Shown here: positions 1-42,554 of the stretch, piece after piece
Position numbering within the stretch: the stretch's first letter is position 1
Layout of the letters: every line of letters starts with the position of its first letter
Source: a virus
Length of the DNA: 42,554 bases
Direction: 5' to 3' (one strand)
Virus record (IMG/VR): IMGVR_UViG_3300023179_000203
Span: 1 to 42,554 of that record
Translations under genes and position numbers: made by a program
Notes under the pieces: generated by a model
Seen by the model: only the letters and a program-made list of their open reading frames with translations
What the model was told of the DNA's origin: nothing
The model's database searches: none

Positions 1-93
1 ACGGCGGGCAAATACGGCACCGCTACGGCGGGCAAATACGGCACCGCTACGGCGGGCTACGACGGCACCGCTACGGCGGGCGACGGCGGCACC
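1..93 (+). repeat. 24-bp tandem repeats encoding AGxxGTAT octapeptides (left part)
   Basis: Near-identical 24-bp units, each reading TACGGCACCGCTACGGCGGG plus a variable codon, encode AG-x-x-GTAT. Here the order is two K-Y units in a row, then Y-D, then D-G. That order does not match the right end of the window, so the number and order of repeats are not settled. Confidence 0.85.
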
Positions 94-140
94 ATCGTTA
101 TCAAGTGGTACGACGGCACCCGCAAACGCGTTGCCGTCGG
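1..140. repeat. terminal overlap, left copy (matches 42415-42554)
   Basis: Bases 15-140 are identical to 42429-42554. Bases 1-14 differ from 42415-42428 at four positions (10, 12, 13, 14). The overlap lies inside a coding gene with the frame preserved, which fits assembly closure of a circularly permuted or terminally redundant genome better than a true direct terminal repeat. Confidence 0.85.
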
Positions 141-225
141 CTACGTCGGCGAGGATGGGATCGAGGCGAACGTGCCGTACGTCGTGAAGGGCGGCAAGCT
201 CACGCGAAAGGGCGGTGCGGCATGA
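1..225 (+). CDS. 3' part of octapeptide-repeat protein (continues from 41941-42554)
   Basis: Open in frame from base 1 to a TGA at 223-225. It reads as repeats of the type YGTATAGK followed by a conserved tail (KWYDGTRKRVAVGYVGEDG). The same repeats and tail sit in frame at the right end of the window, so this is the C-terminal part of the gene that starts at 41941, cut by the way the circular genome was opened. Joined once, the protein would be about 232 residues. The tail after the repeats resembles, from memory, the end of the phage DUF7666-type proteins. The stop overlaps the next start (ATGA at 222). Function unknown. Confidence 0.8.
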   Translation, partial: TAGKYGTATAGKYGTATAGYDGTATAGDGGTIVIKWYDGTRKRVAVGYVGEDGIEANVPYVVKGGKLTRKGGAA

Positions 226-464
226 GCCACACACCGGAGCCGTGGAGTTTTGGGTATGTCCCGCCATTGGAAGCCAACGAGCATCGCGCTATCGCCTGTG
301 TCAACGCCTGTGCGGGCATGGCCGACCCGGAGGCAGAGATTGAAGTCATGCGGTCGAAGGTCAGGCGGCTGCAAGACGAGTTGCGAAACGTGCGAGAGCA
401 GCGGGACAAGCTGATCGTCGCACTGTCGAAGGCTGAATCAAACGCGATCGGAGGTGGCGAGTGA
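222..464 (+). CDS. small phage protein with coiled-coil C-terminus
   Basis: 80 residues starting MSHTPEPW. The N-terminal HTPEPW and the middle NACAGMADPE segment recall small phage proteins of the HTPGPW type; a second, clearer member is at 32585-32854. The C-terminal half (about residues 35-70) is charged and heptad-like, probably a coiled coil. The ATG at 222 overlaps the stop of the repeat protein, and the gene's own stop overlaps the next GTG, so it belongs to a translationally coupled chain. No function can be assigned. Confidence 0.65.
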   Translation: MSHTPEPWSFGYVPPLEANEHRAIACVNACAGMADPEAEIEVMRSKVRRLQDELRNVREQRDKLIVALSKAESNAIGGGE

Positions 465-772
465 GCGACATTCTCGAACGGCTGGAAGAACTCGGTCCGG
501 GGCTCGAATGCAGCCCGAGGCAGTGGGGCGTCATCGTCGAAGGAATGCAGACCATCGAGCGCCTTCGGGAAGCACTGAAGATCGCCGAATCCGACCGCGA
601 CGTGCTCGCGGCGGAGGTGCGGGCGTGGCGGCACTTCGATGATGTTTACGACTGCGTCCCGCCCACCGATCGAATACACCGCGTGAACATCAATGCTCAC
701 GATCGGGCGTGTGGGGCGGCACAGGCGACCGACGCCAGCGGAGCGCTGACGCGGGCGGGGGGTGAGGAGTGA
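461..772 (+). CDS. hypothetical protein, helical N-terminus
   Basis: 103 residues from a GTG that overlaps the previous stop (GTGA). Residues 1-60 are rich in Leu, Glu and Arg and look helical or coiled-coil. The C-terminal third contains NAHDRACGAAQATDASGA. I do not recognise a family. Coding is supported by the tight couplings on both sides and by GC-rich third positions in this frame. Confidence 0.6.
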   Translation: MSDILERLEELGPGLECSPRQWGVIVEGMQTIERLREALKIAESDRDVLAAEVRAWRHFDDVYDCVPPTDRIHRVNINAHDRACGAAQATDASGALTRAGGEE

Positions 773-1119
773 AGTACAAGCACCGAGAGCCGTCGGTCGG
801 CCTGGATGTAGGGTCGATGCTGAGCGACAAGATTTCCGACGCGATCCGCAACACGTTTGGCGTGCGAGAGGTGGCGCGTCTCACCGGACTGTCGCCCGCC
901 GCCGTCAGCTTGTGGGCCGCCGGGAAGTCGATGCTGCCGTGGTCAACTGCCATGCGGATTGCCGATGCGGTCGGGCACGCTGACGAAATGTGGACAGCGA
1001 CCATATACGACCGTGTTTCGTCGTGCGAGCGGTTGGGATTTGATTTTTACGATCGGGCGAACGACGCACAGGAGCGGCAGCGCAGAGAGCGCGAAGTCGC
1101 GGAAAGGGGGGAGGCGTGA
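769..1119 (+). CDS. putative HTH DNA-binding protein (XRE/Cro-like)
   Basis: 116 residues from a GTG overlapping the previous stop. Residues about 32-66 (VREVARLTGLSPAAVSLW then a hydrophobic IADAVG helix) read as a helix-turn-helix of the Cro/CI type: helix, turn at GLS, recognition helix PAAVSLW. The tail is highly charged (QERQRREREVAERGEA). It is distant from the main repressor at 35103-35726, so it may regulate the early operon, but its target cannot be told from the sequence. Confidence 0.65.
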   Translation: MKYKHREPSVGLDVGSMLSDKISDAIRNTFGVREVARLTGLSPAAVSLWAAGKSMLPWSTAMRIADAVGHADEMWTATIYDRVSSCERLGFDFYDRANDAQERQRREREVAERGEA

Positions 1120-1325
1120 ACGCGACACACATCGACGGGGCCGGGCGGAACTACGCGCGGGTGGTCGTAGCGGACGGCGAAGTGAAAGTGCGTTACTGGC
1201 CGAAGAAGCACGGGACCTCGCGTGCAAGGCCGTACGTGTCCGTGCGATTCCCGGCGTCACATATGCGACCGGACGGCAGCGTTCATGGTTGGAAGCCGAT
1301 CATCGCGGCGAAGGGGGAGGTATGA
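1116..1325 (+). CDS. small hypothetical protein
   Basis: 69 residues from a GTG overlapping the preceding stop. Basic, with aromatic residues (VRYWPKKHG, SVRFPASH), and beta-like in pattern. Its stop overlaps the ATG of the next gene at 1322, which also has a clear GGGGGAGG ribosome binding site inside this gene's last codons. No family recognised. Confidence 0.55.
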   Translation: MNATHIDGAGRNYARVVVADGEVKVRYWPKKHGTSRARPYVSVRFPASHMRPDGSVHGWKPIIAAKGEV

Positions 1326-2062
1326 ACATCCTGGCCCGCATCGCCCGCGCCCTGGTGCCTGGTACACGGCAGCCCGCTCCGCCCCGCGTGCTGTTCGCCA
1401 TCTCGCGCGGACCCGGCGTCACGCTCGATTCGATGGTCCCGCAACAGTGCCGCATCCCGATCATGTACGAGGCCAACGGCGAGGCTGCGCCGGACGCGCC
1501 GCTGATCTGTGCGAACCCGCGCGACGAGTATTACGCCAATCCCGCCGGTCGAGCGGGCGCGATCAACTTCGTGCAGGCGATCAAGCGTCAGCGCCCCGTG
1601 GCGACGGTGATCCTCTACGGCTCACCCGCTACCCAGTGGGGCCGCTGGGACAACCCGCAGCAGCGAGGCTACGCCCGCGCCGAGGTTTCGGCTCACGTCT
1701 ACGTGGCCGGAGAGACCGGGTGCGCGTGGGGACCGTCGATGTACACGATGGACGCTAACGACCGGGGGCGGTTCGATAAGCACCGCGCCAATATCGAGCT
1801 CATCACCTACGCCATCGAACGATGGCGCGAGACGTACCCGAACGCGACGCCGCCGAGCGTGTTTCCGTTCGTTTCGCCGTTCGTCGCCGGTCGATGCGAA
1901 CCCGGCACGCTGGTACAGGTCAAGTCCGATGAGACTGTGCGGCTGCTCGACTCGCTGCTGGCGAAGGGCTGGACGCCGGTCGTGTGGGCACACGCGTACT
2001 CGGATGACGCGATGCTTCAGATTCGGAACGCGATTTACCCGCTGACGGAGTACATGCGTTGA
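1322..2062 (+). CDS. hypothetical protein, 246 residues
   Basis: The ATG at 1322 follows a strong GGAGG and starts MNILARIARALVPG; in-frame codons further upstream lie inside three other genes and were not used. The protein alternates beta and alpha patterns (VLFAISRGPGV, ATVILYGSP, WTPVVWAHAYSDD) and resembles the spacing of a TIM-barrel or hydrolase fold. I cannot name catalytic residues or a family. Its position just before the methyltransferase genes suggests an early accessory function. Confidence 0.6.
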   Translation: MNILARIARALVPGTRQPAPPRVLFAISRGPGVTLDSMVPQQCRIPIMYEANGEAAPDAPLICANPRDEYYANPAGRAGAINFVQAIKRQRPVATVILYGSPATQWGRWDNPQQRGYARAEVSAHVYVAGETGCAWGPSMYTMDANDRGRFDKHRANIELITYAIERWRETYPNATPPSVFPFVSPFVAGRCEPGTLVQVKSDETVRLLDSLLAKGWTPVVWAHAYSDDAMLQIRNAIYPLTEYMR

Positions 2063-2763
2063 GAACACTCTCCCTGTTCTCCGGCATCGGCGGGCTTGAC
2101 CTCGGCCTGGAACGCGCCGGGTTCGAGATCGTCGCGCAATGCGAGGCCGACCCGTTCGCGCGTGCGGTGCTGCGGAAACACTGGCCGGGGGTGAGGTGCT
2201 TTGAGGACGTGAGGGCGATGGACGCGACAACGCTGGACGTTGACGCGGTGGTGGGCGGCTTTCCCTGTCAGGATGTTTCGTGTGCTGGCAGGGGCTTAGG
2301 AATCGAACATGGCGAGCGGTCGGGACTGTGGCGGGAGTTTGCCCGGATTGTTCGAGAAGCCCGACCCCGTTGGGTCATTGCTGAGAACGTGCCTGCTCTG
2401 CGAACTCGCGGGGCGGACCGGGTGCTTGGGGACTTGGAGGCGATCGGCTACACCTGCTGGCCGCTCGTGGTGGGTGCTGAGCATGTCGGCGCGCCGCACC
2501 GGAGGCATCGGGTGTTCATTGTTGCCCACGCCGAGCGGGGTGAGTGGGCCGGGCCATGTCTGCGGAAGGCTGGACGAATGGGGCGGAAGTCGAAATCCGT
2601 TTCGTGGGACGAGCCTTGGCCGAGTGCGCTGCGCCGCCTTCGAGGAGTGGATGATGGGACTTCCTATGGGGTGGACCGAACTGACGGAATCCGAAACGCC
2701 GTCGTCCCACAAGTCGCGGAAGTCGTCGGGCGGGCGGTGATGGCGATGGAGAAACAACTTTGA
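2059..2763 (+). CDS. DNA (cytosine-5)-methyltransferase
   Basis: Transfers a methyl group from S-adenosylmethionine to carbon 5 of cytosine. Residues 5-16 (SLFSGIGGLDLG) are motif I, residues 66-73 (GGFPCQDV) motif IV with catalytic Cys70, ENV at 109-111 motif VI, HRRHRVFIVA near 148 motif VIII, and NAVVPQVAEVVGRAV near 213 motif X. At 234 residues it is short, with little room for a target-recognition domain, as is common in phage orphan enzymes. Starts at TTG 2059, overlapping the previous stop. With no partner nuclease gene beside it, a role in protecting phage DNA from host restriction is likely (inference). The second half also has a striking alternative frame; see findings. Confidence 0.9.
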   Translation: MRTLSLFSGIGGLDLGLERAGFEIVAQCEADPFARAVLRKHWPGVRCFEDVRAMDATTLDVDAVVGGFPCQDVSCAGRGLGIEHGERSGLWREFARIVREARPRWVIAENVPALRTRGADRVLGDLEAIGYTCWPLVVGAEHVGAPHRRHRVFIVAHAERGEWAGPCLRKAGRMGRKSKSVSWDEPWPSALRRLRGVDDGTSYGVDRTDGIRNAVVPQVAEVVGRAVMAMEKQL

Positions 2764-3167
2764 AGAAGCAAACACCCGAGGGAGAACTCAAACGCGGCGT
2801 CATGGACTTCCTCGCGTTGCAACCCGATTGCGTGATCGTCCGCGTTTTCTGCGGCAAGGTGAAGGCGGAACACGGAGGCTGGATACACGGCGCACCCAAC
2901 GGCACGGCGGATTTCGTCGGGCACTGTGCGGGTGTTCCGGTCGCACTCGAACTCAAGGCTAAACGCGGGAGGGCCAGCGGTGAGCAGGTTGATTTTGCCG
3001 CGAAGTGGGTGAAGGCTGGCGGGTGCTTCGTACTGGTCAAGACGCTGGACGACGTGGCTGACGCGCTCATGCGGTGTCGGGAGGTTGCAAGGTTGCGGAC
3101 TAGGTACGCGGCGTTCATGCTTGAAACAGTCGTCAACGGCGCGAGCGTGCGCGGGGGTGAGGCGTGA
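2760..3167 (+). CDS. VRR-NUC domain nuclease
   Basis: 135 residues. Shows the small VRR-NUC (PD-D/ExK) pattern: an early Glu near residue 9, Asp51 in NGTADF, Glu64-x-Lys66 in ALELKAK, and Gln76 in GEQVDF, followed by the usual AKWVKAGGCFVLVKT. Stand-alone VRR-NUC proteins in phages are structure-specific or Holliday-junction-type endonucleases. It lies between two methyltransferase genes, but nothing shows it to be their cognate restriction enzyme. TTG start at 2760 overlaps the methyltransferase stop. Confidence 0.88.
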   Translation: MKKQTPEGELKRGVMDFLALQPDCVIVRVFCGKVKAEHGGWIHGAPNGTADFVGHCAGVPVALELKAKRGRASGEQVDFAAKWVKAGGCFVLVKTLDDVADALMRCREVARLRTRYAAFMLETVVNGASVRGGEA

Positions 3168-4402
3168 TTGATCCCGTTCGCATTCTCGTCGGCGACGTGA
3201 TGGACGGGCTGCGGTCGCTGCCGGATGGCAGCGTGCATTGCGCCGTGACGAGCCCGCCATACTGGGGCCTCCGCGACTACGGCGTCGAGGGACAGATCGG
3301 GCTAGAGCGGACGCCGGACGAGTTCATCGCCAAGATGGTCGAGGTGTTCCGCGAGGTGCGGCGCGTGCTGCGCGATGACGGGACGCTGTGGTTGAACATC
3401 GGGGATTCGTACAGCGGCAGCGGTCGCGGCGGGAATCCTACTGACAGTGAGCACCCAAAACAGGCCACCAATCGAGACTGCATTGTTGGGCAGACGGCGC
3501 GTGATGCGGCGGTAACAAACACTGGTCGGCAAGCGTGCGCCGAACTCGGAATGAAGCCCAAAGACCTCTGCATGATGCCCTGGCGTGTGGCGATGGCGTT
3601 GCAGGCGGACGGGTGGTGGCTTCGCTCGGTGATCGTGTGGGCGAAGAAGTCGCCGATGCCCGAGAGCGTGACGGACCGGCCCACGTCGAGCTGGGAGCCG
3701 ATCTTCCTGCTGGCTAAATCAGCGCGGTACTACTACGACGCGGAGGCGGTGAAGGAGGAAGGCAATCCCGCCAGCGCCGAGCGGTACAAGTATGCATTTG
3801 CAGGGGCGAAGGATGGGCTCTCACGGCCTGACGGTGGGGAGAGGATGTGCCCGGAAGGTATGCGAGACTTTGATGGGAGACGCAACCTCCGCAACGTGTG
3901 GACGCTGGGGCCGGAGCCGTACAGCGAGGCGCACTTCGCCACGTTCCCAACGGAGATCCCGCGCCGCGCGATCAAGGCGGGAACGTCGGAGAAGGGATGC
4001 TGCCCCGCGTGCGGGGCTGGGTGGGTGAGGGTTGTGGAGCGGCGCAACTGCGCCCGCTCGGACGCTACTGAATACGCCAACGGTCTCGGAAACGTAGCAA
4101 CAGCTAGAACACGGACGGCGATGCACTTCGTGGGCGGAGAATCCTGTACCACCGGCTGGCGTCCCGGCTGCGGGTGCGCCGCGGGCGAGCCCGTCCCGTG
4201 CGTCGTACTCGACCCGTTCCTCGGCAGCGGCACCACCGTCGCCGTCGCCCGCGAACTCGGACGCTACGGCGTCGGGTGCGAACTCAACCAGCAGTATGCC
4301 GACCTCGCCCGTATCCGCATCGGCAAGGCCGAGCGGCCTTCGACGTTCGTGGACCCGCGTGAGAAAGACGCGCCGTTGTTTGGGATTGGGGGTGTCGCAT
4401 GA
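3164..4402 (+). CDS. site-specific DNA methyltransferase (N4-cytosine/N6-adenine, SPPY type)
   Basis: 412 residues. Catalytic motif IV is TSPPYW (residues 29-34) and the AdoMet-binding motif I, DPFLGSGTT (350-358), comes near the C-terminus, so the order is the permuted beta class. A cysteine-rich segment before motif I (GCCPACGAGW and RPGCGC) is a likely zinc-binding insertion seen in related phage enzymes. SPPY favours N4-cytosine methylation but does not exclude N6-adenine. GTG start overlaps the VRR-NUC stop. Together with the C5 enzyme it gives the phage two separate DNA modifications. Confidence 0.9.
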   Translation: MIDPVRILVGDVMDGLRSLPDGSVHCAVTSPPYWGLRDYGVEGQIGLERTPDEFIAKMVEVFREVRRVLRDDGTLWLNIGDSYSGSGRGGNPTDSEHPKQATNRDCIVGQTARDAAVTNTGRQACAELGMKPKDLCMMPWRVAMALQADGWWLRSVIVWAKKSPMPESVTDRPTSSWEPIFLLAKSARYYYDAEAVKEEGNPASAERYKYAFAGAKDGLSRPDGGERMCPEGMRDFDGRRNLRNVWTLGPEPYSEAHFATFPTEIPRRAIKAGTSEKGCCPACGAGWVRVVERRNCARSDATEYANGLGNVATARTRTAMHFVGGESCTTGWRPGCGCAAGEPVPCVVLDPFLGSGTTVAVARELGRYGVGCELNQQYADLARIRIGKAERPSTFVDPREKDAPLFGIGGVA

Positions 4403-4650
4403 ACCACCACGACAAGAACATTGCCGCCAACGTGGCCGCTAACCAGGACGACCGCATGGCAGCCGCAGCCGCGTTCAAGCTCGGCGACCGCGTGCAGGTG
4501 CGAGCGCCGCACCAAACGAACAGGGAACGCCCGGAACTCGCCGGCGTCGTCGCGGGGTTGCATGAGTGGTTCGGCGTTCGGTGCGTTGACGTGGACTTCG
4601 GCGGGACCGTGCGCCGGGTGGTGCAGGAGAGGGTGCGAAAGGAACGGTGA
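4399..4650 (+). CDS. small hypothetical protein, SH3-like
   Basis: 83 residues; ATG overlaps the methyltransferase stop. After a polar Ala-rich start, residues 27-80 (FKLGDRVQVRAP, ELAGVVAGL, VDVDFGGTVRRV) have the pattern of a small KOW/SH3-like beta barrel, which often binds nucleic acid or protein. Function not known. Confidence 0.55.
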   Translation: MNHHDKNIAANVAANQDDRMAAAAAFKLGDRVQVRAPHQTNRERPELAGVVAGLHEWFGVRCVDVDFGGTVRRVVQERVRKER

Positions 4651-4913
4651 TGCTACACCCTGACGACATCATCGACGCTGTGTGCCGAGCGTTCCACGTC
4701 ACCCGCGCCGACATCGGCTCGGAGCGGCGGACGCCACGCATCGTCTACGCCCGCCGCGTCATCGCCTACCTCGCTCGAACGCTGGTGTATCAAGCCAGCC
4801 TGGAGGACATCGCCGAGTGGATGGGGCGACCGCATCACAGCACCGTTGTCTCATTGCTACAACACTGCGGCGACGCAACAAGGATGGCGATGATGGACGG
4901 GGTTGAGGCATGA
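4647..4913 (+). CDS. DnaA domain IV-like DNA-binding protein
   Basis: 88 residues that match only the C-terminal DNA-binding domain of the bacterial initiator DnaA. Residues 1-20 resemble the DnaA domain IV start (DDIIDAVCRAFHV), 30-50 the RIVYARRVIAYLAR helix, and 54-69 the DnaA signature (IAEWMGRPHHSTVVSL) with the basic-loop and HS/T residues that contact the DnaA box. There is no AAA+ ATPase domain. It may guide host replication proteins to a phage origin or compete with host DnaA (inference). GTG start at 4647 overlaps the previous gene. Confidence 0.82.
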   Translation: MMLHPDDIIDAVCRAFHVTRADIGSERRTPRIVYARRVIAYLARTLVYQASLEDIAEWMGRPHHSTVVSLLQHCGDATRMAMMDGVEA

Positions 4914-5380
4914 CTCACCAGTGGGTGCGGCTGGCCATCCGCGAGATTGCCGTTTCTGTCGGTCGCATGACCCCAGACGAAATGGCGTCACGGATCTCCA
5001 TTCTCGCGGCGACCAAGTGCTACGGCGACGCCCTCGCGCTGGCGTTCATTGCGGAGTTCTGGACCGTCGCCGACCAGAGCATCGACGACGACGCGATCGC
5101 ACACGCGATCTCATCCATCTACAACGTTGACCGACTCTACAGAATGTGCGAGGAAATCAAGCGAGATATCGGGGGCTCGCCCCCGCCGATGGTAACGCAA
5201 CTCTCTGAAAGGGACGTGCATGACGCATTGTCAAAGCCACCCGTCGTTCTTGGACGACCGGCCGCTCACGATCGAGGAAGCCGCGGAGTGGCTGCGGATC
5301 ACGGTGCGGGCGATCCGCCGGTACCGGATGATGGGGATCCTCCCAGCGTCGAAGGTTGGGAACCGCCTGCTGTTCCGTAA
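4910..5380 (+). CDS. hypothetical protein with long 3' overlap
   Basis: 156 residues; the ATG overlaps the stop of the DnaA-like gene. Residues 1-100 look like a normal helical protein (ISILAATKCYGDALALAF, IYNVDRLYRMCEE). From about residue 104 the frame runs through the excisionase-like gene and becomes Pro/Asp/Gly-rich low complexity. The natural end may therefore be lost, or the tail may be functionless. No family recognised. Confidence 0.55.
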   Translation: MTHQWVRLAIREIAVSVGRMTPDEMASRISILAATKCYGDALALAFIAEFWTVADQSIDDDAIAHAISSIYNVDRLYRMCEEIKRDIGGSPPPMVTQLSERDVHDALSKPPVVLGRPAAHDRGSRGVAADHGAGDPPVPDDGDPPSVEGWEPPAVP

Positions 5381-5420
5381 GGCCGACCTCGACAAGTTCG
5401 TTGAAGGGAGGAAGGCATGA
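5220..5420 (+). CDS. excisionase-like HTH (MerR/HTH_17 family) protein
   Basis: 66 residues. Residues 14-62 (LTIEEAAEWLRITVRAIRRY, then GILPASKVGNRLLF and KADLDKFVE) are the winged-helix pattern of DNA-binding excisionase-family proteins. ATG 5220 has a good AAAGGGA ribosome site 6 bases upstream. With an integrase elsewhere in the genome, it is a candidate directionality factor, although other HTH_17 proteins act as ordinary regulators. The gene overlaps the preceding frame by about 160 bases and its stop overlaps the RNA polymerase start. Confidence 0.75.
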   Translation: MTHCQSHPSFLDDRPLTIEEAAEWLRITVRAIRRYRMMGILPASKVGNRLLFRKADLDKFVEGRKA

Positions 5421-7822
5421 GGATGTTGACCGCCGGACTTCTCTCGTCGTCCGAGATCGAACGCGAGATCGAGATTGAAGCCGAGGCGAAGGCCAACGGT
5501 GCCGCCCGGTACTGGAAGGTCGCCAACCACGCCGTCGAACGCGGCGATGGCGGCGGTCTGGTGCCCGCTCAACGGCTGCTCGTCCACTGGCACACGCTCG
5601 TCTCCGAGGGCGTCCGCGACGAACAGCACGCGATCAAGCGTGGCGAGCCGTCGCACGCTCGCGCGTTGTACGGACCGCCGCTGCTAGAACTTGACGCCGA
5701 CGTTGCCGCCGCGGTCGCCATCCATGAGTTCCTGTCGGTGATGATGCGTGAGCCCGGCGGACTCAACGCGACCACCACCGCCTACCTCGTCGGCCGCGCG
5801 ATCCTCGCCGAGATCAACAGCAACCGCATGGAGACGGAGGACTGGTACGCCCTGCTCAAGCGGTTCCGCCATCGCGTTACCGGAAAGCAAATTATATGGT
5901 GGTCCAAGAAGAAGATGGACCATCCGCTGTTCGGAAAACGGCTCGCCGTGGCGATGGGTGTGCGGCTGCTGTGGATCATGATTGAGGTCTGTTCCGCCGC
6001 ACCGTACAACCAGGATTTCAAACTGGCGATCCACTGGTCGCGGCGGGCGACCAGGCGCGGCCACGGTCAGGCGTGGGTACATATGGACGAAGAATGTCAC
6101 CGCATCATCGCGGAGTCGCACGCCACGCGGCAGTACCTCCACCCGCGGTACCTGCCGATGGTGGTGCGTCCGTACCGCTGGACGAAGGACACCGAGGGCG
6201 GGTACGTCACGATCCGCACGCCGTTGATTTCGAGCCCGACGCGGGATCAAAAGGAATCGTACCGCTCGGCGGACCTGTCCCGTGTGTACGAGTGCCTTGA
6301 CGCCGTGTGCGGCCAGCCGTGGAAGATCAACCGCCGCGTGATGGAGGTCGCCGCCGAACTGTGGCGCGACGGCGGCGGACTGTGCGGTCTGCCCGGCGCG
6401 GACAACAAGCCGCTGCCCGAGAAGCCGTACGACATCGAGACGAACCGCGACGCCCGGCGGAAGTGGCGTCGTGAGGCCCACGACATTATGAAAGCGAACT
6501 TCCAGTCGAAGGCCGACCGGATCATCGCCGACACGGTGCTTCGCGTGGCCGACCGGTTCGCCGATGACGCCGCGATCTACTTTCCACACCAGTTGGATTT
6601 CCGCGGGCGTGCGTACCCGATCCCGCCGGACCTGAACCACCAGCGGTCGGACCTCACGCGGGGGCTGCTGCTGTTCTCTGGTGCGTGTCAACCAGACGTT
6701 CGAGAGCTGCGGATTCATGCAGCCAATATGTTCGGGTTCGACAAGCACACGCACGACGAGCGGGACCGCTGGGCGATCGACAACGCCGCACTCATCGAGG
6801 CCGTGGCGAACGATCCGATTGGTAACGCCGAGGCGTGGGACAAGGCCGACAAGCCGTTCCAGTTCCTCGCGGCGTGCATGGCACTCCACGATGACGAGAT
6901 CGCTGCGCACCTGCCGGTGCAGAAGGACGGCAGTTGCAACGGTCTGCAACACTACGCGGCGATGAGCCGAGACTACTCATCGGCGGTGGCGGTCAACGTC
7001 GCACCGACAGATCGACCGGCGGACGTGTACGCGGCGGTCGCCGAGCGGGTGCTTGCGCTGGTCATGGAGGACGCCCAAGACATCAGCGACACCGACCGGA
7101 TGGCACTCGCCGCGTCGCTTGTTCCGTTGATCGGCCGCAAGGTGGTGAAGCAGCCGGTGATGACCAGCGTGTACGGCGTGACGATGACGGGTGCTCGCGA
7201 CCAGATCCTCGCGCGTCTGCGTGAAACCGGACTGGCCCGCGAAGCGACGTACAAAGCAAGTCAGTACCTCGCTAAACAGGTGATGCGGGCGTTGGCCGAA
7301 ACGCTGGGCGGTGCCTCGCGGATGATGGGGTGGCTCAAGGGGTGTGCAAAAGCGATCACCGAGGCGGGGCACCTTGTAGCGTGGACGACGCCGCTGGGGT
7401 TTCCGGTGGTGCAGCCGTACCGAAAGACGTCATCAATCAGGATTCTCACACACCGCGGTTCGTTCCTCACGGTGTACGAGCCGCCCACGGCCAAGCCCGC
7501 AGGACGCAAACACATCAACGGCATCGCCCCCAACGTGGTTCACTCGCTCGACGCAACACACATGTTGCTCGTCGCCCGCGAGTGTGCCGAACGCCGGATC
7601 TCGTTCGCGTCGGTGCATGATTCATATTGGACGCACTCCGGAACGGCCGAGGAAATGGGCGTGATCCTGCGTGAACAGTTTGCGGCGGTGTACGCCGAGA
7701 ACGTGGCGGACAACCTGCGGCGCGAGTGGATGCGGAAGTTCGGCGTGGACATTCCGGAGCCGCCCGTCGTCGGCGACTTCGACGTGAGAGAGGTGGTGCG
7801 GTCGCCGTACTTCTTTTCGTAG
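5417..7822 (+). CDS. T7-type single-subunit DNA-directed RNA polymerase
   Basis: 801 residues. Synthesises RNA from phage-specific promoters without host subunits. All catalytic motifs are intact: motif A DGSCNGLQH with Asp504 (T7 Asp537), motif B RKVVKQPVMTSVYG with Arg574, Lys578 and Tyr586 (T7 Arg627, Lys631, Tyr639), and motif C VHDSYW with Asp735 (T7 Asp812). FRGRAYPIPPDLNHQ is the conserved pre-palm segment. The short N-terminal extension fits the promoter-binding domain. The ATG at 5417 overlaps the upstream stop; ATG 5423 is an alternative. It is expected to drive the virion genes immediately downstream; I could not identify its promoter consensus. Confidence 0.97.
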   Translation: MRMLTAGLLSSSEIEREIEIEAEAKANGAARYWKVANHAVERGDGGGLVPAQRLLVHWHTLVSEGVRDEQHAIKRGEPSHARALYGPPLLELDADVAAAVAIHEFLSVMMREPGGLNATTTAYLVGRAILAEINSNRMETEDWYALLKRFRHRVTGKQIIWWSKKKMDHPLFGKRLAVAMGVRLLWIMIEVCSAAPYNQDFKLAIHWSRRATRRGHGQAWVHMDEECHRIIAESHATRQYLHPRYLPMVVRPYRWTKDTEGGYVTIRTPLISSPTRDQKESYRSADLSRVYECLDAVCGQPWKINRRVMEVAAELWRDGGGLCGLPGADNKPLPEKPYDIETNRDARRKWRREAHDIMKANFQSKADRIIADTVLRVADRFADDAAIYFPHQLDFRGRAYPIPPDLNHQRSDLTRGLLLFSGACQPDVRELRIHAANMFGFDKHTHDERDRWAIDNAALIEAVANDPIGNAEAWDKADKPFQFLAACMALHDDEIAAHLPVQKDGSCNGLQHYAAMSRDYSSAVAVNVAPTDRPADVYAAVAERVLALVMEDAQDISDTDRMALAASLVPLIGRKVVKQPVMTSVYGVTMTGARDQILARLRETGLAREATYKASQYLAKQVMRALAETLGGASRMMGWLKGCAKAITEAGHLVAWTTPLGFPVVQPYRKTSSIRILTHRGSFLTVYEPPTAKPAGRKHINGIAPNVVHSLDATHMLLVARECAERRISFASVHDSYWTHSGTAEEMGVILREQFAAVYAENVADNLRREWMRKFGVDIPEPPVVGDFDVREVVRSPYFFS

Positions 7823-7835
7823 CGATCCTACGAAA
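7815..7835 (+). terminator. perfect hairpin across RNA polymerase stop codon
   Basis: TTTCGTAG (7815-7822) and CTACGAAA (7828-7835) form a perfect 8-bp stem with a 5-base loop. The left arm contains the polymerase stop TAG and the right arm ends on the A of the next ATG. It could be a weak terminator, an RNA-processing site, or a structure limiting translation of the next gene, which has no clear ribosome site. Confidence 0.5.
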
Positions 7836-8353
7836 TGAACCAAGCGGCCAACCTACCGCGCACCGTCACCGTGTACTTCTGTAGTTACGTCGGGGAGCGA
7901 TTCGGACTTGGGTGGTGGATTGAGTTGTTTACCCGCTGGGAGATCACGCACGTCTGCATCGGTGATGGCGAGGTTGTGCTGGATTCACTTGACCGCGGCG
8001 ATAGGTTCTGGCCGCAGACAGTGTTTGAGGACCGATACCCGATCGCACGAATCGCCGTTGATATCGACGTCGAGCGTGACCCGCAACTGGAGATTGTTGG
8101 ATGCCGACCGAAACCCCGTAACAAGTGGCTCAGGTTGATCCGGTGGGCAACGTTCGGGTTGACACCGGTAGACGACTGCGTGTCGTCGGTGGCGAAGGCG
8201 TTGCGACTTGCTGGCGTGGACGTTCCGCGTCGCATCACAACGCCCGGAGAGGTGTGGGATCTGCTACGGCCGTACGGCCGCGTGAGGATGATGGATGGCG
8301 ACGTATACCCAATGGACTCAATTGGACCGCACGACGCTGCAGGCGGTCCGTGA
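7835..8353 (+). CDS. papain-like (NlpC/P60-YiiX type) peptidase-like protein
   Basis: 172 residues. His39 in ITHVCI and Cys113 in TPVDDCVSSVAKALRLAG, followed by TPGEVWDLL, give the order His then Cys seen in permuted papain-like proteins of phages. WWIELFTRW near residue 27 is hydrophobic. Possible roles are cell-wall or protein cleavage during entry or lysis; no other endolysin is visible in the genome, so this is one candidate. The start codon lies in the hairpin that spans the polymerase stop. Confidence 0.6.
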   Translation: MNQAANLPRTVTVYFCSYVGERFGLGWWIELFTRWEITHVCIGDGEVVLDSLDRGDRFWPQTVFEDRYPIARIAVDIDVERDPQLEIVGCRPKPRNKWLRLIRWATFGLTPVDDCVSSVAKALRLAGVDVPRRITTPGEVWDLLRPYGRVRMMDGDVYPMDSIGPHDAAGGP

Positions 8354-8507
8354 CATCATCTTGGCCGGATCGTCCGGCATCGAACTTCACCAGGCCGAGG
8401 AGTTGCACGACAACCCCAAAGCCCTGTTCTCGCTCGCCCGCATGCAGGAACGTCGCCGCATGGCGGATGAGATCGACGCGGTGATCCGCGGTAAGGAGCG
8501 TGGCTAA
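8295..8507 (+). CDS. small hypothetical protein
   Basis: 70 residues, overlapping the end of the peptidase-like gene by 59 bases. Mostly helical and charged (LDRTTLQAVRDIIL, ALFSLARMQERRRMADEIDAVI). Its stop shares a base with the next start. Small proteins of this type often sit ahead of portal genes in T7-like phages, but I cannot name it. Confidence 0.55.
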   Translation: MATYTQWTQLDRTTLQAVRDIILAGSSGIELHQAEELHDNPKALFSLARMQERRRMADEIDAVIRGKERG

Positions 8508-8728
8508 TGTGCTTTGGTGGTGGTGCCCCCAACCCGCCTCCTCCTCCGCCGCCGCCTCCTCCGCAGCCGGTGGCCCCGATCGAACAGATGCCGGTACAGG
8601 CCACGGACGGAGCGCAGGCCGAAGCAGCTCGCCAACGTCGCCGGATGCTACTTGCTCGTCGCAACCGCGCGAGCATGGTGATCGGTGGAACCAACGATAA
8701 CCGGTCCGGAGGTCTGTACATCCCGTGA
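8507..8728 (+). CDS. proline-rich small phage protein
   Basis: 73 residues beginning MCFGGG, then an uninterrupted run of ten prolines, then an Arg-rich helix (AEAARQRRRMLLARRNR) and a Gly-rich end. Short proteins that start with Cys/Gly-rich residues and precede the portal are common in podoviruses; their role is unknown. The polyproline run could slow translation. Confidence 0.65.
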   Translation: MCFGGGAPNPPPPPPPPPPQPVAPIEQMPVQATDGAQAEAARQRRRMLLARRNRASMVIGGTNDNRSGGLYIP

Positions 8729-9090
8729 ACGAATACACGCAGGTCGCCGACTCTGGCCAGCGCGAGGAGTTCGCAACCGGATCGCGGCGTGACACCCGCG
8801 AGGGCAAGGGCCGCTACGACCTGCTGTCACCCGTGTTTATCGCACGGCTCGCAAAGCACTTCGAGAACGGCGCGGCAAAGTACGGCGATCGCAATTGGGA
8901 GCGGGGCCAGCCGCTCAGCCGGTACATGGACTCGGCCCTGCGGCACACGTTCAAGTACCTCGAAGGGCACCGCGACGAGGACCACCTGGCCGCCGCCGCG
9001 TGGAACATCGCAGCGATCATCCACACCGAGGAAATGATCCGGCGTGGCAATCTCCCGCAAGAACTCGACGACCTCCCGACGCACACATGA
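8725..9090 (+). CDS. dATP/dGTP diphosphohydrolase N-terminal-type protein (DUF5664)
   Basis: 121 residues. DSGQREEFATGSRRD, GKGRYDLL, LAKHFENGAAKYGDRNW, PLSRYMDSALRHTFKYLEG and DEDHLAAAAWN are the hallmark blocks of the phage family known as the dATP/dGTP diphosphohydrolase N-terminal domain. The conserved Glu, Asp and His residues fit metal-dependent nucleotide hydrolysis. Its place inside the virion operon, not beside replication genes, is notable. GTG start at 8725 overlaps the previous stop; its own stop overlaps the portal start. Confidence 0.85.
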   Translation: MNEYTQVADSGQREEFATGSRRDTREGKGRYDLLSPVFIARLAKHFENGAAKYGDRNWERGQPLSRYMDSALRHTFKYLEGHRDEDHLAAAAWNIAAIIHTEEMIRRGNLPQELDDLPTHT

Positions 9091-10685
9091 AATCATCGCT
9101 CTCGACCCGGTGGCACGCGGCGGACGCTGCACGCCAAACGGTTTTGGAGCGGGCTCGTCTCTGTGCGTCGCTCACGAAGCCGTGGATTCTCCCGCCGCAG
9201 GGACAGACAGCGGACACGCGGCTTCCAGAGACGTACCAGTCGGTCGGGCCGCTCGGCGTCACGAACCTCGAAGGTCGCATGCTCATCGCCCTGTTCCCGC
9301 CGGACCGTCCGTGGTTCCGGCTGCAGGTCGCTTCGCACCTGCGGTACGGCGAGGATCCGGCGAAGGTGGCGATCGCCAACCGCGCCCTGTTCGTGCGTGA
9401 ACTGCTGGTGCAGTCCATGCTCGAATCCGGCTCGTCGGTGTCCGCTGGTGCCGACAATCGGCGTCGCGGCGGCGGGTTCCGCACGGCCAAGCGGTCGGCA
9501 CTTGCCAACGTCCTTGTCACCGGCGACACGCTCGAACAACTGACCGACGACTACCGGCTCAAGGTGTTCCGCCGTGACCAGTACATCGTTCAACGCGACT
9601 CGTCGTGCGACGTGCTGTGCATGGGAGTCCGCGAGCGGATCGACCCGTACACGCTCACCGATGAGCAGCGCGAAGCGGCCAACATCAAGGCCGACAACGA
9701 CCGCGATGCGTACGACCGCATGGAGGACATCTACACATTCTGCGAGTGGCATCCGTGGTCGCGGACGTGGGTGACGCGGCAGGAAGTCAAGGACGTCATC
9801 ATCGCCGAGAGCGAGGACGCCGTTGCCCCGATGTGGCCGACCGCGTACGAACTCTCGCCGGGCGAACACTACGGGCGCGGCTTCGTCGAACTGAACCTCG
9901 GCGACCTGCGATCGGTCAACGAACTCGAACGCCGCCTCTTGGAGTTCACGGCGATCGCGTCCAAGCTGCTGATCGCCAAGGACATTTCGTCTCAGGTCAG
10001 GAACGAGGATCTGCTCAAGGGCCCGGGCGAGGTCGTCGAGGGCATGCGTGTTTCCGGCGGCGTTGTGCAGGACGTGGCGATGCTGTCGCTCACGCACACG
10101 CCGGACTTCTCGGTGGTGTCCAATACGGCCGTCCGCAAGACCCAGCAGCTCGCACGCGCGATGCTCATGGAAACCGAGACGACGCCGCGCGGAGAGCGTG
10201 TCACGGCGTACCAGGTGCAGCGTGTGGCGATGGAACTCGAACAGTCGCTCGGCGGCGTGTACTCGGCCATTGCGGACGAGCAGCAGATCCCGCTGCTGCG
10301 TCGCACGATCTATCAGCTTCGCCGCGACGGGATGCTCACGCTTAACGACAACGAACTCGGGGGCGTTGAGATCGAAGCACTCACCGGCATCCGTGCGTTG
10401 AGCATGGCAAACAACCAGGCCGCACTGTTGAACTTCGTGCAGACGCTCGCGGCGATCGGGCCCGAGGCGACGGCACGGCTCAACCAGTCGGTGCTGCTTG
10501 ACGTTCTCGCCCGGTACAACAACATCGACGAGCCCGGTCTGATTCGCAGCGAGGAAGAAATGCGTGCGGAGCAGGCCCGCCAGATGCAGCAAGCGATGGT
10601 TGCGGCGGCGGCTCAGAAGGGGATCGACACGGTGGGCAACATCGCGGAAACGGTGGCGACGCAGCAGGGAACTGCGACGCCGTAA
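9087..10685 (+). CDS. portal protein (T7 gp8-like head-tail connector)
   Basis: 532 residues, close to T7 gp8. Forms the ring at the head vertex through which DNA enters and leaves. Typical segments are LPETYQSVGPLGVTNLEGRM, LFPPDRPWFRL, GEHYGRGFVELNLGDLRSVN and ETTPRGERVTAYQVQ. The ATG at 9087 overlaps the preceding stop; an open frame upstream is a read-through of other genes and was rejected. The C-terminus is Gln/Ala-rich and helical. Confidence 0.95.
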   Translation: MKSSLSTRWHAADAARQTVLERARLCASLTKPWILPPQGQTADTRLPETYQSVGPLGVTNLEGRMLIALFPPDRPWFRLQVASHLRYGEDPAKVAIANRALFVRELLVQSMLESGSSVSAGADNRRRGGGFRTAKRSALANVLVTGDTLEQLTDDYRLKVFRRDQYIVQRDSSCDVLCMGVRERIDPYTLTDEQREAANIKADNDRDAYDRMEDIYTFCEWHPWSRTWVTRQEVKDVIIAESEDAVAPMWPTAYELSPGEHYGRGFVELNLGDLRSVNELERRLLEFTAIASKLLIAKDISSQVRNEDLLKGPGEVVEGMRVSGGVVQDVAMLSLTHTPDFSVVSNTAVRKTQQLARAMLMETETTPRGERVTAYQVQRVAMELEQSLGGVYSAIADEQQIPLLRRTIYQLRRDGMLTLNDNELGGVEIEALTGIRALSMANNQAALLNFVQTLAAIGPEATARLNQSVLLDVLARYNNIDEPGLIRSEEEMRAEQARQMQQAMVAAAAQKGIDTVGNIAETVATQQGTATP

Positions 10686-10694
10686 GGACACAGC

Positions 10695-11504
10695 ATGGAC
10701 AATGTGATCTCGATTGAGGGGCAGATGCCCCCGCCGGTGGGTACTGGCGGGGCGGGTGATGGTGTTGCGCCCACACAAGAAACCACGACGCCGAACACGA
10801 ACCCGCCCCCCCAGCCCGCGGCCGAAAAGCTGCTCGCGGGGAAGTACAAGACCGTCGAGGAATTGGAGAAGGCGTACGGCGAACTGGCGTCGAAGTTGGG
10901 CTCCAAGGCGGAGCCCGTCAAGATCCCTGACCAGCCGCCACCCGCCGAACTCGGCGACGACGCCGGGCTCGACCGGTTCGTCGAGTCGATCGGGCTCAAG
11001 CCCGACGAGCTGGGCAAGTCGTGGATGGAGAACGGCAAACTCTCCGACGAGCATTACGCCAAGCTCAAGGCCAAGGGCATCCCGAAGCGCATGGCCGATG
11101 AGTACATGGAAGTGTTCTCGGAAACCGTGACGCGGCGCACCGAGGCACAGCGTCAACAGGCGGCGGAACTCGTCGGCAGTGAGGAACAACTCAACGCCCT
11201 GCTCTCGTGGGCGTCGCAGTCGAAGGCCGCCGAGAAGGACCGGCTCAACGCGCGGCTCGCCAACCCGGAGACGTTCAAGGGCACGCTGCTCGAACTCCAA
11301 CACGAGATGTCGAGGGCACTTGGTACGTCGAAGTCCCGCCCGCTGGCAACGACGACGGCAGCGGCACCGATCGGCGCGGACGGTGCCCGCGACTACTCCG
11401 AAGCCGTGGCGCTCCGCGAGAAGGTCATGATGGGGCGTGCAACGCCCGCTGAGAAAGCCAAGTACATGGCCACCCCCAGCGAACTGTTCTTGAGAGGACG
11501 CTAA
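10695..11504 (+). CDS. scaffolding / capsid assembly protein (T7 gp9-like)
   Basis: 269 residues, acidic and hydrophilic, starting with a Pro/Gly/Thr-rich disordered part (residues 1-40) followed by LLAGKYKTVEELEKAYGEL, the block typical of phage scaffolds. The rest is helical. It sits between portal and capsid genes as in T7. An AAGGA ribosome site precedes ATG 10695. It would guide procapsid assembly and leave before DNA is packaged. Confidence 0.92.
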   Translation: MDNVISIEGQMPPPVGTGGAGDGVAPTQETTTPNTNPPPQPAAEKLLAGKYKTVEELEKAYGELASKLGSKAEPVKIPDQPPPAELGDDAGLDRFVESIGLKPDELGKSWMENGKLSDEHYAKLKAKGIPKRMADEYMEVFSETVTRRTEAQRQQAAELVGSEEQLNALLSWASQSKAAEKDRLNARLANPETFKGTLLELQHEMSRALGTSKSRPLATTTAAAPIGADGARDYSEAVALREKVMMGRATPAEKAKYMATPSELFLRGR

Positions 11505-11774
11505 ATGCCAGTTGACAAAAAGCAGCGTGAACACCTTGAAGCGCTCGACGTTGAGATCCAGACCGTCGCCAACGATCGTGGCTACCTCGGCGTTGTGCGT
11601 GACCGCCGCACCAAGCAGGCGGTCCGTTCGTTCCAGTCGGCGACCGAACCCGACGCCATGCAGATGGCGCTCGATTCGGTCGTGACGATGGAGAAGCCCA
11701 AGAGCCCGGCGGAACTTGCCGCCGAGAACGCCAAGCTCCGCGACGAGCTGGACAAGCTCAAGTCAAAGAAGTAA
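11505..11774 (+). CDS. small hypothetical protein between scaffold and capsid
   Basis: 89 residues; the ATG follows the scaffold stop directly and has GAGAGGA upstream. Strongly charged, with a C-terminal coiled coil (residues 66-88, PAELAAENAKLRDELDKLKS). It could be a second assembly factor, but there is no family evidence. It is followed by a hairpin and about 250 non-coding bases. Confidence 0.7.
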   Translation: MPVDKKQREHLEALDVEIQTVANDRGYLGVVRDRRTKQAVRSFQSATEPDAMQMALDSVVTMEKPKSPAELAAENAKLRDELDKLKSKK

Positions 11775-12025
11775 CTCCCCCCTTTCCACTGCGTCGCCGT
11801 AACAGGCGGCGCGGTGTTTCCCGGTCCTGCGGCACGGCTCCACGGACACCGACCGCGGGCAACCAGTCGCTACGAAACGCAATCAAGCCCGTTGAGGCGA
11901 GCGGACACCCGAAAGGCCCGACGCTCGGCGGACACCTTGCGCGCGTGTACGGGCGCGAACCGTGCGGCCAGCCATCCGCGTCACTGCTGGCCGTGTGATT
12001 CGCACGACGCACGAGGTTTCATTCA
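11775..12025. promoter_or_regulatory. non-coding leader upstream of capsid gene
   Basis: About 250 bases with no convincing gene; an open frame through it continues into the wrong frame of the capsid gene. It contains a hairpin at 11792-11811, three copies of a GGACACC-like heptamer (near 11841, 11910 and 11930), and a second dyad, CGGCCAGC ... GCTGGCCG, near 11970-12000. In T7-like phages this is where a strong phage promoter for the capsid gene is expected, but I cannot define one. Confidence 0.45.
11792..11811 (+). terminator. GC hairpin with GTAACA loop
   Basis: CGTCGCC (11792-11798), loop GTAACA, GGCGGCG (11805-11811), with one G-T pair, followed by CGGTGTTTCC. It closes the portal-scaffold operon and shares its GTAAC loop and TTT tail with hairpins at 13676, 38349 and 38574. 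Weak U-tract, so possibly a partial terminator or a processing site. Confidence 0.55.
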
Positions 12026-13069
12026 ATGGCTTCCAGCAACCCCACCCGTTTCCTTGCGAGCGGCGGCGATGATCGCGCGCTGGCTCTCAAGATGTTCAGT
12101 GACACGGTGCTTGAGTCCTTCCGACTCAGCACCAAGTTCTACGACGACATGGGCCGCATCGCGCAGTTCAAGGCGATCGACGCGGGCAAGTCGTGGCAGT
12201 ACCCGATCATCGACGCCGACCCGTCGCCCGAGTACCACATCCCCGGCAACGAACTCCTCGGGCAGACCCAGGCGTTCGGCGAAACCATCATCACGATCGA
12301 CGACATTCTCGTCGCCCACCGTGAGGTGCCTCTCGATCAGCGACTCCTCAGCCACTTCGACGTGATGGTCCCGTACGCCCGAGCGATCGGCCGTTCGCTC
12401 GCCATCGACATCGACAACAAGATGGTCCGCACGTCCCTGCTTGCGGCTCGAACCGGCGCGTCCGGAACGTTCCACAACGGCGGCAACGTCGTCGCCAACG
12501 TGAACGGAACCGGCGTGTTCGGTGCCGGCACCCGCTACACGAAAGACAGCACCGGCGCGGCCAACGCACGCAACGACATCCGGCAGCTCGCCCGCCTCAT
12601 GGACGAGGACAACGTGCCCGAGACCGGCCGCATCCTCTACGTCGTTCCCGAGTTCCGCGAAGTGCTTTCGTACGACTCCACGCTGTTCAGCCGCGACTAC
12701 TCACCCGACGCGAACGCAATGCACAACCGCAACATCGCGCTCGTCGAGGGCTTCGAGATCGTCGTGTCGAACGCGATCCCAAGCACCAACCAGACCGCGG
12801 GCAACCCGCCCAGCAACGCGACCAAGTACAACGTCAACTGCGCCTACGCGGGCTCGTCGTCCGCCACCGGCGGTCGCCCCGTCGCCGTCGCTCTCTGCGG
12901 TGCCAGCGAGAACTCCGGCGCGATCGGCATGGTGCAGGCCCAGGGCTTCGCGTCCGTCGTCATGGACGACGAACGCCGCAACACCACGTTCATGAAAACG
13001 CAGACGTTCTTCGGCCTCGGCGTCATCCGCCCGTGGTGCGCCGGTGAGATCCGCGTCGCCGCCGCCTAA
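12026..13069 (+). CDS. major capsid protein (T7 gp10-like)
   Basis: 347 residues, the size of T7 gp10A. Conserved blocks are LALKMFSDTVLESFRLSTKF, GKSWQYPIID, the beta-strand LVAHREVPLDQ and the helix LAIDIDNKMVRTSLLAA. The C-terminus ends in FFGLGVIRPWCAGEIRVAAA, usual for T7-like coats. It builds the icosahedral shell. Transcription may come from the upstream 250-base leader; a short GAGGT ribosome site precedes ATG 12026. Confidence 0.95.
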   Translation: MASSNPTRFLASGGDDRALALKMFSDTVLESFRLSTKFYDDMGRIAQFKAIDAGKSWQYPIIDADPSPEYHIPGNELLGQTQAFGETIITIDDILVAHREVPLDQRLLSHFDVMVPYARAIGRSLAIDIDNKMVRTSLLAARTGASGTFHNGGNVVANVNGTGVFGAGTRYTKDSTGAANARNDIRQLARLMDEDNVPETGRILYVVPEFREVLSYDSTLFSRDYSPDANAMHNRNIALVEGFEIVVSNAIPSTNQTAGNPPSNATKYNVNCAYAGSSSATGGRPVAVALCGASENSGAIGMVQAQGFASVVMDDERRNTTFMKTQTFFGLGVIRPWCAGEIRVAAA

Positions 13070-13086
13070 CCACAGGAGCATCACAC

Positions 13087-13661
13087 ATGGGATATCCAAC
13101 CCAGAACATCAACTTCGTCCCCGGCACGTCGTACGTCGCCGTGGACCCCACCGGCTCCGCGCCCTCCGTGAATGGCCTGTCCATTTACGAGGGCGGGGCC
13201 GGACCGTTCCGGCAGACCAAGTTCGTGCTGAACAACATGGTCGTTGCAACCACCGACAACACCACCAACGGCGCACAGGCAGCCAGAAAATTTACGACTT
13301 CCCCGCCGGTGCGATCCTCGTCCACGGTGGCGCAGCGAAGCTCACCATCACCGGCGGCGCGGGCCTTACCGCGACCGCTGCGGTGGTGTGGGCAGTTGGT
13401 ACGGTCGCACCGGCCGCCGATGCGACCCTCACCAGCACCGAAGCCAACATCATCCCCAGCACGGCGGCAACGCTGTCGTCTAGCACCAACACCGCGTCGG
13501 CCGTCACCGCAACGGCGGCGGGCATCCTTGACGGTTCCTCAACCGCCATCGACGCCCTGCTCAACTTCGCGGTTCCGGACGCCGGTTCTTCGGCGAACTC
13601 CACCATCACCGTCACTGGTGAGATCGTGATTACGTGGATCCAGCTCGGCGATCCTGTCTAA
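13087..13661 (+). pseudogene. head-associated/structural protein with apparent -1 base frameshift
   Basis: Reading from ATG 13087 (AGGAG 9 bases upstream) gives a convincing start (MGYPTQNINFVPGTSYV ... FVLNNMVVATTDNTTNGAQ) that turns into Ser/Pro/Arg-rich nonsense near 13278. From there another frame continues as a good protein (GSQKIYDFPAGAILVHG ... GEIVITWIQLGDPV) to the TAA at 13659-13661. One extra G in the CAGG at about 13275-13280 would join them as GAQGSQKIYDF in a 191-residue protein. Either a real mutation or a sequencing error. The beta-rich second half and its position behind the capsid gene suggest a head decoration or structural role. Confidence 0.75.
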
Positions 13662-13675
13662 TCGCACCACTTTCG

Positions 13676-13703
13676 CCGGGCCACGAGTAACGACGTGGCC
13701 CGG
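13676..13703 (+). terminator. perfect 10-bp hairpin with AGTAACGA loop
   Basis: CCGGGCCACG (13676-13685), loop AGTAACGA, CGTGGCCCGG (13694-13703), then TATTTCC. Lies directly after the frameshifted structural gene, matching where T7 has its terminator after the capsid gene. The tail has only a short T run. Confidence 0.7.
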
Positions 13704-13723
13704 TATTTCCCAACGGAGCAAGC

Positions 13724-14314
13724 ATGATGTACACCCTGCGCGTTGTCGCGTTGGCGGCCCTGACCGCATGCGCGACGCTGATCGTTCTGTCCACACCCGG
13801 CTGCACGGCGGACGGCGCGAAGCTGTCCGAAGTCCTCAAGGAATCCGACGCGGCGATCGAACGCCTGGACAACGCACGCGAGCAGGCGGTCGCGGAGAAG
13901 GCCACGGCGTCGCCAGATGAAGTCAAGAAAATTGACAAGCGGATCAAGGCCATCGACGAAACATGGTCCGAAGTGTCGAAGGCCCGCGACCTCGCGGCAA
14001 AGACGGTCAACCCGGACGGCACCATCAACCTCGACGGAGCGGTGGGTGCGGTAGGTACCGCGGCGTTCGCGGTCAACCCGATCCTCGGAATTGGCGTCAC
14101 GTTGCTCGGTCCGCTGGTGGTCGGGCTTGTCCAGCAGCAGCGTCTACGCAAGCAGCGTGAAGCAGCCGAGAGCGTCATCCGCTCGGTTGATTACCTCAAA
14201 GTGTCTGAACCGAATGTCGCCGAGGCGTTCAAGGCGAACGCGGCTTCGATCTCGGCCATTCAGGGCAGCGAAGGCAAGCGACTTGTTGACGCCGTGCAGG
14301 AGAAAAAGCCGTGA
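13724..14314 (+). CDS. putative lipoprotein with membrane-like segment
   Basis: 196 residues. Residues 4-26 form a hydrophobic signal ending in a lipobox (LSTPGC, Cys at about 27), so the mature protein should be lipid-anchored. A coiled coil follows (residues 35-85), then a second hydrophobic stretch (VGTAAFAVNPILGIGVTLLG) and a further helix. GGAG lies 6 bases before ATG 13724; ATG 13727 is an alternative. Paired with a small membrane protein next door, this may be a lysis (spanin-like) or superinfection-exclusion pair. No homologue recognised. Confidence 0.7.
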   Translation: MMYTLRVVALAALTACATLIVLSTPGCTADGAKLSEVLKESDAAIERLDNAREQAVAEKATASPDEVKKIDKRIKAIDETWSEVSKARDLAAKTVNPDGTINLDGAVGAVGTAAFAVNPILGIGVTLLGPLVVGLVQQQRLRKQREAAESVIRSVDYLKVSEPNVAEAFKANAASISAIQGSEGKRLVDAVQEKKP

Positions 14315-14553
14315 CAGTTCAATTCGGCGGCCTTGTGCAAGAGGTCAGGCTGTCGGCGCGCGACTACATCGCCATCGTTGGTATCGCGGTGGCGATCCTC
14401 GGTGCCGTCGTGTCGTTTGCACTCAAGAATGAAGCGGACCGCGCACGGTCTGACGAGAAGGTGCGGGCTGTGGAATCCCGCATCGTTGACATGAAGTCAG
14501 AACTTACCGAGATGCGACACGACATCAAGTCGCTCATCGAGAACCGGAAATAA
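14311..14553 (+). CDS. small single-span membrane protein (holin or spanin candidate)
   Basis: 80 residues from a GTG overlapping the lipoprotein stop. One clear transmembrane helix (residues 19-38, YIAIVGIAVAILGAVVSFAL) followed by a charged coiled coil (ADRARSDEKVRAVESRIVDM ...). That topology suits an inner-membrane spanin or a small holin-like protein, and the preceding lipoprotein would be the natural outer-membrane partner. This is inferred from topology and pairing only. Confidence 0.65.
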   Translation: MTVQFGGLVQEVRLSARDYIAIVGIAVAILGAVVSFALKNEADRARSDEKVRAVESRIVDMKSELTEMRHDIKSLIENRK

Positions 14554-14556
14554 ACC

Positions 14557-16878
14557 ATGCCAATCCAGCAATACAACCCCAAGACGTACGGCGTCCGGGG
14601 CGACGGAATCACCAACTGCACTCGCGGGCTTCAAATCCTCCTCAAGCAAATCAGAGACGACGGCGGCGGCACGCTGGAACTGAACACTCCCGGAACATAC
14701 CTCATCAGCCGTACCACGGCGACCAGCGGCGAGTTCTCCGACAACACGGCGCTCAACTCCGCTCTCGTGATCTACTCGAACACTAAGTTCATTATCGGCA
14801 AGGGCGTCACGCTCAAGCTGGAGGCGGGGTCAAACTGCTCGATGCTCCGCAACTATGGCGCGCGGGTTTCCACCGCAACGCCGGACACGGGCATTGAGAT
14901 TGATGGAGGCGTGTGGGACTACAGCGCTTCCAGCGTGTTTGCAGACGATTTTACCAGCAACGCGGGCGGAACAACGATCACCAAGACCGGCGCGTTCGCC
15001 AACTACACATTCCGCCGCGGCGACGCGTTCCGCTACCGCCTATTGGACAACAGCGGGTTCGGACAGGTCTCAGTCATCGCCAAGAACTCGGACAACACTC
15101 TGGCCATTGACGCACTGCCCGCCTCGCTGCGCGGCATCTCCACGGTGTACGGCACGGTCAACCAGCAGGACCAACTCATCACGTCCGACGCAACAACGTC
15201 GAACATCGGCAACGGAATCTTTCTCAAGAACTTCCGCCAGTGTGCGGTTCGCAATATCGAAATCCGCAACACGCTCAAGTTCGGCGTGTACGCCTGCACG
15301 TTCTCCGAGTCGGAGTTCAATAACATCGACGGATACAACCCCAGCGGCGGGGCCGACATCTTCCACGTCAACGGGCCAGCAAACAACTTCCGCGTCGAGA
15401 ACATCCGCGGATTCAGCAACGACAACATGGTCGGCCTCATCATGGGAGAGGGCACGTACGGAAACGGCTACGCCTTCACGACCGCGACACACACCACGAT
15501 CACTTACAACGCGACCAACAAGACGCTCACGCTCGGCACCGGGGTCTGGCCAGCGACGATCATCACCGGGGCCCGTTTGCGACTGACGAGCGGAACGGAC
15601 GTCACCGCCGGTGAGCGGCAGGCCGCGACCGTGGTCAGCGGTCAGGGCACTGCGACGCTCACGCTGTCGGCGAAGCTCCGGAAGAACGGCGACACCGCCG
15701 ACGTCAACACCGGCGGGACCGACATCCAGGGGCACGTCGAGGGCATCTACTCGTACCTCGGCGACGAGGGAGACATCAAGGACTGCGTGGTTGACGGCAT
15801 CCACGCCAGAAACGACACCAAGTCGTTCGAGCCGTTCCGCATCAGCGGCCCGCTCGGAACCACGGCGTCCGGAATCCGTGTGGCAAACATCACCGGCGAC
15901 ATCTCGTCGGGCTCGGCGGTGTCGTTCATCGACGACGCGGCGTACGGGCTGTCGGGCTGGGTCGGACGCGGAATCTCAATCGACAATGTGTCGGCTCGCA
16001 TCATCCGGCAGAACTCGGCCTTCTCTGACCTCAACACGCCGACCATCAGCATCACCGCGACCGGCCTCAAAGACCTCACCATCCGCAACCTGACGATCGC
16101 CAACGACAACGCTGCGGCGCGCTCGGTTGCCAACTGGGGCATCACCGTTGCGTCGGGCGTGGCAATGGAAACCTTGTTCGTCGATGGCGTAACGACGTTG
16201 ACTCCGTTCGCCTCAACAAACGCATGCCATTTCCTCAGCCTTGCGGGCAACGTCAACAACGTATTCATCAACAACGCGCATATCAGGGCGGGCGTGAACG
16301 GTCGCTTCGTGAATTTTGCAACCGGCTACGTCGGAAGCGTGGCGATCAACAATTCACGCTGGGAAGGCACGTCTGGCGCTGACGCCTACGGATTCAACTG
16401 GACAGGTTCCGGCACGTCTCGGCTGATGCTGGACAACTGCGTCATCGACAACGGCGGAACGAACGGATACGGGTTCTTCTTCGCAACCAGTTGTTCCGCC
16501 ACCGTTACGCTCATCCTCAACAACACCGAGTTCCGCAACCTGTACCGCGTCATGGATGTCGGAGGGGCCACCACCGTCAGCGTCACAATCCGCGGAACAG
16601 GCGTGACGTTCACCAACATCAACAACTCCGTCGTCGGCATTGGTGGCGGATCGGGAACATATACGCTGCTGACCTCGTTCAACCCCGACTGGCAGATGCT
16701 CGGTGAGCGCACGAGCGGTACGCAGCCGAAGGGCGCTGTGTTCACCAACACATCAACGGCCACATCAGGCGGCTCTCCATCTACGAACTGGAACACCGTG
16801 GGCGGCTCTGCGGGTCACGGCCTCGGGCAGGTCATCTACAACGGGACCGCGTGGGAGAAGTGGGGACGGACGGCATAA
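14557..16878 (+). CDS. tail spike / receptor-binding protein with pectate-lyase-like beta-helix
   Basis: 773 residues. The opening YNPKTYGVRGDGITNCT...L is the classic start of the pectate-lyase superfamily beta-helix in phage tail spikes. The middle shows repeated rungs rich in Asn, Gly, Ile and Val (IRNLTIANDN, VAINNSRWEG, LMLDNCVIDN). The C-terminal part (GHGLGQVIYNGTAWEKWG) is a short end domain. It would bind, and perhaps degrade, a host surface polysaccharide. T7 has its fibre gene after gp16; here the spike is placed between the head and tail-tube genes. Confidence 0.88.
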   Translation: MPIQQYNPKTYGVRGDGITNCTRGLQILLKQIRDDGGGTLELNTPGTYLISRTTATSGEFSDNTALNSALVIYSNTKFIIGKGVTLKLEAGSNCSMLRNYGARVSTATPDTGIEIDGGVWDYSASSVFADDFTSNAGGTTITKTGAFANYTFRRGDAFRYRLLDNSGFGQVSVIAKNSDNTLAIDALPASLRGISTVYGTVNQQDQLITSDATTSNIGNGIFLKNFRQCAVRNIEIRNTLKFGVYACTFSESEFNNIDGYNPSGGADIFHVNGPANNFRVENIRGFSNDNMVGLIMGEGTYGNGYAFTTATHTTITYNATNKTLTLGTGVWPATIITGARLRLTSGTDVTAGERQAATVVSGQGTATLTLSAKLRKNGDTADVNTGGTDIQGHVEGIYSYLGDEGDIKDCVVDGIHARNDTKSFEPFRISGPLGTTASGIRVANITGDISSGSAVSFIDDAAYGLSGWVGRGISIDNVSARIIRQNSAFSDLNTPTISITATGLKDLTIRNLTIANDNAAARSVANWGITVASGVAMETLFVDGVTTLTPFASTNACHFLSLAGNVNNVFINNAHIRAGVNGRFVNFATGYVGSVAINNSRWEGTSGADAYGFNWTGSGTSRLMLDNCVIDNGGTNGYGFFFATSCSATVTLILNNTEFRNLYRVMDVGGATTVSVTIRGTGVTFTNINNSVVGIGGGSGTYTLLTSFNPDWQMLGERTSGTQPKGAVFTNTSTATSGGSPSTNWNTVGGSAGHGLGQVIYNGTAWEKWGRTA

Positions 16879-16890
16879 GGAACGCCACCA

Positions 16891-17700
16891 GTGACCAAAC
16901 TCGAAGCCGTCAACGAGATCCTTGAGAAGGTCGGCGAGCCGCCGATCTCCGCGCTGGACACCAACGGCACGAGCGAAGCGGCCGAGGCAGAAACCATCCT
17001 CGACCGCGAGACGCGACGCATCCTCCAAATCGGCTGGGCCGCTAACACCTACAAAGACTACCAGCTCTACTACGCAGATACCGCGATCCCGGTGACCGGC
17101 ACCGGAACGTTCACGTACCGCGAAACCGTCTCGCAGGCGGTCTCGGGTGCCACCGGACGGTTCGTCTACATCAACGGCTCGACTCTCTATCTCCGCAGGA
17201 TATCAGGAACGTTCGACAGCTCGAACCTCATCACCGGACAGACCAGCGGCGCAACGCGCACGGCAAACGGAGGTGTCGTCACTACCACCACCGGGCGAAT
17301 CGCGGTGCCTTCAACGTGGTACAGCGTCAGGCCGGGCCCGTCCAGCGGGAACGTCACGTTCTCGCTCAACGGCGTCTACCTGTTCAATACCACCGACAAC
17401 GCCAACACGTTCGATTGGGGCGCGGACATCAAGGTCGATGCCATCGTGTCGGTCACGTTCACAGACCTCACGTACGCGCTGGCCGATCTCTGCGTCAAGT
17501 CCGCCTCGCTCGCCTATGCCCGCTACAAGAAACGTTCCGGCGTGGACGAGCAACTGCTCCGCGACGAACTCGACGCGGCACGGGCTCAGGCCAACCGCGA
17601 GAACAACGACATGGCCGCGATCAATCTGCTCAACACCGCACAAGCCCGCCGCGTCACCGGCAACCGCCGCGACGCCAGCGCGTATTTCGGAGGCGTGTAA
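16891..17700 (+). CDS. tail tubular protein A (T7 gp11-like)
   Basis: 269 residues from GTG 16891. The start KLEAVNEILEKVGEPPISAL and the helix AETILDRETRRILQIGW are diagnostic of T7 gp11-type gatekeeper proteins. Compared with T7 gp11 (196 residues) it carries an extra beta-rich insertion of about 70 residues (TFTYRETVSQAVSGATGRFV ... TRTANGG). The C-terminal helices (LCVKSASLAYARYKKRSGVD) dock on the portal. The stop overlaps the next start (TAATG). Confidence 0.93.
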   Translation: MTKLEAVNEILEKVGEPPISALDTNGTSEAAEAETILDRETRRILQIGWAANTYKDYQLYYADTAIPVTGTGTFTYRETVSQAVSGATGRFVYINGSTLYLRRISGTFDSSNLITGQTSGATRTANGGVVTTTTGRIAVPSTWYSVRPGPSSGNVTFSLNGVYLFNTTDNANTFDWGADIKVDAIVSVTFTDLTYALADLCVKSASLAYARYKKRSGVDEQLLRDELDAARAQANRENNDMAAINLLNTAQARRVTGNRRDASAYFGGV

Positions 17701-18158
17701 TGGCCGGATACTGGACCAACCGGGCGTGCAAGCTCGCCCTCAACATTCTGTTCCGCGGCGCGACCGCACCAACCTCGTTCAAGCTCGCCCTCGTCAAGTC
17801 CACCGCGACCATCAGCGAGGACACAAACGTCTGGTCAGACGTGTCCGGACAGGAAATCGCCGCGGGCAACGGCTACACCGCTGGCGGGCAGACCATCAGC
17901 CGCAACTCCACCGACTTCGACACGCTCACAGAGGACGATACGCTCAACCGCGCCGTCGTGCTGCTCAAGGACATTTCGTGGACCGCATCGGGTGGACCGA
18001 TCCCCGCGTCCGGTGGTGGGGCCCGCTACGCCGTCCTGTACGACTCTGGCGGCACCAATGAAGTGTGGGCGTACTTCGACCTCGGATCGGACCGCACCAT
18101 CAGCACCGGCAACACGTCCACCATCATCGACGCCACCATCGGACTCAAGAAACCGTGA
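17700..18158 (+). CDS. phage structural protein (tail-associated)
   Basis: 152 residues. MAGYWTNRACKLALNILFRG, FKLALVKS, GQEIAAGNGYTAGGQ and DDTLNRAVVLLKDISWTASG are blocks of a widespread beta-rich phage virion protein found near tail or capsid genes. Its place between tail tubular A and B indicates a tail or decoration role. Translationally coupled on both sides (ATG 17700 overlaps the gp11-like stop, and its own stop overlaps a GTG). Confidence 0.75.
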   Translation: MAGYWTNRACKLALNILFRGATAPTSFKLALVKSTATISEDTNVWSDVSGQEIAAGNGYTAGGQTISRNSTDFDTLTEDDTLNRAVVLLKDISWTASGGPIPASGGGARYAVLYDSGGTNEVWAYFDLGSDRTISTGNTSTIIDATIGLKKP

Positions 18159-20656
18159 GTAGATTTGAGCAACGCACGCCGCTCGTCACCGGCGGGATCT
18201 CTCGCCAGCCGGAACACGCAAGGCTGCCCAACCAGGTCGCCGATGCCGTCAACGCACAGTTCAGCGTGGTCAACGGCATTACCAAGCGGCGCGGATCCTG
18301 GCACATCGCCTACGTCGGCTCGTACCCGTCCACGACGGACCTGCGGATGCACGCAATCAACCGCGACCAAGGCGAACAGTACATGCTCGTCTACGGCGAA
18401 GGCGTCGTCCGCGCGTTCCGCGTCGGCGGCGTCGAGGCTACGGTCGGCGCGTCCACAGAGGCCACCGCGTACCTCGGCACGACCGGCGGCTCGGACCTGC
18501 GGCTGCTCACCATCGCCGACTACACGCTCATCCTAAACACGGATGTAGCACCGGCTACGGAAGCATCGCCGTCCTACACCGTCGATAAGGTGTTCCGCGA
18601 CTACGACACGCTGACATCATGGACACCAACCAACCAGACGTACCACCGCACCAACAAAGATACTGACACAACGCCGCGGGGATACTACTACTACGACACC
18701 ACCGGAGGCACATTCGCAACGTGGGTGAGCGCGGGGTTGAGCGGAACGCAGGCCAGCGTCACCGGCGACTACGACGACGGTGACAAGAACCCCGGCGGGT
18801 TCACCATCACCTGCCGCGCGGGTGTGTCGATCTCCGGCGCGGCGTGGAACGCGACGAATCGCACCATCACCAAGACCGGCGCGTTTGCGTTCGGGACGTT
18901 CCAGTCCGGCGACACGATCAACGTCACCGGCGGGACCGGATGGACGCCCGGCAGCTACGCGATCTCGTCGCACGACAGCGACGATCAAATCACGCTCTCG
19001 GCTGCGGCCGGGCAACCCGGCGCAAACAACACCGACACCGCGATCAACCAGATCAACGTCGCCCGCGCCGTTATCGCCGACTTCACCACCGTCACGCTCA
19101 CGACGATGGAGGATGTTGCCCTTGAGTTCAAGCGGGCCGCAAGGTCCAGCGGGCTCCCCGACCTGTGCGTCGCGTGGAACGAAACCGGCTCGGGCACCGG
19201 AACGTTCATCGTCACCGGGCAGTACCGCGGCAGCGGCTCGACCATCGTATCGTTCACCGCGCCGCCCGCTGGCAACTACGACTGGTCGTCGGCGGGACGC
19301 CCGTTCAACGGCGGAACCGTCACCGCGGGCACGGGCTCGCCGTCGTCGCCGGTCAAACCCGTCCTCGAACGATGGACGCGCGTTGCCGCGCCGGGGCAGA
19401 CAAACGCCGCGTTCCGCAAGTCCACCATGCCGATCACGCTGCGACGCACCACGGTCAGCAGCAACGCGGGCATCCCGTCCACGTTCGATCTCGGCGTGAC
19501 CGATTGGTCGGACCGCACGTCTGGCGACGACGACACCAATCCACCTGTATCTTTCCTACGAGAGAGTTCTGCTCTGACCGACATCGCGTTCTACCGCGAT
19601 CGGCTGGTCCTCACCAGCGGCGAGAAGATCGCCATGTCGCAGACCGGCGACCTGTTCAACTTCTGGATCGGTGACGCCAACAACATCGTCGATTCGGACC
19701 CGATCGACATTTCGCTCTCGTCCGAGGAAGTCACCTCGATCGAGTTCGCAGTTCCGTTCCGAAAGACGCTCGTGCTGTTCACGCTCGCGGGCCGACAATT
19801 CGAGATTTCGTCCGCCGACGAACTCACCGCGTCGAAAGTGTCCGCCACGCCAACCACGGTGTACAAGACTCCGCCAGCACGACCGCACCGGCTCGACTCG
19901 CAGCTCTACTTTGCGGCGAACTCCAACGACTACGCGACGCTCATGGAATACATCTATGACGATGTTCGCGTCGCATCTGCCGCCGAGGATGTTGGCATCC
20001 ACATCCCAGGACTCATCCCGCCGAACATCATCGCCATCGAGACGTTCCAGAACGACCAGGCCGTCGTGGTCCTCCCGTCTGGTGGCAACGTGCTATACGT
20101 CTATGAAATGTACAGACAGGCGGACGGAACCAAGCAGCAATCGTCCTGGACGAAGTTCGTGTTTGACAATTGCTACACGATCAAAGACATCGCCGCCATC
20201 GACTCGTACTGCTACATGCTGGTCGAGTGTGATGGAGAGTGGAGCATTGAGCGGTTCAGCATGAGCGAACCAGCCGAGGGCGAGGATCTTGCGTCGGACG
20301 TCACCAGCGAGTACCCGATCGAGCCCGACGAAGCACTCGCCAGCGCGTACACCGAAGCAACGTGGAATCTCGAAACAATGCTCTCCGTCAGCCCCGTCTA
20401 TGCCGACGTGTTCGTGGACGCGACGTACTACGACCCGTCATGCACGATCTGCTCGGCCGGATCCTATCCGCTCGCTGCCGGTTCGTGCCCGTGCTGCCCC
20501 GGCACGTACGACTACTACGACGGGCTCGGCAACCTCGTCGTCCTTCCGCTGTGCCGCTGCGAGAAACTTGGCGACGTAGACCCCGTGTTCGACTACTACA
20601 GCTGCTGCTGGGACGACGGAACGTACAACGCCTCTGGCGTACCATATGCCTGTTGA
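18155..20656 (+). CDS. tail tubular protein B, N-terminal part (T7 gp12-like), with Cys-rich tail
   Basis: 833 residues from GTG 18155. The start (SRFEQRTPLVTGGISRQPEH, NAQFSVVNGITKRRGS) and the body (LTDIAFYRDRLVLTSGEKIA, DPIDISLSSEEVTSIEFAVP, LYFAANSNDYATLMEYIYDD) match T7 gp12-type nozzle proteins. The last 75 residues are foreign to that family: about ten cysteines in CTIC, CPCC, CRC and CC groups. The proper C-terminal part of gp12 seems to be encoded separately at 21242-21823. Confidence 0.9.
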   Translation: MSRFEQRTPLVTGGISRQPEHARLPNQVADAVNAQFSVVNGITKRRGSWHIAYVGSYPSTTDLRMHAINRDQGEQYMLVYGEGVVRAFRVGGVEATVGASTEATAYLGTTGGSDLRLLTIADYTLILNTDVAPATEASPSYTVDKVFRDYDTLTSWTPTNQTYHRTNKDTDTTPRGYYYYDTTGGTFATWVSAGLSGTQASVTGDYDDGDKNPGGFTITCRAGVSISGAAWNATNRTITKTGAFAFGTFQSGDTINVTGGTGWTPGSYAISSHDSDDQITLSAAAGQPGANNTDTAINQINVARAVIADFTTVTLTTMEDVALEFKRAARSSGLPDLCVAWNETGSGTGTFIVTGQYRGSGSTIVSFTAPPAGNYDWSSAGRPFNGGTVTAGTGSPSSPVKPVLERWTRVAAPGQTNAAFRKSTMPITLRRTTVSSNAGIPSTFDLGVTDWSDRTSGDDDTNPPVSFLRESSALTDIAFYRDRLVLTSGEKIAMSQTGDLFNFWIGDANNIVDSDPIDISLSSEEVTSIEFAVPFRKTLVLFTLAGRQFEISSADELTASKVSATPTTVYKTPPARPHRLDSQLYFAANSNDYATLMEYIYDDVRVASAAEDVGIHIPGLIPPNIIAIETFQNDQAVVVLPSGGNVLYVYEMYRQADGTKQQSSWTKFVFDNCYTIKDIAAIDSYCYMLVECDGEWSIERFSMSEPAEGEDLASDVTSEYPIEPDEALASAYTEATWNLETMLSVSPVYADVFVDATYYDPSCTICSAGSYPLAAGSCPCCPGTYDYYDGLGNLVVLPLCRCEKLGDVDPVFDYYSCCWDDGTYNASGVPYAC

Positions 20657-21245
20657 GTGCGTCAACCGCACCGCCCACGGGTGCATCGACATCGACAACA
20701 GGCTCGGGTGGAAGCACGGCACGTCCGAACAGACGTGCGCCGTGTGCCTCTCGCTCGACGGACCCACCGGCGAACACGCGGAGAAGTTCCGCGAGCAGCA
20801 CGCAGCGAAGGTCGTGGAACTCACCGTCCGCATGACAGACCGCGCCGGGCCAGACGTACTCGCCGCACTCAGGGACAAGCACGGCGTCAGCGTGGACGCC
20901 AAAGACCTACGGGACAAACAGCATGCACGCGACGGATGGCAACGCGCCAAGTTCTCATGGAGCCGTGCCGCGGCGTTCGCCAAGTCCGCGCTCTCCACGC
21001 TCAACGGATCGGCGGACGAGCAGACCAGAAACACACGATGGATCTCTTGTACCGGCCGAAACCTTGCCGGTGAATTCGTATCTGATCCATGCCCTTCGCT
21101 TCGTGAACTCGACTCGAAACTCTACTGCGGATCGTGCGGGTGCGGCGTGAGTGAACTGTCCCGCCTCGACCGAAAGATCGAGTACCAGTACCTCGAATGT
21201 CCCCGCCGACGTGCGGGGTTCAGCAACGCGGAGAAACACGCATGA
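20646..21245 (+). CDS. Cys-rich putative zinc-binding protein inserted in gp12 region
   Basis: 199 residues; ATG 20646 overlaps the gp12-like stop by 11 bases. Cysteine pairs at both ends (CVN...GC, CAVC; then CGSCGCG and LECPRRR) suggest two zinc sites or disulfides around a helical core (EHAEKFREQHAAKVVELTVR). The end, SELSRLDRKIEYQYLECPRR, looks like a conserved module in small phage proteins, but I cannot name it. It lies exactly between the two halves of the tail tubular B protein, which suggests a virion component. Confidence 0.7.
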   Translation: MPVECVNRTAHGCIDIDNRLGWKHGTSEQTCAVCLSLDGPTGEHAEKFREQHAAKVVELTVRMTDRAGPDVLAALRDKHGVSVDAKDLRDKQHARDGWQRAKFSWSRAAAFAKSALSTLNGSADEQTRNTRWISCTGRNLAGEFVSDPCPSLRELDSKLYCGSCGCGVSELSRLDRKIEYQYLECPRRRAGFSNAEKHA

Positions 21246-21823
21246 GCCTGTTTCCATACCCGGTGCGGCTGGATCGCCGCGTCATCGCGGTCGGCTCGTA
21301 CGTCCAGCCGTACACCACATGGCACGTTCACTTTCCCGACGACGGGATCAACCGCATCGTCCTGTCCAGCTACTTCGGTGCGTCCGCCGGTGCCGTCCTA
21401 GTGCCGTCGTCCGTCGTCGTCAGCGGGTCAATCACCTCGATCACGGTCGGCGGTGACTACTCGGCAGGTCCGGTGATGATCGGAAAGACGTACCCGATGC
21501 GGGTGCAGCTCACGCGGCCGTTCATACGAGACGCCGAAGGGCACGCCGACTTCTTCTCGTTCACGTCCGGATCGGAGATCCGTACATCCGACAAGGACAG
21601 CGGACGCTACACGATCCGGGCGGCACGCGAGGCACCGCCCACGCGGGCGGATCGAACCAAGACCACCGGGCAGGCACTCGGCAGCATCCGCGACCGCGGC
21701 ACGCTCCGGGCGTTCTTTTCGGGCGACTCGTCAAAGACCACCATCACCCTCGAAGGCGACGACCCCACGCCGGTCAACATCGCGGGCGTCGAACACATTG
21801 GCCAGTATGAAGCACGGAGGTAG
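21242..21823 (+). CDS. tail tubular protein B, C-terminal part (split gp12)
   Basis: 193 residues. The order of features is that of the end of T7-like gp12: PYPVRLDRRVIAVGSYV, FPDDGINRIVLSS, a VVVSG strand, GKTYPMRVQLTRPFIRD, a DSGRYTIRA strand, and finally ITLEGDDPTPVNIAGVEHIG then QYEARR, corresponding to the terminal strand that ends gp12. It starts with its own ATG overlapping the previous stop. Presumably made as a separate polypeptide that completes the nozzle with the N-terminal part. Confidence 0.75.
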   Translation: MSLFPYPVRLDRRVIAVGSYVQPYTTWHVHFPDDGINRIVLSSYFGASAGAVLVPSSVVVSGSITSITVGGDYSAGPVMIGKTYPMRVQLTRPFIRDAEGHADFFSFTSGSEIRTSDKDSGRYTIRAAREAPPTRADRTKTTGQALGSIRDRGTLRAFFSGDSSKTTITLEGDDPTPVNIAGVEHIGQYEARR

Positions 21824-21825
21824 GC

Positions 21826-22311
21826 ATGGGCGTTGAAACCGCGATCCTGCTGGCGGCTGGTGCCACCGCAGCGCTAGGCGGGTACGCCTCGTATGAACAG
21901 GCACGACGACAGAACAACGCCACCCAGCAGACCCAAAGGTCGGTCGTTCGGGCGGCAGAGATCCAGTCGCAACAGGTCGCCCAGGCCGCGGCCACACAAC
22001 GACAGGACATCGTTCGCAAAGCACAGCTTACCCGCGACCGCATCCGCATCCTGCAGGGCGAGAGCGGACTCTCCGGTGGCTCGTACGAATCGCTCGACCG
22101 CCAGGTTAGCGCCGACGCACAGAACTCGTACGCGCGGCTCGACACCGAATACGTCAACCAGCTCAACCGCGTCAACTCTGGCATGGAGGCCGACCTCGCT
22201 CGGCTGCAGGGCCAATACACCAACAGCGTTCTCGCCGCACTCACCGGCGGACTCGGCGGCGCAAACACCGGCTTGTCCCTCGGGACCGGCGTACGGAACA
22301 TCATCCAATGA
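21826..22311 (+). CDS. internal virion protein B (T7 gp14-like)
   Basis: 161 residues. Starts with a hydrophobic Ala-rich segment (residues 4-22, ETAILLAAGATAALGGYAS), then a long amphipathic helix rich in Gln, Arg and Ala, then GLSGGSYESLDRQ and a Gly-rich end. This matches gp14 in size, order and position (after gp12, before gp15). Such proteins leave the head during infection and form a pore in the outer membrane. Confidence 0.85.
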   Translation: MGVETAILLAAGATAALGGYASYEQARRQNNATQQTQRSVVRAAEIQSQQVAQAAATQRQDIVRKAQLTRDRIRILQGESGLSGGSYESLDRQVSADAQNSYARLDTEYVNQLNRVNSGMEADLARLQGQYTNSVLAALTGGLGGANTGLSLGTGVRNIIQ

Positions 22312-24701
22312 GCAGATTTGCACGCAACACCGGAGCCGGTGGAGAGACGCCGCGGCTGGGTGTCAGCGGCCAACTCACGGCTCCGGGCGTGTCGCCCGTA
22401 CCCGGCGTCGCCGGTGTCAGCGGGCTCGACCAGCTCGTGCAGGCGCTCGGGGCGGGTGGTGCGCTCGCGTCCAACCTCGGGCAACTCTCCAAGGAAGCGC
22501 GGGCGTTCGATGAGGGCCTGGCAACCGAGCAGTATCGCCTCGACGCCGTGGAGTTCGACACACAGCTCGCCGAGGGCAAGCTGAACCTCAACGCCGAGGA
22601 CGACAGCGACATCGCGTCGTGGATCAAGCCACGCACCGAAGGACAGTCAGACGCCTACCGCCAGCGGTACGAGTCCCTGTTCATCATGCACGGCCGCAAG
22701 GCGAAGGCCGACCGTCGCGTCGAGGTCGTCACGCAGGCACGCAAGGAACTGCAGCAGAACCTCGTCGATGCCGTCACCGGCGCACAGTCGGCCGACGACG
22801 TGACCCGTGCAATGCTGGCGGCCAAAGAACAACTCAAGTACACCGACATGCAGGCGAAGGCCGCCGTGCTGCTCCCAGCGATGGAAGCCGCTGCCGAGGC
22901 TGGCGACGCCGCCCGCGTCGCGTGGATTCGCTCTGCGATGGGCGGCGACTTCGTTGACAACCAGCGGAAGGCCGACGCTGCGCTCGCCGTGTTCGGTGAA
23001 CGTCGTGCGGCCGACCGTGCGAAGGCTGCGGTGGGCAACGTCAACGCCGCCATCGAAGGCGGCAACCTCGAAATCGCACGGCAGACCATCGAAGCGGAAT
23101 CGCGGTACGTGCCCGACCCGGCCGGGTTCCGCATCGCTCAGATGGCACGGCTCGACCAGATCCAGAACCAGCGCGACAAGGCGGGCGAGCAGGTAATGAC
23201 GGACACGCTCGACACGATGATTGTGGACAAGCGTGAAGCCGCCGACGTCGAGATGATGTTCCAGACGCTCCGGCCAGCGATGGCGCCGGAGACGCAGGCC
23301 GCATGGTCGCGCCGCATCGAGGCGTACAAAGCCAACGCCGATCAGGAACGCGACGTCGCGCTCTCCGAGAACTACGCGAGCATGGTACTGAACGGACGCA
23401 CCAGCGACGAGGTTCGGTCGATGATCCTCGCGTCCGACGCAAGCGACTCATCCAAGCTGCGGTACATCGAGGCGGTCAACCGGGCCGAGGAACAGCGGGC
23501 ACGCGACGAACTCAAGCAGCGCGTCACGCTGCAGAAGGAACTCATCGCCTCGCAGGTAGTCGGCAACGCCGCGTCGTCGCTCCGAGATGCCGCCAACGGC
23601 ACCGGCTTCGGGCTTGCTATCACCAAGTCCGTCGATGTGCAGCTTGAAGATGGCTCGACGTTCAAGATGACTCCCGAGGAAATCCGCACGGCCGCGATTG
23701 ACGAACGGTTCGCCGAGATCGACCGCACCGTCGCCGATCCGATCCGCAACGTTAACACGAAGGTCGAGACAATCGCCGCCGCAGGAACCGACTACGGACC
23801 GTGGCAACAGCTATTCAACAACGGCACCGACGCGGCGACCGTGGACTACATCGCCAAGAACGGCAAGCTGCCCGAGTCCACGACAGCGGCGTTCGCGCTG
23901 TACCGGCAGGTCAAGGCGGCGAACCCGGCCGTGGCCGCACGGCACACACGCGGCACGCCCGGCGAGATGCTTGAACTCATGTCGGTGTCACTCGATTACG
24001 GGCTCGCGTCCAACGAAACCGAGGCGGCACTTCGGGCCGTCACGGTCCTCACGTCGGAGAACGATTCAGCCCGCAAGATCGGGCTCGCGTCGCAGATCGG
24101 AAAGCAGGTCGAGGAACAGATCCGTAGGAGCGACGGAATCTTCTTTTCGAGTCCGATCACGTCGGCCAAGAACGCCGTCGAGATTCAGAGAAAGCTCAGC
24201 GGAATCGCCCGCGTCTACTCGGCCGCGGGTGTTCCGCCCAAGGTCGCAGTCGAGAAGGCGATGGAGCGGGTGATGGCGACGCACGCGCCGATCAACGGCG
24301 TACTGGTGGACCGCAGATCGTTCTCGCTTCCGGAACTCAAAAACGACTACACCGCCGAGTACATCCTCGACGACGTGGCCGACCAGATCGTCGGCAAGTA
24401 CGTCGAGAAGTACGGCAAGAAAGAAGGCGTGGACGCCGCAGACATCGCGCTTTTCCCCGACAACGGACGATGGACGATACGGTACGTAGACCGCAACAGC
24501 AGCGAACTTGGGTTCGAGGTCCAGACTATCAAAGAGAACGAATCGGTGTTCTCGCACGAGGCGATCCTCGAACTCATGCGACGCAACATCGCGGCCCGCA
24601 ACACCAACGAACTGAACGCCGTGGTTGAGAAGGACCGCCAGATGCGACAGTACAACGACCGGAACAACCAGCGGCTCCGCGCCATGTGGCCAACACGATG
24701 A
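22308..24701 (+). CDS. internal virion protein C (T7 gp15-like)
   Basis: 797 residues, close to T7 gp15 (747). Almost entirely helical and charged, with Gly/Val-rich first 45 residues. There are no enzymatic motifs. Position between the gp14-like and gp16-like genes is the main evidence. It would form part of the ejected DNA-translocation tube. The ATG at 22308 overlaps the gp14-like stop and its own stop overlaps the next ATG. Confidence 0.8.
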   Translation: MSRFARNTGAGGETPRLGVSGQLTAPGVSPVPGVAGVSGLDQLVQALGAGGALASNLGQLSKEARAFDEGLATEQYRLDAVEFDTQLAEGKLNLNAEDDSDIASWIKPRTEGQSDAYRQRYESLFIMHGRKAKADRRVEVVTQARKELQQNLVDAVTGAQSADDVTRAMLAAKEQLKYTDMQAKAAVLLPAMEAAAEAGDAARVAWIRSAMGGDFVDNQRKADAALAVFGERRAADRAKAAVGNVNAAIEGGNLEIARQTIEAESRYVPDPAGFRIAQMARLDQIQNQRDKAGEQVMTDTLDTMIVDKREAADVEMMFQTLRPAMAPETQAAWSRRIEAYKANADQERDVALSENYASMVLNGRTSDEVRSMILASDASDSSKLRYIEAVNRAEEQRARDELKQRVTLQKELIASQVVGNAASSLRDAANGTGFGLAITKSVDVQLEDGSTFKMTPEEIRTAAIDERFAEIDRTVADPIRNVNTKVETIAAAGTDYGPWQQLFNNGTDAATVDYIAKNGKLPESTTAAFALYRQVKAANPAVAARHTRGTPGEMLELMSVSLDYGLASNETEAALRAVTVLTSENDSARKIGLASQIGKQVEEQIRRSDGIFFSSPITSAKNAVEIQRKLSGIARVYSAAGVPPKVAVEKAMERVMATHAPINGVLVDRRSFSLPELKNDYTAEYILDDVADQIVGKYVEKYGKKEGVDAADIALFPDNGRWTIRYVDRNSSELGFEVQTIKENESVFSHEAILELMRRNIAARNTNELNAVVEKDRQMRQYNDRNNQRLRAMWPTR

Positions 24702-27700
24702 GTCAGTTCTCAAACCCGCTCCCAGGACTCGGCGGCGTTGCGCCGATGGTGCAGCCCAAGCAGGACACCAAGCAACCCGCCTTCGATCTCGCTCCGGACG
24801 CAAACCTGCCGCTCCTGTCGGTAGGATCCGAATGGATCGGGGCGTGGGCCGCGCGGCAGCTCGACGGCATCAGCGGTGCCGATTATGACTACCGTATGTC
24901 ATACACCGAACTCGATGAACTCACCAAGGGCATCGATCAACGGTACTGGCACAACTTCGCGGGTGCGGCGTCACGCAAGCACGCCGAGATCATCCGCGAG
25001 CAGTTGATCGGAACGCAGGAATCTCGCCGCTTGCTCGCCGACGCCGGATGGCAGGGCAGCGCACTCCGCATCGCGGCCAACATTTTCGACCCGGTGCAGG
25101 TCGCCGGTGCGATGGCGACGGGCGGCCTCTCCTACGTCGGCACCGGTTCGCGTGTCGCCAAGATGGTTCGGCTCGGGCTTGTCGGCGGTGCCGTGCAAGG
25201 CGGGCTCGAAGCCTACCGCTACACGCAGGACGACGACGCCACGATCGCCGGTGTGTTGTCCGCCGCGGCCGGTGGTGCTGGCCTTGAAGTCGGCCAGTTT
25301 GCGACGGCAGGGCAGGGGTTCGTCAAGCGGTTCCTCGGTGGTGCAGCGGGTGCAGCTGCCGGTCCAGCCGTCGTCGATGTTGGACGCATGGCGGTCGGCG
25401 ACACCAGCCTCAACGAACTGCTCTACACGGCGGCACTCAACGCCGCGGTCGGTGGTGGCGTGACCGCCGCTCTCGGCCGCAAGATGGCGAAGCAGATCGA
25501 ACTCGAATCGCTCCTGGAGGTCGGCGCGGATGGCCGCGTTCGGTTCAGCGACAAGGCGAAAGCGTACTTCGCGGAACTCGACGAGGCCAACACCACGCTC
25601 TCGGCCGACGCGATGCACAACCCGGCGGACATTCTGGACGAGCCGAGCCCGATCGCGGAATCTGCAGAACCGTCCACCAACATCAGGACCATCGGCGCGG
25701 CGTCACAGGCACAGCTCACCAAAGGCCCAACGGACCTCGACCTCTCGCCCGCCGCGAACGGCTCCAAGTCCGTCACGCCCCGCATCCTCGGTATCCCGCT
25801 CCGCTTCGGAATGGCGTACCGCCTCGGCCAATCGGCCTTGTCCGTCGTCCGTGACGCATCTGCCATGCTTGCCGAGGACGTGCTGTATCGAGAATCACCG
25901 AGCGGGCGGGTTGTTCCAAACTCGCTCTCGGCGTCCGAATGGAAGCGACGCACGATCAATCAGGATCTCGCCGAGTGGGAGTCCGTCGCGTCCAAGTCGT
26001 TCGCCGACTGGCGGAAGGCCAACGGCAAGCCAGCCGTAGACCCAACAGGACGCACCAACTCAGAGTTCTTCGAGGAGGTCGGCAAGGCCGTCCGCCGCGA
26101 GCGTGGAACCTACACCAACGACCCGCACGTCAACGCCGTCGCCGACCAGTTCCGAAACCTCATGCTCATCGTCGGCGAGCGGGCCCAGCGGCACAACGTC
26201 AAGGGGTTCCGCGACCTCGACATCAACGACATCAAGGCCGACACGTACTTCACCCGCCTCTACAACCGGCCCAAGATCGACCGGTTCATCGACGAACACG
26301 GCAAGGACGCGATGGTCGATGTCGTCGCTCAATCGCTCGTCAAGGGAACGCCGAACCTGAACCCGGCGATGGCCCGCGACCTCGCAGAGAACGCGCTCGA
26401 CCGCATTCTCCGCATCGACGATGCAGCGGCAGCCGACATCAAGATGTTCCTCGACGACACCGCGGCGGTCGAGGCCGTTCTCAACAACCCGCAGTACGGG
26501 CTAAACCGCCAGCAGATCGACGACATTCTCTACAAGATCGGCAAGAAGGACGACGCCGGAAAGTCGCCCCGCGTACGCCGCCGCATGACCATCGACGAGA
26601 CGCACAACGGGACCGTCACAGACAAGGCGGGCCGATCGGTCAACTACGCCATCGAGGACTTCCTCGAAAACAACGCGGGCACGGTCCTGCAAACGTACAT
26701 CCACCAGGTCAACGGGCTCTCGGCGACCGCAGAGTTCCACCGCGCACTCGGCGACGCCTACGGCAAGACCATCAACAACTTCGAGGACGTGCGGCAGGCG
26801 GCCAACTCGCAGGCCCGCAAGATCGACCCCGACTGGAATAACGCCAAGCAGAACAGGCTCGACGACGAACTTGCCGCGCTGGAAGTCCTCTACAAGTCGG
26901 CGGCTGGCATCCCGCTCAACGGCAACAACAAGTTCTACGCATCGCTCCGCACGCTCCGAGACGCCAACTTCCTCGCGTCAATGGGTCAGGTCGGGTTCGC
27001 ACAAATCGCGGAAACCGGCGTCTCGCTTTCCGAGGCCGGACTCGGCAACATGATCCGGTCCATGCCAGAACTAGGCAAGATGATCGGGCTCGTCAAGTCC
27101 GGCCAGGCACCGACCGAACTCATGGAGGAACTGTCCTCGCTCATCGCCATCGGCAACAAGGCACTCACCGACAAGGTGTACGCCCGGTTCGCCGAGTACG
27201 ACGTTGGTGCGGACGTGGTGGGGGCGTTCGGCACCGTTGGCGATAACGCACTTTCGAAGGCCAAGCGAACGATCAACTTCGCCAACGGCATGTACCAGAT
27301 CATGCGGATGCAGCAGCTCACCGCAGCAGCCGCGATGGTCAACAAGTGGCACCGCTACGGGATGTCCGGTCGGCTGCCCATCGCCAAGCGGCTGGCGTCG
27401 ATGGGCCTGACCGAAGCACAGGCGACCAAGATCCTCTCTCAGATCAAGAAGCACGCGACGTTCGACACGGGCTTCCTCGGCGAGCGCGTCCGCAAAATCA
27501 ACATCGAGAACTGGGACAAGGACGCCGCCGCGAGCTTTTTGACCGCGATGCACAAGTGGACGAACCGCGTCATCCAAGAGAACGACATCGGACAGATGGG
27601 GATGTGGATGACTCACCCGCTCGCAAAGGTGTTCCTGCAGTTCCGTTCGTACGCGCTGGTGGCGTGGGAGAAGCAACTGCTCTACGGCGTCGCCATGCAC

Positions 27701-28177
27701 GACGCCGCTGCGTACCGAGGGTTCGCCACGACCACGCTGTTCGGGGCACTCTCGTACATGGCGATGACCTACTACAACGCCGCGTCGCTCCGCGGCGAGG
27801 AACGGCAGAAGTTCCTCGAAAGCCGCCTCAACACCAAGCAGCTCGCCGCCGCCGCGTTCCAGCGGTCGGGCTGGTCGTCCATTCTCCCGATCGCCGGTGA
27901 CGTCGGGCTCAAGGGCATGGACATGGATCCGGTTTTCTCGAACGCCCGCACGACCGGCGTCGAGTTCGATCCGCTGCTCGGCAACCCGACGTTCTCGGCG
28001 ATCCGGTCCATCTACGAAATCCCGGCGGCGATCACCGCTCCGTTCAACCCGTACAACGACATTACCAAAGCAGACTTCAATGCGCTTCGCAAACTCATGC
28101 CGTTCCAGAACACCATCGGCATCAAGCAGGCCCTCGACGTGATGGGCGGCGCGCTGCCAGATCAGGAACCCAAATGA
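24698..28177 (+). CDS. internal virion protein D (T7 gp16-like)
   Basis: 1159 residues, somewhat shorter than T7 gp16 (1318). Residues about 125-260 are Ala/Gly-rich and hydrophobic (VQVAGAMATGGLSYVGTG, VLSAAAGGAGLEVG), followed by long helical parts. The C-terminal region (FANGMYQIMRMQQLTAAAAM, PLAKVFLQFRSYALVAWEKQ, PFNPYNDITKADFNALRKLM) is the part shared among gp16-type ejection proteins. I see no lytic transglycosylase domain at the N-terminus, unlike T7. ATG 24698 was chosen over an in-frame GTG at 24686 because it forms the usual ATGA overlap. Confidence 0.85.
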   Translation: MSQFSNPLPGLGGVAPMVQPKQDTKQPAFDLAPDANLPLLSVGSEWIGAWAARQLDGISGADYDYRMSYTELDELTKGIDQRYWHNFAGAASRKHAEIIREQLIGTQESRRLLADAGWQGSALRIAANIFDPVQVAGAMATGGLSYVGTGSRVAKMVRLGLVGGAVQGGLEAYRYTQDDDATIAGVLSAAAGGAGLEVGQFATAGQGFVKRFLGGAAGAAAGPAVVDVGRMAVGDTSLNELLYTAALNAAVGGGVTAALGRKMAKQIELESLLEVGADGRVRFSDKAKAYFAELDEANTTLSADAMHNPADILDEPSPIAESAEPSTNIRTIGAASQAQLTKGPTDLDLSPAANGSKSVTPRILGIPLRFGMAYRLGQSALSVVRDASAMLAEDVLYRESPSGRVVPNSLSASEWKRRTINQDLAEWESVASKSFADWRKANGKPAVDPTGRTNSEFFEEVGKAVRRERGTYTNDPHVNAVADQFRNLMLIVGERAQRHNVKGFRDLDINDIKADTYFTRLYNRPKIDRFIDEHGKDAMVDVVAQSLVKGTPNLNPAMARDLAENALDRILRIDDAAAADIKMFLDDTAAVEAVLNNPQYGLNRQQIDDILYKIGKKDDAGKSPRVRRRMTIDETHNGTVTDKAGRSVNYAIEDFLENNAGTVLQTYIHQVNGLSATAEFHRALGDAYGKTINNFEDVRQAANSQARKIDPDWNNAKQNRLDDELAALEVLYKSAAGIPLNGNNKFYASLRTLRDANFLASMGQVGFAQIAETGVSLSEAGLGNMIRSMPELGKMIGLVKSGQAPTELMEELSSLIAIGNKALTDKVYARFAEYDVGADVVGAFGTVGDNALSKAKRTINFANGMYQIMRMQQLTAAAAMVNKWHRYGMSGRLPIAKRLASMGLTEAQATKILSQIKKHATFDTGFLGERVRKINIENWDKDAAASFLTAMHKWTNRVIQENDIGQMGMWMTHPLAKVFLQFRSYALVAWEKQLLYGVAMHDAAAYRGFATTTLFGALSYMAMTYYNAASLRGEERQKFLESRLNTKQLAAAAFQRSGWSSILPIAGDVGLKGMDMDPVFSNARTTGVEFDPLLGNPTFSAIRSIYEIPAAITAPFNPYNDITKADFNALRKLMPFQNTIGIKQALDVMGGALPDQEPK

Positions 28178-28470
28178 ACCAGCACCAGAAAGCACTCTAC
28201 GAGGCGGCGGTCAAGCTCGCCCTCGACGTGCTGACCAACGGCCGCGAAGTGATCTCGCCGACCGGTGAGATGGTTCGTGTGCAGGCGTCGGCGGCCGACA
28301 TCAACGCGGCCATGAACATCCTCAAGCAAGGACACGCCGCCGTGGACGAGGCGGCACCGGAGTCGGCGGTCGGGCAGCTCGTCGCACGGATGAAAGCTCA
28401 GGGGCTCAAGATCCACAACGGCATCCCCGAGGTCGAGGGCACAGACGCCACCGATCGGAGGACGGCGTGA
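28174..28470 (+). CDS. terminase small subunit-like protein (T7 gp18-like)
   Basis: 98 residues. YEAAVKLALDVLTNGREVIS, PTGEMVRVQASAADINAAMN and ILKQ resemble the small DNA-maturase subunits of T7-like phages, which are about 85-100 residues and lie between gp16 and gp19. It would recognise phage DNA and help the large subunit start packaging. Function rests on position and short similarity. Confidence 0.7.
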   Translation: MNQHQKALYEAAVKLALDVLTNGREVISPTGEMVRVQASAADINAAMNILKQGHAAVDEAAPESAVGQLVARMKAQGLKIHNGIPEVEGTDATDRRTA

Positions 28471-28525
28471 TCTCGGCCGGGCGTGAATCCCACTTTCCCA
28501 CTTTCCCACGCGGGAGGACCATTCC
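28471..28525 (+). promoter_or_regulatory. short intergenic with CCCACTTT tandem repeats
   Basis: A 55-base gap containing three CCCACTTTC-like units in a row, flanked by GCGTG and CACGC arms that could form a stem, and then CGGGAGGA just before the next GTG start, a good ribosome site. Confidence 0.4.
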
Positions 28526-29251
28526 GTGAAGGCTCGCATTGTGGCGTTTGGATGCGTTCACGCCCCGCACAGTCCAGAACACGCCCTCGCCTTCGCCGTC
28601 AACGTCGTCAAAAACGCCAGGCCCACGCACATCGTCTGCACCGGCGATCTGTTCGAGGCGGCCGCCGCCAGCGTCCACAACGAAGAACACGACCACGACC
28701 TCATCGACGAGTACGAGTTCGCCGCCGCGTTCCTTGAACGTATACACAATGTTGCACCACGGGCCGAGAAACACTGGACCCTCGGCAACCACGACGACAA
28801 CCTGCTCGCCGCCGATCGACGTCGCGTTCCCAAGCCGCTCAGGCGTGCCGTCGAGTGGAACCATTCGGCGTACCGCAAGATTTTCGAGCAGTGGCAGGCA
28901 CGGCCGCACACCAAGGACAAGGCGGGCGTCGCCATCATCGGGCCCGTCCACGTCTATCACGGATTCCGGTGCGGACGTAACAGCGACAATATTGAAGCTG
29001 TTGAAATGGCAATGATATGTCGTGCGCCATACGATTCACTTATGATTCGCTCGCACACGCACCAGCCGATCTACCCGACACGGTGCGAGATGAACAGCGC
29101 CGACCTTCCGTGGTGGTACCTGAACGTCGGCACGCTCGGTCCGCTCAGGCCGGAATACGCCAAGAAACGAAACACCCAGCGGTGGGGGCACGCCGTCGCA
29201 GTCGTCGAAGTCAGCGGATCCAAGTGGAACGCAACACTGGAGCGCCTATGA
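28526..29251 (+). CDS. calcineurin-like metallophosphoesterase
   Basis: 241 residues from GTG 28526 with a GGGAGGA site upstream. The family motifs GDLF (near residue 39), LGNHDDN (near 90) and SHTHQP (near 175) are present. The first metal-binding motif, normally D-x-H, reads CVH in FGCVHAPH, so one Asp ligand is replaced. It could still bind one or two metals. The family removes phosphate from proteins, nucleotides or RNA. Location between the terminase subunits is unusual. The substrate is unknown. Confidence 0.85.
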   Translation: MKARIVAFGCVHAPHSPEHALAFAVNVVKNARPTHIVCTGDLFEAAAASVHNEEHDHDLIDEYEFAAAFLERIHNVAPRAEKHWTLGNHDDNLLAADRRRVPKPLRRAVEWNHSAYRKIFEQWQARPHTKDKAGVAIIGPVHVYHGFRCGRNSDNIEAVEMAMICRAPYDSLMIRSHTHQPIYPTRCEMNSADLPWWYLNVGTLGPLRPEYAKKRNTQRWGHAVAVVEVSGSKWNATLERL

Positions 29252-29469
29252 ACTCCACGTCACAGAACGATGCCCTGCAGCGTGCGCTCGCCATCATGTG
29301 CGAGCATTTCAGCAACTTCGCCATCGTCGTTCCAACGCAGGACGGCGGCGTGTGCGTCGGATACTCCGGACATCAAGTGTTCGTCTCCGGCATGATCGCT
29401 TACGTTTACGAGAACGGACCGGACGACAAGTGGATCAGCGTCGAAGGCGGCGACCATAATGCAGAATGA
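29248..29469 (+). CDS. small hypothetical protein
   Basis: 73 residues; ATG 29248 overlaps the phosphoesterase stop and its 3' end overlaps the terminase start by 11 bases. A compact alpha/beta pattern (ALQRALAIMCEHFSNFAIVV, GGVCVGYSGHQVFVSGMIAY) is seen. No family recognised; coding is supported by the overlaps. Confidence 0.6.
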   Translation: MNSTSQNDALQRALAIMCEHFSNFAIVVPTQDGGVCVGYSGHQVFVSGMIAYVYENGPDDKWISVEGGDHNAE

Positions 29470-31168
29470 CATCGAGCTGTACGTCTCACGGCTGGTCAAC
29501 GATTTTGAGTTCTACATGCGGGAACTCTGGAAGGACCGCAACCTCGACAGGGTTGCGCCGCTCTCGCCCATCGAAATCGACATCGCCGACTACGCCGCCA
29601 ACGGCCCGTTCCTTCGCGGCGTTCTCGCGCCACGCGGAACCGGCAAGACCCACATCGTCGCGGCCCTGACAACGTGGGTGCTGCTGCGGGACATCAACGC
29701 CAAGGTGCTGATCGTCTCCAAGTCGGCGACCGAGGCGGGCAAGACCCTCAGCCTCATCCGCCGGTGGATCGGCTCGGTGTGGTTCCTCAAGCACCTCACG
29801 CCCAACGACAAGTCACGCGACGCCGCCGTGCAGTTCGACGTCGGCGGCTGCAGGGCGGACCGCACCGCCAGCGTCACCGTCCGCGGCATCGACGGACAGC
29901 TCGAAGGCGGACGTGCCCACCTCATCATCGCCGACGACGTTGAGACGACCGCCAACACGCTCACCCTGGACGCACGATCCAAGCTCGACGAGCGCGTCAA
30001 AGAGTTCCGCGACATTCTCTACCCCGGCCTCGACGACTCCGCGCGGGCCCACGGCGTCGTCTACATCGGCACCTACCACCACGAGGAATCGCTCTACCTC
30101 AAACTCGCCGACCGCGGCTACGCCTTCCGCACCTGGCCGCTCGTCTACCCCACGCCCGACGAGCGTGCCCTCATGCTCAATCTCTCGCCGCTCGTCGCCG
30201 ACGCGCTCGACAACGGCATGGCCAAGCCTGGGCAACCCACCATGCCCCTTCGCTTCGATGACGGCGAAGTCGCCTCACGGAGGGCCGAGGGCCGCACCCG
30301 CTTCGCCATGCAGCACATGCTCATCGCCCGGCTCGGTGATGACCTTGCCTACCCGCTCAAGCTGCAAGACCTCATCGTCATGGGCCTCAACCGCGACAAA
30401 GCCCCGCTTCAAATCGTGTGGGGCACCCACGACTCGATCGGCTCGACGTTCATGCAGGACATCCTATCCCTCGGATTCGGCAACGACGCCTTCCGGCGGC
30501 CCGCCATGATCGGCACCGAGTATGCGGATTATCAGGACGTTCGCATGCGGATCGACCCGGCGGGCAAGGGTGCCGACAAGGTGGGCTACGCAGTCGCCGG
30601 AACACTCGCCGGGTATCACTACGTCCTCTCGGTCGGCGGACTCCACGGCGGCGCTGACCCGGCCAACATCACCCGCCTCGCCGAGATCGCACGCGACTTC
30701 CGCGTCCGCACCGTCACCATCGAATCCAACTTCGGCGGCGACTCGTTCGGTCGGCTCGTCCAGGTCGAGATCGCTCGCCTGGCGATCAAGCCCAACGAAC
30801 GGCCCGACTACCCAAACGGCTGGAACGCCGCCGTCGAAGCCAAGCACTCGGTCGGGCAGAAGGAACTCCGCATCCTCGGTGCCCTCGAACCCGTCATGGC
30901 CAACCACCGGCTTGTGTGGGATGTCACCGTCGCACGGAACACCGACCTGCAGCGGCAACTCACCCGGCTCACCAGACAGCGAAACAGCCTCGACCACGAC
31001 GACGAACTCGAAGCCGTCGCAATGGTCGTCGCCGATCTCGCCGAGGAACTTCGCATCGACCCCGCTAAAGCCGCCGACCTCATCCGGCGGCAGAAGTTCG
31101 ACCGCGAACTCGAAGCACACTACGCCTCCCTCGGCATCAAACGACGCCGCGAGTGGTGGTCGGCATAG
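29459..31168 (+). CDS. terminase large subunit (T7 gp19-like)
   Basis: 569 residues, near the T7 gp19 length (586). ATPase motor: Walker A APRGTGKT (residues 57-64) and Walker B LIIADDVE (155-162). The nuclease half has acidic positions in MRIDPAGKGADKVGYAV, VTIESNFGGDSFG and DHDDELEAVAMVV. It cuts the concatemer and drives DNA into the procapsid. This type of enzyme is associated with direct terminal repeats, so the genome should have them even though they cannot be located here. It ends the late operon. Confidence 0.96.
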   Translation: MQNDIELYVSRLVNDFEFYMRELWKDRNLDRVAPLSPIEIDIADYAANGPFLRGVLAPRGTGKTHIVAALTTWVLLRDINAKVLIVSKSATEAGKTLSLIRRWIGSVWFLKHLTPNDKSRDAAVQFDVGGCRADRTASVTVRGIDGQLEGGRAHLIIADDVETTANTLTLDARSKLDERVKEFRDILYPGLDDSARAHGVVYIGTYHHEESLYLKLADRGYAFRTWPLVYPTPDERALMLNLSPLVADALDNGMAKPGQPTMPLRFDDGEVASRRAEGRTRFAMQHMLIARLGDDLAYPLKLQDLIVMGLNRDKAPLQIVWGTHDSIGSTFMQDILSLGFGNDAFRRPAMIGTEYADYQDVRMRIDPAGKGADKVGYAVAGTLAGYHYVLSVGGLHGGADPANITRLAEIARDFRVRTVTIESNFGGDSFGRLVQVEIARLAIKPNERPDYPNGWNAAVEAKHSVGQKELRILGALEPVMANHRLVWDVTVARNTDLQRQLTRLTRQRNSLDHDDELEAVAMVVADLAEELRIDPAKAADLIRRQKFDRELEAHYASLGIKRRREWWSA

Positions 31169-31181
31169 ACCGACCGAAAAC

Positions 31182-31261
31182 CGAAAACAGGCAAAAAGCC
31201 CTTGTTTTCACGGTCGGTCCAATGTTAGACCGACCGTCTCGGACAAGCATGTCCTTTATTG
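31182..31261 (+). repeat. 80-bp structured direct repeat, copy A
   Basis: Aligns without gaps to 35029-35108 with 63 of 80 identities by hand count. It holds three dyads: GAAAACA ... TGTTTTC around an AAAAA loop, a near-palindrome GGTCGGTC ... GACCGACC (31212-31236), and GGAC ... GTCC. Mismatches fall mainly in loops. The first dyad has the A-tract/GC-stem/T-tract look of an intrinsic terminator, fitting its place 14 bases after the large terminase stop. Confidence 0.75.
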
Positions 31262-31736
31262 GGCGGCCACGTTGCGGCCAGCACCAGCAAGCCCTCAGAA
31301 ACCCGCGAACTCCGGGAAACTTTCCACCCTATTGCTGACACGCACGTCCATTGGTTCGCGTATACGGCCATTACGGGCGTTCCTAGACGCCATTGAAAAA
31401 GACGGGTCGTGAGTAGGGTTTTGTGGTGTAGGTGGCGTGGAACGCCTAAAAACCGTGTTCCACGGCCCTTCGATGGGTATGGCGGAAACTTATGGGGGGG
31501 AGTCGATTGGATCGAAGGCGGCGAGTACCCCCGGGGTGGGGGGTTGCACGCACAGGCACCGCACGATAGCCGCACAAACACCGGACGTACGAGCGACGAT
31601 GACTCCCGTAGGCGCTGCGGGCCCATCCTGGCTGCCCGTGCAGGCCCGATCGGGACACGAGCTGGGCCTGGCGACGCGTGCGTCAGGTCGGAACGCACGC
31701 TCACGCGCACGCCCGCACGCGATACACCCTGTAACT

Positions 31737-31855
31737 TCAAACGTACACACGTTTGAGCCTACGTCTCTTGACGTCTAGAACTCTCACACTGTCAAGATCT
31801 CTCTCTGTCAAGGTACTCTTGTACATCAGTGTTTTTCTAGTACCTGTACAGGTAC
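31737..31855. promoter_or_regulatory. cluster of palindromes, candidate operators
   Basis: TCAAACGT-ACAC-ACGTTTGA (31737-31756), ACGTC-TCTT-GACGT near 31762-31775, CTGTCAAG twice 18 bases apart (near 31790 and 31808), GTAC-TCTT-GTAC near 31813-31824, and the perfect 16-bp palindrome GTACCTGTACAGGTAC (31840-31855). The two CTGTCAAG copies read TTGACA on the minus strand. Several symmetrical sites in an AT-rich island suggest repressor or replication-protein binding. Confidence 0.5.
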
Positions 31856-31957
31856 ATAGATACATGTACAGTGTATGTATGTATTACTGTATTCTATGCA
31901 AAAGTCAAGGCCCCAAACGTGGGGTGTGCGATTCATTCGGAAACTTTCCGAAATTTC

Positions 31958-31985
31958 TTGATTCTCTTGGGTGTCGTGGTACGAT
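31958..31985 (+). promoter_or_regulatory. candidate sigma-70-like promoter
   Basis: TTGATT (31958-31963), 16-base spacer, TACGAT (31980-31985), with a CGGAAACTTTCCG palindrome just upstream (31938-31950). Four of six bases match consensus in each box. It would start about 35 bases before ATG 32027, which has an AGGAG site. Confidence 0.45.
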
Positions 31986-32026
31986 GTACCTGTAGCCGCA
32001 TGTCGCGGCACACCAGGAGAGTACCG

Positions 32027-32506
32027 ATGTCTGCGTACGTTGTTGATCGTAACCATATCGCATACCTGGTCACGTCCGCGATTGAGCTGGCCCGGCTCAA
32101 CGGGTGTAATTCGTTCCGCTGGACCGGCCCCGACGGTGAGCGGAACGAGCTGGCACCCGGCGACAAGCGCGGCGCGAATCGCGCGGGGCAGATGCTATGG
32201 GACGAGAATATCCGCTCAGTCCTTTACCGCTACCCGCAGGATACCCGCGAGACCATGCCGGGCCCGATCGGGGAGGACTTCAAGTATCGGCACGACTTCC
32301 AGGCGGTCTGGGAATTCAACGCCGCGGCCGTGATCAAGTCGTGCCACTGCTGGGCATACCAGACTTGCGAAACCCCGGATCACGAGAATACCGCAGCCTG
32401 GGCGTTCGTTGACGCCCTGCAGCGCGCCGCGGCGTCACACGTCCAGGGCTACAGCTCCGCCCCGTGGGGCGCGCCGAAACCGTCCCCGATGGTCCGCATC
32501 TGGTGA
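32027..32506 (+). CDS. conserved hypothetical protein (RNHIAYL type)
   Basis: 159 residues. Blocks DRNHIAYLVTSAIEL, GQMLWDENIRSVLYRYP, GPIGEDF and SCHCWAYQTCETPDHENTAA belong to a family of hypothetical proteins I recall from bacterial genomes and phages. Cysteines in SCHCWAYQTC could bind metal. AGGAG lies 9 bases before ATG 32027; an upstream in-frame extension through the AT-rich region was rejected. First gene of the accessory set before the integrase. Confidence 0.75.
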   Translation: MSAYVVDRNHIAYLVTSAIELARLNGCNSFRWTGPDGERNELAPGDKRGANRAGQMLWDENIRSVLYRYPQDTRETMPGPIGEDFKYRHDFQAVWEFNAAAVIKSCHCWAYQTCETPDHENTAAWAFVDALQRAAASHVQGYSSAPWGAPKPSPMVRIW

Positions 32507-32511
32507 CGCGC

Positions 32512-32531
32512 CGCCCGTGTCCTGACGGGCG
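32512..32531 (+). terminator. hairpin after 32027-32506 gene
   Basis: CGCCCGT (32512-32518), loop GTCCTG, ACGGGCG (32525-32531), followed by CGGGCTGCTTTGCC. GC-rich stem with a short T run, right after the stop. Confidence 0.55.
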
Positions 32532-32584
32532 CGGGCTGCTTTGCCTCACCGAATGAGCGGGGAGGCTACCCAGGAGATCGAACG

Positions 32585-32854
32585 ATGAGCAAGCACACGC
32601 CGGGACCGTGGCACACTGGCATTGACGATTCAGACAAGGTATTTGCGGCGGACCGTGATGGTATTGCGGTGATGTCTGGCGGTCGCCGCTATCAGGCCGA
32701 GCGCGACGCAAACGCCCGCCTGATCGCCGCCGCGCCGGAGCTGCTGGAGGCGTGCAGGGTCGTGCGGAACGCCCTGGACGCTGGCGAGCATCCGGGGAGG
32801 CTGGCGTCGGTACTTGACGCGGCGATCACGCGGGCGGTCGGGGCGCACGGCTGA
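32585..32854 (+). CDS. small phage protein, HTPGPW type
   Basis: 89 residues: KHTPGPWHTG at the start, then a Glu/Arg linker and ANARLIAAAPELLEACRVVR, a combination found in many small phage and prophage proteins of unknown function. Good ribosome site (CAGGAG) 9 bases before ATG 32585. Related in its N-terminal motif to 222-464. Confidence 0.75.
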   Translation: MSKHTPGPWHTGIDDSDKVFAADRDGIAVMSGGRRYQAERDANARLIAAAPELLEACRVVRNALDAGEHPGRLASVLDAAITRAVGAHG

Positions 32855-32911
32855 GGCTGTATTTCCCGGTGGTTCTGTACTTGACGGGTACTTGATTGAG
32901 GAGGCCGAACG

Positions 32912-33148
32912 ATGACGTACGCTTTGGAGTTCAAGACCCATGCGTGGGCGCACGGGGAGGTAGCTGCTGGTCGGGCCGTTACGCTTCAAACACCGTGGGC
33001 GAAGTGGTCGGAAATGTACGGAATGCGGGACGAGGCCGGTGTGTGGTACTCGTTCACGTACGGGTTCTCGCCGGTGCCGATCCGCCGAACCGATCCGTTC
33101 CTGGGCTGGATCTACGACCGAGAAACCGCGGAACCGGCGCGCGACTGA
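32912..33148 (+). CDS. small hypothetical protein, copy 1 of tandem pair
   Basis: 78 residues. The C-terminal half (YGMRDEAGVWYSFTYGFSPV then RTDPFLGW) is nearly the same as in the next gene. GAGGAGG upstream of ATG 32912 is a strong ribosome site. Two GTACTTGA direct repeats lie 30-45 bases before the start. Function unknown. Confidence 0.65.
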   Translation: MTYALEFKTHAWAHGEVAAGRAVTLQTPWAKWSEMYGMRDEAGVWYSFTYGFSPVPIRRTDPFLGWIYDRETAEPARD

Positions 33149-33158
33149 ATACCCGCCA

Positions 33159-33176
33159 CCTCCCCGAGAGGGGAGG
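33159..33176 (+). terminator. GC hairpin with GAGA tetraloop
   Basis: CCTCCCC (33159-33165), GAGA, GGGGAGG (33170-33176), extended by CCGCC/GGCGG-like flanks and followed by CGGCGGTTTCG. A stable stem with a GNRA loop after the first gene of the tandem pair. Confidence 0.6.
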
Positions 33177-33249
33177 CGGCGGTTTCGCCCGATCGGGCAA
33201 ACTCGCCGACTGAGTGAGTCGGGGTAGGGCGCAAGCCCAGGAGTACGCG

Positions 33250-33462
33250 ATGAATAGCACACAGGCACACGAGCAGATCAAGGCGCACGCGGCGGTAGTT
33301 CTTGCGCAGGGCACACAGTCGCTTGCGACCGTCTATGGGGTGCGGGACGAGGCTGGTGTGTGGTACTCGTTCACGTACGGCTTCTCTCCGGTTGCGATCT
33401 CGCGGACCGACCCGTATCACGGGTGGGTGTACCGCGATCACACGACTCCTGCCACCGCATGA
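33250..33462 (+). CDS. small hypothetical protein, copy 2 of tandem pair
   Basis: 70 residues from ATG 33250 with CCAGGAG upstream. It shares YGxRDEAGVWYSFTYGFSPV and RTDPxxGW with 32912-33148, while the N-terminal halves differ, so the pair arose by duplication and then diverged. A longer in-frame start at 33214 lacks a ribosome site. Confidence 0.65.
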   Translation: MNSTQAHEQIKAHAAVVLAQGTQSLATVYGVRDEAGVWYSFTYGFSPVAISRTDPYHGWVYRDHTTPATA

Positions 33463-33547
33463 ACCTCCCGCCGGGGTGCCCGTGGCCCCGGCTACCGGCG
33501 TCCCGCCCAACGGCGGGGCTGTGTATTTGTCGGCACTTTCCCAGCGA

Positions 33548-33590
33548 TTGCCGACGTTTTGTACACGCGTGTGTGCAAAACAGACGCGCC
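33548..33590. promoter_or_regulatory. near-palindrome upstream of integrase
   Basis: TTTTGTACACGC then GTGTGTGCAAAA form a 24-bp near-perfect palindrome (10 of 12 pairs) in the gap before the integrase. Just upstream GTCGGCA ... TGCCGAC makes another 7-bp dyad (from about 33528). Possible operator or integrase arm site; the gap 33463-33614 otherwise holds only a CCCGCC-CAAC-GGCGGG hairpin after the preceding gene. Confidence 0.4.
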
Positions 33591-33614
33591 GTGGAGAATC
33601 TGCAAGGATGACTC

Positions 33615-34784
33615 ATGGGCCAGAAGTATCCCGGCGTCAAGGTCACCCGCGACCGCGAGTCATGGCGCGCGGTATGGTTCGATTCAACGGGGAGGCGGCG
33701 GCGCAAGCGGCTCGGCAACTCCGAGACGATGAGCCGGGCCGAGGCCGAACGTCGCGCGCTCAAGTTGCAGCAGGTGCAGCTCATCTGCCCCGGATACCGC
33801 GACGGGCCCGCGATCGTGCCGACGATCACGGCGCACGTCCGCGAGTACGTGACTCGCCGCGGGCCCGAGATCGGCGACGCCGCCCGCAAGTGGATCGAGA
33901 TGACGCGGGCCCAGCTCGTCGCGTGCTTTGGCGACGTGCGGCTCGATGCGCTCACCCGAGACGGAGCGGGGAGGCTGGTCGTTCACCTGCGGCAGCCCCG
34001 GCGTGACGGCACGCTCCGATCGGAGTGGAGCGTCAAGGGGTACATCACGGTTGCCTCGCGCCTGTTCGAGGACGCCCGCAAGCGTGACCTCATCCCGATC
34101 AACCCATTCGACCGGCTGAGAGTGAAGGTCGCCAAGATCGAACGGGACTGGCGGTACGTCACGCTCGCCGAGCTGGACCGCATCCTGGCCGCGTGCCCGG
34201 ATGCTTCGTGGCGTGCGTTCTTTGGGCTACTCAGGCTCGCGGGGCTGCGGCTTGGGGAGGCTCGCCGGTTGACTTGGGACCGGATCGACTGGGAGCGGCG
34301 TACGTTGACCGTGGTGCCACGCGAGGGCAAGGTGACGACCAAGCAGCGGACTCGCGTGGTGCCGGTCCAGCCGAGGCTGTACGCCCTTCTGCGTGAGGCG
34401 TTCGACGCGGCCGCGCCGGGCTCGCGGTACGTGTCGCCGTTCTGCAAGAAACCGAACACGGTTGGCCGAGAGATCGTGGTGCGTGCGGGGCTGACGCCGT
34501 GGGCCAAGCTGTTCCACACGCTCAGAAAGAACCTCGTGAGCGATTGGCAGGCGGTCTATCCGTCGCTGGACGTGGCCGCCTGGCTCGGGCACGATGTTCG
34601 CGTCGCGGCCGACCACTACCACCAGACGCTCGACACGAGCATCGCGGCGGTGACTGGGGAGGCGGCGCAGGCACCGGCACCGGCCGCGGACGCTGACCTG
34701 CGGTCCGAGATCGCCGACCTGCGGGCGATGGTGTCCGCGCTGGTGTCCCAGTTGCGTCCCGCCGCGGGACACGAACGCCCGTAA
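33615..34784 (+). CDS. int: tyrosine-type site-specific integrase
   Basis: 389 residues. The catalytic set is complete: Arg212 in GLRLGEARRLTW, a Lys in the beta-hairpin near 247 (REGKVTTKQ), His301 and Arg304 in FHTLRKN, His326 in WLGHD and Tyr335 in ADHYHQ. The N-terminus has a basic arm-binding-like part and a core-binding domain (about 70-180); the C-terminus adds a coiled coil after Ala/Pro repeats. It would recombine attP with the host tRNA-Thr gene. The attP core lies 17 bases downstream. AAGGA site before ATG 33615. The FHTLRKN and WLGHD style is familiar to me from planctomycete integrases. Confidence 0.95.
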   Translation: MGQKYPGVKVTRDRESWRAVWFDSTGRRRRKRLGNSETMSRAEAERRALKLQQVQLICPGYRDGPAIVPTITAHVREYVTRRGPEIGDAARKWIEMTRAQLVACFGDVRLDALTRDGAGRLVVHLRQPRRDGTLRSEWSVKGYITVASRLFEDARKRDLIPINPFDRLRVKVAKIERDWRYVTLAELDRILAACPDASWRAFFGLLRLAGLRLGEARRLTWDRIDWERRTLTVVPREGKVTTKQRTRVVPVQPRLYALLREAFDAAAPGSRYVSPFCKKPNTVGREIVVRAGLTPWAKLFHTLRKNLVSDWQAVYPSLDVAAWLGHDVRVAADHYHQTLDTSIAAVTGEAAQAPAPAADADLRSEIADLRAMVSALVSQLRPAAGHERP

Positions 34785-34800
34785 GTCCCGGTGAATCCAA

Positions 34801-34846
34801 AGCCGCCTCGGGGACTCGAACCCCGCACCGTCGCTTTACAAAAGCG
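34801..34846 (-). other. attP: attP core: 3' half of tRNA-Thr(UGU)
   Basis: On the minus strand this reads as tRNA positions 28-73: a 4-bp anticodon stem with loop TTTGTAA (anticodon TGT at 34838-34840), a 5-base variable loop, T-stem CGGGG/CCCCG with loop TTCGAGT, acceptor strand AGGCGGC and discriminator T. The fifth anticodon-stem pair is mismatched and the 5' half is missing, so it is not a functional tRNA but the segment that restores the host gene after integration. It lies directly behind the integrase, as expected for attP. Confidence 0.9.
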
Positions 34847-35028
34847 CGTTGTACGGTCAATGGCTGGTATGCCAGTGGTCAACGATTCGCACGTTTCCAA
34901 GCGAGAAACGCGGATTGTGGAGTCGGCGTTGTTCGGTGGTTGACCACCCGTGTTCTACCCGTCGCGTCCCGGCTGGTGTCCCGCTCGGTGGGACAGATGC
35001 AGCCGGTGACGCACACCCTAACTCTTTG
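34847..35028. other. intergenic between attP core and repressor
   Basis: About 180 bases with no supported gene, between the converging integrase and repressor genes. Contains short dyads, CTGG-TATG-CCAG near 34865 and GTCCC ... GGGAC near 34978-34993, that may be integrase or excisionase arm sites. Confidence 0.4.
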
Positions 35029-35108
35029 CGAAAACATCGAAAAACGCCTTGTTTTCACGGTCGGTCTAAATTTAGACAGACCGTCCCGGACCTCTTTGTC
35101 CGTTATCG
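35029..35108. repeat. 80-bp structured direct repeat, copy B
   Basis: Second copy of the element at 31182-31261, same orientation, no gaps. Its middle dyad GGTCGGTCTAAA / TTTAGACAGACC has one mismatch. The last six bases run into the repressor stop codon. Seen from the repressor, it supplies GAAAACA/TGTTTTC and GGAC/GTCC stems suitable for termination; seen from the integrase, likewise. Confidence 0.75.
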
Positions 35109-35726
35109 AAACGCCCGACGCATCTCGACCACGACGTAGATGCGTGCCGGGTGGTCGCCGACCTTCCGGCAGCGCTTCGCTTGGCGCAGCTTGCCGTCGC
35201 CGTCGAACAGGCCGACCGCCCACTCGTTCGGGCTGAACACGAATACCGCGGGCTCGCCCACCCGCAGGTGCCTCGTCGGTGACGGCGGCGCGAGGACGAT
35301 GATGTCGCCGGGCAGCAGGTGCGGTGCCATGCAGTCGTCGTCCACGATTAGGGCCACACACGCGGCGTCGAGCGTCGCCTCGGTGCGGGGCACGTACATC
35401 GCCGCCGATCCGCCCCGCTGGTCCCAATCCAGCGAGCCAGACGGAAGGCCCGACGCCGTGCGGTTCAGTACGGGGATCTCGGTGCTGCGACGGATCGGTG
35501 CGGTCGGCTTGTGGCCGGACTCCATCATGCGACGCTGCAGCTCGGCAAGCTCGACCTCAAGCAGCGGCGCGATGCGCTGAAGCTCAGACACCTGGAGCTG
35601 CAGCCCCGCCAACTTCTTGCTCACCTGACTTTCCGACACGCCGAGAACGCCCACCAGATCCTTCTGGTTTCTCCCCTTCTCTCGAAGTCTGGCTTTCACC
35701 CACCGCTGAAAAGTTCCAGATTCCAT
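35103..35726 (-). CDS. CI-like repressor, XRE HTH + inactive S24-type domain
   Basis: 207 residues. Residues 20-42 (NQKDLVGVLGVSESQVSKKL) form the helix-turn-helix; residues 84-205 are a LexA/CI S24-type domain (IPVLNRTASGLP as the linker, then MAPHLLPGDIIVLAP). At the nucleophile position the usual Ser is Cys132 (DDCM for GDSM), and the Lys position reads Gly172 (WAVGLF for VxVKRL). Self-cleavage is therefore unlikely, although the domain can still dimerise. Start chosen at 35726 because AAAGGAG lies 8 bases upstream; an in-frame ATG at 35768 has none. Confidence 0.9.
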   Translation of the reverse strand: MESGTFQRWVKARLREKGRNQKDLVGVLGVSESQVSKKLAGLQLQVSELQRIAPLLEVELAELQRRMMESGHKPTAPIRRSTEIPVLNRTASGLPSGSLDWDQRGGSAAMYVPRTEATLDAACVALIVDDDCMAPHLLPGDIIVLAPPSPTRHLRVGEPAVFVFSPNEWAVGLFDGDGKLRQAKRCRKVGDHPARIYVVVEMRRAFR

Positions 35727-35842
35727 AATTTTCTCCTTTCGGATAGTAGACAGGCAAAATCGCGACACCCAAGCGCGGAAATCTTGGGAATCTTTCCTAA
35801 AATGTCGTTGACACGGGGAAAGATGAACGATATCTTTCTTGC
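35727..35842. promoter_or_regulatory. divergent promoter/operator region of the lysogeny switch
   Basis: Separates repressor and Cro-like gene. Plus strand: TTGACA (35808-35813), exactly 17 bases, TATCTT (35831-35836). Minus strand: TTGGGT, 18 bases, TACTAT just ahead of the repressor ribosome site. Candidate operators: CCCAAG-N9-CTTGGG (35768-35788), and GAAAGAT-N7-ATCTTTC (35818-35838) across the plus-strand -10 box, with a third ATCTTTC at 35790-35796. Both promoters overlap dyads, as expected for mutual repression. Confidence 0.75.
35808..35836 (+). promoter_or_regulatory. strong promoter for leaderless Cro-like transcript
   Basis: Consensus -35 (TTGACA), optimal 17-base spacer and -10 TATCTT. 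Counting 6-7 bases past the -10 box puts the transcription start at about 35842-35843, on the ATG of the Cro-like gene. No ribosome site precedes that ATG. Confidence 0.7.
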
Positions 35843-36040
35843 ATGAAGTTTGTTCAAGATGAGATTTCGCCCTGCAAGCTCGCGGCCATCACCCGCCAGC
35901 CGCTCGGACACATTTACCGCCTCGTCGCCGAGGGCGCGTTCACGACCGCCCGGCCGCACGGCAAGCAAGTCCGCATCCGCACCGACGACCCGAAGGTCGT
36001 CGAGCTGTTGAGGTTTGTCGCACCGGAGATCCCCAAGTGA
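35843..36040 (+). CDS. small Cro-like DNA-binding protein
   Basis: 65 residues diverging from the repressor gene. CKLAAITRQPLGHIYRLVAEG reads as a helix-turn-helix, followed by a basic wing-like KQVRIRTDD. Its position opposite the repressor is that of Cro. The predicted transcript starts at or next to the ATG, so translation would be leaderless. The stop overlaps the next GTG. Confidence 0.75.
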   Translation: MKFVQDEISPCKLAAITRQPLGHIYRLVAEGAFTTARPHGKQVRIRTDDPKVVELLRFVAPEIPK

Positions 36041-36321
36041 GCGCGTACCCCGTGACTGAAATGGGCCTCGATGATTGTCGGCGTCTGACCGACGCTATCG
36101 AACTGCTCCGCGAAATGCAGCGTGGGTTTCCCGCGTTGATCGCGGCGATGAGCCGAGCCGACTGGATCGAAACGTACGACCTCGCGTCGGCCGCGGAGTC
36201 GCGCATGGTGAAGGCCCGCGACCTGCTGGGCGACCTGGCACTCACGCAGTCGAGCCGCAACATCCATCGCTCGAACGTGGAGGCCGCCGAGAAGTTCGAC
36301 GAGTTTACGGGCCCGATGTAA
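36037..36321 (+). CDS. hypothetical protein, early operon
   Basis: 94 residues from a GTG overlapping the Cro-like stop. Helical, with MGLDDCRRLTDAIELLREMQ and ETYDLASAAESRMVKARDLL. No family recognised. It precedes the recombination genes in the same direction and is probably co-transcribed with them. Confidence 0.6.
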   Translation: MSAYPVTEMGLDDCRRLTDAIELLREMQRGFPALIAAMSRADWIETYDLASAAESRMVKARDLLGDLALTQSSRNIHRSNVEAAEKFDEFTGPM

Positions 36322-36356
36322 GTCACGCGCAACACGTAACCCTCGAAAGGGGCAAC

Positions 36357-37289
36357 ATGATTACTGACGACGTTCGTAAGACGCGGAATCAATACATCGG
36401 CAGCAGCGACGTGGCGGCGATCCTCGGGCTCGACCCGTGGCGTGGGCCCGCCGACGTGCTGGCCGAGAAGCGTGGTCTGGTGCCTCCCAAAGAGGAAAGC
36501 CAGGCGATGCGGCTGGGCACGAACCTTGAGCCCGTGATCCTCGCGGAGTTCCGTGCCGCGACCGGGCTCGACACCGTGGCGTCGCATCGCTCTTGGATCT
36601 CCGGTCGTGTCCGTGTTCATCCAGACGCATTTATCGGCGCTGAGGAAGCGGGCAACCCGATCGTCGAAGCCAAGTACACGACCTCGGCGGAAGGCTGGGG
36701 CGATTCGGGCTCGGTCGAGGTTCCGGACAGGGTGTTGGTGCAGGTGTTGGTACAGGCCGCCGTGGTGGGCAGCCCGCTCGCCTACGTTGCTGTGCTACGC
36801 CCTGTTCGGGACCGGCTGACCTTCGCGTACCACCCGATCGTGATTGAGGGTGAGAACCGCACGCTGGCGGACAAGCTGCTCGCCAACTGCGAACGCTGGT
36901 GGAAACGGCACGTCGAGGATGGTGAGCCGCTGCCCGCTGGCACGCCGCCCGCGACACTCGACACGCTGGCATCCCTGCAGCGCGACGAGTCCGCGTCCGC
37001 TGTGCTGCTCTCCGACGATCTCGTCCGCGAGCTGGCCGAGGCACGCAAGCAGCTCGGGCTCGCCGAGGAACGCGAGAGCATCGCATGGCGTCGCGTTTTG
37101 GACGCGCTCGGCGACGCGACTGCTGGCGTTTCAACGCTCGGCCGCGTGTCGTACAAGCGGACCAAGGACCGGGCGGACGTCGATTGGTCGCGGCTGGAAC
37201 GCGAACACGCTGCGATCGTGGATCAGTACCGGATCACCAAGCCGGGATACCTCGTCAAGCGGTTCACGCCCGCGAAGGGGGAGGCATGA
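36357..37289 (+). CDS. YqaJ / lambda-exonuclease family nuclease
   Basis: 310 residues. 5'-3' double-strand exonuclease of the PD-(D/E)XK fold. Seen: YIGSSDVAAILGLDPWRGP (residues 13-31), GTNLEPVILAEF with Glu58, HPDAFI with Asp90, VEAKYT with Glu104-x-Lys106, and QVLVQ with Gln129/Gln133. It makes 3' single strands for the annealing protein encoded next. The C-terminal third is a helical extension (LVRELAEARKQLGLAEERES). AAAGGGG precedes ATG 36357. Translationally coupled to the ERF gene. Confidence 0.92.
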   Translation: MITDDVRKTRNQYIGSSDVAAILGLDPWRGPADVLAEKRGLVPPKEESQAMRLGTNLEPVILAEFRAATGLDTVASHRSWISGRVRVHPDAFIGAEEAGNPIVEAKYTTSAEGWGDSGSVEVPDRVLVQVLVQAAVVGSPLAYVAVLRPVRDRLTFAYHPIVIEGENRTLADKLLANCERWWKRHVEDGEPLPAGTPPATLDTLASLQRDESASAVLLSDDLVRELAEARKQLGLAEERESIAWRRVLDALGDATAGVSTLGRVSYKRTKDRADVDWSRLEREHAAIVDQYRITKPGYLVKRFTPAKGEA

Positions 37290-37741
37290 GCGACACGAAC
37301 AGCAAGTTCGTCGAGGCCCTTGTCCGCGTCCAGGCGTCCGGCCTGACCGCGAAGATGGACCGCGAAAACCCGTTCTTCAAGTCCCGCTACGCGACGCTCG
37401 CGTCCGTTTGGGACACGATCCGCACACCGCTCGAACAGAACGGGCTCGCCGTTCTTCAACACCCGAGCGTGCGCGACGACGGCACCGTGATGGTGACAAC
37501 CGAACTCGTCCACGTCAGCGGCGAGCATCGCGTTTCCACCGTGTGCGCGAAGCCGGTGAAGCAGGACGTGCAGACCATCGGCTCGACGATCACCTATCTC
37601 CGTCGCTACGGGCTGTGCGCGATGCTCGGCGTGGTGGCGGACGCGGACGACGACGGCAACGCATCGGTGAGTGTTCCGATGCCGGACACCCAGCAGCACC
37701 AGCGAATCGCGGCACGCATCGACCTGCCGCCGGAGGTTTGA
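37286..37741 (+). CDS. erf: ERF-family single-strand annealing protein
   Basis: 151 residues. FKSRYATLASVWDTIRTPLE, GLAVLQHP and TIGSTITYLRRYGLCAMLGV then ADADDDGN are the ERF signature blocks. Works with the exonuclease in recombination and genome circularisation. ATG 37286 overlaps the exonuclease stop (ATGA); an open frame upstream in the same phase is the shadow of the exonuclease gene. Short for the family, whose members are often about 200 residues. Confidence 0.92.
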   Translation: MSDTNSKFVEALVRVQASGLTAKMDRENPFFKSRYATLASVWDTIRTPLEQNGLAVLQHPSVRDDGTVMVTTELVHVSGEHRVSTVCAKPVKQDVQTIGSTITYLRRYGLCAMLGVVADADDDGNASVSVPMPDTQQHQRIAARIDLPPEV

Positions 37742-37743
37742 AC

Positions 37744-38313
37744 ATGGCTTACACATTGACACCCGAGGGGACTTACAAAGGCAAACCGACGCTGACTGAA
37801 CTCGGCGAGTCCGGAACCGGCACACCGTTCGTCCGCGTTTCCTTCGACGTCGGCAACGGCAAGACAGCGTTCGTGTACTTCTACCTCAGCGAGAAGGCCA
37901 AGCCGTACGCTGAACGCGACCTCGAAGCCCTCGGGTTCAACTGGGACGAGCAGGCCCCGGCGGTGGCTGGCGACGAGGTGCTGCTCAACTGCAAGCACGA
38001 GGAATACAACGGCAAGAACAAGGAACGCTGGCAACTCAGCGCGAAGAAGGCCGTGAGGCCTCTCAGCAAGGGCGGCATCTTCGGCGACAGAAAGCCCGTT
38101 TCGGTGGACACCTACGGCAAGACCGACGCCTGGGCCGCATGGAAGGCCGCGGGCAGCGACAAGGACGTTGCACGCTGGAAGGAACTTGTGTTGGCGCGTG
38201 CCAAGCAAGAGAACGTCCAGCCCGACGCGATCAGCGCCGCCGGGTGGCGAGCGATCGGATCGGCCGCAAAGAAGCTTGACCCCGATCTGCCGGACGACGG
38301 CATCCCGTTCTAA
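37744..38313 (+). CDS. SSB-like single-stranded-DNA-binding protein
   Basis: 189 residues. The first 105 residues (TYKGKPTLTELGESGTGTPF, VRVSFDVGNGKTAFVYFYLS) have the beta pattern of an OB-like domain, and the protein ends LPDDGIPF, the acidic, Phe-terminated tail typical of SSB and T7 gp2.5. The tail recruits replication partners. Located directly after exonuclease and ERF genes. Not recognisably a standard bacterial SSB, so a phage-type SSB is the best call. Confidence 0.75.
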   Translation: MAYTLTPEGTYKGKPTLTELGESGTGTPFVRVSFDVGNGKTAFVYFYLSEKAKPYAERDLEALGFNWDEQAPAVAGDEVLLNCKHEEYNGKNKERWQLSAKKAVRPLSKGGIFGDRKPVSVDTYGKTDAWAAWKAAGSDKDVARWKELVLARAKQENVQPDAISAAGWRAIGSAAKKLDPDLPDDGIPF

Positions 38314-38341
38314 CCATCGTTCCTGACGTGTCGTCAGGGAT

Positions 38342-38379
38342 CTCCGCTCGTCGCCGGTGTAACAACCGGCGGCGGGTTT
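38342..38379 (+). repeat. 38-bp exact direct repeat with hairpin, copy 1
   Basis: Identical to 38567-38604. It forms CGTCGCCGG, loop TGTAACAA, CCGGCGGCG, then GGTTT. Its GTAAC loop is shared with the hairpins at 11792 and 13676. Confidence 0.85.
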
Positions 38380-38566
38380 CCGGGCGGTTTATTGACTGCC
38401 GCCCGGTGTCCGGTCCACTCTGCCCGGTGCCGCACCGCCGGGCAGGGTTTCATGGGCACGCTGGCCCGGCGTGCTTTGTGTAGGTCAACCAATGGGCGCG
38501 TGGCTTACATCGGCGTGTTGCCGGTGGGCCGCTTTATGGGATGTCGGTTGTAACAGGCCTCTTTCA

Positions 38567-38604
38567 CTCCGCTCGTCGCCGGTGTAACAACCGGCGGCGG
38601 GTTT
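38567..38604 (+). repeat. 38-bp exact direct repeat with hairpin, copy 2
   Basis: Identical to 38342-38379. The copy ends on the base before ATG 38605, so the hairpin forms the immediate 5' side of the ParB-like gene with no normal ribosome site, and may control its translation as well as transcription. Confidence 0.85.
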
Positions 38605-39510
38605 ATGACAACAGCCTTTTCGCTCACATGGGACAGCAAGCCAGAGGTCCATGAGTTCGCCGCCGACTTCCCGATGATGCTGGACGGCGACTACGCGGAA
38701 CTCAGAGACGACATCAAGGCGCACGGCGTCCGCGAGCCGGTTGTGCTGCACGACGGCAAGATCCTCGACGGCCGCAACCGATGGCGTGCGACGCAGGAAC
38801 TTGGCATGGACTGCCCGGCCGTGAACTACGACGGCCCGGTCGAGCACGAGGCGATGTACGGGTGGGTGCGGTCGCACAACCTCACTCGCCGACACTTGAC
38901 GCCGAGCCAGCGGGCGGCGGTCGCCGCTCGCATGGCCGATCGGTACGCGGGCTGGGCCGCCGAGCGTGCCGCGGCGACTCGGTTTGGTTCCGAGGTGGAG
39001 GCCAAGCCCGCCGAGCCCGCTCGCGGTGCTGTGGGCCGCGCCGCCGCCGAGGTGGGCGTGTCTCGCGCGTCCGCATCGAAAGCTCGCCGAGTCAAGGAAC
39101 AGGCCCCCGAGGTGTTCGCCAAGGTTGAAGCTGGCGAGCTCACGATCAATGCGGCGGTGAAGGCCCTTGACGAGCCGCCCGCCGTCGAGCTGCCAGCCGA
39201 GCCGAGCAACTACGGCGACATGCAGCCCGCGTTTGAGGCTGGCCATGATCTTGCCGAGGTCGCCGAGCAGGTCGCATCGCTCGCACGCAAGGCCAAGCAG
39301 ATCCTCAAGCGGTACGGCCGGTTTCTGCGGCAGACTACTCCGCACAAGGTTCAGACCGATTTCAGCAACCTCGTCGGCAACCTGAACGACCTCGTGCCGT
39401 TCGCGCCGTGTCCCGAGTGCGGCGGCAAGGGCTGCAACTACTGCGGCGTCGTCGGCTGGGTGCCCGAGAGCCGGATGAAGCAGCGGGCCGAGCTGGAGGC
39501 CAAGCGGTGA
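38605..39510 (+). CDS. ParB/Spo0J nuclease-domain protein with zinc ribbon
   Basis: 301 residues. Residues 25-75 (LRDDIKAHGVREPVVLHDGK, ILDGRNRWRATQELG) are the ParB/sulfiredoxin-like N-terminal domain including the GRNR box; LTPSQRAAVAARMADRY and VGVSRASASKARRV form the HTH part. The C-terminus has a DnaJ-like zinc motif (CPECGGKGCNYCG). Phage proteins of this type act in DNA binding or nicking and in replication control. Coupled to the helicase by a GTGA overlap. Confidence 0.85.
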   Translation: MTTAFSLTWDSKPEVHEFAADFPMMLDGDYAELRDDIKAHGVREPVVLHDGKILDGRNRWRATQELGMDCPAVNYDGPVEHEAMYGWVRSHNLTRRHLTPSQRAAVAARMADRYAGWAAERAAATRFGSEVEAKPAEPARGAVGRAAAEVGVSRASASKARRVKEQAPEVFAKVEAGELTINAAVKALDEPPAVELPAEPSNYGDMQPAFEAGHDLAEVAEQVASLARKAKQILKRYGRFLRQTTPHKVQTDFSNLVGNLNDLVPFAPCPECGGKGCNYCGVVGWVPESRMKQRAELEAKR

Positions 39511-41165
39511 TTCTGCGCGGCTACCAGACAGACGCGATCAGCGCGATCGAGCGATCGTGGACGCTGCACCGGCGGGCCCTGCTGGTGATGGCGACCGGAT
39601 GCGGTAAGACCGTCGTGTTCGCACGGCTGGTCGCCGACCGTGCCTCGCTCGGCCGCGCGATGGTGATTGCACACCGGCAGGAACTCATCGACCAGGCAGC
39701 ACGCAAGATCGAAGCCCTCGGTGTCACCACGGCCGTCGAGATGGCCGACCGCCGCTCGGTCGAGGACGGGTTCAGCCGAGCCCGGTGCGTGGTGGCGTCG
39801 GTGCAGACGCTTTCGACCGGTCGCATCGACCGGTTCGATCCCGCCGACTTTGCCACACTCATCATCGACGAGGCGCACCACGCCACGTCGGAGAGCTACA
39901 AGCGGGTGACGGAGTGGGCTGGCCGCAACCCGTCGATGCGGATTCTCGGTGTGACGGCAACACCCGACCGGCTCGACGGCCGCGGGCTCGCGGAGGTGTT
40001 CGATGTCTGTGCGTACAAGTACGACATCGCCGAAGCTGTGCGTGACGGCTACCTCGTGGACGTTCGGCAGGATGTTGTTCACGTTGAGGGCTTGGACTTC
40101 TCGAAGGTCCGTACGCAGGGCGGCGACCTTGTGGTGTCTGACCTCGACCAGATTGTGCGGTCCGAGGAATCCCTGCACGGCATCGCAGCACCCGCGTCCA
40201 AGCTGATCGGCTCGCGTCCGGCGATCGTGTTTGCCGTCACCGTGGAGCATGCGACGCAGCTTGCCGAGGTGATGAGCCGGTACACGGGCGCGAAGATCCA
40301 GGTGGTCCACGGCGGCACGCCGCGCAAGACCCGCGAGCGGCACATCACCGACTACTGCACGGGCGACGTTCAGGTGCTTGTGAACGTCGGCGTGTTTACC
40401 GAGGGATTCGACGCACCGGCGACGGCGGCGGTGGTAATGGCCAGGCCGACCAAGAGCCGTGCGCTTTATGCACAGATGGTCGGTCGAGGAACCCGCCCGT
40501 TGCCGGGCATCATCGACCACTTGACGACCGCGACCGAGCGGCGGAACGCGATCGCGTGTTCGCCCAAGCCAGACGTTTTGGTCGTTGACATGGTGGGCAA
40601 CGCGGGCCGCCACAAGCTGATCTCGGCGACGGACATTCTCGGCCAGGATCGCAGCGACGAGATCGTCGAGCGTGCGAAGCGGATCATCGAACAGAACGAC
40701 GACATGCTCGTCGGTGACGCACTCGACGCCGCGGAAGCTGAGATCGAACGCGAGGCCGAGGAACAGCGGAAGCTGCTTGAGCTGCGGAAACGCAAGCACA
40801 TCGTCGCCGACGTGGACTTCCGCACGGTGGCGGTCAAACCGTTCAGCGACTACGACCGCTGGCGGTTCGTGCGGGTGGCACACGACACGGGCACGGCACC
40901 GACGCAGGGTCAGACGGAGTACCTGCGGCAGCTCGGCGTTGACCCGCGCGGCATGACGAAGTTCACCGCGCGGCGGTGCATCGACGAGCTGGTCGCAGCG
41001 CGGACCGAGGGCAAGGTGATCCCGTCCGAGTTGAACCGGATGCGACTGGAACACCGCGATTCCGAGTTGACTCTGGCCGAGGCTCAGGCGATCAAGGACC
41101 GCGGGCGTGCGGCGAACAGGATCAGAGTGGCGTCGATGTTCGCGGCGAAGCGAGGTGGGGCATGA
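39507..41165 (+). CDS. SF2 DEAD/DEAH-box helicase
   Basis: 552 residues from GTG 39507 overlapping the ParB-like stop; starting there gives the usual LRGYQTDAI Q-like motif. Walker A ATGCGKT (29-35), DEAH (121-124), TATPDR (150-155) and motif VI QMVGRGTR (323-330) are intact. Resembles SSL2/RecQ-like phage helicases of the UvsW/RadD kind, not the T7 gp4 primase-helicase. Likely role: remodelling replication or recombination intermediates. The end has extra helical sequence possibly for DNA or partner binding. Confidence 0.92.
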   Translation: MILRGYQTDAISAIERSWTLHRRALLVMATGCGKTVVFARLVADRASLGRAMVIAHRQELIDQAARKIEALGVTTAVEMADRRSVEDGFSRARCVVASVQTLSTGRIDRFDPADFATLIIDEAHHATSESYKRVTEWAGRNPSMRILGVTATPDRLDGRGLAEVFDVCAYKYDIAEAVRDGYLVDVRQDVVHVEGLDFSKVRTQGGDLVVSDLDQIVRSEESLHGIAAPASKLIGSRPAIVFAVTVEHATQLAEVMSRYTGAKIQVVHGGTPRKTRERHITDYCTGDVQVLVNVGVFTEGFDAPATAAVVMARPTKSRALYAQMVGRGTRPLPGIIDHLTTATERRNAIACSPKPDVLVVDMVGNAGRHKLISATDILGQDRSDEIVERAKRIIEQNDDMLVGDALDAAEAEIEREAEEQRKLLELRKRKHIVADVDFRTVAVKPFSDYDRWRFVRVAHDTGTAPTQGQTEYLRQLGVDPRGMTKFTARRCIDELVAARTEGKVIPSELNRMRLEHRDSELTLAEAQAIKDRGRAANRIRVASMFAAKRGGA

Positions 41166-41362
41166 AGCCCAACGAGTACGGGTACGTGCGAGTCTTGGGG
41201 GCGTACGGGGATGGCGGCGTGGTGAAGGACACCGTGTCGGTGCATCCGGTGACGGAAACTGGGATGGTGGATAAGGGCACGGTGTATTACGTGCGGAGAG
41301 AGTTTCTTGTGAGTGCCGCCGATGCGATGCGTGCGGTAGCGGAAAGGTTGGCCAGGCGATGA
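41162..41362 (+). CDS. small hypothetical protein
   Basis: 66 residues; ATG 41162 overlaps the helicase stop and the end overlaps the next start. Beta-rich first half (YGYVRVLGAYGDGGVVKDTV, KGTVYYVRREFLV) and a C-terminal helix (AADAMRAVAERLARR). No family recognised. Confidence 0.55.
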   Translation: MKPNEYGYVRVLGAYGDGGVVKDTVSVHPVTETGMVDKGTVYYVRREFLVSAADAMRAVAERLARR

Positions 41363-41706
41363 TGACCGTCCTTCTTCTAGCGTCCATGCTCACGCAACCC
41401 CGCATGATCCCACCGAACGAGCGCGGGCCGTCTCGCCCGATTGACCCATGCCTGTGCGCCGCGCCGCCGGTCGATGACATCGCGCCGATTGTGTTCCCGG
41501 CTCCGGTGGACGGAACCGACTGGCGCAAAGTCGAGTGCTGGCTTGACTACGCGGTGTGCATTGATCGCGTCCGCGAGGACTACACCCGCGAGACGCGGGG
41601 GCTGATCGACTGCCGAAGGCTCGTCGAGATCATGGACTATACGGCTCGCGCGAGCCGTGCGTGTGAGGCTGAGTACCGGCGATGCGCTGGGGAGGTGATG
41701 CGATGA
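41359..41706 (+). CDS. small Cys-containing, possibly secreted protein
   Basis: 115 residues. The first 13 residues (MMTVLLLASMLTQ) are hydrophobic enough for a short signal peptide or anchor. Seven cysteines follow (CLC, CWLDYAVC, DCRRL, CEAEYRRC); the spaced C-x(6)-C and C-x(6)-C pairs could make disulfides in a helical hairpin. Possibly acts in the cell envelope. Function unknown. Confidence 0.55.
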   Translation: MMTVLLLASMLTQPRMIPPNERGPSRPIDPCLCAAPPVDDIAPIVFPAPVDGTDWRKVECWLDYAVCIDRVREDYTRETRGLIDCRRLVEIMDYTARASRACEAEYRRCAGEVMR

Positions 41707-41948
41707 CAACGAACGACGGCGGACCGGCGTTTCCGTGCGAGTACAACATGACGACGGAGAGCGGCGCGAGTCGGCCATGCTCTCCGGGATACGGCATCAG
41801 CCTCCGCGACTACTTTGCGGCGGCGGCGTTGCAGGGATTGTTGGCGTGCCCGAACACCTACGGGGATCACGCTGGGCTCGCTGGAATGGCGTATCAGTAC
41901 GCCGACGCCATGCTCGCGGAGCGGGAGAAGGGGGCGTCCAATGTGTAA
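41703..41948 (+). CDS. conserved small phage protein (SLRDYFAAAALQG type)
   Basis: 81 residues. DGGPAFPCEY and YGISLRDYFAAAALQGLLA followed by AYQYADAMLAER make a pattern common in small phage and prophage proteins of unknown function. ATG 41703 overlaps the previous stop; an in-frame ATG at 41682 lies inside the upstream gene. Confidence 0.75.
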   Translation: MTTNDGGPAFPCEYNMTTESGASRPCSPGYGISLRDYFAAAALQGLLACPNTYGDHAGLAGMAYQYADAMLAEREKGASNV

Positions 41949-42554
41949 TCCAATCAGCGGCATCCTGTCGCAGACAGAGTGCTACATGCCTGACCCGAGC
42001 GTGTGGGACCACTCACACACGAAGATTGCGGAGCTTCACAAACTCCGAGACGGTGAACTCGGCGACCGGCTCGCGCGGTTTGAGTTGAGGCCCCCGCAAG
42101 ATCCGCCAGACTACCAATCGGACCAGACCGCGTGGACGCTCATCATCGACGAGAAGCGCAAACCCGCGTGGTACGTCGAGGACGAGGCCGCGCACGAGGG
42201 CCGAATCCGCAAGGCCGTCGGGCGGTGGCTGGCTGGCGTGCCTGACAACATCGTGCCGGGCTACGTCGCGTCGGTCGGCGATTGCAGGCAGATCGTGGGC
42301 GGCGATGGTGCGAAGGTCACGGCGGGCTGCTACGGCACCGCTACGGCGGGCTACGGCGGCACCGCTACGGCGGGCAAATACGGCACCGCTACGGCGGGCA
42401 ACGACGGCACCGCTACGGCGGGCGACGGCGGCACCGCTACGGCGGGCAAATACGGCACCGCTACGGCGGGCTACGACGGCACCGCTACGGCGGGCGACGG
42501 CGGCACCATCGTTATCAAGTGGTACGACGGCACCCGCAAACGCGTTGCCGTCGG
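41941..42554 (+). CDS. DUF7666-like protein with octapeptide repeats (5' part; ends at 225)
   Basis: Starts MCNPISGILSQTECYMPDPS, overlapping the previous gene by 8 bases; no stop before the window ends. Residues 1-120 include ELHKLRDGELGDRLARFELR, a DQTAWTLIIDE segment and EDEAAHEGRIRKAVGRWLAG, which resemble, from memory, the N-terminal region of DUF7666-type phage proteins. Then come seven to eight octapeptides AG-x-x-GTAT and the closing KWYDGTRKRVAVG. TxT-containing octads in the register AGxx(G/S)TxT are like those of bacterial ice-nucleation beta-solenoids. The function in the phage is unknown. Confidence 0.82.
   Translation, partial: MCNPISGILSQTECYMPDPSVWDHSHTKIAELHKLRDGELGDRLARFELRPPQDPPDYQSDQTAWTLIIDEKRKPAWYVEDEAAHEGRIRKAVGRWLAGVPDNIVPGYVASVGDCRQIVGGDGAKVTAGCYGTATAGYGGTATAGKYGTATAGNDGTATAGDGGTATAGKYGTATAGYDGTATAGDGGTIVIKWYDGTRKRVAV
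42319..42507 (+). repeat. 24-bp tandem repeats encoding AGxxGTAT octapeptides (right part)
   Basis: Eight in-frame units whose third and fourth positions change as C-Y, Y-G, K-Y, N-D, D-G, K-Y, Y-D, D-G, while the GTAT codons stay the same (GGC ACC GCT ACG). The near-identity at DNA level means the array can expand or contract. Confidence 0.9.
42415..42554. repeat. terminal overlap, right copy (matches 1-140)
   Basis: Identical to 1-140 over the last 126 bases, with four differences in the first 14. It shows that the sequence is circular as assembled, with the join inside the octapeptide-repeat gene. Confidence 0.85.

Follow-up and report, generated by a model that had tools for sequence, protein, structure and literature searches.

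A T7 gp12-type nozzle gene split into two complementary halves, with variable cargo at the break, in a group of uncultivated T7-like phages

In the viral DNA analysed here, the gene for a T7 gp12-type tail nozzle is split into two complementary halves, each of which has its own start and stop, and the same arrangement is found in relatives. The window, i.e., the whole stretch of DNA that was analysed, is the complete IMG/VR record IMGVR_UViG_3300023179_000203 (42,554 bases), which represents a T7-like phage. The nozzle is encoded as two chains and is probably also assembled as two, with the freed end of the N-terminal (N) chain and the gene slot behind it being used as a site for cargo. The nozzle retains the pressurised DNA and must open upon contact, and hence would be expected to be among the least alterable parts of the virion.

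The window encodes a phage RNA polymerase, as well as T7-type portal, capsid, adaptor, gp14-like and terminase proteins; an integrase-family protein and a tailspike-like gene (14557-16878, PHROG 2234) are also present. The order adaptor, nozzle, gp14-like protein is kept as in the T7 gp12 nozzle family. In T7, gp14 comes after gp12/gp13, and in the window the gp14-like gene likewise comes after the C-terminal (C) chain, a position which it also takes, judged by sequence, in seven other split genomes. In a scan of genome contigs, the sole match was a single-chain nozzle of Pseudomonas, and no host is therefore proposed. The features of the nozzle region are as follows.

16891..17700, + strand: gp11-like tail adaptor (Tube), the upstream neighbour (PF17212, E=7e-19; PHROG 446)
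17700..18158, + strand: 152-residue protein in the adaptor-nozzle interval (PHROG 644, unknown function)
18155-20656, + strand: nozzle N chain, whole gene (P0001; GTG start, 833 residues)
18155..20266, + strand: gp12-like part of the N chain, residues 1-704, with N-terminal platform strands, beta-propeller and tip (PF25675, PHROG 457, AlphaFold2, Foldseek)
20267..20440, + strand: acidic linker of the N chain, residues 705-762, without a nozzle homologue, past the last modelled propeller strand (695-702)
20441..20656, + strand: ten-cysteine module at the C-terminus of the N chain (residues 763-833), with the stop codon (Cys count)
20646..21245, + strand: separate Cys-rich gene, 199 residues (P0002; translation, 10 Cys)
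21230..21233, + strand: GGAG, likely Shine-Dalgarno site for the C chain (sequence)
21242..21823, + strand: nozzle C chain, 193 residues, with fibre dock and C-terminal platform (P0003; PF25675, PHROG 457, AlphaFold2, Foldseek)
21826..22311, + strand: gp14-like internal virion protein, after the C chain (PF24072, E=1e-9)

The N chain matches the Pfam family Phage_nozzle (PF25675) with E=3.6e-96, the best stretch stopping at position 611 of the 794-position profile, and PHROG 457 with E=1.2e-96, reaching profile position 621. Modelled alone by AlphaFold2, it is confident up to residue ~705, where the last strand ends, and residues 717-833 have for the most part a pLDDT below 50. Foldseek matched the model to the T7 nozzle with E=7e-36, and its best matches are the same nozzles as those of the C chain. 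Going by the model, the 833-residue chain is predicted to have no gp12 C-terminal domain of its own. The C chain aligns with positions 590-790 of PF25675 (E=3e-9) and with positions 591-790 of PHROG 457 (E=1.5e-16), and a profile built on the C part aligns with T7 gp12 residues 581-794. Its AlphaFold2 model, also made alone (73 aligned sequences), consists of one short helix and a run of antiparallel strands, with a mean pLDDT of 94.1. In Foldseek searches of the PDB, the first 16 matches to this model are all phage nozzle chains (best E=1e-9), including those of E1004, P-SCSP1u, Kp7, HRP29, T7, PhiM1, Kp9, Carin-1 and LME-1, and the TM score to the query is 0.64-0.77 in the closest 14 matches. 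Since the C chain matches nozzles and the N chain is modelled confidently only to residue ~705, the two chains are complementary halves. Together they cover PF25675 end to end (N to ~611, C 590-790, of 794), and T7-type nozzles are the top matches of both separate models for the platform, propeller, tip and fibre-dock folds.

In T7 gp12, 45 residues of platform strands are followed by the propeller with its inserted tip, the fibre dock and the platform again, and the platform barrel is built of three strands from the 45-residue N-terminus, the remainder being C-terminal (PMC6702177). The cut lies at T7 residue ~580-590, where the N chains stop and the C chains start, and which we read as the boundary of the propeller and the fibre dock. 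The ATG of the C chain overlaps the stop of the 199-residue gene (ATGA), and a Shine-Dalgarno site similar to that of the window precedes the C chain in the related records L013 and L092; no obvious site is seen ahead of it in L171 and L172, where the C chain would depend on coupling. An earlier note, made from the letters of the window, had described a gp12-like N part with a ten-cysteine end, a separate Cys-rich protein and, as the third gene, the missing gp12 C-terminus, and the profile matches, cysteine counts and models bear out all three: the C chain matches the gp12 C-terminus by Foldseek and AlphaFold2, and the 833-residue protein, confidently modelled to ~705, does not already hold that domain. 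The note also held that the C chain resumes in the original frame. The two chains do share a frame in the window, but this is a coincidence, since all three relative frames occur among related split nozzles, and the shared frame was rejected as a meaningful feature.

Both parts of the material at the break in the window are rich in cysteine. The final 71 residues of the N chain contain ten Cys (763, 766, 778, 780, 781, 800, 802, 817, 818 and 833), for which the binomial P is ~4e-13 at the 0.4% Cys of the other virion proteins, and no family in Pfam, PHROG or NCBIfam matched this module. Its presence in the virion is plausible, as the tail is covalently part of the N chain. The start of the 199-residue gene overlaps the end of the N gene by 11 nt, and its ten Cys are likewise in excess (P ~1e-8, same 0.4%). 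The protein has CxxC and CxxCxC motifs and looks zinc-ribbon-like by eye, and its cysteine motifs suggest metal binding. No homologue of it was found in phages, viral contigs or 14 related records, and family searches returned chance-level matches only, without a recognisable virion domain. By analogy with the glycosyltransferase and methyltransferase genes occupying the same slot in relatives, it may serve or modify the N-chain module; it may equally be a mere passenger, and may be non-structural. Codon-position GC is much alike in all three genes, the 199-residue gene included, and the cargo is fully coding.

Relatives in IMG/VR were found by alignment-based scans, which were needed since P0001, P0002 and P0003 gave no matches in viral contigs when used as single queries, and ~220 loci with complete single-chain nozzles, some of them duplicates, were screened alongside. 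Both chains with the same break are visible in nine IMG/VR records besides the window (L013, L092, L171, L172, L203, L205, L208, L215 and L218), and in two more, L012 and L212, the split N chain is seen and the contig ends before the C chain. The orthologous C chains share 32-40% identity with P0003, and each starts just ahead of an LDRR motif. What lies at the break differs from phage to phage. It is the Cys tail and the 199-residue gene in the window; a Gly-Ser repeat linker and a ~200-residue module, followed by GT9 and Methyltransf_24 genes, in L013; a Thr/Pro-rich linker and a Cys-rich module, followed by a GT2 gene, in L171; a module of ~250 residues in L092; a Ser/Gly linker and a module in L172; a Kelch tail of 317 residues in L203 and L205; a gene for 96 residues in L208; and ~4.8 kb with three genes in L218. 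L215 has no cargo, and its stop and start overlap as a bare TAATG junction. In BLAST comparisons among six of the tails (window, L013, L092, L171, L172 and L012), no mutual similarity was found beyond low-complexity repeats within L012. Some of the cargo genes look non-structural, being holin-like by eye or, in one case, giving a weak hydrolase match; the LamG-like and holin-like labels were assigned by eye, with no Pfam support.

C-terminal modules of 129-317 residues are carried by the N chain in 7 of the 10 both-chain records (L203 and L205 counted separately) and in L012, and are preceded by a Ser/Gly/Thr/Pro-rich linker in L013, L171, L172 and L012. The split members L208, L215, L218 and L212 have no N-chain module, so that display is a non-universal use of the break. 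The nozzle of L012 is cut again at residue ~60, between the platform strands and the propeller, and the upstream piece carries a Ser-rich linker and a Cys-containing module. Because the same site is found with different cargo or with none, the break, and not the Cys-rich parts, is the conserved feature; the break would thus be ancestral or recurrent, and the Cys-rich parts one cargo among many. The earlier proposal, a nozzle of two chains with the Cys-rich parts at the junction, holds insofar as two polypeptides are encoded, and fails in casting the Cys-rich insertion as the cause of the split: in relatives lacking that insertion the break persists, both with unrelated cargo (L013, L092, L171, L172, L203/L205, L208 and L218) and in L215 without any. 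Other interruptions in the screen are isolated, namely an in-frame TAG in L032 and overlapping frames in L272. L032 does not qualify as a minimal split, because its TAG stands in an otherwise continuous frame without a new start at the right place.

L203 and L205 are distinct assemblies with a ~95-97% match in aligned blocks. Between them, dN/dS is 0.13 for the nozzle part of the N chain and 0.28 for the Kelch tail, and the C chain has nine synonymous changes and no nonsynonymous one; both chains are thus under purifying selection in this lineage. A maximum-likelihood tree built from the nozzle columns places the split rows inside one group of 19 rows (97/95), of which seven are single-chain, and the split label requires 3 changes, compared to a mean of 9.4 when shuffled. 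The tree is compatible with two histories: the split arose once and was undone by re-fusion in some members, or fission happened repeatedly at a single permissive site. A single-origin clade of split nozzles, suggested by a tree of 107 rows, was weakened as more relatives placed single-chain members inside it. The split is not required, since the close relatives L204, L209, L217 and L180 have a single-chain nozzle. The nozzles of L204, L209/L210/L211, L217, L180 and L221 belong to the same clade as the split ones and have the same sequence context at the break site, but in single-chain near relatives the gene is continuous, with 11-18 residues between the aligned flanks of the break. The single-chain nozzle of L221, at 1428 residues, has large insertions elsewhere, and the group therefore tolerates insertions at several loops.

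In the arrangement that we propose, the N chain would begin the platform with its first strands and go on to form the beta-propeller and the tip of the nozzle, and the C chain would provide the fibre dock and complete the platform. Because three barrel strands lie in the N chain, the common platform barrel would hold the chains together, and the propeller would not need to be linked covalently to the fibre dock. The break would leave a free C-terminus of the N chain near the outer surface, and this end, together with the gene slot behind it, would form the cargo site in this clade, with cargo differing by phage. The N-chain tails would be displayed around the level of the fibre dock, probably for binding to the host surface, and the cargo genes would modify or serve the N-chain module. 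The split, its fixed position, its recurrence, the selection on both chains in one lineage and the diversity of the cargo are seen in the sequences; that the two chains assemble together in virions, that cargo is displayed and that the cargo genes act in this way is what we infer. In T7-type tails, the gp17 N-terminal anchor (PF03906) sits between the adaptor and nozzle docks. A search for this anchor, which matched the T7 control with E=5e-77, gave no match in the records of the window, L013, L203 and L215, which may be incomplete; host attachment could thus involve nozzle-borne arms, although the window does still have the tailspike-like gene at 14557-16878. A further-reaching reading, which we regard as possible and somewhat doubtful, is that the break is an exchangeable display socket, through which six tethered arms per particle take over attachment in phages lacking the T7 fibre. 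Such arms would be of a Cys-rich, Kelch or beta-rich type; some would be joined through a mucin-like or Gly-Ser linker, and these linkers may be modified by the glycosyltransferases of the same slot. The second cut of L012 would then add a second arm and give a three-chain nozzle.

The serious rival to display at the break accepts that the two-chain nozzle is real, and takes the break as a tolerated insertion hot spot, the cargo as morons and the tails as by-products or protective caps. We consider it a live, if rather unlikely, alternative. It would account for the great diversity of the cargo, with enzymes and holin-like genes included, for the four split members without an N-chain tail and for the lack of a recognisable virion domain in P0002; it sits less well with the recurrence of 129-317-residue modules in 7 of 10 both-chain records and L012, with linkers in L013, L171, L172 and L012 of a composition typical of tethered domains, with the purifying selection on the Kelch tail, and with four records in which the T7 fibre anchor was not found. 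It is improbable that the C chain now acts as a protein in its own right, such as a fibre adaptor, with the nozzle proper able to do without it. The C chain does hold the fibre-dock region, which would be free to diverge, but the whole adaptor-contacting platform region is retained as well, the gp12-gp14 context is kept in all split genomes checked, and the same domains are fused in the single-chain L204 and L209.

The resumption of nozzle sequence after the insert, with both parts happening to be in one frame in the window, could also be explained by rejoining into one chain, whether by programmed frameshifting, by self-splicing of an intron or by an intein, split or whole. This is very improbable, as no group I or II intron of Rfam was found at 20000-21900 even with a relaxed threshold, and no intein family is among the Pfam matches of P0001-P0003 or of the cargo and tails of relatives. 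Furthermore, the genes overlap tightly and have their own starts, sometimes with Shine-Dalgarno sites, the junction frames vary between relatives, the bare TAATG of L215 leaves nothing to splice out, and the cargo is fully coding with the codon-position GC of the genome. Finally, an assembly error, a sequencing error or a decaying gene in one contig might be suspected, given that isolated lesions exist, such as the TAG of L032 and a 2-nt deletion in the nozzle gene of Klebsiella phage VLC6. Nevertheless, these known lesions are single-base or 2-nt and lie elsewhere in the gene, whereas this break is shared with nine other IMG/VR records, C chains at 32-40% identity still keep an ordered start and nozzle motifs, and the C chain has no nonsynonymous change between L203 and L205. 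Recurrence and selection thus exclude artefact and decay in practice.

A nozzle encoded as two chains, with cargo at the break, would mean that, in these uncultivated T7-like phages, a core part of the virion has come to serve as an attachment point with interchangeable cargo. The split nozzles indicate that a discontinuous platform barrel can tolerate fission, and they make directly testable the question of whether the platform barrel by itself is enough to hold the nozzle together. The annotation of gp12 homologues is also affected, because the C piece is easily labelled 'hypothetical', while the N piece easily passes for a complete nozzle. Should the arms serve in host binding, they would represent another receptor-binding architecture among short-tailed phages.

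A literature search, not exhaustive, found no description of a two-chain T7-type nozzle, and the deposited phages that were checked, likewise non-exhaustively, have single-CDS nozzles with the exception of the VLC6 lesion. Among relatives that were cultured or cloned in fosmids, jiawei, BB8 and S28C10 each have a single CDS, with no split. In VLC6 the nozzle is annotated as two CDS, as here, but its deletion, which lies inside the propeller relative to VLC5, is an isolated lesion without a conserved site or cargo, and the nozzle of the related VLC5 is intact. The Klebsiella phages KN4-1 and PRA1340 (Przondovirus) have a homing-endonuclease gene next to gp12 and thus share with the window a foreign gene at the gp12 border; however, in KN4-1 gp12 is intact, with this gene beside it instead of within it, and the window cargo, unlike the Przondovirus insertions, has no endonuclease domain (PHROG match of E=0.16 only). 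Compared to the T7 gp12 or tail tubular protein B family (PF25675, PHROG 457; PDB 6r21, 7ey7), in which the nozzle is usually, though not by formal definition, one chain and forms a hexameric ring in the virion tail, all the domains are present here in the same order over two chains, broken at about residue 580, and the break additionally holds a C-terminal module on the N chain and cargo genes.

In the split nozzle of locus L012, an additional cut falls at residue ~60, and the platform strands and the propeller are thus encoded in separate proteins, the second of which is terminated, at the contig end, by (SSSEPA)n and a Cys motif.

4775-5590, L012: first piece of the twice-cut nozzle, with platform strands, Ser-rich repeats and a Cys-containing module in one protein
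5587-8006, L012: second piece of the twice-cut nozzle, carrying the propeller part

The nozzle loop at residues ~60-120, which is cut in L012, holds a Gly-Ser insert in L013 and a motif in L092 (nozzle 7980-10463), both being split nozzles. An inserted motif of ~60 aa, VSQAVSGATGRF...SGATRTANGG, is also carried by the window adaptor (16891-17700), the gp11-like tail protein, and by eye it appears similar to the one in the L092 loop.

Additional material is likewise found in other nozzles, as well as between the nozzle halves of the split locus L218.

6908-11191, L221: single-chain nozzle of ~1428 aa with two large insertions
5959-7446, L015: nozzle with an additional domain ahead of the propeller core
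9406-14029, L218: block of ~4.8 kb separating the nozzle halves, with genes of 297 aa, 101 aa and 1143 aa

The L221 insertions occupy the tip region (residues 397-644) and a position within the fibre dock (953-1281). The L015 domain seems LamG-like on visual inspection, had no match in Pfam, and belongs to a nozzle covered only partially, as the contig stops within it. The product of the 1143-aa gene, the last of the L218 block, looks like a multi-domain tail protein.

Further genes of the window are as follows.

17700-18158: PHROG 644 protein of 152 aa, encoded between the adaptor and nozzle genes
33615-34784: phage integrase family protein within the T7-like genome
2059-2763 and 3164-4402: C5 and N6/N4 DNA methylases

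The 152-aa protein has relatives in Caulobacter, Mycobacterium and Xanthomonas phages, and the integrase-family gene suggests that the phage may be temperate or pseudotemperate.

Isolated interruptions were also seen. The L032 nozzle (5974-8025) contains an in-frame TAG a few residues upstream of the split-clade break site, the rest being intact; the codon could be an error of sequencing, a suppressed stop or a recent lesion. In Klebsiella phage VLC6 (MT197176.1 26365-28723, locus L285), the nozzle lacks 2 nt that are present in VLC5, and its annotation is for that reason divided into two CDS; the second of these, labelled 'tail spike', is actually the nozzle C-terminus.
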